Positions 1 through 64,000 of a stretch of DNA of 64,000 bases are shown one piece after another. Within the stretch, counting starts at the first letter, position 1. Each line of letters begins with the position of its first letter. Position numbers and translations under genes: made by a program. The stretch comes from Fabrea salina (Eukaryota > Ciliophora > Heterotrichea > Heterotrichida > Fabreidae). Below the pieces are notes generated by a model. It was not told where the DNA came from, did not search any database, and worked only from the letters and a program-made list of their open reading frames with translations. The stretch spans positions 122,087 through 186,086 of the forward strand of contig JALIHJ010000052.1 in the NCBI GenBank assembly GCA_022984795.1, written 5' to 3'.

Positions 1-266
1 TACTAGAGAACTCTGGCTTGACTTTTTCAAACCACCCCCTTACAAAAAGCTTTTCCAAAAACTGCTTCTTGAAATCAATCCTACTTTGCCTGCTAAACGG
101 CAATATTGACAGAGCAAAAGAAACTCTTTGGAAGTACCTTTCTGTGGACTTTAAAAACTACGGCCAAAAAAGGTTTATTTCTGAGTTCATCAAACTGGCT
201 AGAGAAAACTGCCCTGACAACTGGACTGTTCAAATTGTAAATAACATTAAACACTTTTACCTTTAA
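1..266 (+). CDS. C-terminal end of a possible SNAP-family protein (partial)
   Basis: The reading frame is open from base 3 and ends at TAA 264-266, giving about 88 residues; the start lies outside the window. The fragment is helical and contains a segment (LLNGNIDRAKETLWKYL) resembling the helical hairpins near the C terminus of alpha/gamma-SNAP, the NSF adaptor in SNARE disassembly. This is a pattern impression only, and another TPR-like protein is possible. The stop is separated by one base from the ATG of the next gene on the same strand. Confidence 0.35.
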   Translation, partial: LENSGLTFSNHPLTKSFSKNCFLKSILLCLLNGNIDRAKETLWKYLSVDFKNYGQKRFISEFIKLARENCPDNWTVQIVNNIKHFYL

Positions 267-267
267 A

Positions 268-906
268 ATGGATTTAGTAGTGCATTATGAGTGCCCTTAT
301 GCAGAAAGGGTGCTTCTGGTCAAGTCATTCAAAGAAATCGAGTGTAACGAAATTGAAGTAGACTTGTTCCACAAACCAGACTGGTACTTAACAGAAGTTC
401 CTAGTGGAAAAGTTCCTGGACTCAGAGTCAGAGGTCCCAAGAAGTACGAGTGGCTGCATGAATCTTGGCAGATTTGTGAGTACTTGGATTCTTTTCCAGG
501 GCCTTCTTTGTACCCTAGAAACCCTTCTTCAACCCCTGACCCACTCATCAAAGCCTTAATAGACCTGCAGATTAAAACTCAAATAGAACCCTTTTGCGAC
601 TCTGTGTATAAGTTTTTAAACACAGGAAAGGGATTGAAAAGCACCAAAACTTTTCTGCAGAGCCTAAACAACTATTACTTCAAAGGAGGCAAGTTCTACA
701 TGAACCAAATCTTGAAGTCAAATGAGCTTACTATAGCTGACATCATGCTTTTCCCGTTTATTGAAAGAGTTTGGGCTCTGAAAAGTACAGTGTTTTCTAG
801 TCTGGAGTTGGACAACGTTTGGAGTTGGTTTTTGAATTTAAGCAAACAAAACTGGACTAAAGTTTGCAGGGCCAACCCTGGAGCTTTGCGTGTATATAAC
901 CCTTAA
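268..906 (+). CDS. Glutathione S-transferase, omega/CLIC-like
   Basis: The 212-aa length is typical of soluble GSTs. An N-terminal thioredoxin-like fold carries CPY at residues 9-11, the position of the catalytic Cys in omega/DHAR-type GSTs. It also has the cis-Pro motif VPG (Pro50) and an ES-x-x-I-x-EYL glutathione-binding segment near 65-75. The rest matches the helical C-terminal GST domain. Omega-class enzymes act as thiol transferases or dehydroascorbate reductases in the cytosol, and that activity is inferred here. The ATG starts one base after the upstream stop, and the gene converges on the hydrolase gene with 6 bp between stops. Confidence 0.85.
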   Translation: MDLVVHYECPYAERVLLVKSFKEIECNEIEVDLFHKPDWYLTEVPSGKVPGLRVRGPKKYEWLHESWQICEYLDSFPGPSLYPRNPSSTPDPLIKALIDLQIKTQIEPFCDSVYKFLNTGKGLKSTKTFLQSLNNYYFKGGKFYMNQILKSNELTIADIMLFPFIERVWALKSTVFSSLELDNVWSWFLNLSKQNWTKVCRANPGALRVYNP

Positions 907-912
907 ACTTAA

Positions 913-2037
913 TTAAAGAATGTTAAGTAGAATTAAGGATCCTAATGCCAAAGCTAGGCTCGAGTCATGACTGTAGTCTGAATAGCCTTTAAAAGCATAA
1001 ATGGTTACAAAGTACTCATCAATGAAGTAAGGGTCCCAGTTGTAGATGAGGTACTTTTTCAACTCTTCTTTAGATTCAAAAGTGTTGTTGTTCCTTCTAG
1101 CTTCACTCACTAGAAAGTTAGACAAGAAAGTGGACATAGCTACTGCATCTTCATCATGAGGGATGATTGCAGTGTTCCACTCATAAAGGTTCTTTTCAGG
1201 GTGGAACTGGGATCCGTAAATAGGGTAGTTTTTAGCCTCTATCATAGCTATGAATTGTTTACCCTTCTTATCCTCCATGGTGCTCAGGACTGTGTAGGTG
1301 TCAGATAAGTTTTTGTAGTCTTTGTAAGACTCTGGAGCTACTCCATGGCTGTGAGACAACAAAGACAACTTGAAATTTTCCATCTTTTTCATAACCATCC
1401 AGCCTATTTCTGAGTTATAAGATGTAAACACCCAAGAACTGTTAGCAGCATCTGTAAAGTTGTTTCTTCTTACGTAAGGAGGCTCTCCATCGAAGTCGCC
1501 GATTGTTTTGTAATCATTGTTGGCACACACGTTAATCACTTCAAACCCAAGGCAGGTGGCCCAGAGTGGGTAGTAAGTTCCGTTGTCGTTGATTTTTTTC
1601 ACAAGATCGTACAAGTAGCAAGCCTTTGCTCCGTAGTCATCTGAAAGTGGAGGGGGTGTTTGAGTTGAGTTCTTAGTTTTCCAAAAGTTAGCAGCTCCTC
1701 CTGTGAAGAGAATTCCATTAAGTTGCTTGGCTATTTTTTCAAGGTCATCAAATGACTGGTCTATAAGTAAAGGAACCACCCTAGCTCCAGCCATTTCTAC
1801 GTACTTAACGTAAGAAGCAGCAATGTACGTAGTTAGGTCCTGGGGCACAGGAAAATCCTCATAAGGATGAAGAGGCAAAGACAAAATGCCAATAACTGGT
1901 CTGTCGTTGTTTTGATAAGGAGGTGCTTTAGAAAGAGTTTGTTCCTCCAAAACAGAGTAGTACTTAGTAAGTTGTTCTTCAACTACTGAAGCATTCACAG
2001 CTAAGGCTAAAAGCAGGAAGTAGAATTTGTTCACCAT
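913..2037 (-). CDS. GGH: Gamma-glutamyl hydrolase (folate polyglutamate hydrolase)
   Basis: This 374-aa protein is a C26-family class I glutamine-amidotransferase-like peptidase that removes gamma-glutamates from folylpolyglutamates in lysosomes or secreted fluid. An N-terminal signal peptide (about 1-16) precedes the catalytic domain. The nucleophile lies in WATCLGFE (Cys162), the catalytic His in QFHPEK (His279), and FTGG supplies the oxyanion region. The C terminus ends in a hydrophobic stretch after a small-residue patch, which could be a GPI-anchor signal and would be unusual for the family. The start ATG follows the upstream gene's stop by 9 bp. Confidence 0.93.
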   Translation of the reverse strand: MVNKFYFLLLALAVNASVVEEQLTKYYSVLEEQTLSKAPPYQNNDRPVIGILSLPLHPYEDFPVPQDLTTYIAASYVKYVEMAGARVVPLLIDQSFDDLEKIAKQLNGILFTGGAANFWKTKNSTQTPPPLSDDYGAKACYLYDLVKKINDNGTYYPLWATCLGFEVINVCANNDYKTIGDFDGEPPYVRRNNFTDAANSSWVFTSYNSEIGWMVMKKMENFKLSLLSHSHGVAPESYKDYKNLSDTYTVLSTMEDKKGKQFIAMIEAKNYPIYGSQFHPEKNLYEWNTAIIPHDEDAVAMSTFLSNFLVSEARRNNNTFESKEELKKYLIYNWDPYFIDEYFVTIYAFKGYSDYSHDSSLALALGSLILLNIL

Positions 2038-2046
2038 TTAATTACT

Positions 2047-2460
2047 TTAAACAAACTTCTTACCTTTCAAGTGGGAGAGATAGATAGTAGTAGGTACGAA
2101 CTTAGAACTTTTATACCTTTTAAGGTTGAGTGATTTACCTCTTCTCCCTGCTTTCTGTAAACCAGCATTTTGGTTATTTTTGAGATTAGAAAACCTAAGT
2201 ACAGGAGTTTCGATTCTTTTGATATGAGCGTTTTCCTTGGGAATCATAATCTTGGGTCTTTTGCGTTGGATTTTAGTTTCATAAGCTAAGTGAAGCACAT
2301 TGCGTCTGGATTTCAAAAAGGGAAGTCTGTTGCTGCTTGGGGACAAAGAAGCTCTTGCTGCTTGGATTATTGAAGACTGGCGTCCAGAGTAGCCTTCTTT
2401 AGAAGAGACTGACTCACTTTCCTTCGTTGGCAGATTTTTACGGGAAATCTCTTCCATCAT
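2047..2460 (-). CDS. Small basic protein, unknown
   Basis: This 137-aa open frame is rich in Lys, Arg and Ser. There is no signal peptide, membrane segment or recognised domain. Two adjacent ATGs occur at the start in an A/T-rich TTTAAATG context like that of its neighbours, and it ends with TAA. It sits between two same-strand genes with 9 bp to the hydrolase start and 61 bp to the gene upstream, as expected for a real gene in this compact layout. The composition suggests a disordered nucleic-acid- or cytoskeleton-binding protein, but no function can be assigned. Confidence 0.6.
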   Translation of the reverse strand: MMEEISRKNLPTKESESVSSKEGYSGRQSSIIQAARASLSPSSNRLPFLKSRRNVLHLAYETKIQRKRPKIMIPKENAHIKRIETPVLRFSNLKNNQNAGLQKAGRRGKSLNLKRYKSSKFVPTTIYLSHLKGKKFV

Positions 2461-2521
2461 TTAAAAAATACAATTAATCACAACTCTTCTACCACTCTAA
2501 CTAGTAGATTACTAAGGCTAG

Positions 2522-2770
2522 TTATAAAGTCTGTAATTTGCGTTTTGCATAGTTTACCTCAGGCATACCTAAAGCTTCAGCTTGATTTACAGCTTCTTGA
2601 AGTAGTTTCTTGTTGTTTTGTGAGCAAGCAAGTCTGAGTCTGTTTTTAACTTCTTCTCTAGAAAAGGCTGAAGGCCCTGAGTTGTGTTGGGACTTAGCTA
2701 CTTCTTCAAAGTACTTGTTCTTCCAGAACTCAACTTCTTTCTGTAGTTCTTCAATGGCTTGGCTTTCCAT
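2522..2770 (-). CDS. Small coiled-coil protein, unknown
   Basis: This 82-aa protein has an N-terminal amphipathic helix (EELQKEVEFWKNKY) and a C-terminal helical pair resembling short repeats of many protist proteins (LLQEAVNQAEALG). No family is recognised. The start lies in the TATAAATGG context shared by neighbouring genes, 9 bp after the stop of the upstream micropeptide gene. The stop is TAA. Confidence 0.6.
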   Translation of the reverse strand: MESQAIEELQKEVEFWKNKYFEEVAKSQHNSGPSAFSREEVKNRLRLACSQNNKKLLQEAVNQAEALGMPEVNYAKRKLQTL

Positions 2771-2779
2771 TTATACGAG

Positions 2780-2980
2780 TTAGTCCATTTTGTTAGTTAG
2801 ATTTTGGTCAGAGGGTTGCTGGGTCTGGTATTCTTCTCTGGCTTTTTCAATCTTTTCTTCGTTGTCTTTGAAAATGTTTATAGCTCTTTGTATTCTTTCG
2901 TTTGTAGGGAAGTGGTATTCTTCTCTTAGAAGTGTTCCTGCGTATACTCCTAGCGCAAAGCCCATTAAAGCACTTGCCAT
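2780..2980 (-). CDS. STMP1-like (DUF4535) mitochondrial micropeptide
   Basis: This 66-aa protein has an N-terminal hydrophobic glycine-rich helix (LMGFALGVYAGTLL) followed by a short charged tail with a Y-x-x-P-N/T pattern. This matches the layout of short transmembrane mitochondrial protein 1 (STMP1/DUF4535), an inner-membrane micropeptide associated with respiratory complexes. Recognition rests on the hydrophobic motif and length, since such short proteins carry little signal. It is the first of a run of minus-strand small genes. Confidence 0.55.
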   Translation of the reverse strand: MASALMGFALGVYAGTLLREEYHFPTNERIQRAINIFKDNEEKIEKAREEYQTQQPSDQNLTNKMD

Positions 2981-3284
2981 TTTATTTTTATGTAAATTAA
3001 GTTCTAGCTTTCGGATTTGCTGATTCTGAGTTTTGAGTACAAAAAGCTTAGTGGTTAAACAAGCAAAGAGTTATGGGATAGCAATAGCTGGAACTTCTTT
3101 TAGTGACCAAGATGGATTAGGGTTGTAAGACACGTAATCGAATAATGCCCAGCATACCAAGTAAAAATCGAAAATTTGAACATTAGACAACTAGGAAAGA
3201 TTTTAAGCGCAACAAAAGACACGCTTGGAAGCATCCGCTAGTTATAATTCAAAAAGTCCCAAGACTCACTAAAGTAAATTAAGG
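2981..3284 (-). other. Intergenic, about 300 bp, nothing recognised
   Basis: There is no sustained open frame on either strand, no tRNA-like fold and no obvious repeat. It is likely the upstream region of the micropeptide gene and the downstream flank of the decayed small-protein copy. Confidence 0.5.
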
Positions 3285-3758
3285 TTAGTTACGTTTAAAG
3301 TAGAAGTCCCTTGCTTGTTCCACTCTGACTTCGTACATCATATGTTCTATCCGGCTGAGTCCTTCTCCTAGTTTCGTATTGAATTCTTCCCTCGAAGTCT
3401 GTTGATCCGCCCTTGCCTCTTGTCGGTAAATTTCGATCTGCTGCTTCAGTTCAGTCAGATCTCAACTCCCGCCTCAAATTGCTTTGGAGTTGGTACAGTA
3501 GACCTGCTACTGTAGCAACTGAGGCTGCCTTCCCCAGAGTTTGATAGCTCAAGCTTCCTTCCTTCAGAAACTCTTGAGCAGTTTTGAAGCTCCTCGTAAC
3601 CTTTCTGAATATTAAAGATTTATCCATCACAGAATTCCTAAAATGGAGGTGACACCAGTGCCTAGAGTGCTTTACCTTGTCAAGGACTGGGAGACAGACC
3701 CACGCAAGTAGCATATGCAAAACCTAGAGAAACTACACTTCATAAAGGTAAACACATG
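3285..3758 (-). pseudogene. Small membrane/coiled-coil family, copy A (frameshifted)
   Basis: Copy A encodes a short helix, a hydrophobic segment (SVATVAGLLYQLQ) and then a coiled coil. The first part, probably from the ATG of MDKSLIF, is in one frame up to a TGA at 3451-3453. The coiled coil continues one base out of frame (LKQQIEIYRQEARADQQ...) to TAA at 3285-3287, so a single-base shift separates the halves. Copy B next door has the same architecture intact. A second, inverted copy lies at 33491-33873. The conserved blocks upstream of the ATG are probably regulatory or decayed N-terminal sequence. Confidence 0.6.
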
Positions 3759-3845
3759 AATAAACATCTCATTTGAATGAAGGATAGCATTTGGAAAGAC
3801 CAGACCAACTGAAAAGACTTTGAGTTATGCATTAAATTAATTACA

Positions 3846-4157
3846 TCAAGATTTGGAGCGAATCTTCTTTGTAATTTCTTTTTGCTCTGCTAAGATTTCT
3901 TTAGCTATTGCTTCTATTCGATCGAATCTTTCCTTCATATCTACTGCAAGGTCTTCTAAAAGCTTTCTTTGTTGTTTTTCGAAATGAATCTTTAGCATGA
4001 TGTACTTCAACTCCCAAGCACTGTTAATTTGGTACATTAAACCAATCACTACAGCGGCTGAAGCTATATTCAGTGCAATTTTGGGGTTTATAAACCTTTG
4101 TCTTTCTCCTAGCCACTTCTGAGCAGCTCTGCAATGCTTTTCAAATCTTGCAAACAT
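3846..4157 (-). CDS. Small membrane/coiled-coil family, copy B
   Basis: This 103-aa protein has a short amphipathic helix (KHCRAAQKWLGE), a hydrophobic stretch (ASAAVVIGLMYQIN), and a C-terminal coiled coil rich in Lys and Glu. The A-x-V-x-G-L-x-Y-Q core is shared with copies A and C. No known family is recognised; a small organelle-membrane protein is plausible. The frame ends at a TGA, but three codons further on there is an in-frame TAA that aligns with the TAA of copies A and D. If UGA is sense here, the true end is 3840 and the protein gains three residues. Confidence 0.55.
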   Translation of the reverse strand: MFARFEKHCRAAQKWLGERQRFINPKIALNIASAAVVIGLMYQINSAWELKYIMLKIHFEKQQRKLLEDLAVDMKERFDRIEAIAKEILAEQKEITKKIRSKS

Positions 4158-4235
4158 AAAGATTATTAAAAGATTTACTAAGTTAATATCTAGATTCGGC
4201 CAATTAAATGATTTAAAAAGCTTAATTAGGAATTA

Positions 4236-4530
4236 GACCTTCCTTGCTTGTTCTGGACTACCTGGTAATACTTAGTTCTTGGTAGTCCGCTTAGTTAAAT
4301 GCTGGGTAGTGCCCCTAGGTCGTCCAAATAAAAGTCTTTTCGCTGTTGTACCCATCAAACCATTTGTTAATAGGTTTATTAAAGTGGTCTGTAATATTTC
4401 TCTGACCAGAGTGCTGTAGATTTGGTGCAGTAACCTTACCACAACTACTTCAAGTTATCTTGCCCAAAGTGTTGTGGTTAATTCTATATTGGTTACTTCA
4501 ACTATTCTAAGCAGTTTATCAATATGTCAT
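4236..4530 (-). pseudogene. Small membrane/coiled-coil family, copy C (decayed)
   Basis: Only fragments align with copies A and B: a hydrophobic-core piece reading RLLHQIYS..., the flanking CACAACACTTTGGGCAAG region, and the 3' block around TTCCTTGCTTGTTC that also occurs in copy A. No continuous frame remains. It is third in the minus-strand tandem, between copy B and the divergent RCC1 gene. Confidence 0.45.
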
Positions 4531-4685
4531 AAATTCAAATTTAGAAACACAAGAATCACACACATTACTAACACCCAAGTAACTCTACTAACTTAAACTC
4601 TAACCAACCCAAAAGTATTAAGTGTTTCCCGCCAAAAGAAACTAGTGAACTATCTAAAATTAGTTTCTTTTTCATATTTAAATAC

Positions 4686-6392
4686 ATGGAAGCTTCTGTC
4701 ACAAGTTCAATTAGTGCTAAAGAAGAACTTCCACAAACTCTTTTTGTGATCAAACAATCACAAACCTACTGCGGACTCAACTCAACTAAAAACTTTCAAC
4801 TTGAAAAGTCTTTTTGGGACCCCATTTACAAGTTCCCTGTGATTTATACTAAAGACTGCTGCTCAGTCAAAGGGCACTACTTTTACAACGACTTAACTCA
4901 CGTTGAAGACTTCGATATAAAAGACTCTATACTTAGTTTAAAAGAAACCAGTCCTTTCAGAAGAACAGACGACATTCTGTACACTGAAGACATGTGCACC
5001 CAGGAGTCCCTGAAAAGCTCCACTACCAACCTAAAGAAGCTTTCAGAGTTTCCACTCAGTCCTAATCTTTCTGTTATCCAAAAGTCAACTAACACTTTTA
5101 GTTCTCTGTCTTCTTTTTGCTCTGACTGGGACGCTAGAAAGTCTTGCCAACTAGAAGAGATTGAAGAAGATAGTTCCCCTGAAGAAGAAGTTCCTATTTC
5201 GCACTGTGAAGCCAATAGACTTTTTTTAAATGGAATGACAGCTTCCAAAACCAAGTTCAACGACTTAGTTTTTGAAGTGCCTGAGTCTTCAAGTCCTCTT
5301 TTGGGGAAGTTTGTGGTCTGCAGGCAAGTCGCCTCCGGAAAGCTAGTTGAAACTAGAGAAGGGGCCATTCAAATAAAGCCTTTGCAAATAGAGTACTCCA
5401 TGCCTTTTTGTGGATTTGTTTCTGCACCTTGTTTGGAATTCTGGACTGAACAAAACAAAAGCAAGTCTTGTAGTAAGTACAAAGCCCCTTTGACTAGCTT
5501 TTTTTCAAGTCAAATTCTTTTGGAACTTAAGAACTGGTGCATTAAGTGGGTCACTTGTGGTTATGAGCACTGTGCAGCAGTAACTACTGAAGGCAAAGTT
5601 TTAACTTGGGGCTTTGGAGGTTCGGGGTGCTTAGGTCACGGCAACACATACTCCTGTTGTACTCCAAACATAGTGAATTCTTTGTTTGACTGCAAAGTAA
5701 CTTACATACAAGCAGGCGGTTATCACAACGCAGCAGTTACTTCAGAGGGAACTATGTTTGTATGGGGAAGAAGTGATGTCCACCAACTAGGAATTAGCTT
5801 AGAAAAACTAACTAAGGACACCATTGGGCATTACTCTTCCGAGCCCCTTTTACTAGACTACTTCTGCCAAAAGCAAGTAAAGGTATCTGGAGTGGCTTGC
5901 GGAGAAGCCCATACAATAGTGCTTGACTCTAAAGGCAAAGTATACTGTTTTGGCTGGGGAGAGGACGGACAACTAGGAGTGGATCCTTGCAAGTTAAAAC
6001 AAAACATGATGACTGACAGAGTCCTCGAACTCTGTTTCGAAGGTCCAGTTTCAAAGGTAGCAGCAGGCGGCTTGTTTTCGAGTTGCTTAGTTGAAGGGGA
6101 AGTTTTTGTGTTCGGAAACGGAGAACAGGGCCAGTTAGGACTTGGAAGCAAAGTTAGGTGTGCTGACTTTCCTAGCAAAGTTGAGTTAAAAGACCAGTTC
6201 GTAGTAGATATTTGTTGTGGGGAAACTTGGACGGTCTGCTTGACTACAGAAGGGAAACTGTTTGGGTGGGGACAAGGCAAGGTAGGAAGGTTCAAGGACT
6301 CTAAAAATTACCCAGAAGGCTCAGATGTTGTATGTGCTGTTCCCAAACAACTTTACGAAGCCGACATTGCTCACAAGTTACTAGTAAGTTAA
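4686..6392 (+). CDS. RCC1-repeat protein
   Basis: This 568-aa protein has a disordered Ser/Glu-rich N-terminal half (to about residue 280) and a C-terminal RCC1 beta-propeller (about 290-545). The propeller repeats show the characteristic pairs CGYEH..AAVTTEGKV..WG, AGGYHNAAVTSEGT..VWG and CGEAHTIVLDSKGKV..FGWG. RCC1-like domains act as GEFs or protein-interaction platforms, and no specific partner can be named. It ends at TAA with only 2 bp before the stop codon of the convergent downstream gene. Confidence 0.85.
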   Translation: MEASVTSSISAKEELPQTLFVIKQSQTYCGLNSTKNFQLEKSFWDPIYKFPVIYTKDCCSVKGHYFYNDLTHVEDFDIKDSILSLKETSPFRRTDDILYTEDMCTQESLKSSTTNLKKLSEFPLSPNLSVIQKSTNTFSSLSSFCSDWDARKSCQLEEIEEDSSPEEEVPISHCEANRLFLNGMTASKTKFNDLVFEVPESSSPLLGKFVVCRQVASGKLVETREGAIQIKPLQIEYSMPFCGFVSAPCLEFWTEQNKSKSCSKYKAPLTSFFSSQILLELKNWCIKWVTCGYEHCAAVTTEGKVLTWGFGGSGCLGHGNTYSCCTPNIVNSLFDCKVTYIQAGGYHNAAVTSEGTMFVWGRSDVHQLGISLEKLTKDTIGHYSSEPLLLDYFCQKQVKVSGVACGEAHTIVLDSKGKVYCFGWGEDGQLGVDPCKLKQNMMTDRVLELCFEGPVSKVAAGGLFSSCLVEGEVFVFGNGEQGQLGLGSKVRCADFPSKVELKDQFVVDICCGETWTVCLTTEGKLFGWGQGKVGRFKDSKNYPEGSDVVCAVPKQLYEADIAHKLLVS

Positions 6393-6394
6393 TA

Positions 6395-7144
6395 TTAAGT
6401 TTTAGCATGAGGGTTACCTTGTAGGAAGTCGTCAATGTCAGTAACTAGCCACTGGGGTCCTTCAAGCAAGCTGTTTTTATTAAAATAAGCACACTTTAGA
6501 AGCGAGACCAAAGAACCAACACTGCCAAAAGCACCTTTTTTGAACTCCATCATAGTTTCGAACTTGAGTTTGTGAATTTCAGAAGACCTAGACTCGTTTC
6601 CTCTAAGCACATTTCCTTCTTCGTCGCGCAAAACTAACTTAGAAGGCGAGTTGAAAAGCAAGTCCACACTCAGAAGAATGTGGCTTTGCTCAGTAGGGAC
6701 TATTCCGTTTAAGTAGTTGTAAGTAAACCCTAAAGCGTCTCTTTTGAGTTTATTCGTTAACTCATCAAAACTTCCCACTTCAAATCCTTTTTCCTTATTT
6801 TTGCTGCGGTCAACGTGAACTCCAGCTGTAATGAAATCATTGTACATAAAGGTATTGACTTTTGAGTCTGGGTTTACTAGTTCTAAAGAGTGTCTCCTTC
6901 GTTTAATAGTGTCAAGAGATATTTTGGTTTCACTGAACAAGTTAGGTTCCATCACTGACTCTAGAAACTCAGTATCAGAATTTACAAATGCTTCCAAAAT
7001 GCTTTTGTAAGCCCCCACAAAGCCTTCTTGACTAGACTTTAAGAGCTCATCAACGGACTTTGAAAGCGGAGCCAACAAAAAAGGAGTGCTTTCGTTGAAT
7101 CGCCAAGGAAAGCTAAGGGCTTGGAAACTCCTGTGGTTTATCAT
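6395..7144 (-). CDS. Possible Tim44-like mitochondrial protein
   Basis: This 249-aa protein has a basic, hydroxylated N terminus that could target mitochondria. It is followed by an alpha/beta region resembling Tim44/Mba1/mL45-type domains: a YKSILEAF helix, a 'basic R-R-R' loop, and a C-terminal WLVTDIDDFLQGNP that recalls the conserved 'W-x-V-x-D-I-D-D' end. The family assignment is tentative. The start codon is only 8 bp from the divergent ATG at 7153, and the stop is 2 bp from the convergent RCC1 gene. Confidence 0.4.
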   Translation of the reverse strand: MINHRSFQALSFPWRFNESTPFLLAPLSKSVDELLKSSQEGFVGAYKSILEAFVNSDTEFLESVMEPNLFSETKISLDTIKRRRHSLELVNPDSKVNTFMYNDFITAGVHVDRSKNKEKGFEVGSFDELTNKLKRDALGFTYNYLNGIVPTEQSHILLSVDLLFNSPSKLVLRDEEGNVLRGNESRSSEIHKLKFETMMEFKKGAFGSVGSLVSLLKCAYFNKNSLLEGPQWLVTDIDDFLQGNPHAKT

Positions 7145-7152
7145 TTGTATAA

Positions 7153-7863
7153 ATGGAAACCCGAAGGTCTGAGAAGCTAACGCAAAAAGACTTAGTTACT
7201 GTTTCACAGAAAAAAGGAGTGGTTAAGTACTCAGTTAACCTACGCAAGTTCATAGTAGTTATGTGTGGAGTGGGGTTGCTTGGGTGTTATTTTAACCTTG
7301 CAGTGGGGTGTTTGGGGTACTTCGACTGTAGAAGTGTGTTTCCTAGTGTTTACTTGTTGGCTGAGTTTAAAAGACATGACCGCATTGGTTTAGTTTTGGA
7401 TACTTACTTCAGTTTGGTGCTTTTGTTGCTTCATATAGGAACTTACTGGAACTTGAAGAAGTTAAGTGGCTTAGTACTGGGTTCTTTATCTGCTGTTTTA
7501 CTAGTGCTAAGTGGATTCTTAAGTGGGTTTGGCAACCAAAAAGCACCTTTAAAAGTTATTTTCTGGGTATGCAATGCAGCTTGGGTTGGCATTTACTACT
7601 TTGCTTATAAAAAAAGGATTAGTCGTTTAAATTCTCAAAAGTTGGCTTGGTTTAGTGCTTTCAAAAGCCTTATACTGACTACTTGTGCTTTAGGCCTACT
7701 TAACTTGTCTCAGCTTGTAAGCGAAAACCTTTTTGCAGTTTTTGAATGGACTATACTTACTTTACTTATAGCGTCCATTGGAGTATTGGCTCAGCTTTTA
7801 AAAGTGTATACACTCGAAATCCGGCTCCAAAGGGACTACAGCTTAGAGCTAACCGACATATAA
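7153..7863 (+). CDS. Six-TM membrane protein, Frag1/DRAM/Sfk1-like
   Basis: This 236-aa protein has six hydrophobic segments: about 31-55, 75-100, 105-125, 133-150, 165-185 and 190-215. The pattern FPSVYLLAEF in the first luminal loop, and the late E-W helix start (FEWTILTLLI), resemble Frag1/DRAM/Sfk1 proteins. Those proteins act in lysosomal/autophagy membranes or in PI4K/GPI pathways. This is inferred from hydrophobic layout and weak motifs. It starts in a TATAAATGG context 8 bp from the divergent Tim44-like gene, and its TAA is 6 bp from the MPP10 stop. Confidence 0.5.
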   Translation: METRRSEKLTQKDLVTVSQKKGVVKYSVNLRKFIVVMCGVGLLGCYFNLAVGCLGYFDCRSVFPSVYLLAEFKRHDRIGLVLDTYFSLVLLLLHIGTYWNLKKLSGLVLGSLSAVLLVLSGFLSGFGNQKAPLKVIFWVCNAAWVGIYYFAYKKRISRLNSQKLAWFSAFKSLILTTCALGLLNLSQLVSENLFAVFEWTILTLLIASIGVLAQLLKVYTLEIRLQRDYSLELTDI

Positions 7864-7869
7864 AGATAC

Positions 7870-9360
7870 TTAAAGCTTAACTTTTTTACTAGGCAAAGAA
7901 GGGTCAGGTTTTTTAGTGACTTTGTCTTCTTGTGTGATTTTTTGCATGTTTTTGAAGAACTCTGAGTTCCTAGTGAACTTAGTTTTAGTTTGTTTCTTCC
8001 TTTCAATGAGTTCTTTTTTGGCCTTTTCTTCTCTAAGCATTTTGCGGTAAGCGAACTTTTCCATTCTGGGGTCTTGGGCTGCTTTGTTGATGAGTTTAGT
8101 TATCCTTTCTTTTTTACGAGTGCGCAAAGTCTTTTTGTGGTTTCTTCTGAGTGAGTTTTTGTCTTGTTTAGTCATTTCTTCGGTAGCTTTCACAGTGGCT
8201 TCTTTGGGGTTGAAGACTTCTTTGGGAGCTTTGATAGAGTCAGTGTTCACTCCAAAAGGAAGGACTTCTTCTAGTGCTAAGGCTGGGAGGTCTGAGCTCT
8301 TGACTTCTAAGTCTTTAACTACAGGTTTGGCTACTGGGTTCAAGCTGCTGAGTAAGTCTAAGTTGTAGGATAACTTTCTGAATAAGTAGGTGGCTTCTTT
8401 TTTGGCGTGTTCTTGTTCTGTGCTTTGTGGAATGTGTAGTACTTGTTTTTTGTAGTCTTCTTCGTAGAGCTCTGCAAGGCTTTTTTTGGACTTTTCGTAG
8501 TCCATAAAGTCTTCTGCAGCTGTTTTGGCTTTGGTTTCGTTTAAGGGGATCTTGGGCCTAACGTCGTCAAAGGCCATGTCTAGAACTCTTTGTTTGATGA
8601 TTTCTTCAATTGAGTCTGTGACCTGTGGAGTTTGTGTGGTGGGTGCTGGAGTTCTGGCTAGTTCAAAGTCAAGCTTCTCATCAAGTAACGAGTTAAGTGG
8701 CCTTTGGGTTGCTGAAGTCTCTCCTTTAAGCTGCCAAGGCTTCTCTGAAACCAGTTCGTTTTCGATTCTGTCGAGTTCTTTAGGGTCAGCTAGAGTGAAC
8801 ATAGCTTCTTGTTCTTCTTCGATGTCTTTTTCCTGGGGTTGTTTGAAGAAGTCTTTGTATTTGGTTTCTGGAGTTTTAGAGTTGTCTTCTTCTGCTGACT
8901 CTGAAAAGCCTTCATCTTCTTGGTCCAATTCTGCTCCGTCCACAAACTGTTCTAGTTCGTCTATTTTCAGAAAGTCATCTTCAAGCCCAGAAGCTTCATA
9001 TGACTCCCCCTGGGACTCTTGAGACTCTTGAGGCTCTTGGGACTCTTGAGGCTCTTGAGGCTCTTGGAGTTCATCTTGGGAAAGTTCGTCTTCGCTTTCA
9101 AACAGTTCAGAGTCTTTATACTTCTCAAGTTCAGAAGATAAGCCTGGCAAAAGTTTTTGTTGTATAAGTGAAAGCTGTCCCCAGACCTGTTCATGGTGCA
9201 GGTTGTCTGTGAAAAGGAGTTGTTTGAGGTCTTTTGACAGACAAGACAAACAAGATAAGGCTTCTTCGTATATTTTGTTGTCTTGTGCAAGTAACTGTGT
9301 GGGTTCTTCAACTTCTTTTAAAAGGTTTTCAACCTGAGTTAAGTCCTCAGTTGTTTCCAT
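7870..9360 (-). CDS. MPHOSPH10: U3 snoRNP protein MPP10
   Basis: This 496-aa protein is a subunit of the U3 snoRNP/SSU processome for 18S rRNA processing in the nucleolus. It has an acidic middle region, then the family core: the LLDEKLDFELA block, EEIIKQRVLDMAFDDVRPK, the Leu-Tyr-Glu-x-x-Tyr helix, and DLEVKSSDLPALALEEVLPFG with APKEVFNP. A basic C-terminal RRNHKKTLRTRKKER region follows. The start is taken at the ATG (9358-9360) that lies 10 bp after the stop of the upstream spliced gene; an ATG further upstream in the same frame would fall inside that gene's last exon. Confidence 0.93.
   Translation of the reverse strand: METTEDLTQVENLLKEVEEPTQLLAQDNKIYEEALSCLSCLSKDLKQLLFTDNLHHEQVWGQLSLIQQKLLPGLSSELEKYKDSELFESEDELSQDELQEPQEPQESQEPQESQESQGESYEASGLEDDFLKIDELEQFVDGAELDQEDEGFSESAEEDNSKTPETKYKDFFKQPQEKDIEEEQEAMFTLADPKELDRIENELVSEKPWQLKGETSATQRPLNSLLDEKLDFELARTPAPTTQTPQVTDSIEEIIKQRVLDMAFDDVRPKIPLNETKAKTAAEDFMDYEKSKKSLAELYEEDYKKQVLHIPQSTEQEHAKKEATYLFRKLSYNLDLLSSLNPVAKPVVKDLEVKSSDLPALALEEVLPFGVNTDSIKAPKEVFNPKEATVKATEEMTKQDKNSLRRNHKKTLRTRKKERITKLINKAAQDPRMEKFAYRKMLREEKAKKELIERKKQTKTKFTRNSEFFKNMQKITQEDKVTKKPDPSLPSKKVKL
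9005..9065 (-). repeat. 9-bp tandem repeat in the MPP10 gene
   Basis: Reiterated CAAGAGCCT/CAAGAGTCC units encode an acidic Q-E-P/Q-E-S run in the disordered part of MPP10. Copy number is probably variable between strains. Confidence 0.7.
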
Positions 9361-9370
9361 TATTACTAAA

Positions 9371-10978
9371 TTACCGAATTGAAGGGCAAAAGCCACAGTG
9401 AGGTTGTGCGTCGATCCTCTTGGAGCATCCAATATGCACGTCATGTCCGCATTGGCCTGTTTCAACGTCTGGCGACCCTACCCTAAGTAACACTTACAGT
9501 CTTTTGCAGGACTTGCATACTTTTTTGCCTCCATTGTCTCCTAGAATAGACATTTCAGATCCAGTTTGCTGAGTTGAAGGTCCAGGTTTCTTACCTCTGA
9601 AAGTGAAAGGATCTGACTTCTTGGCGTTGTGCTCAGCTGCGTGGAGTTCTGAGTCTTGCAAGGTATCAAAAGTAGTGTTGTCTTCTTGGATCTTTTTGGG
9701 TTTTTTGGGGGAGTCCAGCACAATCTTTTTCCCAGGGTTGATTCCAGGGGCAACTTTTGCGCTTTTTTGGTGTTGGTAGTTCTTATAAAGTAAGGCTTCA
9801 TAGTAAAAGACTCCAAAAGTAAAGCACACGAAAGACATCAAGCTAAAAGTAATTCCGTGCTCTGCACAAAATTCAATGTCATCGTCCCCAGCGTAAACTT
9901 TGCAGTCAGCTGCGTAACTAGCTTTAGACAGTAAAAACCAGGATACAATAGCTGAAAGGTGGCAAACTACGTAGAAAATTGGCCATGAAAAGTTCAAAAA
10001 TACAAAACCGTAGTTTTTCATCCTGAAAAGGTTAACTACTCCTTCAAGCCACTTAATGAAGAAAAACAGCGAAATAACTAGTAGAGACAAGTAAGTTTTA
10101 GCAGCATCCCAAATCTTGCCCATGGCTTCGCAGTCTCGGTAGTCAGAAGAAGAGTCTTCGTTACCCCTGCAGCTTGGTTCAGAGTAGCAAACGTAGTCTG
10201 CAGAGCGCCCTTTGTAGTCTTTAAACATCATAAGGTCCCCTCTGTACTCCCCAGCTTCTTCAAAGCTCAGCCAGTCCTTGGTGGAGCTGATAAGTATGCA
10301 AAGTGCTCCTAAGATTATCAAAGGAATTACATTGTATAAGTACTTTCTAAGGTCCAGACCTAGGTAATTCTCTTTGATTAGGTCTGTTTCGCAGTTCTTC
10401 AAGTAGAAAGTAAACATTATAGCAACCAAAACTGATATAACTCCAACTAAAATCATAAGTAAGGCTCCCACTTCTCCACAAACGTCTTTGTCAAGGTTGC
10501 ATGCCGAACCGAACTTCACCTTGTTAGCTCCTATGAAAGAAGCAATTTCGATCAACTTAAATAAAGGCAAAGAGTAAAGAAGGAACCTCATGTAGTTCTT
10601 CGAGAAAGGAGTTTCGGCCAACTTTATAGTAACCATCCTTTCTATTAAAAGTAAGCTCCAAGCCAAGGAACATATTTCCAAGGCAAATACCAGCCAGCGG
10701 CTGTTATCAAGGGAAGTGAACTTATTGCAATCATCTGAGTCTGGATCTGCTTCGCAGGTGTAGGCCCTTATGCAAGAGTAAGTTGAGTGGGAAAAGGAAG
10801 CTGGGCAACTGCCACAGTCGAATAATCCGTGAACTAGCTCATCGTCGCCTACTCTTGCTGCTGTCCAGTTGGGAACTACAATTGCTATAATGTTCAGAAA
10901 CACACTTACGGTCAGGAGCAGTAAGCTCGTCCAGAATATTGAATTTTGAATTGTTTTACCAGAACACAAAGATGCCAT
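9371..10978 (-). CDS. Claudin/PMP22-like multi-TM protein with C-terminal RING-like zinc finger
   Basis: The coding sequence is complement(9371-9482, 9498-10978), 530 aa. It has two four-helix blocks. The first extracellular loop carries a W...GLF-C-x-x-C signature (NWTAARV...GLFDCGSC) like claudin/PMP22 proteins, and the second block starts near residue 210. The unspliced frame would stop at KVCKSCKRL. Removing the 15-nt intron extends the cytosolic tail by about 37 residues that complete a C-x2-C ... C-x2-H ... H-x3-C ... H-C-x2-C zinc-binding pattern, like a RING or treble clef. A membrane-anchored E3 ligase is possible. The stop is 10 bp from the MPP10 ATG. Confidence 0.7.
9483..9497 (-). 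other. 15-nt intron, phase 2
   Basis: GTAAGTGTTACTTAG, with A at position 10. Splicing restores the zinc-finger tail of the claudin-like gene. Confidence 0.85.
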
Positions 10979-11047
10979 TAAATTTTATGGAATGATTTTT
11001 TCACCTGATTTAAGTTAATTTTCAGTAAAATTATATAGGGGCATAAT

Positions 11048-13573
11048 ATGAGTCAAAGCAGTCACTCTAAAGTAAAAAAGCACACTCTAAAAACCAGTGA
11101 AAAACAAACACCCAAATTGTCCCCTTTCAGTGTAAGTTTTGAGTCTTTAGGATCCCGTAAAAGTCTTCAGATTGACACTTACACTATTGAAAAAGAGCAC
11201 GAATCGCCTTTAGTGTTTAAAAAGCTCAACTTGTCACAGAGTGACAACGAACAAAACCTCTACAACTCTCTTTTAGGAGCTTTAAACCAAAGCTTTGACG
11301 TTCTGAGTGGAAAGGTGTTCCACAGTAAGTCTGAAGGCAACCTAGACCTTTCTAAAAAAGTTTCAGTTAAACCCAGGCTTAAAAAGGCCCTCCAAGAAAA
11401 AATCGAAGTTAAGTTTGACACTGAAAAAGACTACTTAAGCCTTTGGATCGACTTTAAACAGAAACTAGTGAGTAAGTCTAGGTGTTTTGAGTCCAAAAAC
11501 CTCATAATTGACTTGAAAAACAAAACCAAAGCTTGGATTCACCTTAAAAACTACAGAAAACACCCTAGAAACCCCACAGGAGTAGTTTCTAGTAAAATTG
11601 AAAACTTCATAAAGTCAACTATCCAAGCTAAACAACACAGAGTAAAAAAACTCATAACTAACAACATTGAAGTCCCAAGCGTAAAAACCCTTTACCACAA
11701 GGACTACATCCACACCGAAGACATGCTGGTTGAGCTTTTTTTGATTCTTTGGAATAAGAACCCAAAAGCCCTTTCCTGCAAAAGACTAAGTGTAGTTGCC
11801 CAGTCTGATTTAATTATACCTTCGCTTTACCACACACAAAACCCTTTACAAAAACTTAACTTGTATGAAGAACTAGTGGGTTCTTTGCTTGTTTCAAGGC
11901 GGTTTGACTTAGCAGAGACTTACGTTAATAAAGGACTTAACTTGTTTGAGGACTCAGAAACTCTAAAGGTGTGGCAGTGCTGGTTGAAAGTAGTTAACTG
12001 TAAGTTTAGTGAAGCCTATTACGCTTTGAAGAACCTAAAAAGCACCAGTAAGGTGTGCAAGTTGTGTTTAGTTTATAGCTTTTTGAACTCTTGTTGGTAC
12101 AACAAAACCAAAAGAAGCATTGCTTACGCTAAAGAAGTTCTGCCTACAGACTGGAGTAACTTAGTAGTTGGGGATATTTTACTGTCTATGAAGAAACCTG
12201 AAGGTACTAGTTTGCTCAGTAGTTTGCGTGGAAGTAACCAAGTTAGGTTTTTAGCAGCTTACAGACTGTTTAACTACTACTATAAAGCTGGAAAGTACAG
12301 TGCAAGTGCTAAGGTAGTTGAAGAAGCTTTAGGGAGTTACATGCCCGAAGATTGGCAACTAGTTTTAAAAGGGTCTTACTTCAAAGCTTGTGCTAAACTA
12401 GGTCTGAACTTCCAAACCCACCAAAACGAACTTTACTTAAAGTACACAGTTGCAAAATTATCTTTGAAGCACCAACTTGAAGTCCCTGCAACTTTAGTTA
12501 GTGAGTACCTGGACACTGTAATCCTGAGTCTGAAAAAACTAAACCTAGACTTTTACTTGTCTGACCTGTACTACTGGAAGTTTGAACTGTTTTCCCAAGA
12601 AGCACTTATCAACTTAGCACTTATCCAAAGAACACTAGCTGCAAAGCATCTTTTTAGCTCAAACAAACTCAAAACTCTTAAAAGCTTTTCTCAAAAAGCC
12701 GAGGACTGCAAAAACTTAGTTTTAAACATCTACGAAGAAGCTCAGAAAAGCAACTTAAACAAGTGCTTTGAGATCCAGGCTCAAATAAAAGAGCTAGACA
12801 AGTTCTTAGCAACTTCAATCAAAGTGATTCTGTCAATAAGACTGCAAAGCTTCGGTCCCAACTCAAGAGTTTCTAAGTACCTAAAAGAGAACTCCCACAG
12901 AAACGAGTCCCACTTCGCACTATGGTTAAGAGCCTACAACTTAAACAAGCAAAAACCCAAAAAGTTCAAAGTACTCCAAGCACAGAAATCCATCGACCAA
13001 AGAGACAAAAATCACCCCTTATACGTTTTGAAGCGACTTAAAAGACACAAGCAGCTTCTTGAAGACATCTCTGAGTGCTGTATTTCATTGCCCCAGTGCA
13101 CATTGTGGGCTCTTGCTGGAAAAGGCTATGGGTACCTAACACAGGAAGACTCCTACGTAATAATGGCAGCTAAGTCTTTCCAAATAACCAACTTTAAAAA
13201 GTCGATTAGTATACTGGCTGAAGCTGTAAACCAAAACAACCCCCACCCACTGTTTTACTACTACTTAGCTAAGTACTACTTAACTGCCATAAAGCACTTT
13301 AAAGAGATCTCAAACTCCCAGTACCAAGAGGTGCTATTTTACTTAAGTTGTTTTGAAATGAGAGAAGGCATAGACAGGCTGTTTGAGCTGAAAGCACTGT
13401 ACTACAACAGTGAGTTGGCTTTTATGAAGAAAAACGCAAGGTAAGGGTTACTTAGGGACGCTTTAGAATTCTACGAACAAGCTGAAAAAGTAGCTTCTGA
13501 AATTAAGTCTAACTTCTTAACTAGTCACAAAAGGTTACTTAGAAAAGACCTGATTCTTAAGAACCTAACTTAA
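11048..13573 (+). CDS. Helical-repeat (TPR-like) protein, unknown
   Basis: The coding sequence is join(11048-13440, 13456-13573), 836 aa. After a disordered 160-residue basic N terminus the protein is a run of helical hairpins. TPR-like pairs are visible, e.g. SRRFDLAETYVNKGLNLF, AGKYSASAKVVEEAL and the C-terminal RDALEFYEQAEKVASE, which is completed only by splicing. No family is recognised. It diverges from the claudin-like gene by 69 bp and its TAA is 4 bp from the convergent IBTK-like stop. Confidence 0.7.
13441..13455 (+). other. 15-nt intron, phase 2
   Basis: GTAAGGGTTACTTAG, A at position 10. Without removal the frame would stop at the TAA formed at the exon border. Confidence 0.85.
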
Positions 13574-13577
13574 GAAA

Positions 13578-15533
13578 TTAGTTACTTTGCATACTTTCCA
13601 TCTTAGCAATCAAAACAAGGGCTTCTTCAACTTCTTTGTCGTCAAGTTCAGTTTCTTGGATCCTTTGGAAGTTTTCGTGCTGAGCTTGTTCAGAAACCCA
13701 AGCACTGACTCTGACAGGGTTAGACTTTTCGTTTTTTTGTTGGGTTTCAAAGCTAACAGTTGCAGGCAACACATCTCCCCAGGGCTTAGCCTTGGAAGCT
13801 GGAGGTGGAATGTAGTTTTGGAGAGGGTAAGGGTCTGCATCGGTGTTGGCTCTTTCTCTAGCAGGTTCGTGTTTGGGGAAGTGACTTTGGAGTTTAGGAG
13901 TTTCTTCTAAGTTAGAGAGTGCCCTTGTTTTCTTTTTCTTTTTTTTCTTTTTAGGTTTGGTGGAAGTCTCTGTCTTTGGCAGGGGAATCTCTATGGGGTC
14001 TAGTTGGCCTTTGCCTATGAGGTTCTGAATTGGGTCTAACAACTCCGAGTTGATTGCTAAGAAGTGGTCTATGTTTTGGGGAGTTAAAAAGATCTTTAAG
14101 TTTTTGGATATGAATTCTTCACAGGCTTGCTTAAGTACTTGGCAGTTCAGCATGTCAGCAGCGTTTAGTAAGTCAGGAGCTGAGTGTATGTTAATTAGTT
14201 GACTCAGAGTGTGTTCTGAAATCTCCAAGAGCGAAGGTATTCTTGTAGGAAGTTGCAAGTTAGGTTTGGAGGTACTTACTATTGCCATAGAGTGGTGGTG
14301 GTAAACACTGGCTTTTTTAACACCTGCTATTAAAGGGCACAACTTAGGACCTTCTTCTTCTAAAAAGTAAAGGTCTCCTCTCTCAGTAACTGCGCAAGAC
14401 TTTTCTCCGCTCGAAGCATAACAGACTCTTTCCATGAGGTGCTGCATCTTGTAGTGGCTCCTCAAAGTAAACTTGATCTTTGAAGGCGCAAAAAATAACT
14501 GCCCTGCTGCAGTCACAGCGTAAATGCCTGTGGAACTAGCGCTTAAGCAGCTTAGGTCTTTGATTATTGCTGGAATGTGGAGTTGGATGTGGTTTTTCGT
14601 CCCAGGAGTCACTAGTAAGGAGTTGTTAGTTCCTATGCAAGTAGTGTCTTCGCCCATAGCTAAGTGAGTGATGTAGTCATCGCTAGAGATACCTGTTATA
14701 TCAAAAAGCGTAAAATCTTTGATATTCGACTTGAAAAGGCCTTTGTAGCACTGCGAAGAAAAGGTGTCTCCCCATATGTATAGTCTTCCATAATTACTCA
14801 GACTCCCTGAGTGGTTTTTACCAGCTGCTACTTTGGTGATGAGTACTTTTTTCAGATAAGAAACTTGCAAAGGCTTAGCTGAGTACTTAATTCCTTCTAG
14901 TCCTAATTGGCCATGGGAGTTATCTCCCCAGGCGAATACATCCCCTGCTTCTGTTAACTAAGTAGGACTTACACACAAAGAATGAAGTTCCCCTGCAGCT
15001 ACACTGGTAACTCTAGGCAACTCAACAGGGAAGGGAGTAATTGTTACTCCTTCTCTGCCCAAAACTCCTTTTATTCCTGAACCAAACCCGTAAACTTTTC
15101 CTTGGTCAGTCACACAAAGAGTGTGGTACTTGTTAGTAGCCAACTCAGAAATGTTTCTGTTTACAACTTACTCTTCAGGTTCGTAGAGGGAAGTAAATTC
15201 TACCTTGCGCGGTAGGTTTTGCTTCTCTTTAGAGTAGCCTAGTTGGAAGTCAGGCCCCACTCCCCAACTGAAGAGGCTGCCAAAGTTCCCTTCAGACAAA
15301 GGCAGTAAGTCACAAGGCCGCTGTCCTGAGTTGTCTTGAGCTGCAAGCATATCAGTGGGGTAAGGAGCTTTTTTAAGAATCCCCAGCATTGCAGAAAGGT
15401 TTCTGAACTGGCATGCGTAGTGCAAAGCGTTCCAGCCTCTAATAGGGTTCTTCAAGGTTGCAGCTTTTTGGTCAAAAACCTGAGAAAAGTCTCCTGTTTC
15501 CAAAGACTTCAGCAGATGGTAGTCTTCTGACAT
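13578..15533 (-). CDS. Ankyrin-RCC1 protein, IBTK-like
   Basis: The coding sequence is complement(13578-14957, 14973-15156, 15172-15533), 641 aa. An N-terminal ankyrin segment (GWNALHYACQFRNL..., about 20-85) leads into RCC1 repeats (about 88-390), with VYGFGSGIKGVLG and FAWGDNSHGQLG visible after splicing. A helical stretch near 400-470 looks like the end of a BTB/BACK domain, then a lysine run and a tail with AKPWGDVL. ANK-RCC1-BTB order and a PWG-containing tail are typical of IBTK, a CUL3 adaptor. The BTB part is degenerate, so the function is inferred. Two 15-nt introns are needed. Confidence 0.7.
14958..14972 (-). other. 15-nt intron, phase 0
   Basis: GTAAGTCCTACTTAG, A at position 10. 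It joins HSLC to LTEAGDVFAWG within an RCC1 repeat. Confidence 0.85.
15157..15171 (-). other. 15-nt intron, phase 2, CAG acceptor
   Basis: GTAAGTTGTAAACAG, A at position 10. It is the only one of the nine with a CAG rather than a TAG end. Confidence 0.8.
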
Positions 15534-15690
15534 CTACTTAAAGTTATTTATCCAAAGAGCTCAGGCTTATTAATTCTAGACTTAAATTTACACACAGAAA
15601 CTCCTAATTTACAACAACTTATTCATTTTAATTTTACCTAACTTACTGATATTTTTGAATACTATACTGCTGCCAATACTTAGTTATTTC

Positions 15691-16812
15691 ATGGTAAAAA
15701 CAAGAAACTCTTCAAAGCAAATCTCGCCTAATTCAGAAGACGGCTCAACTGCTTCAAACGACTCCAAAAGCGACTACCTTTACCCATACCCAAGTCCTGG
15801 TAGCCAGCCTAGCGAAGCCTGCAAATTCGAACAATCTAGAAAACCCAAAGCCAGTTCAAAGTTCAAGCAAAACAACGAACTGTTATCCAAAACCATTAAA
15901 ACTCTAAAAGAAGATATGGAAACCTCCTCAGACATGCTTTCATTTTTGTCAAGTTCCAAACCTAGCAACTGTAAAGACTTAAGTTATGCAAAGTTCAGCT
16001 GTTCTATCTGTGGAAGCGTCTACGAACAAGACAGCAAACTACCTGTATGCTTGCCCTGCGGACATTCTTTATGCAGAGAATGTTCTATTTCTAACAAAAC
16101 TAGTCCTCTCAAAGGAAAGTGTCCCTTTGACGGAAAAGAGTACTACTACATCATAGACAAAATGCCTGTTAACTTTGCCATTCTCGAAGGACTTAGAGAA
16201 GGAAAAGGCATTTTATGTCAAGAACACCAACTTACCATTGTGGGGTTTTGCAAAGACCACTGCGAACTCCTGTGTGGAAAGTGTATATTTTTGCATAAAG
16301 ACCATCAGATAATAGACATTGAAAGTTCCGAAGCTGAAGAAGTAGCCTCCCAGGTTTACACTAAACTTTCAGAAAACCAAAGCTTAACTGAGACTGAACT
16401 CACTAGGTGGAACCAAAACTTCCAAAAGGTTCTTAAGCAAGTCCACACTATAAGAACAGCTGTTTTTGACCACGTCCACAAATTCAGAGAAGCAGAAAAA
16501 AGCTTAATTGAAAAGCTAAGAACTGCTACTAACAAAGCAGTTGACAAAATAATGGAGTATCTTAAGTTGGTGCCCCCTGAACTCTACTCAACCTTTGAAA
16601 GTGTGTCTGAGGCTTTGAACCAAAACAAAGGCAACTACTTAAAGATCCTCCAAGAAATGAGGGACATGAGTTCTACACAGCAACTAAACATTCAAGTTCC
16701 TGAACTAAGACTCCCCAGAATAAAGTCCCTTTCTTACTTAAAAGAGCTCATCAGAGGTCTCCAAAGTATCATTGACTACGAACAAGTTATACTTGACTGT
16801 GGTAACTTCTAA
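15691..16812 (+). CDS. RING/B-box (TRIM-like) protein
   Basis: This 373-aa protein has a Ser-rich N terminus and then a RING finger from residue about 103: C-S-I-C, LPCGHSLCRECS, then a late C-P-F. A B-box-like zinc site (CQEH...FCKDHCELLCGKC..HKDH, about 176-212) and a long coiled coil (about 215-330) follow. RING/B-box/coiled-coil order is that of TRIM-type ubiquitin E3 ligases. The chosen ATG is the first in the frame. It is 157 bp from the divergent IBTK-like gene. Confidence 0.85.
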   Translation: MVKTRNSSKQISPNSEDGSTASNDSKSDYLYPYPSPGSQPSEACKFEQSRKPKASSKFKQNNELLSKTIKTLKEDMETSSDMLSFLSSSKPSNCKDLSYAKFSCSICGSVYEQDSKLPVCLPCGHSLCRECSISNKTSPLKGKCPFDGKEYYYIIDKMPVNFAILEGLREGKGILCQEHQLTIVGFCKDHCELLCGKCIFLHKDHQIIDIESSEAEEVASQVYTKLSENQSLTETELTRWNQNFQKVLKQVHTIRTAVFDHVHKFREAEKSLIEKLRTATNKAVDKIMEYLKLVPPELYSTFESVSEALNQNKGNYLKILQEMRDMSSTQQLNIQVPELRLPRIKSLSYLKELIRGLQSIIDYEQVILDCGNF

Positions 16813-16830
16813 GTAATACTTAAGTAAAAA

Positions 16831-16902
16831 GGGCTGTTCCGGGAATCGAACCCGGGACCTCTTCCACCCTAAGGAAGAATCATACCACTAGACCAAACAG
16901 CC
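16831..16902 (-). tRNA. tRNA-Pro (anticodon AGG)
   Basis: This 72-nt cloverleaf has a 7-bp acceptor stem (GGCTGTT/AACAGCC). The anticodon stem is CTTCC/GGAAG around the loop TTAGGGT, with the anticodon at 16868-16870. The T arm is CCGGG-TTCGAAT-CCCGG. A run of five T follows the 3' end on the coding strand as an RNA polymerase III terminator. No intron. It sits between the RING and beta-helix genes. Confidence 0.95.
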
Positions 16903-16944
16903 ATGCCTGCCTCTCTCTTTTATTTATCTCATTTAAACATTAAA

Positions 16945-18672
16945 TTACAGCACTGTGCAGGTTTCTTTGCAGTGGGGCTTTCTGTCTTCTATTTCAATAT
17001 TGAAAGGAGCTTTTTTTCTGTGGTTGTTTTTGATGTGGACTAGTTTTTTGGTTTGGTCGTCCATAGAAAGGTCGCCTTTGTAGTTGGACTCAAACTTGCA
17101 GTCTTTGACTTGGCACTTAGCTTTAGAAACTATCATTCCGAACAAAGAATTCTTAGTTACTTGGCACCCAGTTAAGTTAACTTGCACATGAGTGCTAAGC
17201 ATTTCTAGTATGTAAACTCCGTTTCCAATGTTTTCGTTCATTTTAACTTTGTGGAGACTCACTTCACCCAGTGAAAGGTTAATGATGTTTAGGGCGTTTT
17301 CAAAGTTGTGGTGCAAGTTGGAGTTTGAAATACTTATGAGTCTGTAAAGTTTTTCTTTGCTGCCTCCTATAAGTACACCTCCTAAGGTGTTTTTCCAGCA
17401 CTCCAAACCACTTATCTCAGCTGATACGTCGTAAAGGTACATTCCGTACCCTTTCAAAGACTCTGAAGTTTTGTTTTGGACTATTCTAATGGAGTGATTT
17501 GTTTCTATGTTAACTTTTTGAAGCCAGCAGTTTGACTTCTGGTTGTTTCTAAATTCGTTTCCTTCTATAAAGCAACTTTTTAAGTTAAGGTGAACTACTG
17601 ATAAACCCTTTTTGTTGTTGTTTAGGAAAAAGCAGTAGTGCAGGTTGAGTGCTGCAGAGTAGGTTGTTATGTGTTCACTCCACACATAAACACCGTAACC
17701 TTTAGCTGACTTAAACTTGCACCTTTTAAAAGTAATGCTTTTAGGAAGTGAGTTGTGTTCAGAAACTAGTCTAATATCTACGCAGTTCTTTAAAGGCCTT
17801 GAAATCTTTGAGTCACTGCAAATAAGCTTTTGAGGGTTAACTAGAGTCAAAGCAGTTCCTTTTGAGTCTAGAATTTGTGTTCTTTCAATGTCAACTGAGG
17901 AGTTAACACCCCCTCTGATAGCTTCGTAAAAAAAAGAAATGTTGCAAGACTTAAGTAGAAGATGACTGTTGTAGTTAACTTGCTGAGGAGTGCAGAACTT
18001 ACTGAAGGCGTGTCCATTTAACCAGAAACAAACGTCTTCTATTTCATGCCACACCGTAGCTTCAAAAGCTATTTTGGACATTGTGTTTTCACTCCTGAGC
18101 GTGCAGTCACTAACTTCTAGCAAGTCGTTGGGACCTTCTAGCACAAATAAAGCAAAAGGCCCTTTAGAATTAAGTTTGTCTACTCTGTAAACTAGTTCTA
18201 CCTCGCAAATCTGTACTTTTTGTCTTTGTGGGTTTTGGTTTAAGTTAACCGTTATAGACCCGTTTCTGATTTCAAGCACACTTCCAGGAGAGCCTCTGAT
18301 AGTTAAGGGTTTGTTTAAGCACAGGTATGGGAGCACTATGTGTTGGGAGGGAAGTTGTATAGTTTGGCAGCTGCTAGCATTGCTAATAACATCCAGCAAC
18401 TCAGTGAACTCTTCACTGCTTGAAGAACTGTAACTTACTTCTTGTTGCAAGTTGAACCAAAACTCCTGCATGTTGTTAATAGCAGATATCGAAGGGGACA
18501 GGGGCTTTGAGACAAAAGAACTCTCAGATGACTGGTTCAAGTAGGGCGACTTCATCTGTGAGTGAGCTTTGCTTTTCCTTTTAAGGTTGTTTGGGTTGAC
18601 AGAAAAAGTGTTCTTTTTCACCTTCTTTTCAATGTTGCTCACAGGACTTTTTACATTTTTGAGTCCAGACAT
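16945..18672 (-). CDS. Parallel beta-helix repeat protein
   Basis: This 575-aa protein has a disordered N-terminal 80 residues. From about residue 110 it has repeating short beta strands with Asn-rich turns (LHYCFFLNNN, CFIEGNEFRNN, SNSNLHHNFENALNI, GCQVTKNSLFGM) typical of right-handed beta helices (PbH1 repeats), as in FBXO11/SHCBP1-type proteins. No F-box was seen. The start is the ATG in CATAAATATG, 14 bp after the stop of the upstream giant gene; an in-frame alternative codon upstream would overlap that gene. Confidence 0.7.
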   Translation of the reverse strand: MSGLKNVKSPVSNIEKKVKKNTFSVNPNNLKRKSKAHSQMKSPYLNQSSESSFVSKPLSPSISAINNMQEFWFNLQQEVSYSSSSSEEFTELLDVISNASSCQTIQLPSQHIVLPYLCLNKPLTIRGSPGSVLEIRNGSITVNLNQNPQRQKVQICEVELVYRVDKLNSKGPFALFVLEGPNDLLEVSDCTLRSENTMSKIAFEATVWHEIEDVCFWLNGHAFSKFCTPQQVNYNSHLLLKSCNISFFYEAIRGGVNSSVDIERTQILDSKGTALTLVNPQKLICSDSKISRPLKNCVDIRLVSEHNSLPKSITFKRCKFKSAKGYGVYVWSEHITTYSAALNLHYCFFLNNNKKGLSVVHLNLKSCFIEGNEFRNNQKSNCWLQKVNIETNHSIRIVQNKTSESLKGYGMYLYDVSAEISGLECWKNTLGGVLIGGSKEKLYRLISISNSNLHHNFENALNIINLSLGEVSLHKVKMNENIGNGVYILEMLSTHVQVNLTGCQVTKNSLFGMIVSKAKCQVKDCKFESNYKGDLSMDDQTKKLVHIKNNHRKKAPFNIEIEDRKPHCKETCTVL

Positions 18673-18686
18673 ATTTATGCTTAAAG

Positions 18687-21600
18687 TTAGTTCCAAGGAC
18701 CTTTACAGTAGTCCCACAAGAAGCAGGGTATGTAGTAGAGGTCCATTAGCAAGCCTACCAGTCCCACTTTGAAAAGCACTGTAGTAGGGCTGAACACCGC
18801 CAGCATAGATATTCTAATAATGACTTCTGGCAGGTTAATCACATAGACACTAAATGCCACTAAGGCTTCTAAAGGGTACCTAAAGGCTTCCACTTCTTGT
18901 ATTACTTTTATTTCAGTTGAGACTCTGAAACTCATGAACCCACTATAGAAGAGCCTTAAAAGGTGCGGCCCAAATACTAAGGACAGAGCCCTTACTAAGT
19001 AGTATGAAGCCTTGTTTTGGGCTTTAAAGTTTTGAAGACCTTCACTGTTCTCAAGAATGTCGTCAAAGTGAATTTCTAAAACCAAAACACTGTTGCAGCC
19101 ACTAGCAATCACAGAAGCAAAAGCAAACCCCATGATTAAGTCATAGTAGTACCCTGAGTTAGGCCACAGGTACACTACAAGCATTAGTCTTTCGGTAAAC
19201 TGAGCAATACTCAGCACTACATAAATGTTGGGCTTTGAAAGGTGAGTGGCTTTATAAAAGAACTTTGAAAGCAGCACTAAAAGCAGTCCAAGCACAACCT
19301 CACCTACAAGAATATACAAACTTGAAGGACTTAAGTCATAAAAACTTTCTGAGTCCTCTGAAACAACTTGCTCAGCAACTGGAGTTTCTACAAGTACGCA
19401 GACTCCTTCAGTGGAATTGTAGCCACTTGGACAGGATTCTTCACAAGTTGAATTTGGAGAAAGCACTAGTGTTGAGTTGCAACTTAAACAGTTGTAAGTC
19501 TCAGGACCTGAGCAAGTTCCACAAGAAGGGTGGCACTCACTACAAGTAGAGTTCAAACCAAACAACCCCTCAGGACACACTTGATAGCAACTTCCTTCAA
19601 ACAAATAATTGTACCCGTTACTGCAACTTATGCAATACTCTAAGTCAGAAGCTCTGCAGTCTCCACAAGGACTTTTGCAGGGTTCTCTGCAAACTCCGTT
19701 TTTGGGCACTAATCCACCAGGGCATGACTCTAAACAGGTGCTTTCATAGAAGTAAGTTGAGTCAGGACAAGAAGTGCAGTTCTCGGAATAAGGACCATTG
19801 CAGGTACTACAGGTTTCGTTGCAGCTTAAACACGAACTTGACTCTTTGTAAAGCCCCGAAGGACACACGTAGTAGCAGGTTTGGTTGTAGAGTGCGTAGT
19901 CTTCTTGGCACTCATAACAAAGGTCCAAATCTTTCTCAGTGCACCTTAAGCAACTGCTTTGGCTACAAATTAAAACGCATTTTCCTTCAACCTTTCGATA
20001 GTTCTCAGGGCACTCAGCTAAGCACTCGCCTTCATACAAGTAATAGTTAGAGTTGCAAGTCGAGCAGTCCTTGCTACTAGGTCCTGTGCAAGTTTTGCAA
20101 GCTTCGTTGCAGGTTTCACAAGTACTTTCAGATGAGTAATAGCCTTCTGGGCACTCACTGTAGCATTCCTGACCTAAGACAAAGGTAGATTCGGGGCAAG
20201 ACTCTAAGCACTGGTACTTCTCTGAATCAAAGTAAGTATATTTGGTTTCGGAACAAGACTCCTTGCACTTTCCTGCTTCCAAGTACTTTAGGTTGCTTGA
20301 GTTGTCACAGCTTAAGCAAGTACTAGGTCCTGAGCAAGTTAAGCAACTGGAGTCACAAGGTGAGCAGTCAGTAGAGTTCTTAAAGTACCCTTCAGAAGGA
20401 CAGCTTTCAGGCTCGATGCATAGTAGTTTTCCATCTGAGTTTTCAAACTTAACAGAGTCGTCTGGACAAGAGCTTTTGAAGCACTGTTTAGTATCCTTTA
20501 GAGTGTACTCATAAGTATCGGCTTCACAAGAGTCCACACACACTTTGTCTTCAGTGGTGAACTTGTCTTTTTGGCAATCCAGACACTCTGAACCGTTTTC
20601 ACAACTTAAGCAGTACTGGATGCAGGGTTCACAAGTGTTGCTAGATACATAGTAAGCGTCAGGGCATTCTGCAACGCACTGGAAGATTTCTGATGTTTTG
20701 TTTTCAAAGTTGTACCCATACTCTTCAGTGCACTCAGCCAAGCACTTGTTGTCTGTTGTTAAGTACTTAGTTCCTTCTTTAGGGCATGAAATGCAGTCAT
20801 CTGGCTCCGTTCCACTACAGGTAGCACAGGACTCGTCACAGGGTTCGCAAGTTTTAACTCCACTTTGCTCTTTTTCGACAGAAATGAGTTCAGGGCACTC
20901 TTCTACACAAGTGTCACTCACTTTGTTTAGGATGCTTTTAGCGTAGATAAGGTCGCATTCTGTGCACTTGTCAGGTTCTTCTTTGCAGTCTGCACAGTTG
21001 GAATTGCACTCAAAGCACTGAGTTCCATCTGAGTAGTAGCCTTTGGGACAAGCATCTAAGCACTGGCCTTCCTCTATGTATAGAATCTTTGTTTCGCATT
21101 TTAAACAGAAATTAGGATCTGAACTGCACTTTGAGCAAGGAGAATTACAGCTTCCTTCATTAACACAAGTCCCCTCTTCATTGGTGGTGCCTTCGGGACA
21201 GTTGTTCACACAGTAACCATCTGACCTTTTGTACCCATCTGCACAGGATGTGCAATCTGAAGCCTCTTCGCCTGAGCACTCAGAACAGGTGTAGTGACAC
21301 TTAATGCAAGAGTATTCGTTGAGGAAGTACCCTGATGGGCACTCACTTACACAGGAGTAGTCTTTGATCAAAGGCTTGTCACTGGGCTGTTTGCACTTGT
21401 AACAGTTGCCGTTCTCTGCACAAGAATCACAGTTTTCATCACAAGAGGACTCTCCTAGGAGGTACTCAACCTTAAGGTTCAGGTCTTGATTCACAAGTTC
21501 GTCTGACTGCGTTGTAACTTTTATATAGAATGCATCTAAGACTTGGGCTTTGCTGGGGTTCACTACATTGTTTATGTAGAGCCCTATTATGTTAGGGTCC

Positions 21601-24338
21601 TTGGTGCCACTAGGGAACCCCTGGGTTACCCTTACTTCGTTGTCTGAAAAGAGGCACTCTAAGTCTTCGCTTATTGTAAAATAGGATGTGCAGCTTATGC
21701 TGCCACTAATGGAAACTTCTTCTGGAAAGCCTATTTTGATCACAGCGTTTTCTGGCAAGTTATGCTCGCAAGTGAATAGAACTCTGTAGTTAGTAGACTC
21801 ACTTACAATGGGGTTTTCTGGAAGAATATCGGCGTTGTAAAGGTCACCAGGTTTTAGTTCGTTCAGGATGCTTTTAACGTCCTCCAAGGATCCCTCGTCA
21901 ATCCCATAGTTAGGGTCTTTGGTTTTGATACTCATTGGGCCGGATATTTCAATGATTGAGTCAGGAGTTTTCAGTCCTGTAAGCTTTATTTCAGCTTGGC
22001 TTTCTTTAGGGCACTCAGTAAGGCAGTAGTTGGCAACTACTAGCTTTTTAACTGAATTCGACTCACTGTACACTTCAATTTCGCTTGTTAGTTCCCTTTC
22101 TGACTTAAAGGCCTTGAAAGTTCCTGAAATGATTGCAACGTTCTCTGGGAGTTCTATCTCTATAGACCCAGAAGTTGGAATCTCAGTTTGATAGTTGAAA
22201 ATTACATTTAGGTAGATATTAGCCCTTATACTGTCAGCTTCCCTGACGAGTTGGAAGTTGGAGATTTCGTTGGTTTCCAAACTTGCCAATGTGCTGGTGG
22301 CAGTTCCCCTTTCAATGATCCAGTCTGAGCTTGTATAGGCGTTTATGACAAAGTCCCCTTCGATAGGTTTCACAGATATTGGGTTTTCGACTCCTGTTAC
22401 TGCCACAGTGAACTTAGTGTTTTTTCCACACTCTGAAGTGCACACTCCTTCCACAGTGATCTTTTTAACGCTTCTGGAGGAGTAGTTTTCATAGTTGCAA
22501 GAAAACTCCCCGCACTCAATAGTTCCTTCTGCAAACATACACCCTTCAGGCAACTCGTATACAAGCTTAGCTCCTGCCACAAAAACACTACTGCTTGTAA
22601 AAGAGAAAGTATAAGTAACTGGAAGTCCTACAGTGTTGACGTTTCTTGAAACCTTTCCGTCGGTGATCTCAATAGGTTCTAAGTCTGGTTCAAAAAACAC
22701 ACCTGAAGTTACTTGGTCAATGATGCCTGTGGAAGTCATTGTGTAGATTTGGACTGAAGAGGTGATGCTTGGCTTCACGTACTTAGGGTTGGAGACTCCT
22801 TGAATAGTTAGGCCAAACTTAGTGTTGCTAGAACAGCAATTTTCGCACCCAGAACTGGGACACCAGTTTCTTATAACTAAGTTATAGATATCGGTTTCTT
22901 CCTGCACTTCACAACTAAGGTCTTTTTCTGCTTCATAACAACCAATTCCGGTGCTTTTTTCAATCTGTTCTTTAGGCAGAACTACTTTAATATAAGAAGT
23001 ATCGGGAAACTGAGTAGTTGTATCGAAGTTAAGAGTGTAAGGCCCGGAGTCTGAAACTTTTGCACTGCTTCTTTGGTTTTGGTTTACTGTAATTGAGTTA
23101 GGAACTGGGTTTACTCTAAGGAACTCAGTGTTTTGACATATAAGGCTTCCACTGCTTGTTACAGTTGAAACGTTGAAGTAGCCAGTTTGAGCGTTGTCTT
23201 GGGGGTTCCTGACGTTATTGAATCTTATCTTCATAGAGTTGAAGGCAGGAGTGTCTTTGGAGGTTGTTAACTTGTTGCCCTCACGAGTGCACTCCATCGA
23301 GTTTGAACGCAAGAACCCATAGAATACTTTGCATTCCACTTCGTCAGTCAAAGGGTATTCTTCAGGGAACTCAAAAATCATATAGCCTTCTTCGTTTTTG
23401 TAAAAATCAACATTTATTAAGAACTCTATGTAGCCTTTAGAGTAAACATACTCAGTTTCGAAAGTCTTTGAACTAAGAGTTATAGAGCATGCTTCGCTTG
23501 AACTGAAGTTTGCAGTCCCTGAGTCTATTGGTTCCCTTTTAGCAGTTCCAGTAGTTACTTCAACTGAAGCAGAACCGTAGAACCCAGGATTGGTCACTTT
23601 GGATAACTTAAGTGTAACTGAAGTTGATTCTGTTCTTTCGGTAAATAAATCTTCTAAGTAGATTTTTTGCCCTTGTTTAGTTACTGTAAGTGTTACTTCG
23701 TCACTAGAACCTTTTTTTCCAGTCACAGTAGTTAATTCCTCTAGTTCAAAGTCGTCTGAAAACTCCAAAATAACCTCTCCATTTGCAGGGACACTATTTT
23801 GAGTTGCAAATTCTATTTGGTAGTCTGCGGGGGTGCCTACTTTTTGGTTAGACTGTCCAGAAGCAACTGAAGACAGCTTGCCTTTTTGTAAGGAACTTAC
23901 ATCTAAGTATTCCTGTCCTTCAAGGTAAGTTTCACCGTCTTTACTGACTTTGATGTCGAACTTATCCATACTGGGCTCCAGGTAGACAGCATCGGGGTTT
24001 TTGATGTTTCCTAACTCAATTGAAAGGAAAACAGAGGAATCTTGCTCAGTTGTAAGCTCTATAGCGTCGGTTTGAGTAATTTTACAGTTTGCAGGTGAGT
24101 AGTCCCCCACAATGCAAGTTGTTGGTCTGGAGTTAAGGGTTTCTACGATTCCCACCTTTTCTGGAAAGGTTATTTTAATAGTAGAACCCGAAGTAATAGG
24201 TATTGACATGCTATAGTATATTTGGAACGTATACTTAGTTTCTGAGTTGATTTTTCCTTCTGAAGGAATGATATAGATTGGGTTTAGTTGGCTTGACTCT
24301 GCCAAAACCCACAGCACAAGAAGTACTTTTGCGTTCAT
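18687..24338 (-). CDS. Giant surface protein: beta-sandwich repeats, furin-like Cys repeats, C-terminal TM region
   Basis: This 1,883-aa protein has a signal peptide (about 1-18) and then repeated 110-120-residue beta-rich domains to about residue 960, recognisable by recurring '..NP..' strand ends (NNVRNPQ, LKTPDS, VSNPKY). About 680 residues of furin-like/GF-receptor cysteine repeats follow (C-x2-C-x-G/S...C-x2-C...C-P-x-G/E-Y). The C terminus has several membrane helices (about 1660-1880). This organisation is common in ciliate surface proteins; a receptor or adhesion role is inferred. There is a single exon as read. The ATG is 8 bp from the divergent ATG at 24347. Confidence 0.8.
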   Translation of the reverse strand: MNAKVLLVLWVLAESSQLNPIYIIPSEGKINSETKYTFQIYYSMSIPITSGSTIKITFPEKVGIVETLNSRPTTCIVGDYSPANCKITQTDAIELTTEQDSSVFLSIELGNIKNPDAVYLEPSMDKFDIKVSKDGETYLEGQEYLDVSSLQKGKLSSVASGQSNQKVGTPADYQIEFATQNSVPANGEVILEFSDDFELEELTTVTGKKGSSDEVTLTVTKQGQKIYLEDLFTERTESTSVTLKLSKVTNPGFYGSASVEVTTGTAKREPIDSGTANFSSSEACSITLSSKTFETEYVYSKGYIEFLINVDFYKNEEGYMIFEFPEEYPLTDEVECKVFYGFLRSNSMECTREGNKLTTSKDTPAFNSMKIRFNNVRNPQDNAQTGYFNVSTVTSSGSLICQNTEFLRVNPVPNSITVNQNQRSSAKVSDSGPYTLNFDTTTQFPDTSYIKVVLPKEQIEKSTGIGCYEAEKDLSCEVQEETDIYNLVIRNWCPSSGCENCCSSNTKFGLTIQGVSNPKYVKPSITSSVQIYTMTSTGIIDQVTSGVFFEPDLEPIEITDGKVSRNVNTVGLPVTYTFSFTSSSVFVAGAKLVYELPEGCMFAEGTIECGEFSCNYENYSSRSVKKITVEGVCTSECGKNTKFTVAVTGVENPISVKPIEGDFVINAYTSSDWIIERGTATSTLASLETNEISNFQLVREADSIRANIYLNVIFNYQTEIPTSGSIEIELPENVAIISGTFKAFKSERELTSEIEVYSESNSVKKLVVANYCLTECPKESQAEIKLTGLKTPDSIIEISGPMSIKTKDPNYGIDEGSLEDVKSILNELKPGDLYNADILPENPIVSESTNYRVLFTCEHNLPENAVIKIGFPEEVSISGSISCTSYFTISEDLECLFSDNEVRVTQGFPSGTKDPNIIGLYINNVVNPSKAQVLDAFYIKVTTQSDELVNQDLNLKVEYLLGESSCDENCDSCAENGNCYKCKQPSDKPLIKDYSCVSECPSGYFLNEYSCIKCHYTCSECSGEEASDCTSCADGYKRSDGYCVNNCPEGTTNEEGTCVNEGSCNSPCSKCSSDPNFCLKCETKILYIEEGQCLDACPKGYYSDGTQCFECNSNCADCKEEPDKCTECDLIYAKSILNKVSDTCVEECPELISVEKEQSGVKTCEPCDESCATCSGTEPDDCISCPKEGTKYLTTDNKCLAECTEEYGYNFENKTSEIFQCVAECPDAYYVSSNTCEPCIQYCLSCENGSECLDCQKDKFTTEDKVCVDSCEADTYEYTLKDTKQCFKSSCPDDSVKFENSDGKLLCIEPESCPSEGYFKNSTDCSPCDSSCLTCSGPSTCLSCDNSSNLKYLEAGKCKESCSETKYTYFDSEKYQCLESCPESTFVLGQECYSECPEGYYSSESTCETCNEACKTCTGPSSKDCSTCNSNYYLYEGECLAECPENYRKVEGKCVLICSQSSCLRCTEKDLDLCYECQEDYALYNQTCYYVCPSGLYKESSSCLSCNETCSTCNGPYSENCTSCPDSTYFYESTCLESCPGGLVPKNGVCREPCKSPCGDCRASDLEYCISCSNGYNYLFEGSCYQVCPEGLFGLNSTCSECHPSCGTCSGPETYNCLSCNSTLVLSPNSTCEESCPSGYNSTEGVCVLVETPVAEQVVSEDSESFYDLSPSSLYILVGEVVLGLLLVLLSKFFYKATHLSKPNIYVVLSIAQFTERLMLVVYLWPNSGYYYDLIMGFAFASVIASGCNSVLVLEIHFDDILENSEGLQNFKAQNKASYYLVRALSLVFGPHLLRLFYSGFMSFRVSTEIKVIQEVEAFRYPLEALVAFSVYVINLPEVIIRISMLAVFSPTTVLFKVGLVGLLMDLYYIPCFLWDYCKGPWN

Positions 24339-24346
24339 ATTTATAA

Positions 24347-26167
24347 ATGTCTGAAATATCCCAAATAATCAATTCTTTACAAAAACTCAGTAAAGGGGAG
24401 CACTCCCATTTATCTTTTGAGTTAGTAAGTAGGCTTGAAGAAGCTTTGGAAGACCCTAGAACAAAAGAAGCCCTAAAACTGTGCATTGGTTCAGTTTTTG
24501 GGGGACTGGTTGTCCTTTCATGCAAGTTTTCTGAGATTGATTCTGTTGTAGCTGACTTAGTGAAATACTTGTGTGTGGATGGCGTGGATTTTGTTCAGGT
24601 GTTAGTTCAGCAGTTCCAAAGTTCTTCTGAAGAAACCTTTATAGCAAAGCTTCTTTACTTGTCTGAAAAAGCTTTTGAATCAGTAATATACACTTAGTTA
24701 CCTTTTAACCAAAAACTCAAAGCAGCTGTTCACCTAGACCCTATTTTAAGCAACTTGGCAAGTCAAGGTTTAACTCAAATAGTAGTTGAAGAACTCCACA
24801 AAGTCCACTCTAAAGTTACCCACTTTCTTGATATGAGTCCTTGCAACCATGAACTTATAAGCAAGTGGCTTCAAAACCCCAAGTTAAGAACAGACAACCA
24901 GTGGGTTGTCATTGAAGAAGTTACTATGTTTGAGTTTTTCCAAGAAGCCATAAACTTTGAATTACTTTTAGACAACTTAAAACCTTGCTACTGCACATGC
25001 TCCCAAAAAGCCTTTGAGGCCCTTACACACAACCCTGAATTCTTTGAAGGCATTGAAAGCTTTGATGCCTTAGAAAAAACACTTGAAGTCTGCACTGAGA
25101 CTTTAGAAGTCTCTGGAACCCAAGTAATTCTGATTTGCAGACTGTTGGAGTACTGTATTAACACCTACCCAGAAAAAACTCTTCCTTTATTTCTAAACAA
25201 GCAAAAATGGCTGGTTTTGCTTTACCACATTAACTGCAGTTTTGTCCAGCACTTTTTGCGCTTTAAAGTTGTGTCTAACCAAGAACTCCCTATTCACCTT
25301 AGAAACACCTGGTCTGAAGAACTACTTCCCAAAGTACTTGAAAAACTCCTTTGGTTTATAGAGCTTGAAATTAACCTTGAAGGAACAGCTGAGTTCCTTT
25401 CACAACTTATAACAGAAGCCCTTGCAAACTCCACTCCTACTGTGGACGAACTGAACCAAGAACCTTTTTCCCCTTGTAACTCAGCTTCTTTGTTTAACTT
25501 GTTGTTTGTAAGGTACGGAAAGCTACTAGTGAAGTGCATTTTGAGTGCAAGCTTTAAGCACCCTAAACAGTTTTCTGAGGCCAAGTACCAGTACCTAGAC
25601 ATTTTAGTAGGTATACTCCAGAGCCTTAGACAAGGGGCCCTTAGTTGTATGCGGAGCGAATTAACTAGTTTACTCAGCCCAGAAGTTACTCAAGAGCTGC
25701 AAAAAGAAATTATTCACTTCAAACCTCCAACTCACTCAAAGTCCATAGCACTCAACACTTACACAGTGCAAAACCCCATAAACTTGTTTGCTTTAAACAC
25801 TGTAAGAGTTCTTACCTACACTTTAGAACTCAAGCCAAACTTAGCTGGGACTCTAGAAACTTCTTGCTGGACTAAGTTGTTCAACTGGGTTTTTGCTTTT
25901 AAAAGCAATGGAATGCTTTGCAGCTTAATCAAGCGACTTGGAACAGTCTTTATAAACAACTCTAGCGAACACACTCTAAAAGAAGTATTTATAAACCAAC
26001 AAATCCTTGAAAAAGCACTTGAAACTACTTCAGAAGAAGCAACACCAGGAGAAAAGGACTTGCACTGGTGCTTAAACAACTTAATACAAGAACTCAAGCT
26101 TTACACTAAGTCTCACTCTGACACCTTTGCTCAAGAAGTTCTAAACTATCTTAATTGTACAAGTTAA
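24347..26167 (+). CDS. Possible SAPS-domain (PP6 regulatory subunit-like) protein
   Basis: The coding sequence is join(24347-24682, 24698-26167), 601 aa. It is all-helical with armadillo-like hairpins. The segment LICRLLEYCINTYPEKTLPLFLNKQ...LLYHINCSFVQHFL resembles the central part of SAPS domains ('..FL..hp..v..ll.hi..s.i..ll'), found in PP6R regulatory subunits. The similarity is weak. Its stop lies inside the tail of the convergent SPC25 gene, so the two coding regions overlap by 17 bp. Confidence 0.4.
24683..24697 (+). other. 15-nt intron, phase 0
   Basis: GTAATATACACTTAG, A at position 10. Removal joins KAFES to LPFNQKL and links two long open frames. Confidence 0.85.
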
Positions 26168-26786
26168 CAAAAGAACTCCTTACACTTCTAATGAACCTTG
26201 ACAAGTTTCCAGTGTAGTTGAGCTTCTGCACTAGTTCTTGTATGTTTGGGATCTCTGGAACACAAGAGTGCACTTGAAACAGATCCCCTTCTTTGCAAAC
26301 TTCTATATAGTGTTCCCCGCGTTCTTCGTTAGTTATGCACTCGAAAAGGAACTTAGTGTTGTTGGCTTTGTGTTGAATTACTAAACCTAACCTTTCTTCA
26401 AAAAGTTTACAAGTCACTTTAGCGTTACTTAACTTGTCCTGGTACCCGTCATGCAGCACTTTAAGTTTTTTGTAGCTGTCGTGTTGGGCTTTAGATCTGA
26501 TATTTTTTATTTCTTTTAAAAGCAAAAGTTCTTCTTTCCTGTCAGCTAAGGCTTCTTTTTCATCAGCTATTTCGAGTTCTAGTTCTTTTAGTTCTTGAGT
26601 TTTGCGGTCAAATGTATTCTTTAGATTCCGGTACTCTTCAAGTAGTTCTGTGAATTCCTTTTCGTGGGTACTTATCCAGGTAGAAGTAACCTTGAAGATG
26701 TTTTTTCTCAGATCTAAGTACTTATCTTCCAGAACAGGAATTTGTGACTTTTTGAGTGTGGAGGAGGTAGATTTGGCGGATTCCAT
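26151..26786 (-). CDS. SPC25: Kinetochore protein Spc25 (NDC80 complex)
   Basis: This 211-aa protein has a long coiled coil (about 30-130) followed by the small RWD-like globular domain that pairs with Spc24 and docks the NDC80 complex to the kinetochore. Family signatures are FEERLGLVIQ, a KFLFECI strand, a P-x-I...LV-x-KLN-x-T-x-N-L-S-RF helix and the C-terminal FI-R-S-VR-SSFVN-LYN ending. It shares a 6-bp start-to-start gap with NAA25, and its last 17 bp overlap the end of the opposite gene. Confidence 0.87.
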   Translation of the reverse strand: MESAKSTSSTLKKSQIPVLEDKYLDLRKNIFKVTSTWISTHEKEFTELLEEYRNLKNTFDRKTQELKELELEIADEKEALADRKEELLLLKEIKNIRSKAQHDSYKKLKVLHDGYQDKLSNAKVTCKLFEERLGLVIQHKANNTKFLFECITNEERGEHYIEVCKEGDLFQVHSCVPEIPNIQELVQKLNYTGNLSRFIRSVRSSFVNLYN

Positions 26787-26792
26787 TTTATA

Positions 26793-29480
26793 ATGAACCC
26801 TGTGGTCGAAAGGAAGCTTAGAGCACTCTACGACTTAATAGACGCCAGACAGTACAAAAAAGCCCTTAAGCAGTGCAACGCCCAACTCCAAAAGTCCCCC
26901 CAACAAATGCTGTACGCAGTCAAAGCTCTTATTTTGCAGAGACTCGGAGACACTCAAGAGTGCCTTGAGATTCTTGAAGGCATTCATGAGCCCAAAGAAG
27001 CTCCTTTAGTTGAGTTGATGGTGCTGATCTACAGAGGACTTAACATGAACCACAAAGTGACTCAACTCCACAAACAGAGTTTTGAAAGCAGTCCTAACCG
27101 TGAAACTGGGGAGCTTCTTTTCAATAGTTACGCTGCAGACTATAACTTTTCAGAGCAGCACTCCTTAGCTTTGAAGCTCTTCAAGAACTTTGGAGACCTG
27201 AAGTACGGACAGTGGGCTGTTGAAAGCATGTGCCTGTCCGCAATGAAGAATCCAGCCGAAAAGAAAGTACTTGACATTGCTGGGTTGTTTTTGCAGAAAA
27301 TCAAACAAAACCCCCAATACAAAATAACTCAGGAAACTCTAAAAGTTGAGTTAAAAATCGAGGAGCTAAAAGGGAACTTCCAAAAAGGACTTAAGTTGTT
27401 GGAAGACTACGGAAGTGTTTTAGAGACCAGTGAGAAGCTTCATGCAGAACTTACCTTCCACAAGCTTTCTAACAACCCCTTGAATTTGATCCAGGCTTAC
27501 CACAGAATACTGAGTTTGAACCTTAGCGAAGAAACTTCAGCTATGATTTGGGACTGCTATGTAGGCTATGTTGAGTTTTGTGTAGAATTAGCTAAAAACA
27601 CTGAGTTCAGAGTTGAAGACCTAGACTGTGAGCAGTTGTGTGAGTTGTTCAGAAGCCCCCAAGAAGCTTTGGAAAGTGGCAAGCTTTTGCAGGAGTGCTA
27701 CTCCAACTTAAAGTACTCAAAAAAAGCTATTGCAGGGCAGACTGTAACAGTTAGGAACCTCAAACGAACTTGCAGTCTTGCAGAGCTAGAGTTCATCAAA
27801 GCACTGATACAAAAGAAAGTTAACTTAAACCTTACAGAGAAGCTCAAAAGTAAACTAGTTAAGTACATAAGCAGGTACTACGACATTCCTTCTACAGTGG
27901 AAGACTTAAAAGCCTATATTCTTTTGCTGAACTCAGAAGAAACCAAAGCCTTACTGCAGGGACTTGAAAACATGAACTTGGACTCAGTTGAGAGTTTAGA
28001 TGAAATAAGACAAGTAGTTACATACTCGAAACTCAAGTACAGACTGGGACTCTTAGAAGACTGGGAAGACTTTAAAAGGGTCCTTAAAGTTTACACAGAC
28101 TCACTAAAAATAGAAGCTGAACCTAAAAAAGGAGAACACAAAGTAGGAGACCCTTTAGTTCTAATAGCTTCTAGGTACTTGTCTAGGGAGTCCGACTTTA
28201 AAAACTTAGAGTGGAAAGCTGTGGCGTCTTTAGCTTTGCTAGACTTAGGAGTCAACAACAGTCCTTTTAACTACTTTGAAAAACTAGAACTCATAAGCCT
28301 TTACAAAGCAGCTGGGTTCTTAAAACCGGTTCTAGCTTTGTACTCAACTTTGGACATTAAATCTGTGCAGCACGAAACTTTGGGGTTCTTGGTTTTTGGT
28401 CAGCTTAACGAATTCAGACTGTGGAAAACCGAGCTTCTTGAAGAGTGCAACAGTGTAGAAAACTTCCAAAGGTACTCTGCACTTGACTTAGCAGACTCCA
28501 CTCAAAAAGCCTTTACACACCACAACATTCTGCAAGTTTACGACTTTTACCTTTTCAAAGACAAAGTGCAGAATTCTTACTTGTCTGAGTTGGCTTTTTT
28601 GAGTAAGTTGTTTTTAAGGATCTATAAAGACGTTAAAAACGAAACTTGGGAAGCACTTAAGAACTCTTTAAAAGACTTAGAAAGAACAGAAGGAGCCTTC
28701 AATGAGCTTTCAGACACTTCAGTGCTAAAGGACTATCAACCTTTCAGCAACTCAGAAACTCCTAGAAACTTGTACGGAAGGTGGAGTAACTTAAGTTTAG
28801 TGCAGCTTGAAAAACTTTCATTAAGTTTGGCTTACTACGTCTACAGTGGAAACACAGAGCAGTCAGACTTAACTTTGGGGCTCATTAAAGAAAAGGTCCA
28901 GAGTTTAAGTGAAGAAGGAATACTTAAAACCGGCTACGAACTCATTGGTTTAGTGTGTGAAATATGCACTTTGGCTAAGTGCCAAAACTTCGAAGAGTTC
29001 AATAGCAAAATTCAGGTGTACTTAGAAAAACTCACAGAAGTTCAGAGTTTTGTGCAGTCCCAACACTTACAAGACAACTTTCAATTAGAAAGACTCCAAC
29101 ACTACATGTTCCTAACTAACACAGTTTACCTGTTTTGGCTAGTTTTTAGTCAACTGATTTCACAAACCATACCTAAACCTTCTAGACGCCACAAGAAAAA
29201 GCCCCAAGAAGCACCTCAGCACTTCACTGCAGCAAACTCTAAGTGGAGTGAACTCTTGCAAAGCATCAAAGAAGCTTTAGACGAGCTTAAAACAAAAACC
29301 CTAAACAGCTTCCAAGAAGAACTAGACTTAACTTACACTCAAGAAATAGAGACACTACTTCCCCAACTAAGCACTCTTGACTTCCGAAACAAACTAAAAG
29401 AAGAACGCAAAAAGCTATTTGACTTGCTAAGCACTGAAGTGAGTGTTTTCCAAAAAATAGGAACGAGCCTGTTTAGTTAA
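26793..29480 (+). CDS. NAA25: NatB auxiliary subunit NAA25 (Mdm20)
   Basis: This 895-aa protein is the ribosome-anchoring TPR subunit of the NatB N-terminal acetyltransferase, which acetylates Met-Asp/Glu/Asn/Gln starts. The N terminus matches the family closely: ERKLRALYDLIDARQYKKAL, then AVKALILQRLGDTQECLEIL and a third TPR with a long superhelical continuation. Length is close to that of the human and yeast proteins. The catalytic partner NAA20 is not in the window. It is a single exon, 25 bp upstream of PWP1. Confidence 0.85.
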   Translation: MNPVVERKLRALYDLIDARQYKKALKQCNAQLQKSPQQMLYAVKALILQRLGDTQECLEILEGIHEPKEAPLVELMVLIYRGLNMNHKVTQLHKQSFESSPNRETGELLFNSYAADYNFSEQHSLALKLFKNFGDLKYGQWAVESMCLSAMKNPAEKKVLDIAGLFLQKIKQNPQYKITQETLKVELKIEELKGNFQKGLKLLEDYGSVLETSEKLHAELTFHKLSNNPLNLIQAYHRILSLNLSEETSAMIWDCYVGYVEFCVELAKNTEFRVEDLDCEQLCELFRSPQEALESGKLLQECYSNLKYSKKAIAGQTVTVRNLKRTCSLAELEFIKALIQKKVNLNLTEKLKSKLVKYISRYYDIPSTVEDLKAYILLLNSEETKALLQGLENMNLDSVESLDEIRQVVTYSKLKYRLGLLEDWEDFKRVLKVYTDSLKIEAEPKKGEHKVGDPLVLIASRYLSRESDFKNLEWKAVASLALLDLGVNNSPFNYFEKLELISLYKAAGFLKPVLALYSTLDIKSVQHETLGFLVFGQLNEFRLWKTELLEECNSVENFQRYSALDLADSTQKAFTHHNILQVYDFYLFKDKVQNSYLSELAFLSKLFLRIYKDVKNETWEALKNSLKDLERTEGAFNELSDTSVLKDYQPFSNSETPRNLYGRWSNLSLVQLEKLSLSLAYYVYSGNTEQSDLTLGLIKEKVQSLSEEGILKTGYELIGLVCEICTLAKCQNFEEFNSKIQVYLEKLTEVQSFVQSQHLQDNFQLERLQHYMFLTNTVYLFWLVFSQLISQTIPKPSRRHKKKPQEAPQHFTAANSKWSELLQSIKEALDELKTKTLNSFQEELDLTYTQEIETLLPQLSTLDFRNKLKEERKKLFDLLSTEVSVFQKIGTSLFS

Positions 29481-29505
29481 CACATAAATGGTTTTATAAT
29501 AAACA

Positions 29506-30717
29506 ATGAGTGTAATAACAAGTCTTGCATGGGTATCAAGAGGCTACGCCCGAGCCGAACCAATACAGCAAGAAGTGCAAATGGACGACTTCGAAGACTT
29601 CCAAGAAAACAACGATATGCAGCTAGAAAACTATGACCAGGAAAATCCTGACCCTGTGTTCACTAATGTTGAGTACGACGCCCACTTAGAAGACTTAAAA
29701 GACCAAGAAGAAGAAGAGAACTGCAAAATCCAGCCTAAAGACGCTTTGATCGTTGCTGGTGTGCAGAACGGAGACTTCAGCGAACTAGACGTGTATGTGT
29801 ATGTGGAGGAAACCAGTGCACTTTATGTGCACCACGACATAATTCTCAGTGCTTACCCTCTAGACCTCCAGTGGCTGCCTTACAACCCCCAAAACCCAGG
29901 AGAAGCTGGCAACTGCTTAGCAGTAGGCAGTTTTTTGCCTGAAATTGAAGTGTGGAACCTGGACTTACTTGACGCTTTAGAGCCAGTTGTCTCACTTGGA
30001 GGAGTTAAGCGTGTGGAAAACAAGTCAGGCAAGAAAAAGAAGAAAACCAAAACTTACAAAAAAGGCAGTCACAGAGATGCAGTGATGTCTTTGGACATGC
30101 ACCCTATTAGAAACAACATCCTTGCTAGTGGCTCTGCCGACACACAAGTTAAGTTGTGGGATGTGCTTGAAAACAAGTGCAGCTTGACTCTTGACCACCA
30201 CCAAGGCAAGGTCCAGGCCGTCAAGTGGAACCCCACCGAAGAAAAGATAATTGCTACAGGAGGACTTGACGGGAACCTATTTGTAATGAGTGCTGACTCT
30301 CCAAGTTCAAGAATCAGTGCCTCAGTTCCTTCTGAAGTAGAGTCTATTTCTTGGGACCCTTTTTCGCCCTTAAAAGTGTCGATCACCACTGAAGACGGAT
30401 TCTTAAACACATACGACGCAAGGAACCTTTCAGCTCCGCTGTTGAGTGTAAAAGCACACAAGAACCAGTCCACAGCTAGGTACAGTCCTGGAGTTCCTAA
30501 CTTGTTAGCTACAGCTTCAGCTGACTGCACAGTGAGCTTGTGGGACGCACAGAACTTAACTAGAATTCAAGAAAAAGACATGAAGGTAGATAAGTTGTTG
30601 TGCTTAGAGTTCTACAAAGACTCTCCGTACATACTAGCTACAGGAGGACTCGGAGGCGAAATAGCAGTTTGGGACACAGAAGAAAGCTCACTTGTCACAT
30701 CTCACTTCTCTAAATAA
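29506..30717 (+). CDS. PWP1: Periodic tryptophan protein 1 (WD40)
   Basis: This 403-aa nucleolar WD40 protein is involved in ribosome biogenesis and rDNA chromatin. The N terminus SVITSLAWVSRGYARAEP is the typical PWP1 start, followed by an acidic stretch and DALIVAGVQNGDFSELDVYVY. The YVHHDIILSAYPLDLQWL block and WD repeats (SGSADTQVKLWD, TASADCTVSLWD, ATGGLGGEIAVWD) are conserved. Its TAA (30715-30717) is immediately followed by the ATG of the phosphatase gene with no intervening base. Confidence 0.93.
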   Translation: MSVITSLAWVSRGYARAEPIQQEVQMDDFEDFQENNDMQLENYDQENPDPVFTNVEYDAHLEDLKDQEEEENCKIQPKDALIVAGVQNGDFSELDVYVYVEETSALYVHHDIILSAYPLDLQWLPYNPQNPGEAGNCLAVGSFLPEIEVWNLDLLDALEPVVSLGGVKRVENKSGKKKKKTKTYKKGSHRDAVMSLDMHPIRNNILASGSADTQVKLWDVLENKCSLTLDHHQGKVQAVKWNPTEEKIIATGGLDGNLFVMSADSPSSRISASVPSEVESISWDPFSPLKVSITTEDGFLNTYDARNLSAPLLSVKAHKNQSTARYSPGVPNLLATASADCTVSLWDAQNLTRIQEKDMKVDKLLCLEFYKDSPYILATGGLGGEIAVWDTEESSLVTSHFSK

Positions 30718-31239
30718 ATGGAAACCGCTTCAAACCCCGAAAACAAAGAACTTGCTACCCAGTTAATGCAGCAAATCCGTATGTTCCTAGCACTCAAGCA
30801 CTACAAAACCGACAGCACTCCAGCTGAAGTGCTTGAAAGAGTTTACATAGGAAGCATCGGAGCAGCTATGTCCAAAAACAAACTTAAAGACTTAGGAATC
30901 ACACACGTACTTACCCTTATAGACAAAATGAACCCTATGTTTCCAGACGAGTTTGTCTACAAGTGCGTCAGCATAACTGACAGTGCTGAGAGTGACATAG
31001 TTTCTGAAGTAGATGAATGCTTGAGCTTCATAAAAACAGCAGTTAGCCAGGGAGGCAAGGTGCTAGTGCATTGCTTTGCAGGAAGAAGTAGGTCTGGAAG
31101 TGTAGTGGTGGCTTATGTCATGAAAGAAAACCAAATGACCTACGACGAAGCACTTAAGTTTGTCCAAGAAAAAAGAGAAGTAGTTCAGCCGAACCCTGGG
31201 TTCGAAGCTCAACTTAGAAACTGGGAACTTAACAAATAG
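30718..31239 (+). CDS. Dual-specificity protein phosphatase
   Basis: This 173-aa protein has the DSP signature HCFAGRSRS (His118, Cys119, Arg125) with a downstream Ser. A candidate general acid lies in SITDSAESDI, and YIGSIGAA is the typical strand at the start of the domain. It is a minimal catalytic domain without targeting modules; the substrate is unknown. The ATG abuts the PWP1 stop. It ends in TAG, the only host gene here to do so, with an in-frame TAA four codons later; the next gene starts 14 bp after the TAG. Confidence 0.92.
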   Translation: METASNPENKELATQLMQQIRMFLALKHYKTDSTPAEVLERVYIGSIGAAMSKNKLKDLGITHVLTLIDKMNPMFPDEFVYKCVSITDSAESDIVSEVDECLSFIKTAVSQGGKVLVHCFAGRSRSGSVVVAYVMKENQMTYDEALKFVQEKREVVQPNPGFEAQLRNWELNK

Positions 31240-31253
31240 GTTGTAAGTTAAAA

Positions 31254-32786
31254 ATGTGTTCTGATATTGCTTGGTTGCTTAACTTGGACTTAGAGCCTGA
31301 ACCTAGGTCCTTTGAGTTTAAAGGCTTAGAGTGGATTCACAGAGCAGAACCCTTTTTAAAGCCCAGTCCTGACCAAATTGTTGAGGAAAAAAAAGCAGGC
31401 GGCAGAAGGGAGCCTATTGTTGTTCCTCAGTCAAAAGAGTCCAAGAGCTTACTTCACTGCAAACCTTCCACTCAGCCTGTAACTAAGCCCCCTAAACTCT
31501 TACAGAGTTCTAGTACTCAGCCTCAAAGCATTCCTGACTTGAAAGACGAAGTACCTACACTGAATGTAGTGTTTTTAGGACACCAAAAGTCCGGAAAAAG
31601 CTCTATTTTAGGAAGAATTCTTTACGACTTTGGTTACTTTGACGATAAACTTTTGCACAGGTTCAGAAGAGACTCTTCCAAAGCAAGTATTCAAAACGGC
31701 GAGTTTGCTTGGGCAGTAGATTTGCTTTTGCAAGAAAAACAACTAGGCACTGTCAGTTGCTTTTCAGAGTCCATCAGAACAGAGCAAAAAGTACTTCACT
31801 TGCTAGACACTCCTGGAAACAGCGAGTACTTCACCGAGTACATTAGTGGGGCTGCTCAAGCTGACTTGTGTGTAATAGTAGTTGACTCAACAGTTAAGAA
31901 AAAGCGCATAGAAAGTAGAGTAGTTGAACCTACTAAAGAACTAGCTTTCCTTGCAAGGAGTTACGGAGTGAGCCAAGTGATAGTGGCTGTTTCAAGGAGT
32001 GAAGTGATACCTCAGGAGATTGAAAGCAGTGTTTTGCCTGTAATTCAGCAAGCAGGGTTCAAACCTGAAAACATTAGGTTTGTGCCTGTGAGCCCAGTTG
32101 AAGGAGTCAACGTGACTCTTAGAGCTACTAGTGAGCAACCTTGTTTGTTTGAACTCATCCAAGAAACAGAACCTCCCAAACCCAACCTGCAGAACTTAGT
32201 TTTCAGAGTAGAAGACTGCTACAGACTTGTGCACGGAAGTTTACTTGGGTATTCAATATCAGGGAAAATACTTTCAGGGTTCATTAAACCTAACTCAAAA
32301 GTGCAAATACCCCAAATAAACTTTTCAGCCCAAATAAAAGAAATAGAAAAAGGAGGCCAAAAAGTGAACTTAGCCTTTGCTGGAGACAATGTGGACTTTA
32401 CGCTTAAGAAGTTCACAGGCAACTTCGAAAAGGTCAAACCAGGACAAGTAGTTTCAAGTTCCCAACTTAAACTTCCACAGAAACTAGTAATCAGAGGCGT
32501 GACTGGAGAACTAAAAGTCCCAGTAACCAAAAACATGCAAATGCTACTGCACATGGGTTCCACCAGAGTCCCTGTGAAAGTAACCAGGATCACTAAAGAA
32601 ATCCAAGGCAGACAAGCTAAAGCAAACCCTAGAGCTTTGTGGTCTAAGAAAATGGGTGAACTTGAAGTGCTATGTGAAAGACCCACACCCTGTGCAACTT
32701 TCAAAGAAAATCCAACTTTAAGTAGGGTTGTACTTACTTACTCAGGAAAAATTATGCTAGCAGGTATGGTTATGAACACTTTATAA
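31254..32786 (+). CDS. Divergent HBS1/eRF3-like translational GTPase
   Basis: This 510-aa protein has a variable N terminus (about 1-100) and the EF1A-family order of GTPase domain, beta barrel 2 (VFRVEDCYRL, VHGSLLGYSISGKILSGFI) and barrel 3. It is closest in layout to HBS1, the Dom34 partner in ribosome rescue. The P-loop is GHQKSGKSS (109-117). G3 is DTPGN (185-189), so the catalytic His of DxPGH is Asn. At the expected NKxD site the sequence is SRSE (247-250). Guanine specificity and hydrolysis may be lost; a regulatory pseudo-GTPase is possible. Confidence 0.75.
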   Translation: MCSDIAWLLNLDLEPEPRSFEFKGLEWIHRAEPFLKPSPDQIVEEKKAGGRREPIVVPQSKESKSLLHCKPSTQPVTKPPKLLQSSSTQPQSIPDLKDEVPTLNVVFLGHQKSGKSSILGRILYDFGYFDDKLLHRFRRDSSKASIQNGEFAWAVDLLLQEKQLGTVSCFSESIRTEQKVLHLLDTPGNSEYFTEYISGAAQADLCVIVVDSTVKKKRIESRVVEPTKELAFLARSYGVSQVIVAVSRSEVIPQEIESSVLPVIQQAGFKPENIRFVPVSPVEGVNVTLRATSEQPCLFELIQETEPPKPNLQNLVFRVEDCYRLVHGSLLGYSISGKILSGFIKPNSKVQIPQINFSAQIKEIEKGGQKVNLAFAGDNVDFTLKKFTGNFEKVKPGQVVSSSQLKLPQKLVIRGVTGELKVPVTKNMQMLLHMGSTRVPVKVTRITKEIQGRQAKANPRALWSKKMGELEVLCERPTPCATFKENPTLSRVVLTYSGKIMLAGMVMNTL

Positions 32787-32836
32787 GCAGCTTTAAAATA
32801 ATTTAAGTCAAAAACATTTATGGCCCATTTTTACAA

Positions 32837-33319
32837 ATGACATTTTGGTCGTTCTCTCCTAAAGAAAACAGGTGGAGGATAAGGCGCAGACTCAACCTAG
32901 ACTTCAACGAAAGGAAGTTTGGACTGGAGTCACTAGGCCGCTACAACCCAGTCAAAGAGTTTTACTTCCGAATGTGCAGACATGTAGGGAACGCCCGGTA
33001 CTTTGGGTTGTTCTTGCTTTACCCAGTAGTTAAGTTTTACATGTCCCGTCCTCCTGACCCCAAAAAGAAGGAAGAAGAAGACAGGATGATGAAAGAAGCT
33101 GACGACTACGTACTCAACGAGGTCCCCACTGACCCCGTCCTTGGCAACCCTGAAATCTCTGCTGAGAACCTTGCTGCTTTGGTGAGCTCTAACTATGGAT
33201 TCAACTCTATGATTGAGTTGATTTCTCTCAACAAGAAGTCTAACGAGTTCTGGGAGTACATGTGCTACAAAGTTGACACTGAAAACGACGGAGAAAAGTG
33301 GCACGATTACCAGGATTAA
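32837..33319 (+). CDS. Small single-TM protein, unknown
   Basis: This 160-aa protein has a basic N terminus (RWRIRRRLNL) and one likely membrane segment near 55-70 (YFGLFLLYPVVKFYM). An acidic C-terminal half with Trp and Tyr at the end follows (YKVDTENDGEKWHDY). The charge pattern would suit a ciliate mitochondrial membrane-complex subunit, but no family is recognised. It is 50 bp downstream of the HBS1-like gene and is the last gene before a gene-poor stretch. Confidence 0.6.
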   Translation: MTFWSFSPKENRWRIRRRLNLDFNERKFGLESLGRYNPVKEFYFRMCRHVGNARYFGLFLLYPVVKFYMSRPPDPKKKEEEDRMMKEADDYVLNEVPTDPVLGNPEISAENLAALVSSNYGFNSMIELISLNKKSNEFWEYMCYKVDTENDGEKWHDYQD

Positions 33320-33490
33320 GGTAACTTTAAGTTTCTTATTAGTTTGCTTAGTTTCTGTTAGAGTTTAGCTATTCATGGTTATATTTTCAGTGCTTAATTT
33401 TTTAATACTTTAAAGTTTTCATTACTCCGTCTATTTGCTAGATTTTTAGGTTTGTGCTTTACTTGTAATTTCTCGTTTTCTAGCTTGATT

Positions 33491-33873
33491 CATATGCTTA
33501 CCTTTATGGAATGTGTCTCTAGGTTTTGCATATGGTGTTCTTTCTTGTGTGGTTGTGTTGCATTGGTTTCACCTCCATTTTAGGAGTCCAAATCCTGTGA
33601 GACATAATCTTTAATATTCAGAAGTATTGTGAGGAGCTTCAAAACTGCTCAAGAGTTCCTAAAGGAAGGAAGCTTGAGCTAGCAGACTCTGGAGGTGGCC
33701 TCAATTGCTACAGTAGCAGGTCTACTGTATCAACTCCAAGCACTCTGAGGCAGGGGCGAGGGCAAACCAACAGAGTCCCGGGAGAAGGACTCGGCCGTAT
33801 AGAGCATATGATGTACGAACTGAGAGTAGAGCAGAAGGAGCAAGCAAGGGACTTCTACTCTAAACGTAACTAA
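33491..33873 (+). pseudogene. Small membrane/coiled-coil family, copy D (inverted duplicate)
   Basis: This copy resembles copy A along its length but lies on the opposite strand about 30 kb away. Shared blocks include the upstream TCTCTAGGTTTTGCATATG, TCACCTCCATTTTAGGA, the CAAGCTTCCTTCCTT region and the 3' end coding GLGRIEHMMYELRVEQ...ARDFYSKRN then TAA. The ATG of copy A is not preserved and the middle carries indels and stops, so it is probably non-functional. A 6-bp in-frame indel relative to copy A (extra Lys-Glu) suggests past selection on protein. Confidence 0.6.
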
Positions 33874-34245
33874 ACTTAACATTTATTAAGGTGTTCTTGC
33901 AGCAGTTTTGATAGGTGGATTCCAGAATGCTTGTCTTCAGATAACACCCTGCTTTGGTAAGGGGTCACCAGTCGACTCATACTACGACCAGTTTAGTTGG
34001 GTTGCAGTGAAGACTAATAAGTTTTTGTAATACTCACTTTCTATGTGTACTCCAGGCATTGTCTACTCATATCGATTTAGGGTGGACAAAGCTGGTAAAG
34101 TGACCCTCCCAGATCATATTCCTAGTTGATTAAACAAGGATGATGGTTATTTACTTAGACTGAACGAGAGTCGACATATGGATTTGTTTGACTCGTGATA
34201 TATTATGAACTAATTTTCAGATTTATCTATAAAGCTTATAATAAT
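33874..34245 (+). other. Gene-poor spacer with a possible decayed coding remnant
   Basis: Bases about 33955-34130 read GKGSPVDSYYDQFSWV..., a TAA, then YSLSMCTPGIVYSYRFRV in one frame. This looks like an eroded protein-coding piece, but it has no start and no recognised family. The remainder is A/T-rich and leads to the ATG at 34246. Confidence 0.3.
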
Positions 34246-37200
34246 ATGAGCGGTAAGCGTCGAAGAATGAAGAAGAAAAAAGCCTCTCGAATCGAGCCTA
34301 GTCCAAAGGATCAACCCTTCTCAAATCAAAAACAGCTAGAAGAAGTAAAGCAGGAACCCTCCCAAAACGAGCCCAGCATGGAGAAACAATTCTTTGAAGA
34401 AGTAAAGCAGGAACCCTTCCAAAACCAGCCTGGTCCGCAAGAAAAACTTAAAGCAGACCAAAACCAACCTGAAATAAAGTTGGAAGAAGAAGAATACGAA
34501 ATTCCAGGAAAAAAAAGAGATTATCGAAATCAAAAGCGAGAAGAAGCGAAACGTGAAGTTTCAGAAGGATTTATTTTTGTGCTGTTCGGGGTCAAGAAAT
34601 GGAATGTCACAGAAATAAAAGTTGAAATAATGAAGTATCATCCGGATGTTAAATACTTACCATTTGAGCTCGATAGATGGAGGCCTTCTGGTGGGTACTT
34701 CATTAATCAGGATATAAGGATGTGGGGTTATCATACTCAGTTTGATGTTAATAAATTCCAGATCCGTATAAAAATGCCTAGTCTTTTTGGGGACAAGCAT
34801 TGCTACGAAGAATGCAGAACTTTCAGACTAATTCAGCGACAGAAATTTCAGTTTGAGTTCAATGTTAGGTTGAAGGATGATGTTAGTGAACATGTGCTAA
34901 ACCCATATGAACAACTTTGCTTCTACTCTTTGTTTGTGCTGGAAAATGGAATGACTGAAGCTGTTCCTCTGTTGGTAGAGCAGTTCTGCGTTGAATTTAA
35001 CAAACAACAACTCCAGGGATTAAACCCACAAGATTTCATCCGATGCTTGGAGTTAGTTTCAGATAAACTAGACTTACCAAATGTCTATGACAGCGTGATT
35101 GTATTATTAGGACTGGTTCCTATTAAGCAGCATCACCTGATAGAAGCCAGGCCACTGATTGTTCAGCTGAGCTCAGATTCAAAAGACTTACTGAGATCAC
35201 TTGGGAATGAAACTATCTACTCAAGAACCTTGATTAGAGGTATTTCCTCCTTACTACTTAAAAAAAGGGGTAACTCCTGGGGAGATATCCTTGTTCGAGT
35301 AGAAAACCAACCAGCTAAAGTTGAGATTGCTAAGAAGTTGGCTAGACTGACAAACCAGATCCAAGAAGAAGAAGCTATGCTTTTAATAAGCATACTAAAG
35401 CTAACACCAGAGTCTCGACAGTCCATCAAAGAACTCATTCCTAAACTGAAAGACTTTGAAATGATTGTTGGGCTGATCAACAAATTCTACCAAAACGAGG
35501 CTGAAGCTTGCAGACTCGAAGACAAGGACCTGGAAGAGATCTTCAAGACCTATGCCGAGTGTATGAGTCTCTCAATCGCCGAGATAGCTAACATGGTCAG
35601 AATTCTGCATGAAAATCAGGGAATCAGAGTGTTTGCCCGAGCCCACCTCTCTACTAAGTTTAGGGAATACTTGAATTACCAGATAAAGCCGGGTGAATAC
35701 ACTTCAGAGAACCTAGAACTTCTCAGGAAAGTCTTCAACGAGTACTACGATCAACAATTTCTAGAAGGAGTTTACAAAGATTATATTTCTCATGAGTTTT
35801 TGATTAAATGCCAATTTAGGCTTTCCGAGGTGCTCGAATTAAAGCCTCCTTCATACGGAAGGATAATAGAATACTGGATTTCTGGAAAGGTGGAAGAGTC
35901 CAGAGACAAACAGAGACTCATAGAGTTGTTGATTGAAGAGCTGAACTTACTTAGAGACGAGGACTACAAAAGATGCTTCTTAAACAAAGCAATTGAAAGA
36001 CTGATTTACTACTCAAGAATGAGATACTTCACTAAGGCTTCTCTCTGCGAAGTCATAGGCAACCAGGCATTCCAAGCATTCCAAGCATTCCAAGACCTCT
36101 TCTTGCAAGAATTGATGAGAGCCACTTTAACTTTGAGTGAATATAATGATCTTTTGAGACTTCAAGAAAAATACCCAGCAAATACTTTGATCAGTAACGC
36201 GATTTGCTGCCACTTAGCCAAGCAACACGGAGGGAGAGTAACTTTTGAAGAAATAAAACAAGAGCTTCTAACAAATCCTTCTAAAGGATACTACTGGTTT
36301 CCACTCCTCGGACTTCACGAACGACTGCATGGAAATACCTTCATCAGGGACTTAGTACACGGAATCTGCCAACTGTTCAACTACATCCAAACTGGAGCAC
36401 TAGCTATAGATGAGGTTCTGCACCTTAAAAATCAAAGTCAAACCCAGAAAGAAGACCTAGTTGCTTACTTTGAACTTGCTTTGATAGTGCAAGGGCAGTT
36501 CCAAAAAGACTTAGTCAGAAACACCCTAAACCAAGCCTTCAAGCAAGTAGAAGACATCAGAAACCAAATAGAGAGGGTAAGAACCTTTTTGGAATTTCTG
36601 TGTCAGGGAGCCCAAGACTACCAAGCTACTATGGATGCTTTTAATCAGTTCAGCAGAAACTACCACAACAACCAAGTATCCTATTATTTTGACCAGAATC
36701 TGCAGTGCTTCGTTCAACCTTCAAACCAGTATTCTAGGTTCGCTCACTGCTATGCCTTCAAGAACTATTACTTAACGCATCTCAAACCAGCTCAATACAC
36801 CTGCCAACAAGTGATCAACTTGTGCAATAATGCCTATTACAACATGCAACAAGAACTAACTGGCATAATCACCAACCTTGAAAACACTCAGCTCTCTCAA
36901 CTGCTAGACATATACGATGGAGCAGTCAACATCGAAAAAGAACTTGAGGTCATTAAGAAGATGCTCAACCCAAGCATGGAAGTTCTAGCTGACTTAGGAG
37001 AGTGCCTGACTTACTCCTCTAAAAAAGAACTCAAGGCTTTGAAAGACCACTCAGTAGCTATCATTTCAATGCAGGAACTCTTCGGACTCCAAGACGACAC
37101 TGTGCTTGGAATCTGCGAAAACTTCAGAATGTGCGCAAATAATGCACACGGTATAAGCATTGCTGGCTTCTTAATAACTCTGCGAACTCTAAACCAGCAC

Positions 37201-38841
37201 ACAAAGTTGCTAGAAGAAAAAAGCCAAGAAATAGTTAACTCAAGACTTAAGGTACTGTCGAGTAGCAAAGAGTTGATTAAGTCACTACAAAACATCAAAG
37301 AAGACGAAATCGAGCATATGAAAGAAGGTGTGAATGACTTTGAAGAAAACTCCTACATCACAACTCAAGTAGTGTTTGACCTAGAGAATGTTTACTACTT
37401 TGTCAAAGACCTCTACGACCTGCCTTCTTACGAAGAACTCTGCCAAAGACTCCTAGAAAAAGAGAACGACCCTATAAACAAAGGAATCGTTGGCCAAATG
37501 AGGAGCTGTGTGGTCCAAATATCTTGGATAATGAAAGAAGCCAAGAAAATACAGACCCAAAAGTTCTTCAAGTATCATGGATTCCAAGTTCATGATTATT
37601 CTTCGTATAACTACATTCAGTTTTTCTCGGGTCGCAGTCCGAACCTTTCAAAGGTCTTCACTAGTTCAGACTGTCCTAAGTGTGCATACTGTCACGCTGA
37701 TGCTAGCTTTATGTGCAAGTGCAACTCTTCTTATTTTTGCATTAAACACCTAGGTCTGCATTATGAAGATTATGAATTCGAGCAGCACGTGATGGAGTCT
37801 TTAGTTTCTAGTAGAGAAAGAAACGACTCTAAAGTCTGCAAGTCCCTAACTACAATCAAGACCTCTTTAAGCCTACTCAAGCGAAGGGCCTACGACATCA
37901 CTAACCAAGTCAAGCTTGCTGTAGACGAAATGTGCAGAGAAGAAATAGCCAAGCTCAACTCATTCGAGTCCCAAATACACCAAATAGAAAACGACTTAGT
38001 GTATTTAGACCAGTCAAGTTCTCTCTGCGAGTATTTACTTTACTGGAACCAACAAGACATAGCAGAGTCTATTAGAAACTACGAAAGTGACGGTTTAGCT
38101 ATTATGGGCAAACTATTCAACACCAACTCAAAGGGCAGATTTATTCTGCAGAAAGAAGAACTCAAGCTCCCTATTTATAGCTCTAGGTACCACTTCAAGT
38201 TCTTGGAACGCAAGCTCAAAACCACCGACCTAGAAACTATGACTGAGTCCTTAATCAGCATTCCTGAAGCAGTCAACTCAGAAATGGGAAGCTACATCCA
38301 CCACTGCACTCTTCCAAACAGAAACTTGTTTGTTCTGGGCTCCAAAAAAGCAGTTATACTTGACCCGCATACCATGCACTTAGAAGCAACTGTGGCCCTT
38401 CCTACTCAACTCAGCAAAGCTTTTTACAACCAAGGATTGGTTTACTGCCTTTCGAACTCAGCCTCCCTTTACAAGTACGACCTGAACTCTAAGGAATGGA
38501 AGATCCTTTTCAAGCTACCAGAAAAACTGCCAGACTCTCAATGGGTATCTTACAAAGGAAACTTACTACTCACTAGCAACTCAACTGACAAGGTTTACCA
38601 GTATAACCCCAAGGAAAACCACTTTGAGCAAAAACTAGTACTAGAAGGAAGCAAACTCTTATGCAGGGAAGCTCAAAACGTGTATATACTGGGAACAACC
38701 AAGTCATACAGAATCAACGAGCAAACTGGGGACTGCCAAGAAATACCTGCACAACTACCTGTAGAGTGTTCAGAACCCGTACTTTACAAAGGCCGGATCC
38801 ACTTTGAAGCTGGCAGGAGCATAAACTTAACTCAAGTTTAA
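34246..38841 (+). CDS. Large B-box protein with helical middle and propeller-like C terminus
   Basis: The start is taken at ATG 34246 (MSGKRRRMKKKK), giving 1,531 aa; an upstream in-frame ATG at 34195 is also possible. A basic N terminus is followed by imperfect (E)EVKQEP-x-QN-x-P repeats, and then by a very long predominantly helical region. Around 1140-1182 is a B-box-like zinc site (CPKCAYCHADASFMCKCN...CIKHLGLH). A coiled coil (about 1190-1290) and a kelch/beta-propeller-like tail (VLGSKKAVILDP, VYQYNPKENHFEQ) follow. Zinc site plus propeller suggests a TRIM/NHL-like scaffold; function unknown. A 9-bp repeat at 36064-36092 codes (FQA)n. Confidence 0.7.
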   Translation: MSGKRRRMKKKKASRIEPSPKDQPFSNQKQLEEVKQEPSQNEPSMEKQFFEEVKQEPFQNQPGPQEKLKADQNQPEIKLEEEEYEIPGKKRDYRNQKREEAKREVSEGFIFVLFGVKKWNVTEIKVEIMKYHPDVKYLPFELDRWRPSGGYFINQDIRMWGYHTQFDVNKFQIRIKMPSLFGDKHCYEECRTFRLIQRQKFQFEFNVRLKDDVSEHVLNPYEQLCFYSLFVLENGMTEAVPLLVEQFCVEFNKQQLQGLNPQDFIRCLELVSDKLDLPNVYDSVIVLLGLVPIKQHHLIEARPLIVQLSSDSKDLLRSLGNETIYSRTLIRGISSLLLKKRGNSWGDILVRVENQPAKVEIAKKLARLTNQIQEEEAMLLISILKLTPESRQSIKELIPKLKDFEMIVGLINKFYQNEAEACRLEDKDLEEIFKTYAECMSLSIAEIANMVRILHENQGIRVFARAHLSTKFREYLNYQIKPGEYTSENLELLRKVFNEYYDQQFLEGVYKDYISHEFLIKCQFRLSEVLELKPPSYGRIIEYWISGKVEESRDKQRLIELLIEELNLLRDEDYKRCFLNKAIERLIYYSRMRYFTKASLCEVIGNQAFQAFQAFQDLFLQELMRATLTLSEYNDLLRLQEKYPANTLISNAICCHLAKQHGGRVTFEEIKQELLTNPSKGYYWFPLLGLHERLHGNTFIRDLVHGICQLFNYIQTGALAIDEVLHLKNQSQTQKEDLVAYFELALIVQGQFQKDLVRNTLNQAFKQVEDIRNQIERVRTFLEFLCQGAQDYQATMDAFNQFSRNYHNNQVSYYFDQNLQCFVQPSNQYSRFAHCYAFKNYYLTHLKPAQYTCQQVINLCNNAYYNMQQELTGIITNLENTQLSQLLDIYDGAVNIEKELEVIKKMLNPSMEVLADLGECLTYSSKKELKALKDHSVAIISMQELFGLQDDTVLGICENFRMCANNAHGISIAGFLITLRTLNQHTKLLEEKSQEIVNSRLKVLSSSKELIKSLQNIKEDEIEHMKEGVNDFEENSYITTQVVFDLENVYYFVKDLYDLPSYEELCQRLLEKENDPINKGIVGQMRSCVVQISWIMKEAKKIQTQKFFKYHGFQVHDYSSYNYIQFFSGRSPNLSKVFTSSDCPKCAYCHADASFMCKCNSSYFCIKHLGLHYEDYEFEQHVMESLVSSRERNDSKVCKSLTTIKTSLSLLKRRAYDITNQVKLAVDEMCREEIAKLNSFESQIHQIENDLVYLDQSSSLCEYLLYWNQQDIAESIRNYESDGLAIMGKLFNTNSKGRFILQKEELKLPIYSSRYHFKFLERKLKTTDLETMTESLISIPEAVNSEMGSYIHHCTLPNRNLFVLGSKKAVILDPHTMHLEATVALPTQLSKAFYNQGLVYCLSNSASLYKYDLNSKEWKILFKLPEKLPDSQWVSYKGNLLLTSNSTDKVYQYNPKENHFEQKLVLEGSKLLCREAQNVYILGTTKSYRINEQTGDCQEIPAQLPVECSEPVLYKGRIHFEAGRSINLTQV

Positions 38842-39320
38842 TTATTATGTAGCCTTTGGGTCTTGAGTCAACAAGTTTTTGATAGCTCTGTCTGTTTATT
38901 GAATTTCTTGGTTGGTCTTCTAGTATGCTCTGCTGGTTCTTCTACTCTGTACTTTCTCTAGTGTGTTTGGTAAAGCTGGTCTCAATCTAATTTGCTTACT
39001 CTAGTAAACTGTCTTCTAGATACTACAGGAGAGAAGACTGATTGCTTCACAGCTCCCTTATTGCACTCACAATTTGAGTCTGTCTCTCCACACTAGTGCA
39101 GGTCACGTCCAGACTATTCACAAGTAACTTTCTTGGTAATCAAGTACTTGCTGGTCTTTCAAACTCAGTATTTTAAAGTACTTTTTAAATCTGCAACAAG
39201 AGTCAAACAGGCATTGCTGAGGAAAAATAGTTAAGAAAGAATCTCCAGAAGAACCTCTGAAATTATTCGAACACAACCCGACTTAAAAACCAACTAGAAA
39301 CATGAATAAGTAATATAAAA
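38842..39320. other. Intergenic, about 480 bp, no gene
   Basis: No sustained frame on either strand. A few minus-strand pieces look coding-like but are broken by several stops; nothing recognisable. Confidence 0.4.
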
Positions 39321-41609
39321 ATGCTTTCTAAAATATTTGGAGGCAAAAGCAAGCACAGTCTTGAAAACTTCAAGTAAAGTCCAATTAGAGAAATGCACAA
39401 AGACTTACTGAACAACCAAGAAGTCACTTACCGAAACAAAGACAAAGTAGTTGAGTTACTCAGATGCATTGCAGAAGCCTTAGTGTGGAGTGAACAGAAC
39501 AGACAAGGACTGTTTGAGTAAGCTTTACATAGGTACTTCGCAGAAACCAACATGCAAGCTCTCTTCAACAGACTACTCAAAACTCAAAACTACAAAGAAG
39601 TCACTGTCCAACTCATACAAAGTGCAAACATCCTTGCTCACAACCTTACGCGTCCTGAGTCTAAGTGGTACTTGTTGGCTACTTCCTTCTACAGCGACAT
39701 AGTCTCACATCCTTTCGACTTTGCTGACGAAGAAGTAGTTGAGAACTACATGAGTTTGTTGAAAGGCCTCACTGTAAACCTAACTGAAGACATGCTGAGG
39801 AACTTTTTAAGGGAGCAAAACTACAGCTTGTACACAGGGGCTTTGATGTTCATTAACTACTCAGACACTATGGTACGGACTGCGTCTCGAACAGTGATTC
39901 TTAACATCATCAAAATCAAAGACAGAGAAATCAGGGACTTCATCCTGAACTCAGGGCTTTTCTTGAACTTGGTGATATTTACTAGAGACCAGTGGTTCTA
40001 CATTAACAAAGCTTTAATGGAGTTCTCTAGTTCTTCGAAGATCGATTCTTTGCTGACTGAGCAAGTCGACAACTTGTACTACTTAAACGACATTTTCAAC
40101 CAAGACATTCCTGAGTACAGCCAGGACTTAGGCAACATCTTTCTGAGGTTCCTGGCACTTCCTATGATTGTTGGGACTCTAAGTGCGGAGGTCTCCAAGC
40201 CCCACCACATCTACATACCACTAGCTACTTACTTTTTGGTGCATGTGCTGGGCATCCTGAAACACCCTCCAGTGATAAACACCCTTGTGAGTTGTTTGTT
40301 TCTCAAAGAAATAAGGCAAGAACTTTTAGAGGCTTGTTTAGGCCAGTTCCCCTACCCGCCTAACTCACAAGACCACAAACCTCCTAAGCAGTTCGACCTT
40401 ATCAAACTAGGGGCCTTGATGGTGGACTACCTTGAAAAGTTAGACGAACCAGAAAACATGACTAAAAACCCAATCAGGAACTCAGTACTGTCTTTCCTGA
40501 GGTCGAGAGACGACAACCTGATTACGCTCACTTTACTGGTGATTGACAACGTAGTTTGGAACAACAACATTGGAAACGTGGTGCTTTGGAAGTCAGGGTT
40601 GCTTCCTCAAAACAGAATGAAAAAGAAGAAACTCTTAGGAAGCATCATAAAAGACAAAAGCGACGACTTAGAAGAACTCAAAGACCCCAACAAAGCTGTT
40701 TACGACTCAGAAATAATAGAGAACTTACTTAAGCTCCTCAATGTTGACCCTCCTTTCAGAGCAGTTACTTGCCAGTTGTTACTTAAGCTAGTGTTAGGTT
40801 TTTCTTACATTGAGAACTCGCCAAGGAGTTTGCTTATCGAGCATGAGTTCTTTTTAAACACAGCTTTTAAAAGAAACATACTTAAGCTGCGCAACTTCCT
40901 TTCACAGAACTACTACGACGACCTTTTCTTAGAGTACTTCGAAGAAGAGTTTAAAAAGGTTTCTAAAATCAACTTCACTGAAAAAATAACTTGCTACTCA
41001 CACCTGATCTACCCAGTGATAGAAAACAACCTAGCCCAGATACCTCTTGACCAAAGACAACCAGTGAGTGAACTAGAGTCCATCAGACTAGAAATCAAAC
41101 TGTTCTTTTTGCTGAGGAAAGCCAAGTACCTTTTATGCCAAGAAGAAATTCCTCCAGACTACAACATCAACACTTACCCACTTACTTACTTGAAGTCTGA
41201 GTGTGACTGGAAACAAGACCAAACTTACTTGATGGGTGAAGAAAGGCAGTTCGTAATGTGCAACATGAAGCTTGGAAAGGAAAACTTCGTTAGGTTCTTA
41301 ACTGAAGACGAAGACTACTTTGTGTTGGTAGAACCTGATCAGTACAGACTTAACTACGCCACTGTAAGAACCATCACCAAACTAAGGAACGTCGAAGTCA
41401 TGGCTGACAGAGCCGACCCCAGGAGTCTCGTAATAGCTATTAAAAAGAACCAGGACTCTTACCAAGTTGTGCTGACCTTTGAGGACTCTCAGCGGTGCGT
41501 TTGGGCTAAAAAGAAGATAGAAGAAAACAGAAAAGTATCCAAGTCAAACGACATTAGTCTTATTGAGTCTTTGCTGGACTCTTTAGATATTAATTGTAAA
41601 GTAAGTTAA
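39321..41609 (+). CDS. CLEC16A: CLEC16A/Ema homologue (FPL domain)
   Basis: The coding sequence is join(39321-39373, 39389-39517, 39533-41609), 752 aa. The N terminus MLSKIFGGKSKHSLENF..., built only after removing two 15-nt introns, matches the CLEC16A start. The FPL domain follows: IAEALVWSEQN, FEYFAETNMQALF, FDFADEEVVENYMSLLKGL, YTGALMFINYSDTMVRTASRTV. CLEC16A works in endosome/autophagosome maturation and mitophagy. The stop codon (41607-41609) overlaps the stop of the opposite antiporter gene in a shared TTAA. Confidence 0.92.
39374..39388 (+). other. 15-nt intron, phase 2
   Basis: GTAAAGTCCAATTAG, A at position 10. Confidence 0.85.
39518..39532 (+). other. 15-nt intron, phase 2
   Basis: GTAAGCTTTACATAG, A at position 10. 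Confidence 0.85.
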
Positions 41610-42940
41610 GATTCTGGCATCACTGTAGCTTTGTTGAGCCATCTGGGACCTAGTAAAGCAGTCAGCACCGCCCCCACTGGAGCAGTTAACAGTATGCAAA
41701 GTACTGCTACGTTCAAAAAGATCCTTCCTATTCTTAAGTAGTCATCGTCCATGTCTTCTTCTTCAGCTATACTCAAAGCCACTCCTCCCAGTGCTGCCTG
41801 GACAGTTGCTTTTGCCATCCAAACTATAGACACAAACAACTTTTCTTTAGTAGTGAGTCCTGACTTACACACTGCTAAGAATGCTGTGGGGATTCTAAAA
41901 ATCAGCCCCACTGCTATTACAACTACTCCTCCCAGTACAAGGTCTCTTTCTAAGTCACCTAAGTCTACTAAGGCTCCAATGAGCCCGAACAAAAACACCT
42001 GAAGCACCTTCCACAAGTAAGAAATGTGCTTTTCCACTTCGATAGAGCCCTCTCCCCACTTCATTCCTGCAACTGAGCCTAAAGTTATAGTTGCTAAGAA
42101 GCCCAAACCTGATAGTCTTAGAATACCTGAAACAAGTACTACTCCATAAGCCAATCCAAAACTACAAACAGTCTTTACTAAACTAGGTGCCTTAGTAAAT
42201 AGCCTCAAAAAAAACCCGATTATAACTCCTACTAAGATTCCACCCACCAGTTCAAATATCCCCACTAAAACAGAGTTCACCACAGGGTCGTCTCCAAAGT
42301 AGTTTACTCCTTCTCCAGACCCTCCAAATCCAACTCCAAGCAACACTCCAAACACTAACTAAAACTTACAAGAAATAGCCAAAACATCGTCTAAACTACT
42401 AGCTGCTACAATGATGCTAGGAATTCCTTTGTCAGTTCCAATGCCCTCTTTCATCATCTTAATGCATGCAGGAACAACTACTGCCGGAGACACTGCGCCT
42501 ATCATAAAACCCAACGCAAAGCAAAAAGCCCAAGGTATGTCAAACACCAAGTAACAAGCCACTCCAGTAACTAGGGCTTCTACTAACTGAGGAAAACCTG
42601 TAAGCCTAAGTACAGCCCCGCTGTTTTGCCTGACTTTTTGCACGTCTAAGCCAAGTCCAGCCCTCAGCAGTATAACCGTAAGTGCTAGAGTCCTTAGTTG
42701 TATTGACCACTCCAGTTGTATGTCAGAAACTATGCTTATAGTGTTTCTTGCTAGGATTCCTCCTAGTAGCATTCCTATCTAAGTAGGTTTTACCAAGGGT
42801 GGAATATGCACGTTGGGGCAAAGTCCTTTCCATTCGTGAGTACCCGTTTTGAACCCATAATTAAGAAAGTGTGTTAAGTAGCCTAAGCTAGCCGAAACTG
42901 CAAAAACTACTAAAAGTCCTGCAATAGTTATTCCTACCAT
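41606..42940 (-). CDS. NHA-type (SLC9B/CPA2) Na+/H+ antiporter
   Basis: The coding sequence is complement(41606-42354, 42370-42778, 42794-42940), 434 aa. It is a polytopic membrane protein with an N-terminal signal-anchor-like helix and about 12-13 TM segments. The key NHA motif is intact: GAVSPAVVVPACI followed by AASSLDDVLAISLFG, with the Asp pair used for cation/proton exchange (completed across an intron). It matches SLC9B/NHA2 rather than classical NHE in its short length and lack of a long C-terminal tail. Its ATG is separated from the divergent F-box gene's ATG by one base. Confidence 0.88.
42355..42369 (-). other. 15-nt intron, phase 1
   Basis: GTAAGTTTTAGTTAG, A at position 10. It is visible only because the retained intron gives an internal TAG. 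Confidence 0.85.
42779..42793 (-). other. 15-nt intron, phase 0
   Basis: GTAAAACCTACTTAG, A at position 10. Confidence 0.85.
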
Positions 42941-42941
42941 T

Positions 42942-44156
42942 ATGAGCACTGAAGCCTTTGAAAAGGTTTACGGCTTCTTGGACTACAAAGACATTCTTAG
43001 AACTTCACAAACCTGCAGAAGTGCCTACGAAGCTTCTCTTTCAGAAAGAGTTTGGCTGGAACAAGGCCTTAGAAAATATACTTTTTTCAGACCTAAAAGC
43101 AACTTGAAGTCATTGTTCAAAAACAAAGTTTTACTCAAAGAAACTTTGAAAGGCAACCCAAGTGACTACATGATGATGCCTTGTTTAGGACACAGAGACT
43201 ACATAAGCTGCCTTTCAGTGTGGAATGAAGGAGTCATTACAGGCAGCAACAACGGAGAGGTCTTTGTATGGGTGCCTGAGTACGAAGAAGGATACATGTA
43301 CGTTGCTTTGCAAAAGCACCTTGCTCCTATTCAACAGCTTCAAACTGAGAACCACCTTTTAGCAGTCCTTTCAACTGACGGAGTGATTAATGTTTGGGCC
43401 TTAGTAACTCCTGAGTTTGACTTGTGTGCTTCATTTGAGATTAAGAACTCTTCTGACTTAGAAATTAAGCTCAAAGACCACAAAGTCTTAGTTGCAGGCC
43501 AAAAAAACTCCCAAACTAACTTGTGGGTGCTGTGCTGCCAAACAGGAAGTGCACTCTTCAACACCCAAATTACTCCAAGTTGCTTAAAAGCAGACTTAAG
43601 TGGTTCAGAAGTTTTTGGAGTATCTGAGTTCAGTGTTTTTAAGTGGAACTGGAAAACCAACACTTTAATGACTCAAAAAGAAACTCAACAAACGAACCCT
43701 TTAAGTGTCGGAGTGTTTAGCTGTAACGTTGTAACTGCTTTTGAGGAGTCAATTCTTGTATACAATAGTTTTTTGGTTTGTGTTGGAAAGGTAAGTTTGA
43801 GTGTGTTATGCGTAAGCATCACAGAAAATAATGTTTGTGTCCAGAAAAACCTTAGTCAGGTTGAGTTTTACAAGTTTTATAATAAGCTTGAAAAGACTGG
43901 TAGTTTAAGCTTAGATAAAAAGATCACTGGGATTGTAAGCAGTAGTCATAACTATGCAATGGTAACTAGAAGCAATGATGTTTATGTGTGTGACAAAGCT
44001 TTGGGGAGAGTCAGGTATGAGTTGCCTGGACAGCCTTTTAACCAGCCTAGGTACTTTGTAGGGAACCCAACTGATAGTTGCTTAGTTAACTTTGATAACT
44101 CAAAAATCGCACTAGCTTTTGGGAACTTATTAAGAGTTTACTCGTTTGATAACTAA
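42942..44156 (+). CDS. F-box/WD40 protein
   Basis: This 404-aa protein has an N-terminal F-box (about 3-45: EKVYGFLDYKDILRTSQTCRSAY...VWLEQGLRKY). A WD40-like propeller follows, with blades HRDYISCLSVWNEGVITGSNNGEVFVW and LLAVLSTDGVINVWA. F-box/WD40 proteins are substrate receptors of SCF ubiquitin ligases; the target is unknown. The ATG sits in CATTATG and is shared almost base for base with the start of the divergent antiporter gene, so there is essentially no room for a separate upstream region. Confidence 0.8.
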   Translation: MSTEAFEKVYGFLDYKDILRTSQTCRSAYEASLSERVWLEQGLRKYTFFRPKSNLKSLFKNKVLLKETLKGNPSDYMMMPCLGHRDYISCLSVWNEGVITGSNNGEVFVWVPEYEEGYMYVALQKHLAPIQQLQTENHLLAVLSTDGVINVWALVTPEFDLCASFEIKNSSDLEIKLKDHKVLVAGQKNSQTNLWVLCCQTGSALFNTQITPSCLKADLSGSEVFGVSEFSVFKWNWKTNTLMTQKETQQTNPLSVGVFSCNVVTAFEESILVYNSFLVCVGKVSLSVLCVSITENNVCVQKNLSQVEFYKFYNKLEKTGSLSLDKKITGIVSSSHNYAMVTRSNDVYVCDKALGRVRYELPGQPFNQPRYFVGNPTDSCLVNFDNSKIALAFGNLLRVYSFDN

Positions 44157-44192
44157 CTTTGATAAATCTATTAGTATTTAATTATCATTTCC

Positions 44193-47100
44193 TTATTTTT
44201 GGTCTCTGACAGCTGTTGTAGTGTGTGGAAATGTGCTAGTTTCGTTGACTTCTACTGGATACACCTTAGTTTCGTTGCTTGACCCTCTGCAACGACTGAT
44301 TAAAGAGCTAATAGAAATCAGTAAAGGACCAGAAGCCTGCACAGCTATACACCCAATTGTAGTAAATATTATGATATTTTCTGCAAGGGTGTCTTGACCA
44401 CCACTTCCCAAAAAGTAGGTCACTTCTAGAAATACTAAAAGCAACCCAAGTTCTGTCAGGAAAGTGGTTACCTGGAGTATTTTTTCTTTATGTGGCCTTA
44501 CTAGTCCCAAGAACACTACTGAATTAAACATAATGCCAACGTTCGCTGCAGCTTGGATACTAGGAAAACCACTTAGAACTACCAAGTTCAGCGCATAGAA
44601 GAACCTGACCACAAAAAATACTACATAGAAATAGTGGGAATACTCGTTTTCTTCGTAGTCGAATTCGTAAAAGAAAGTTCCCCACTTTTTGTGGAAGTCT
44701 GATTCTAGTGAGAGTAGTTCTATGGTTTCTGAGTTCTTTTTCACAAATAATGCCAGTATGCAAGGAGAGGCTAAGGCTAAGATAACTACCAAGCTGCTGA
44801 CTGAGTAACTAAGAATAGACACCAGTTCAGAGTCTGGAGGAAATAACACGTCATTGGCAGCTGCTATACAAAAGTCTAAGTAGCCCTGTATCCAGAACCT
44901 CAGGAAGAACCCATAGTGGTAGTTCTTGAGTAACTTAGAAAAGAAGTTCTGGATTTTAGTGTACTTGCACTTCGATAACAACCAAGCAAAGGGGATCAGT
45001 AGCAGATTGGCAAAGAACATAGTTAGGATTTCCCCAGTGTTCAGTAGAAAGAGTTTAGTGTCTATTCCAAAATCCAAGGCTTCTGGGTGGGGGTTTTCGT
45101 AGTCGTAGTCTAAAGTGTAATCAAAGATGTTTGGAATTGGAAGGATGTCTAGTTCAAGTTCAGAGAAGAAGTTTGAAGTTCTTTTTGATATAGGAATGCT
45201 GCTCAGGGGAATGTAGTTAAGCAGTATGATGGTATTGAGAAAGGCCCAGAGGCTTGAGGGATTTGTACTTATGAGTGAACAGACTATGCTAACTGCGGAA
45301 GCTCCTACTGTTAAAGCAAAAGTTCCGCTAACACTATAGTCTGGCTTGTACTTACTCGGCTTTGAGTTGTACTTAAGTTCTCCCAGCACAGACTGGTTTT
45401 TACTGTAGAGTAGTTCTTTAAATAGTAGCTCAACTGGCTGGTCTTCGGGAACTATTTGTTCAAAGCCAAACTTGATTTCGTAGTGAGTGGTGTTTACTTT
45501 GCTAAGTTTGTAGTTAAAGTCGATGTCTTGCACACTGAGCTCAAACTGCTTCTTGCTGAGGTCACTAGAAAGTTCCTCAGTAAAACTCAGAGTTCCAACA
45601 TTGTCAGAGTCAACTAAAAAGCTTGCGTAGAACTTTCTGGTAGAGAAACCTGCTCTGAAAACTGAGAAGTGGTTGCACTCACACACTGCTTGTGACTGAG
45701 TTTGGGCTTTCAGTGAGCACCCAAAAGTGTCCCATATGTTTGAAGAGTTAAGGTACTCACACTGAAGCACTTGGTTAGGTGCAGGTTCAGCCACTGGAAT
45801 AACTAAAGTTGAGTTTGAAGTGTGGAGTGGAATGGCTTGGGAGTCCTTAACAAAGTCAATACTCAGCACAGAAGAGGTGTTTTCTTGCTTAAAAGGAATC
45901 TGTGCAATTGAGACTCCGTACTGAGAACCACTTAAGTAACTGCTAAAGTCAGAGGGAAGCTCTAGGTACCCTCCACTGAACGCAAAGTTGGAGTTGTCTA
46001 GGTCTTGTTTATTCTTGCTTGTCATAAGTACTTCTAGGCCTTTTTTGACAATGTGCTTTTCTTCATTCTGGCCCATAGCACTTAGAACTTTAGTGTTCAT
46101 TAGAGTGATGCTTTCTTGCACTGCTTGGACTTTGTCTATAGACTCCTCTCCTTCCAAGGTATTCTGGGCTAGTTCAGTGAACTCTTCAAGTACCTCCTCA
46201 GTGATTGTGTTTGGGTCAAGCTTAGTTATTAGTTTCTGAGTTGTTTGGTGAAGTAAGTTTGTGGCTTCAGTGGAGTTGAGTTGGGCTCTGGACACTAACT
46301 TAAGTATTTGAAAGGAAGTTTTTGCTATTTGAGTATCAGTGTAGGGCAGAGAGTCAAGGTAGTTCTTTATTGAGTCCACACAAAAGCTAAAGTCAGTCTG
46401 AGTAAAGTTGCTTCTGTTCAGAGTTGAAAGTATAAACAAGTTGAGGTATTTAGGGGTTTCAAGCACAAATCCTTTTCTGAGTTTACTTTTTAGAGCTTCT
46501 TTGTCAGGGTTTTCTGCTTCAAGCACCCTGATTGGCAGAGTAGTTGTGGACTTGGTTTCGTAGTAGTCATAAACTTCTAAGTAAGCTTCAACTTGGTTTC
46601 CTAAGTAAGGAAGTTCAGAGTAGAAGTAGCTAGAAAAGTTTTTAGTGTTCAGGTGCATAAGGCCTAGAGTTGAGTTGATTCCGAATGAGTAAGTTAGTGG
46701 AATGTGGTTTTCAGGGTCTATCCAGTTGCTTGCTCTGAACTCAAAAGTAGTAGAGAGTTCAGTTCCTTCTCTAGGAGTCACTGAGAATTGACCTGCTTGA
46801 GGTGGCTTGTTTACACTGAATTCAATTCCGTAGGTAAAAGACTCTATTTGCAGGGACAAAAAGTATTGGTCCTCTGAGCTAAGAGACCCCTGCTTAATGG
46901 CCAAAGTAGGTGAATTGAGTGGTGAGTCAAATTCTATGTTTAGGCCTTCTTTAACTGCCCAGCTTACTTGGTGGTCTCCTTCGTAGATTGCTGTGATTCT
47001 TACTGTTCTTTGAGGGTTTGCTATGTTGTTGTAGATGTTTTGTTTATAAAACTTTACTTGAGGCACTTCTACTCCAAGGGCAGTAATGGTTACTGACTCA

Positions 47101-50100
47101 GTTACAGATGAACCAGTGAGTGGCTTGTAGAGTGTCAGAGTAAAAATGTAATTCTTAGTAGCTTGCATCTTAAAAGGCTCTACTCTGCACAGTGGCGAAG
47201 TTGTGTTGCTTATTAAATGGGTGCAGTCTTCTTGGTTACTCAAACAAGTCCACTGGAACTCCAAAGGCAGATAGTCAGGGTCATAAGAGTCACTAGCGTC
47301 TATTTCTAGAGTCTGCTCCACTCCAATGTACCCATTGACTCTGTCTAGCACTATGCTGGGAGAAGATGGAAGAACCCTAACTGATATTCTTTCCCTGCCT
47401 TCTGATGACCCACTTGTTGCCTTTACCTCAAACTCTAATTCAGACAAGGCAGGAAGGGAGTAAGCCACAATGTAAAGGGCCTCCTCTACCAGTTGGTTCT
47501 TCCAAAAAGTCTCTTCGTCAAATTCAGCTTGGTTGTTTGAGATTGAAACTAAGCTCCATTCAAACCTTGGAGAGATTATTTGAGTGGAAAAAGAAGTAAA
47601 CCCTGCGGATATATAGTATGAGCCCTGTCTTTGGATTGCAAAGGAAATACACTGATTTGTTGTCGAATCAAGTACTAGAGAACTGTTGCAGTCAGTGCAG
47701 TGGGTTGCTGACCCTAAGCATGCTGCACAATTAGAGTCACAGGGAACACAGCTGCCCCCTGATAAGTACTCGGATGCACCACAGGAAATGCATTGGTTGG
47801 TTGTTGAATCAAGCAGTGAGGGACTAGTGCAGGCTGTGCAGTCGGAATCAGAGGGTCCAGTGCACTTAGAGCAGGATCCATGGCAAGCCCCACAGGTAGT
47901 AGAATCTATTTGATACTCTCCGTCTGGGCATGTTGATTGGCATTTACCTGAAGTAGTTAGCACTCCAGAGTTACACTCAGCGCAGTCGTCGTTATTTGGG
48001 CCATCACACTTAGAACAGGATGAGTTGCAATCTTCACAAGTATTAGTCCCAGTGTTTAAGTACTTTCCATCTGCACAAGAAAGTACACAAGTATTAGACC
48101 CTGTTAATGTTTCTCCGGCTACGCAATCAGTGCAATCGTTGTTATTTGGGCCATTACACTTCAAGCAGGACGTGTCGCAACTAGCACAAACATGAGGGCT
48201 GACTCCAGTGTTTTTGTACTCTTCATCTGGGCATGTTGATTGGCATTTGCCCGAAGTTGTTAGTAGGTTTAGTGAGCTTCCAGAATCGCATTCAGTGCAG
48301 TCGTCAATGTCTGGTCCTGAGCATTCTGCACAGTCGTTGTGGCAGTTTTGACAAACATCAGAATCATCTGAGTACTTTCCTGTGGTGCAGGAGTCTAAGC
48401 ACTGGCCTGAGTCTAAAACCTTTCCTGTAGGGCAAGCTGTGCATTCGGTACTACTTGACCCTGAACATTCTGCACAATCATCATGGCAGTTTTGACAAAC
48501 ATTAGAGCCATCTGAGTACTTCCCTATAGGGCAGGAACCTAAGCACTGGCCTGAGTCTAGAACCTTTCCAGAGTTGCATTCAGTGCAATCGCTAGATGAA
48601 GATCCGTCACAGTTAAAGCATGACCCATCACAAGCTCCGCAAGTACTAGAGTCTATTTCGTACTCTCCGTCTGGGCATGCTGACTCGCAAGTGTTTGAAG
48701 TCGTTAGTAGGTCTCCAGATTTACACTCAGTGCAGTCAGAATTAGAGGATCCAGTGCACTTAGAACACGACGTATCACAGTCTTGACAAGTATTACTTCC
48801 AGTATCTAGGTACTTTCCATCTGCACAAGAAGTTACACAAGTATTAGACCCTGTTAGTGTTTCTCCGGCTACGCAATCAGTGCAGTCGTCATTGTTTGGG
48901 CCATTACACTTCAAGCAGGATGAGTGGCAACTAGCACAACCATTAGGACTGAGTATAGTGTCTTCGTATTCTCCATCTGGGCATGTTGATTGGCATTTGC
49001 CTGAGGTCGTTAGTAGGTCTCCAGAGTCACACTCAATGCAGTCAGAATCAGAGGGTCCATCACAATTCAAGCAGGACGTATGGCAACTAGCACAAACATG
49101 AGGAGTGACTTTAGTGTCTTCGTACTCTCTGTCTGGACATTCTAATTCACAGGTTTTTGAGGTCGTAAGTATTTTTGTAGAGTCGCAAACTGTGCATTCG
49201 TTATTGTCTGGTCCCGAACATTCAGCGCAGTCACCGTGGCAGTTTTGACAAACATCAGAATCGTCTGAGTACTTTCCTGCATGACAAGATTCTAAGCACT
49301 GGCTTGAGTCTAGAACCTTTCCAGATTCGCAAGCAGTGCATTGGGTACTTGACCCTGAGCACTCTTTGCATGAGCCATCACAGGGTTGACAAACGTTAGA
49401 GCCATCTGAGTACTTTCCTGCAGGACAAGAGTCTAAGCACTGACTTGAGTCTAGAACCTTTCCAGAGTCGCATTCTGTGCATTCGTTGTTATTGGGCCCC
49501 GAGCACTCTGCACAATCGCTGTAGCAATCCTCACAAGAACCTCCGTCATAGTACTTTTTGGTCTCACATTCACACCCATTAGTAGTGTCTCCTCTGAACT
49601 GACAAGCATTGCAGTTAGTGTTTCCAGAATCTGAGCATCCATTGCACCTTGGGTCGCAGGGATGACAAACGCTTGAACCGTCTACATAGCCTTTGCATAC
49701 ACAATTTGAGCTTTCCAGTTCATAACCGTCAGCAGTGTTACAGGAATCACAGTCTGAGTTTGTTCCTCCATCACATTCATTACAACTCGGATCACAAGGA
49801 GAACAAATTGAAGTTCCACTTTTATATTGTCCGGATGGGCACTCACAAACATTAGAATTCAGCACAAAAGGAGAATTGCAGTCATCACAGCTAGAAAAAT
49901 CTTTACAGGTCTTGCACTGCTCGTCATAGCAAAGGTTGCACAAGGAGTCATCTCTAACACAACCAACTTTTTGGCAGTCGGCATGGCAAGACTTGCATGA
50001 GGTAGTTGAGTCGTCCCAGTACTCATTTATATCGCAAGTAGGCAAGCACTGGTCTGAGTTGTTGGTCGGGCAGTAAGTGCATCCCACAGAACAGCCAGAA

Positions 50101-50460
50101 GACTGTAAGAGACTTGAAGGGTCAAAGTCGGTGTTGTAGATTCTTAATTCCCACAAAAATCCATGGAAATCAGATTTTATTGAAGAGTTATCATATTTAC
50201 CTCCAATCACGCAGATATAGTTGCTATTAATGTCTTCATGAAAATTATTTGCTAAGTCTTTAACTTTTGGTGTATTTCCATTGAGCGAGACAGCAATTTT
50301 GTAATTGGAAGACTTTACGTAGGATCTGAATGTTAAGAAGTTCCATTGATCACTTGCAACAGAGTCGTCTTCCTCTAAATTAGCATTCGGGTCTGAGTTT
50401 GTTCTAATCTTTCCTTTTATTTTTCCATTTCTTATGCGGAAAAAAGAGTAAGTATTATAT
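44193..50460 (-). CDS. Giant furin-repeat/PKD/GPS membrane protein, 3' part (interrupted by LINE)
   Basis: Joined to 54568-55058 this gives 2,252 aa. The 3' part holds the end of a laminin-G/concanavalin-like domain, about 820 residues of furin-like Cys repeats (residues about 285-1105), and PKD-like domains (IDASDSYDPDYLPLEFQWTC). A GPS-type proteolysis motif sits at about 1731-1764 (W..FGC....CECNHFSVF). A C-terminal multi-TM region follows from about 1885. The layout resembles polycystin-1/adhesion-type receptors of ciliates. The gene is otherwise intact: codon phase is kept exactly when the insertion and one target duplication are removed. It is a paralogue of the gene at 56901-62375. Confidence 0.85.
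47695..47794 (-). repeat. 100-bp block shared with 60421-60520
   Basis: By eye 95 of 100 bases match the block at 60421-60520 in the neighbouring paralogue, much higher than the rest of the two genes. It encodes one and a half cysteine repeats. Confidence 0.75.
48016..49010 (-). repeat. Higher-order repeat within the furin-repeat region, period about 750 bp
   Basis: Blocks near 48050-48260 and 48800-49010 match closely over several consecutive cysteine repeats, e.g. both contain CTTTCCATCTGCACAAGAA and CCATTACACTTCAAGCAGGA at an offset of about 750 bp. This means an array of about 250 residues was duplicated as a unit. Confidence 0.65.
50445..50460. repeat. Target-site duplication, copy 1
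   Basis: AGAGTAAGTATTATAT, identical to 54552-54567; flanks the LINE. Confidence 0.9.
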
Positions 50461-53400
50461 TTATTTATTACGTTATCTAGCCCGTGGGCCTCTGGGTACA
50501 AGTGGAAAGGGGTCCTCTGGTTTTCGCTTCCTGCTTGCGTGTCTTCTTTTGTGGACCCAGTCTGCGAAATTTTTGATCGCGTTGTCTACGGTTCTTGCGT
50601 CGGTTCTGTTGTGTCTTATGTGGTTTTCGTAGTTGTTGCTGCAGAGTACTATTTCGTAGAGGTCTGCGTTTCGGTTGAAGTTGTGTTTTGCTAGTGTTTC
50701 TTGTAGGACGTGTCTTTCTATATAGTGTTTGGGGCAGTGCTTTATGATGTGTTCCACGTCTTCTTCTACGTTGCATTCGGTGCATTTGTTATCGCTTTTT
50801 AGGTGTCTTAGGTGTTGGATCCTTGCTGAGTCGTTGTAGCCTGCTCTCCATGCATGAATGGTGGCGATGGAATGGTTTCTTTCGCTGTTTAGTTTTACGT
50901 AGAGTTTGGCTTCTCCGGGGTGGTCTGTGGGTGTTGAGGTTAGTCTTAGAAAGTCTTTGCATGTTGGTTTGTTCGCGCATTTTTCTCTTCTTTTGTGGTG
51001 CTCGTATGTTCGTATGGCTTTGTTTACCACTTTTTTGTATTCTGTTGGGTCTGCTGTGTCTTCTATTTCGTACTTCTGTTTGATTTTTGAGAGTTCTTTT
51101 GACCAGGGTAGTTCGAGTGTTTTTGAGATTGTTAGTAGTTTGGTGTGTAGCGGGTTGTAGTTGGTCGTTAGTCTTTTCCACAAGTTGAGTTTGTTTTTGT
51201 TTATTGTTCCTTTTATTGTCGTCCATCCGAGGTCTTCTAGCGTCGTTTCTTTGGCAGTTCCTTTGAATGCTCTGAGGATGCTTCTGGCTGTTTTTCTTTG
51301 AATGATCTCAAGGCTTTCTAGGATGGTTTTTGTGCCTTTGCTTGCGGTTGTGTCTAGTGCATAAGTTGAGACTGTGGTTATTATTGCTTTTGCAATGTTG
51401 GCTTTGTTGGTTACCTTTAGGCTCGGTGCTATCTTCAGGGTATTTAAGACTGCTAGTGCTGCGTGCTTGGTATTCTCGTACCTGTCTTTCATCTGTTTGC
51501 TGGAGGTTGTTCGTTTTCCGGTTCTGTAGCCTAAGTATTTGACGTCTTGTTTGGGTGTGAGTGTGGTTCCGTTTAGCTTTATTGGCGTTGTGTCCGTGTT
51601 CCTTTGTGTTAGGATTTCTGTCTTGTCTACGTTGATTTCTAAGTTGAATCTTTTGGCCCACTTTGCTAGTGTTCTGAGAGTTCTGTTCATTTGTGCGGGG
51701 GTTTCTGAGAAGAGTACGATGTCGTCTGCGAACATTAGCGCTCTGATTCTTGCTGTTGTACCTCTACATCTGACTGTGTGTCCTAGTTTTTCTTCTCTTA
51801 GTTCGCTGATCAGCTCGTTCATCACGAACAGGAAGAGGAAGGGTGAGGAGGCACTTCCTTGTCGTACTCCTTTGTTGATTGTTATTTGTCTTCCTGTTAT
51901 GTTGTTGATTCTTATGTTGCTCTTCTCGTGCTCGTACATTTTGGCTAAAAGGTGGACTGTTTCGTAAGAGATTCCTTTGTCTAGTAGTAGCTCGAATATC
52001 TGGGGTCTGTTCACTGAGTCGAATGCCTTTTTGATGTCGACGAAGGCCATTATGAGGGGTTTTTTCTTCTGGGCCGATTCTTCCATGATTGTGTTTAGTG
52101 CAAAGATATGCATTTGGCAGTTTTTCTTTTTTTGAAATCCTGCTTGCTCTTCTTCAATTATCCCTATTTTGGCTTCTTCTCTTCTGAGTCTTGCTTCTAT
52201 GATGGTGTCGAGTAGCTTGTACCATGTGTTGAGTAGGGTTATGGGTCTGGTATTCTCTGGTTCCGTTGCTCCTGTCTCTTTTGGGATTGGGATGATTGTT
52301 GCGTCTGTGATGGTGCTTGGGATTGGGTTCTTGTTTGCGATTTCGTTGATTACTTTCGTGGCTAAGTTTAGTCCGTCACTTCCTGCTTTTTTCAGGAATT
52401 CAGCTTTCATGTTGTCTGGGCCCGGTGCTTTGTTTCTGCCGAGTTTCTTTAGGGCTGCTTCTACTTCTTGTTTTTCTATTGTGATCACTTCGTTTGGTTC
52501 CTTTTCTGTGAGGTGGCTTAGCGAGTCTGCTGCGGCGTATTTGTCTTCCCAGTAGTCTTCTATGTTTTTCCTTTGTTGTTCGTTGAGGTTCTTGAGCATG
52601 CTTTTTTTCTTGAGTTTCTTGTGTATTTCCCAGGCTCCTTCTTTGTCGACCGTGGCCTGCATGATGATCCTTCCTGCTCTGCTTAGTTCGCGTTCTTGGT
52701 CTCTTTGTTTTCTGAATTTGTGTTTCTTCATGTTGTAGTCGGTTTGCGCTTTGTTGATTTCCGCGTTGTTGCCTTCTTTGAGCTCTAGGATTAGGGTGTT
52801 TTTGGCCTGGTTCATTTCTTGTAGGGTTCTTTTTTGGCTTGGTGTTATTGCGTTGTTCGTACTTCATTCTTTTTTGATGGTTTCTTTGGCGTCTTCGAGT
52901 AGCTTGTTGGTGTAGTCTAGCCAGCTTTGTTCGTTTTCTTTGGGCCTGCTTCTTATTATTTTGTCAAGGTTCTCTTGGTACTCTTTTTCTGCTTCTGGGT
53001 CGTTTAGGTTCTTTGTGGTTGTTGTGGGTCTTTTCGTCGTCTTTGTAGCGAGTTCGTTGATCAAGAGTAGGTGGTCTGTTTCTACTGGTGCTGTTCTGTG
53101 GATTTTTGTTGTTTTTAGTTCTTGGTTTGATGCAATGTGGTCGATGTTGCTTGTGTTGCCTCTTCCATTTGTGTAGGTGTTTTCTTCGTTGTGCGCTGCC
53201 TTCAGGTTCCAGCTTCTTAGGTAACTTTTAAATTGTCTTCCTCCGTTCGTCGTGTTTGTGTTGAAGTCACCCATGACGAGGATGTTGTTCTTTGCTGTTG
53301 CTGTTTTTTCGTGTAGGGTTTCGTAGAAGTTGTCTAGGTCTGTTTGGTTGTTGTTTGCTGGGGCGTAGGCTTCCAGTATTGTTGTGTCTGTTAGGTCTAT

Positions 53401-54551
53401 TGTGCAGACTCTTCCTTTTCCTTCTGTTTGGATCTTTGCGTTGGCTTGAGTTTCCAGGGAGTTTTTGTAGTAGATTGCGACTCCTGCTTGATGGTTTGAG
53501 CCGGGGGACGCTATTCAGTCGTAGCCGAAGACTGTTGGTGGTTCTGTGTTGTGCGTTTCTGCTATTCCTATGATGTCTGGGTCTGTGTTCTTAATCATCG
53601 TGTTGAGTTCTTGTTGCTTGTTTTTGAGGCTTCTTACGTTGAGGTGTGCGATTTTCAGGGTTTTTTCCGTCTTTGGGTATTGCTGATCCTTTTTAATTAA
53701 GTTAATTTCTTCTTCTTGTTTCTTTTCTTGTTTCGCTAGCCTCGCTCTTTTTTGCCTTTCTCGCTTTTTGTTGATTTGGTTCTTCCTTTCTTGCGTTTTT
53801 TTGCACAGGTCGTTGTTTTCTTTGTGTCCATACTCGTTGCAGGTTTCGCATTTGCTGAGGCATTGGTGTAGGGTGGTGATTTCTCCGTAGTTGGTGTTGA
53901 TTTGGTTTCCTAGGTTGGCCGCTGCTTCAATGTCTGGGATTCTTGCGTATAGGACTCTTCTTCCCGTGTCGATGTTGGTTCCTTCAATGTAGAGTAGTTC
54001 CCATTCGAGTACAGTTGCGTTTTTTTTCCTTAGTTCTTCTATGACTTGGTCTTTGACTAGTTCGTCGGTGATGTTGTCTGGTAGATTTATGCTTATTCTG
54101 TACCTTGCGAGGTTGATTAGGCCGTCTTGCTCCAGTCCGATTGGGATTTTGACTTCTTGGTCCTCCGTTTTTAGGTGTACGAATCCTGTGTGTGCCATTT
54201 TTTTGGCCTCTTCCGCTGATGCAATGTGGGCCACCACATCGCCTGAGTTGATGATTCTGGCTCTGACTATTTGGTGTGGGTAGGTTTCTTCTAGTTGTTT
54301 TGTGATGTATTCCAGCGCCGCTCTCCTGTGTTGGGGGGTACTGTTGTTGCTCATGATTTTTGAGGAGTAGATTCTGACTAGTTGCGCGTCTATGATCTGT
54401 TCGTTTCTTTTCCCTCTTTCTTGCTCGTGTATGTCGGAGCCTACGGTCCGCATCTGGGGTCCGTCGCCTGCTCTGCCTGGGGCCGCGGCTGAGTTCTCCC
54501 TTCGGACTGCGGTGTCGCAGAACTCCATTCCTTCCATAAAAAGTTTTTTTT
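50461..54551 (-). mobile_element. Complete LINE-type (non-LTR) retrotransposon
   Basis: This 4,091-bp element sits between perfect 16-bp duplications, in the same orientation as the gene it interrupts. It has a 14-nt leader (A8-C-T5), one long frame from ATG 54535-54537 to TAA 50473-50475, and a 12-nt A/T-rich trailer (CGTAATAAATAA) as its 3' tail. Order: gag-like region with a CCHC knuckle, AP-type endonuclease, reverse transcriptase, and a C-terminal zinc-knuckle-like motif. Intact ends and duplications point to a recent insertion. Base and codon use differ from host genes. Confidence 0.92.
50473..54537 (-). CDS. LINE polyprotein (gag-like, endonuclease, reverse transcriptase) with two in-frame TGA
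   Basis: The frame is 1,355 codons including the stop. An N-terminal gag-like part has a C-x2-C-x4-H-x6-C knuckle (CETCNEYGHKENNDLC). The endonuclease shows HLNVRS, the catalytic Glu in IAETHN, GDFN, and a SNIDHIAS ending. The RT shows PGPDNMKAEF, AFVDIKKAFDSVN, GVRQGSASSP and FADD. A CTEC...H...C motif lies near the C terminus. The frame is broken only by TGA codons at 53515-53517 (after FGYD, before IASPGS) and 52864-52866. There are no frameshifts and no TAA or TAG. The first lies where Trp is plausible. Either UGA is read as Trp or the element has two nonsense mutations. Confidence 0.9.
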
Positions 54552-54567
54552 AGAGTAAGTATTATAT
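54552..54567. repeat. Target-site duplication, copy 2
   Basis: AGAGTAAGTATTATAT, identical to 50445-50460. Confidence 0.9.
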
Positions 54568-55058
54568 AAATCAATATTTTCTTTCCAAAATAAATGAAAA
54601 TATTCCTCATCTGGCTTAGGCATAACCCAAGCTATAAAAGTAAACTTCGGAGCTAAAACTAGTTCTTTTCCTCCATCGCCAGCTCTAAAAGACATGTAAG
54701 AGTCTCCGGTAAAGTAATATCCTCTTCCCCCTGCAGCTATTGGGTCAGTTGAATGGTAGTTGGGGTAGAAACTGTTGTCTGAGCCTGTCAACACTGGAAT
54801 GGAGTTTCTTCGTTCTTCCACAATGTCAAGAATTACATTATCTAAGCTTAAGTGGAAGACAAAGGTGTCAGAAGCATTACAGACTCCTGAGTTTAGAGTG
54901 AATCCAGTGGGGCAAAAAGGAATGCACATGCCTTGAGTTAGATAGTAACCTGTTGAGCAAGTCGTGCAACTGTCTACCCCTGTTCCACAAGTGCCACAGT
55001 TGGCGGAGCACCCCAAACTAACTTGTATGAGCATTGAAATAAATAAAAACCTAGCCAT
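54568..55058 (-). CDS. Giant furin-repeat/PKD/GPS membrane protein, 5' part
   Basis: About 163 codons precede the LINE insertion. A signal peptide (about 1-16, MARFLFISMLIQVSLG) is followed by a small Cys-rich unit (CSANCGTCGTG..CTTCSTGYYL) and the first half of a laminin-G/concanavalin-like sandwich (FHLSLDNVILDIVEERR, FTFIAWVMPKPDEEYFHLFW). The other half lies just beyond the LINE (NGKIKGKIRTN, DQWNFLTFRSYV). With the element present the frame runs into the LINE and stops. The upstream 237 bp holds no other gene. Confidence 0.85.
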
Positions 55059-55295
55059 AATTTATTCACCTTAAACTGACCTAAAGATTGAATTCTATTT
55101 ATCATTTGTAGAGTGTACAAAAGGAATAATTTCAATTGTACACTTTTCTTAGGTATGCTGGGGAGTTGAATAATACAATTTCCAACTTTTGATCGAAAAT
55201 AACCTTCATTATCAGAATGAATATTCAGGCAAGTAAAGACGACTTCTCTGCATAAAAGATTTCCTAAGTCTATACTAAGTCTGAATTTACTTAGC

Positions 55296-56771
55296 TTACT
55301 TCTTAATTAAAAGGTTTTCAAGATCAAGTGGTGAAAAGGTGTGCTTGAATTCATCGTCAATTTCAAAAACTACACTTGAGGCTTTTGAATTCTTGATAGA
55401 GCTTAAAAGGTTCATAATTTCCCATTCCAGGTCACTTTCTTCTCTTCTGAGTTTAAGACTGACTGTGAGGCACTTTTCTGAGCTCATTCCAAAGCCTACT
55501 GCAGCTCCTATGCTTCCAGTAACTACTCCACACACAACCAAGCCACTTCCAACCAATCCTCCTCCTAAAGCCAAAGTCACCACAGAAAGAGCACACCCTG
55601 CCCAAGTCTTTACTTTAGCTGTGTGAAGCTTCTTAGAAAAAACCTCTAAAAACTTTTCTTTCTTTTTATTTATTGTTTTTTTGATCTTGTTTTTGAGCTC
55701 TTCTGGCAACCTAGAGTTCCCAACTATTCTGTTGAGCTTTTCTTCAAAAGAGTTTTTTTTTTTTTTTTTTTGGGTTCTCAATTCTTCACTGAACTTGCCA
55801 AAAGTTCCTAGTACTCTGCATAAGCTTAGTTTGAAGTAGTAATACTGAATGTCTGCTTTCATATAGTAAAGTTTGAATAAAAAGGCTTTTCGAAGGTACT
55901 CTCCTTTGATCCTTTCAAAAGGTCCGTTTAGGACTTCACAGACAGGAGTTTTAACTGAGTTGTGGATTTCTTCAAGTTGCTGCTCGAACTCATTGCTCAG
56001 TGGGTTACTGAGTAAGAGTTCCTTTGCTTTGGATTCAAGTTCTTGTTTCTTTTGGTCTATTTGGGATTTAGTTGCTTGGAGTTTTCCTAGAATATTGGCA
56101 TTAGCACAGTTTATGGAGTGTTCAAGTCTTTTGGCTACTTCACACTTAGGGCTGTTTCTTATGATCTCAGTAATTCTTCGGAGTTCTCTGCAGCTACCGT
56201 CTTTATTAAACTCAATAAACTCAACATGCACGTTGCACTCATCCTTGAACCTTCTTCTAGTCCACTCCTTGTCTATTGACTTCAGAGTTTGTATGCCTTG
56301 GTTCCATTGCTTTTCTAGCTTTTGAGTGAAGTTTTGTTTTATCTTGCTAAGTTCAGCTTGTTTTGAGTGATTCTTTACTACAACTACAATGTTGCTTTTG
56401 TGGGTTCTTTCTTTGAGCAACTCGTTGAATAACACAGGCATTATAGAGTCTCCAAAGTTGTTTGAGTGGGATTCTGCAATGATTAAAATTGTGTCGGAAA
56501 AGAAAGAAGTAAAGGCTGCTAACTCTGTGGTTTCAGAAACTCCTTGATGGTCTAGGTATACTTGGTTGCCTGTTTTAAAGATGTATATTCCTTTAGTGGT
56601 GTTTTTTGAATTAGTAAAAACATTTTGTCCCAAAAGGTTGTTCATAAGAGTTGACTTGCCGGATGCTCCAAGCACAGAGACAACTGATACCTTTGCTCCT
56701 GTAGGAATTAGGGATTTGCCTAGTACTCTGAACTCATCCTCTAATTCAACTAGTTTCTTGAGTTCGATCAT
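55296..56771 (-). CDS. GBP/Sey1/atlastin-like dynamin-family GTPase
   Basis: This 491-aa protein has an N-terminal GTPase with P-loop GASGKSTLMN (about 34-43), TTKGI as switch I, DHQGV as G3, and VVVKNHS in the position of the RD-type G4 of this family. A long helical middle follows, and a C-terminal double hydrophobic, glycine-rich segment (about 395-440) could form a membrane hairpin. Such proteins remodel or fuse ER and other membranes; the substrate membrane is inferred only. A homopolymer of 19 bases (55753-55771) encodes a poly-Lys stretch. It lies between two giant receptor genes. Confidence 0.65.
   Translation of the reverse strand: MIELKKLVELEDEFRVLGKSLIPTGAKVSVVSVLGASGKSTLMNNLLGQNVFTNSKNTTKGIYIFKTGNQVYLDHQGVSETTELAAFTSFFSDTILIIAESHSNNFGDSIMPVLFNELLKERTHKSNIVVVVKNHSKQAELSKIKQNFTQKLEKQWNQGIQTLKSIDKEWTRRRFKDECNVHVEFIEFNKDGSCRELRRITEIIRNSPKCEVAKRLEHSINCANANILGKLQATKSQIDQKKQELESKAKELLLSNPLSNEFEQQLEEIHNSVKTPVCEVLNGPFERIKGEYLRKAFLFKLYYMKADIQYYYFKLSLCRVLGTFGKFSEELRTQKKKKKNSFEEKLNRIVGNSRLPEELKNKIKKTINKKKEKFLEVFSKKLHTAKVKTWAGCALSVVTLALGGGLVGSGLVVCGVVTGSIGAAVGFGMSSEKCLTVSLKLRREESDLEWEIMNLLSSIKNSKASSVVFEIDDEFKHTFSPLDLENLLIKK
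55753..55771 (-). repeat. 19-base homopolymer inside a coding region
   Basis: A run of 19 T on the + strand (A on the coding strand) encodes consecutive Lys in the GTPase. It is a natural slippage site. Confidence 0.85.
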
Positions 56772-56900
56772 TTTAGTTGTCTATGGAGAAATTATTGTAG
56801 TAAGCTCTAACTGACTTACCAAGTATTTTAATTGTTTATGAATTACTCTAGAGATCCGTTTTCTGAAGCAAAAGAAAAGAACTTAGTGATCATATTGAAG

Positions 56901-59900
56901 TTACTTAGTTAAGCAGGCTTTAATCAGGGCTCTCAGAGGTTGAGAAAGTAGTACCTCTAAGAGAATCCCTCCTAAGAGTGAATAAGTCCAAAGGACACTC
57001 CACACTTCACAGAACTCTGAGCATAAATATACACTCAGTAAGAAACTAAGTATACCAAGTGCAGCTGTAACTACAAAAACTGGGGCCTTTGAGTTGCCTT
57101 CCAAAACTTTAGTGAGTACTTCAGCAATTCCAATGGCAAACGAGGTGATGCCTGAGGCTAGTAGAATCACAAGGAGTTCTTGCATTTCAAACTCTTCACT
57201 GTCTTTGTTTCCTGAGTCAGTGTCTCTTGTCACCCATGTAAGCACTCCAATAAGTCCTCCCAGAATAATGTACTCTGATGTTAAGTAAATTGATGAAAAT
57301 GCTTTTTCTTTGCCAAAGAACAGACTCAAAGTTAAGTGGTTCTCCAGGAACTTTTTGGGTTCTTGTGAGTCAGAGACTTCTGTTGTAGTACTTGGAAGGC
57401 GAGAAGTTTCCATGATCGTGTTTATATAATCTGATTTCTGATTGGCATTTCCTTCGGTCTCCACTCCTTGAGTTTCAAAGATGTACTTGACTGGAGTAGT
57501 TTTTGAGGTTTTTCTGCCCAGTATAGCCCAAATAGCTGCTAAGCAAACTCCAAGTGCCAGTATTCCTGACATCAAGTAAACAGGAATGTAGCTTTGAGAG
57601 CACTCGTTGTCAGAAATCCCGAATCCTTGATTTTCTTCTGTTATGACAACTACTGACTCTGGTTTTTTAGGTTGCAAACTGAACATTGAAGTGTGAGTTG
57701 TGTTAACAATCACTGAGTTGCTTCTGACTTCTACTACTTCACAGCCTTCTTCTACCCAGTCTTCTTCTTTCAGGTAGCCACAACTCCAGTTTCCAATGTT
57801 AGTATGGAAAGGAATCTCAATAGCAATGGGTTCAGTTAAGTTGCTGAGGGAGTAAATAGACCGAGTTCTGAGACTGAGGTCAAATCCAGAGAACCTGCCT
57901 GCTTCGAAGAAACTCAAGTCAACAATGTCTGAGTAGTTGCCTGCTTGGCTGTAGGTAGTTACTTCCATGTCCACAACGTCACTGTCTACAAAGGTCAGTG
58001 ACCCTGGAAGAGTTACATTGGAGTCTGAAACCTTTGCAGAGAGTTCCTTGAACTTAGCAGGTGTTTCAGTCATTCTGTAGGTAGTGATGCCTTCTATTTG
58101 GATGGTTTTGGGTTGGTTTTCAGGAGGTGACTGTTTGAAGTACTTGTTGAACACTTTGCTGATCAGTTCTTGGCTCTTCTTAAGTACTTTGTTGTTTAAG
58201 TTGAACTTTTCAGTCAGGCTTTTTGCACTGTCCATGAGTAGTTCAGTGTCTTCTTGGAGTATTTCTAGTTCAAAGTCCAGCATGGACAAGGCCAGGTCTA
58301 CTAGTTCCAGAGTTTGAGACTCGTTGGTGTTTTCTTCTTCCATCATAACTGAAATGGCTCCTACTACGTTTCTGTAAGTAGCTTCATCAATGTCTTCTAG
58401 GTCCTGAGAGAACTCTTTGAGTTTAGACAGCATAGTTGTAATGGCTGCTTGTTCTAGTTCAAGACTCTCACAGTACATAAGCACAGTGCCAGGAATGAGT
58501 TCGGGATGTTTAATGTCTTCCAGAAAGGCTTCTGACACTGACTTCTCTTGTAGTCTTCTAGAAACTGAACTCACAGTGAAGGACTGTTTGTAGTATTCAC
58601 AATTCCACATTGAGTCACACACCATGGCAAAAAGAGTGTTGGTGCCAGACAGTAACTTAGTAGTTACCTTGTTGGAGAGTCTAGGAGGAGCTAAGGGAAT
58701 GTGGTAGCCATTGCGAATGAGTCCAAAGGAGTAGAATAATGGGTAGTCTTCTTCGTCACCGTCAAAGCAGTCCTCAATGCTTAACTCAAACTCAGTGGAA
58801 AGGGCAGAACCTGTAGAAGGACTTACTTCCAAGTCTCCTAAACAGTAGGCTCCTACGTTAGTGTTCCAGGGAATAGTGATGGTAAGTGAGCCTGTTGAAC
58901 TAGAAAGGGTTGCTTGCCAGGAGTAGTAAGAACCTGGAGTCATTGACTCAGAAGGGAAGTAGATGTAGGGTTTGTTTAGAGGAGTTGTAGGAGTAAGAGA
59001 GGTTCCTAGCACTTGAGTCCACTGCACACTGTCTTCAAAGGAGCCTTGGACTGAAAGTAGAACCAAGAGTTCCCACAAGTAATTGATCTTGAAAAAGGGT
59101 TTAGGTAAGCTAATCTCCTTGTTGCCCCTTTCTACTACTTCTAGTTCCACACACTTCTGGTCTTCTCTAGTGTCCTTGGAAACCTTCGCGCAGAAGTAGT
59201 AGAAGGCCCCAGGTCTTAGTTCCTCAGACTCAATTTGCAGTATAGACCCAGTTTGTTCAGTGTCTAGTAGCTGTTCTCCAGAAGTGCTTTCACAATAGTT
59301 TTTGCCGGATTCAGTGCAAGTCCACTCAAACTCCAGTGGACCTTGGGAGTTGTCTGGATCGTAGGACTCACTGGCATCCAGTCTCAAGTCTTTTCCGTTG
59401 GAGATCTGTCCGTCAGCCTTGTTAAGTATGGCTACTAAGGGAGAGCTTTCAACAGTCACGTACAAAAAGGCTTCTCCGTAACTCTCTCCTTCCTGAGCAG
59501 TGGCCTTGAACACATAAGTATAGCCTGCTTGGAGATCGCCTTGTTTGATTCTGAGAACGTGTGACTGCTTAGAGTTGCCAATGACTGCACTAGGGTTCCC
59601 AGGTGCTTCTCCTTCGCTGCTGAGTCCTTCATAGTTCCAAGCATACTGCACTGAAGAACTCTTTCCACAGAAACTCTCAACAAAGGCTTTGATTTTAAGG
59701 GAGTCTCCACTCTTGATTGAGATCTGGTTGCCAGCATCAATCTGCACTGACAAGGCCTCTGCTTCTTCAACCTTCACTGAAATCTCTGCTGAGTCTGAAC
59801 TATTAAAAGCATTTTGCATAAGAACTCTGAAAGTGTAATCGCCTCCTGAAAGCTGAGTTTTGGGAATACTAAGAACACTTTCAGTTTCAGAAGACAAGTC

Positions 59901-62375
59901 AATGTTAGAAGGGCCACTCAACTGACTCCAATCATAACTAAGAGACCCACCTGCTCTTCCAACTGACTTCTTTGCTGATACTTGCAGTGACTTGGTGGCA
60001 CAAGGAATGCTGTAGGAGTAAGGAGCTGAAAGCTTGGCTGAAGGAATAGGCAGTGGATACTTGTACTCAGCCACTGGTTCTAAGTTGGAGTAGTCAAAGG
60101 AACACTCCCCCTACTTTTTAAGAATGTTGAAGGCATTCAGTTTCAGGGCTTCGTTGCGGATAGTGAAGTTAGACCCCAAGCTCACCACCAAAACAGTGCT
60201 GTTTTTCCACGAACAAAAAGGCTTGATTCCAAGTTTCTCTGAAGTTTCTGACTCAAAGAAAGTTCCACAAGAACCAGAGTTAGTAACAGCTTCCTCATCA
60301 AATGTAACATAGATTTTGGAGTACGTCTCAGAAAAGTAAGCTGAAACTTGAGAGGAATCAAAGTACCTTAGGCAACCTACACATCTGTTGGAGTCTAGTA
60401 CTAAAGGACTAGTGCAGTCAGTGCAGTGGGTTGCTGACCCTGAACATGCTGCACAATTAGAGTCACAGGGAAGACAGCTACCCTCTGATAAGTACTCGGA
60501 TGCACCACAGGAAATGCATTGATTCTTGGTAGAGTCTAGTACCAAGGGACTAGTGCAGGCTGTGCAGTGGGTTGCCGATCCCGAACACTCTTTGCATGAG
60601 CTATGGCAAGGTGAACAGATTGGCCCGTCTTTATAATAGCCATCATCACAAACACATTTTCCTTCTGATTCCGAAGAATTGGTTGGACACAAACAGTCTC
60701 CACCAGAGCTTTGCAATGAATTAGTTGCTGTGCAGTCAATGCAGTTAGGATCCTCTTTGGTAGAACATCTTTGGCAGGTAGCTGTGCAGAGAGTGCAAGT
60801 TAAACCTGAAGGGTCTGAGTTGTAGTAGCCATCTTCACACACACAAGTGCTCTCGTAAGGTGATGAGTTGACTGGGCACACGCAGTCTCCAGTAGCATCG
60901 TTAGAAGCATGGGTTACTCTGCAATTTACAGTGCAATCGGGGCTGTCTGCCGGACATCTTTCGCAGCCAGTGGTGCATACTTGACAATCTAACCCCCCAG
61001 GATTCGAATTGTAGTAGCCACTTTGACATACACAAGCAGTGCTATAAGCCGATGAATTGGGTGGGCACACACAGTCTCCGTCAGAACTGATTATAGCACG
61101 GTCGGTTGTACAATCAATACAGCCAGGGCTATCTATATCACTGCACCTTTCACAGGAAGTAGTGCAGGAAGTACAGGTTAGCCCACTTGAAGCCGAGTTA
61201 TAATACCCATCTTCACAAACACATTTGTTGTTATAAGGCGATGAATGGTCCGGGCACACACAGTCTCTGTTGGAATCTTGGGAGGCATACTCAATGAGGC
61301 ATTCTATGCAGTTTATGTCTTCTTTGTCCGAAGGATCAGTGCACCTTTGGCAATCAGTAGTGCAAAGACTGCAAGTTAATCCACTTGAAGCTGAGTTGTA
61401 ATAGTCATCCACACAGACACAAGTGTTGTCATAGGGAGAGGAATTATCTGGGCATACACAGTCTCCACTAGCGCTTTCATAAGCATGGGTTATTTTACAG
61501 TCAATGCAGTGAGGATCGCTTGTACTGGAACAGCTTTCACAAGTAGTTGTACAACTGACGCAACCTGATCCCGAGTTGTAAAATCCATCATTGCAGACAC
61601 ACACACCGTTTATGTTAGTAGAATCACCAGAACACCCACCAGTCGAGCATTGACAAACACCTCGAGAGCAAGTAATTACATCTGAAGCATTGGGGCAATC
61701 ACATTCCGTTTCTGATGCTGATAAAGCGTCGTTAGTAGGACATACACAATTTCCACTTGGATCTTCATAGGCATTAGTTACTGTGCAGTCAATGCAGTTG
61801 GGGTCATCTTTATCGGCACACCTTTGGCAAGAAGTAGCGCAGGAAGTGCAAGTTAAGCCTGAAGGGTTTGAGTTGTAATACCCATCTTGACAGACACAAG
61901 TATCATCATAAGGCGAGGAATTATCTGGGCACACACAGTCTCCACCATCGTTATAAGCATGAGTTACTTCACAAGCTACAATACAATTAGGATCATCTAT
62001 GGGGCACCTTGTACACTTAGTAGTGCATTGTTGGCAACTAAGAGTATCAGTACCAACATTAAAATAATTATCTTCGCAAACACATACTAAATTGTAAGCA
62101 GAAGAATTGTCAGGGCATGCAGCACAGGTAGTACCAGTCCATGCGTCTGACCCTGAGCAGTTTGGAATACAGCATTCATCTGCAGAATCAGGATCAGGAG
62201 TGCATTCTGAAAAACATTGATTAGCTGAATAAGCATCGCAATCGACTTGAGAACTATTTGGGTTTTCACAGCAGTTCTTTATAGTTGTGCTAGGACAATC
62301 AATACCCGAATTGCCATTATTCGAAAGTCCATTCCAAAGTAAAAATCCTAGTGCAAAAAATAGCCTTAATTTCAT
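56901..62375 (-). CDS. Giant furin-repeat/PKD/GPS membrane protein with one in-frame TAG
   Basis: The frame is 1,825 codons including the stop, and is unbroken except for TAG at 60111-60113 (codon 755). A signal peptide (about 1-18) precedes furin-like Cys repeats (to about 670), many of the form CVCEDGYYNS...GLTC..C...C-x-RC. A domain with YVTFDEEAVTNSGSCG and LGIKPFCSWKN continues across the TAG into SFDYSNLEPV. PKD-like repeats (LDASESYDPDNSQGPLEFEWTC) and a degenerate GPS (about 1530-1570) follow. Several TM helices begin at about 1592. The half after the TAG lacks a plausible ATG and signal peptide, so it reads as one gene. A nonsense mutation, readthrough or sense UAG are alternatives. 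Confidence 0.75.
60421..60520 (-). repeat. 100-bp block shared with 47695-47794
   Basis: About 95% identical by eye to the block in the paralogous gene; possible gene conversion. Confidence 0.75.
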
Positions 62376-62421
62376 TTATAAACTATCTAAGTATAGCTAT
62401 TTATCTATAATTAACTAGTTT

Positions 62422-62616
62422 ATGAACTCACAAATAAGTATAGATGATCTAGTATCAAGTTTATTTATCAAAGAAGTTTCAATGAATGCTAGTAACTGGC
62501 TCAGGAAGTCTGATTCTCATGTCCATATTTATAGGGAATTTCTTCACCACCTTTTAGGTGAAAAATTCAGGGGACTCAGAATAACTAAAGGGGGTGTAAT
62601 TTATACTTCTGCTTAG
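62422..62616 (+). CDS. Small open frame, doubtful gene
   Basis: This 64-aa frame runs from ATG to TAG and is divergent from the giant receptor gene by 46 bp. It has a leading amphipathic helix (DDLVSSLFIKEV) and a mixed C terminus. No family is recognised. It may be the 5' remnant of a decayed gene, since the sequence beyond has only short frames. Confidence 0.3.
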   Translation: MNSQISIDDLVSSLFIKEVSMNASNWLRKSDSHVHIYREFLHHLLGEKFRGLRITKGGVIYTSA

Positions 62617-62936
62617 CAAAAGTTTATGAAATTGTGTCCATGTACTTCACTGAGGAGCCCAGAATGATTTCTTAATAAATGATAATTTACGCGGGAATGA
62701 CTACCTAGAAAGTTCACCTTAGTACTCGCAAGTTACCTTATATGAATTTTAAGTTTAGGCAATAATGATTGTGATGGGGCTGCAGATAGACAGAATGGCT
62801 ACTCATTACAGAGGTAGCTCTGAGTGGGAGTATTTCCGCCTACCATCATCATCCTAAACAAAGTGAAGATTTTAGGATGAAATTGTCAGGAAATACTTTA
62901 TACCAAGATCTTATTGAGCCTTGAGTAAAACTAATT
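62617..62936. other. Intergenic, about 320 bp, nothing recognised
   Basis: No sustained frame, RNA-like fold or repeat seen on either strand. Confidence 0.4.
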
Positions 62937-64000
62937 AACTTAATGACTCACTAATCTCGCCTTGCAGTAGTTGAGTTTCTTCACCTAGTAAGGTCCCACT
63001 AAGTAGTCCCATAGCCACTTCAGGTGCTAAGTACTTGGCTGAAACTACTCCTCCAGTGTTATGTTTTATCTCGTATGCCCTTCAATCATTTTAACCTTCA
63101 CACTTTAGCAAGTCTCAGAAACAAGATAAGTTCACTTACACTGAGTTGAAGTGTCGTCCAAATGCTCACTAGCATAATGGCACTTCTACTGTCTGGGTCT
63201 GTTGCCCAGTAGCTAGACTCCACAAACTCAAACTTACTAACAGACTTTACCATTCGTTGGCCCTCTAGCACTTGAGTATTCTTCAGTAGCTAGACTCACA
63301 CTCGAAAACTACGATCACAAGCTACTGATAAGACTACAAGCATGGCCTTCCAAAACCTTAGCCTCCAAAAGAGCCTTCAATCTGCTTTTTCAGTGCACAA
63401 AGACAAAACCTTAAGAGCCAAGAACCAGTGAGTTTGCAGTCACTCCAGTTCTGATGTACTAAAGAATAGCTTCATAAACCCAGCCTTGTTCCAGGGACTT
63501 ATTAGCAACCAACTGGGTGAACAAGCAAAAAGTTGGTGGAATACGCCAATCCACTCTACTCAAAGGCTTGAACCGTCTGTGAGTCAATGCACAGAACAAC
63601 AAACACTAAACTTAACACAAAGAAAATCACGATTGCAGTGATCTACATCTGGAAAATAGTGAGTCCTAAGGCAAACAAAGTAGCCAGTCCTAGCATCGAG
63701 GCACAGAATATATACAAGTTGGAGTAGCTGATAGGTTTCTTGAAGTCACGCTGTTCCTTCTGCGTATCTAACATATAGCTGAGGCAAAATAAGCAATGAA
63801 AGTGCTCACAGAGTTGTAAGCACTATAAGTCCAAGTTCCTAGTGCCATGTGCAGAGCCAACTTGAATTAAAACTATCTTGTGCTTCAAGAAGTATTTTAT
63901 TCAAAGTTGTGCCTAATTAATCGAGTTCCTGCACAGAATATAAAGTCTTTGGGAGTGTTTTCTAGAAACAACTCTGGAACTCTGCCAGTCTAAAAAGTAC
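62937..64000 (-). pseudogene. Decayed multi-TM protein gene
   Basis: Read on the minus strand, long coding-like pieces follow each other. One is a hydrophobic stretch, HMALGTWTYSAYNSV.. around 63780-63860. After a one-base shift come NLYIFCASMLGLATLFALG and IVIFFVLSLVFVVLC (about 63590-63730). A cytosolic-looking part, FTQLVANKSLEQGWVY, follows near 63490-63540, and a C-terminal piece, GGVVSAKYLAPEVAMG, lies near 63000-63050. The frame is broken by TAG, TAA and TGA codons and at least one frameshift, and no 15-nt intron repairs them. It is probably a pseudogene of a membrane protein; the family is not recognised, and its 5' end lies beyond the window. Confidence 0.5.

Follow-up and report, generated by a model that had tools for sequence, protein, structure and literature searches.

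The window, as the 64-kb stretch of DNA analysed here is called, very probably contains an APE-type LINE that is encoded in a single fused frame and that entered a Cys-rich REJ/laminin-G receptor gene in one event of target-primed reverse transcription. The host is probably a heterotrich. In an earlier note on this DNA, an insert of 4,091 bp between identical 16-bp repeats was claimed. Exact copies of AGAGTAAGTATTATAT were found at both ends, and the interval between them was measured as 4,091 nt. When one mismatch was permitted, the 16-mer had two matches in the window, both of them exact, and two matches were seen in 0 of 100 shuffles. The features are listed in Table 1.

Table 1. Positions of the LINE, its target-site duplication (TSD), the interrupted receptor gene and two host introns in the window.
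Feature	Positions	Strand	Basis
TSD copy at the 5' end of the element, AGAGTAAGTATTATAT	54552-54567	.	exact match
TSD copy at the 3' end of the element, AGAGTAAGTATTATAT	50445-50460	.	exact match
LINE element, 4,091 nt	50461-54551	-	interval between TSD copies
LINE single reading frame, 1,354 aa with two TGA read through (W under table 4)	50473-54537	-	translation
CCHC-type motif CETCNEYGHKENNDLC, after tandem-RRM-like stretch	53803-53850	-	motif by eye; RRM-like fold weak
APE-type endonuclease, Exo_endo_phos, residues 299-489	53071-53643	-	Pfam E 9.4e-16; LINE-1 endonuclease matches
In-frame TGA inside endonuclease domain	53515-53517	-	frame translation
In-frame TGA between endonuclease and reverse transcriptase	52864-52866	-	frame translation
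Reverse transcriptase, RVT_1, residues 751-1005, with FADD box	51523-52287	-	Pfam E 3.1e-39
C-terminal CCHC-type motif CTECNVEEDVEHIIKHC	50734-50784	-	by eye; zf-RVT below threshold
Receptor gene 5' part: hydrophobic leader (by eye), Cys-rich stretch, first part of laminin-G-like domain	54568-55058	-	
Receptor gene 3' part: remainder of laminin-G-like domain, Cys-rich (VSP/GF_recep_IV) and REJ regions	44193-50460	-	
Disrupted receptor frame as present: 205 aa, enters LINE, ends at TAG	54441-55058	-	
15-nt intron GTAAGTCCTACTTAG, RCC1-like gene	14958-14972	-	host evidence
15-nt intron GTAAGTTGTAAACAG, same RCC1-like gene	15157-15171	-	host evidence

The assignment of the element as a LINE was borne out by a Pfam search, in which Exo_endo_phos and RVT_1 were found in one frame, so that an AP-endonuclease precedes the reverse transcriptase when two TGA codons are read through. 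From the N- to the C-terminus, the order is an RRM-like region (weak evidence), a CCHC motif, the endonuclease, the reverse transcriptase and a C-terminal CCHC motif, at which zf-RVT scored 15.0 bits and stayed below its cut-off of 27.5. The catalytic motifs of APE-type LINEs are HLN, ETH, YAP, GDFN, IDH and TDH in the endonuclease and FADD in the reverse transcriptase. All of these are visible in the translation, aligned to LINE-1. The predicted structure of the N-terminus had a mean pLDDT of 51.8, and the first three Foldseek matches of this model were tandem-RRM proteins (TMt 0.36-0.44), which is suggestive only of a tandem-RRM-like fold. A fold model of the endonuclease was set aside (pLDDT 46.9). 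The best solved relatives of the LINE protein in the PDB are LINE-1 ORF2p chains (E 8.9e-34), the other matches being R2 and a few other reverse transcriptase chains. Like LINE-1 ORF2p (8uw3, 8sxt, 9hdo), the protein has the endonuclease followed by the reverse transcriptase, and the alignment spans residues 296-1053. In contrast to LINE-1 ORF2p, the element has one frame, an N-terminus with the weakly supported RRM-like region and CCHC, very short ends and no long poly(A).

The 3' end of the LINE is A-rich (CGTAATAAATAA), and this end and the target-site duplication are both features of the class. No terminal repeats were listed at the ends in a repeat search that covered repeats of at least 40 nt. 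The description of the element as full-length is supported by a leader of 14 nt before the reading frame and a tail of 12 nt after it, but a second copy for comparison was not found. The copy is thus likely to be full-length as judged from its sequence, with both its length and the family boundaries read from one copy, since no further copy was identified in the window or in viral and genome contigs. In the window, blastn (E 0.1) and tblastn (E 1) gave no second copy; among viral contigs 12 pattern stretches and among genome contigs 77 were obtained, of which none was confirmed. A tblastn search of plasmids yielded 53 records, none covering 80% of the query. In the best 20 of these 53 records the matches were confined to LINE residues 655-1076, and six of the ten listed matches with a named feature were group II intron maturases. 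A 30-mer from the LINE end was absent from viral contigs, and a 30-mer of the empty site was absent from viral and genome contigs, a result of little weight, since these collections are viral and prokaryotic.

The earlier claim of a ciliate host held, and the 15-nt introns narrowed it to a probable heterotrich. Intron-like gaps of the form GTA..(T/C)AG occurred nine times at 15 nt versus 0-3 times at each of 19 other lengths between 11 and 30 nt; plain GT..AG candidates were present at all lengths, with 5-27 per length and 17 at 15 nt. Six of the nine candidates, in four genes, were kept as joining gene frames. The other three were dropped: one is intergenic (4416-4430), and two lie within the LINE, on its antisense (51157-51171) and sense (51753-51767) strands. 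The introns kept are of the length that almost all introns have in heterotrichs, where about 95% are reported to be 15 bp (PMC11441545). No rRNA was identified in the window at the gathering threshold. On its sense strand the LINE contains A at 0.44 and T at 0.12. It has three GT-N11-AG sites versus 3.16 in synonymous shuffles, so that their arrangement gives no sign of avoidance, and 6.08 sites would be expected if the LINE were resampled with host codon usage. The base composition itself lowers the number of these sites; that the scarcity of T serves to avoid 15-nt splicing is not supported.

The LINE lies in the same orientation as the receptor gene. When the flanks are joined with one copy of the repeat, 6,759 nt are obtained, in agreement with the sum given before, and these encode 2,252 residues and one terminal stop. 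Since the flanks would agree in phase by chance alone in one of three cases, a Pfam domain spanning the junction is the stronger test. Laminin_G_3 was identified across the junction with 35.4 bits (cut-off 27.6), as expected from the claim that a laminin-G-like domain is rejoined there; of the separate halves, the C-terminal one scored 21.2 bits and the N-terminal one had no Laminin_G match. The rejoined 6.8-kb frame is free of premature stops, which agrees with the claim that the gene has no other lesion.

For the insertion itself, the endonuclease would have nicked the + strand at TTATAT/AAATCAA, within the 50445-50460 copy, and the LINE RNA would have been copied from the nicked end. A staggered cleavage of the second strand would then have produced the 16-bp duplication. 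With the LINE in place, the receptor frame ends after 205 residues. That the junctions are instead an assembly artefact is very improbable: repeats commonly cause chimeras, but a chimera is not expected to yield a perfect 16-bp duplication at the exact ends of the LINE frame together with a restored domain, and the perfection of the duplication makes it unlikely. The insertion was also called recent. The 16 of 16 identical bases of the duplication bound the divergence only at about 17%, whereas the intact 6.8-kb frame gives a bound of about 0.3-1.3% substitutions per site, provided that the gene has really lost its function. The insertion is probably recent, with indirect support from these bounds.

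The frame of the LINE is continuous only when both TGA codons are read through, and because of these two codons the copy is probably dead or inactive, unless the host reads through TGA. It is quite unlikely that TGA encodes tryptophan in this host, even weakly, which would make the LINE frame fully coding. The frame of 1,354 codons is interrupted at two places only, each time by TGA, and none of the 27 host frames of the window stops at TGA. In Blepharisma stoltei, UGA is described as being decoded as W (PMC9942856; PMC9942806), and in Stentor it is reported as a rare stop (9%). Among random pairs of nonsense changes, two of the type TGG to TGA would be expected in about 0.1% of cases (at kappa 2, with 0.05-0.34% over kappa 1-4), a figure that is conditional on TGG having been the original codon, since W was not singled out at the first TGA: ten residues tried there by Pfam scoring gave 59.1-61.0 bits, with Y best, C second and W at 59.9. 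Reading TGA as W, however, extends the 3' end of none of the 27 host frames, which contain 168 TGG codons, and only for one frame (26793) could the start be moved 51 nt earlier across a TGA. Moreover, the LINE favours NNA codons, yet it contains TGG 12 times versus TGA twice.

The earlier note held that ciliate somatic genomes usually lack intact transposons inside genes. This needs to be qualified, as APE-type LINEs have been published for the macronuclear genome of Blepharisma, with some loci partly excised (PMC9942856; PMC9942806). In the present case the insertion would most likely be allelic or confined to part of the somatic copies. It is on balance doubtful that it has become fixed in somatic DNA, with the receptor turned into a fresh pseudogene whose loss is tolerated given related receptors. 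Two further Cys-rich frames in the window resemble the receptor, one with furin-like matches in Pfam (18687-24338) and one by blastp similarity without a Pfam match (60111-62375), so that a single loss may be buffered; the remaining 6.8 kb without a lesion, which bounds the time since the loss at about 0.3-1.3% substitutions per site, would make a fixed loss young, but not impossible.

An unlikely alternative is that the LINE is a germline insertion behaving as an IES, which a domesticated TA-cutting excisase removes between matching TAs of the 16-mers during macronuclear development, so that most somatic copies are intact and the contig represents a retained copy. Four TA dinucleotides lie in the 16-bp duplication, so that a clean removal of the insert by such an excisase is conceivable. 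A cut at any two corresponding TAs gives back the receptor frame exactly, and the remainder of this frame is undamaged. Clean excision of transposons via a submotif of the target-site duplication has already been proposed in print, and in Blepharisma some LINE loci are described as partly excised as IESs. On the other hand, most AT-rich 16-mers should contain a TA, the presence of which therefore proves little, and in its high gene density and long, unbroken frames the window resembles a somatic assembly, from which a well-excised IES should be missing. A LINE on its way to becoming an IES, for which the duplication happens to supply the cut sites and which is removed without a scar in most developing macronuclei while the receptor survives, is likewise an unlikely reading. 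If true, this one locus would show, for a LINE, the printed route from transposon to IES via the target duplication.

Compared to the LINEs of Blepharisma stoltei as described (PMC9942856; PMC9942806), the present one shares a heterotrich host (a probable one here), tiny introns, APE with RVT_1 and gene-dense somatic DNA, a likeness judged from the published descriptions. It differs in that the copy has an exact target-site duplication within a recognisable coding domain, and the host differs in that no frame ends in or clearly uses TGA, unlike in B. stoltei, where UGA is W. Another known ciliate case is that of the LINEs of Loxodes magnus; Loxodes introns are given with a mode of 17 and a mean of 19.3 bp in a repeat-rich genome (PMC11441545), whereas in the window the introns are 15 nt long and genes are dense. 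As far as these accounts go, reports of LINEs in ciliate somatic DNA concern a single heterotrich, Blepharisma, and a single karyorelict, Loxodes. None of the titles and abstract openings covered by the literature search described a LINE that lies with its duplication within a gene of a heterotrich.

As a young, precisely bounded insertion in a coding domain, the LINE provides a locus at which three things can be measured directly: its somatic retention, its excision via the target-site duplication, and how TGA is read. Otherwise this is an ordinary retrotransposon insertion. Since LINEs are already known in a relative, the question of most interest is whether the LINE is removed by the cell from its working genome.

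The 16-mer AGAGTAAGTATTATAT is present in two exact copies in the window, and two or more matches to it were found in 0 of 100 dinucleotide shuffles, even when one mismatch was allowed. Both the exact matches and the measured interval bear out the earlier note, which had described identical 16-bp copies around a 4,091-bp element. The element, a LINE, lies in a Cys-rich REJ/laminin-G receptor gene and has the same orientation as this gene. Joining of the two parts of the host frame (6,759 nt) with a single copy of the 16-mer gave a frame of 2,252 residues with a stop only at its end. By chance alone, two parts agree in phase in one case out of three; a domain spanning the junction is a better test of rejoining. 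Laminin_G_3 was matched across the junction with 35.4 bits for the joined N-terminal piece (Pfam cut-off 27.6), in comparison to 21.2 bits for the C-terminal half alone, and no Laminin_G match was identified by Pfam in the N-terminal half alone. The in-frame rejoining of a laminin-G-like domain, as claimed before, was thereby confirmed. As it stands, the 5' part of the gene is a 205-residue frame ending in the element.

Coordinates of the insertion and of accepted introns
Feature	Positions	Strand	Remark
Element	50461-54551	minus	4,091 nt
Element frame	50473-54537	minus
First 16-mer copy	50445-50460
Second 16-mer copy	54552-54567
Receptor gene, 5' part	54568-55058	minus
Receptor gene, 3' part	44193-50460	minus
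15-nt intron	14958-14972	minus	RCC1-like gene
15-nt intron	15157-15171	minus	RCC1-like gene
15-nt intron	24683-24697	plus
15-nt intron	39518-39532	plus
15-nt intron	42355-42369	minus
15-nt intron	42779-42793	minus

The remaining receptor gene has Pfam matches to the VSP, REJ and GF_recep_IV models; a Giardia origin was set aside, the VSP match being read as Cys-rich repeats. Three Cys-rich receptor-like genes are present in the window (18687-24338, 44193-55058 and 60111-62375). A 181-nt stretch is 87% identical between two of them (47665-47845 and 60391-60571), which suggests, as judged from sequence, exchange or recent duplication. A dispersed repeat was also identified in two intergenic regions, 3279-3764 and 33485-33879, on opposite strands, with pieces 83-93% identical.

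With readthrough of two TGA codons, the element frame would code for 1,354 residues. The frame is preceded by 14 nt at the 5' end of the element and followed by 12 nt at the 3' end, CGTAATAAATAA. Pfam identified Exo_endo_phos (E 9.4e-16) and RVT_1 (E 3.1e-39). Among solved structures, LINE-1 ORF2p chains match the frame best (E 8.9e-34, over residues 296-1053), the endonuclease piece matches LINE-1 endonuclease structures, and the catalytic motifs HLN, ETH, YAP, GDFN, IDH, TDH and FADD were all found. The element is an APE-type LINE. One CCHC-type motif is located N-terminal of the endonuclease and reverse transcriptase, and a second one at the C-terminal end, with a Pfam match below threshold. 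For the N-terminal stretch, a weak AlphaFold2 model (mean pLDDT 51.8) has an RRM-like order and gave tandem-RRM proteins as first Foldseek matches, which is suggestive only; on this reading, ORF2 would carry a fused ORF1-like part. An unannotated reverse-transcriptase stretch in an Alicyclobacillus fastidiosus plasmid record (4001-4972) is 31% identical to that of the LINE (E 3e-30). This match is much stronger than the 19 others among the plasmid matches listed, and possibly reflects a eukaryotic contamination.

On the plus strand, the empty site reads AGAGTAAGTATTATAT followed by AAATCAATATTTTC, and the 3' end of the element adjoins the first 16-mer copy. By the established LINE mechanism, the duplication would thus be explained if the plus strand primed synthesis after TTATAT and the second strand was then cut in a staggered manner. 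Insertion via target-primed reverse transcription is very likely. The copy is probably young. Identity at 16 of 16 duplicated bases allows a divergence of up to about 17%; a tighter bound is given by the undamaged host frame, with about 0.3% substitutions per site at one indel per ten substitutions, or 0.9-1.3% if indels are left out. This bound holds only if the receptor gene has been free of selection since insertion, and is void if intact copies persist elsewhere in the cell.

For introns, GT..AG candidates without further restriction were present at every length (5-27 per length). With GTA..(T/C)AG, nine were identified at 15 nt versus 0-3 at each of the other 19 lengths between 11 and 30 nt; six of the nine were accepted, the others being one intergenic candidate and two within the element. 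Once both introns of the RCC1-like gene are removed, its frame continues past two in-frame stops. About 95% of heterotrich introns were reported to be 15 bp long (PMC11441545). Intergenic spaces are very short, as in the 8 nt between divergent start codons at 7144/7153 and the zero spacing between genes at 30717 and 30718, and AT-rich stretches lie immediately 5' of many ATGs. The element's sense strand contains 44% A and 12% T, and T occupies 3.9% of third codon positions in its frame versus 19-42% in 27 host frames; avoidance of 15-nt splicing as the cause gave a mixed test result and no clear explanation.

Stops were counted in 28 frames, namely 26 of 29 called in the window (the other three overlap or are contained in the element) plus a further two of at least 150 residues; exclusion of one ending inside the element left 27 host frames, with 25 TAA, two TAG and no TGA. 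In-frame TGA is absent from these frames by construction, since they were cut at TGA. Because no host frame ends at TGA, none gained a 3' extension when TGA was read as tryptophan; one could begin 51 nt earlier across a TGA. Thus, TGA in the window is neither a routine stop nor a routine tryptophan codon. For Stentor coeruleus, UGA was reported as 9% of stops (PMC6879139), with which 0 of 27 is compatible (probability 0.078). The element frame contains 12 TGG and two in-frame TGA. Provided that both derive from TGG, two such changes by random nonsense have a probability of about 0.0014 at kappa 2 (range 0.0005-0.0034), which would fit a TGA that is leaky in the host, with translation through both codons. 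However, ten residues scored at the first TGA gave 59.1-61.0 bits; Y scored highest, ahead of C, and W reached 59.9. Since W is not singled out, a TGG origin is not established. The copy is probably dead, a leaky TGA being the less likely reading.

The insertion may be an allele or partial somatic copy, or may amount to a fixed loss of the receptor gene. Removal of the insert as an internal eliminated sequence (IES) is possible, though less likely than not. The 16-mer contains four TA dinucleotides, but TA would be present in most AT-rich 16-mers, so that this reading is not strongly favoured. For Blepharisma stoltei, APE-type LINEs with negligible expression were described in the macronuclear genome, some loci being partly excised as IESs, and footprint-free removal was proposed for a transposon whose target-site duplication holds the cut motif of the excisase (PMC9942806; PMC9942856). 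For Loxodes, LINE domains in thousands and monoallelic full-length insertions were reported (PMC11441545). The present locus is therefore not of a new kind, but of one already known from these ciliates; it adds one copy that is probably young, has exact ends, lies within a coding domain and is flanked by a 16-mer with four TA.
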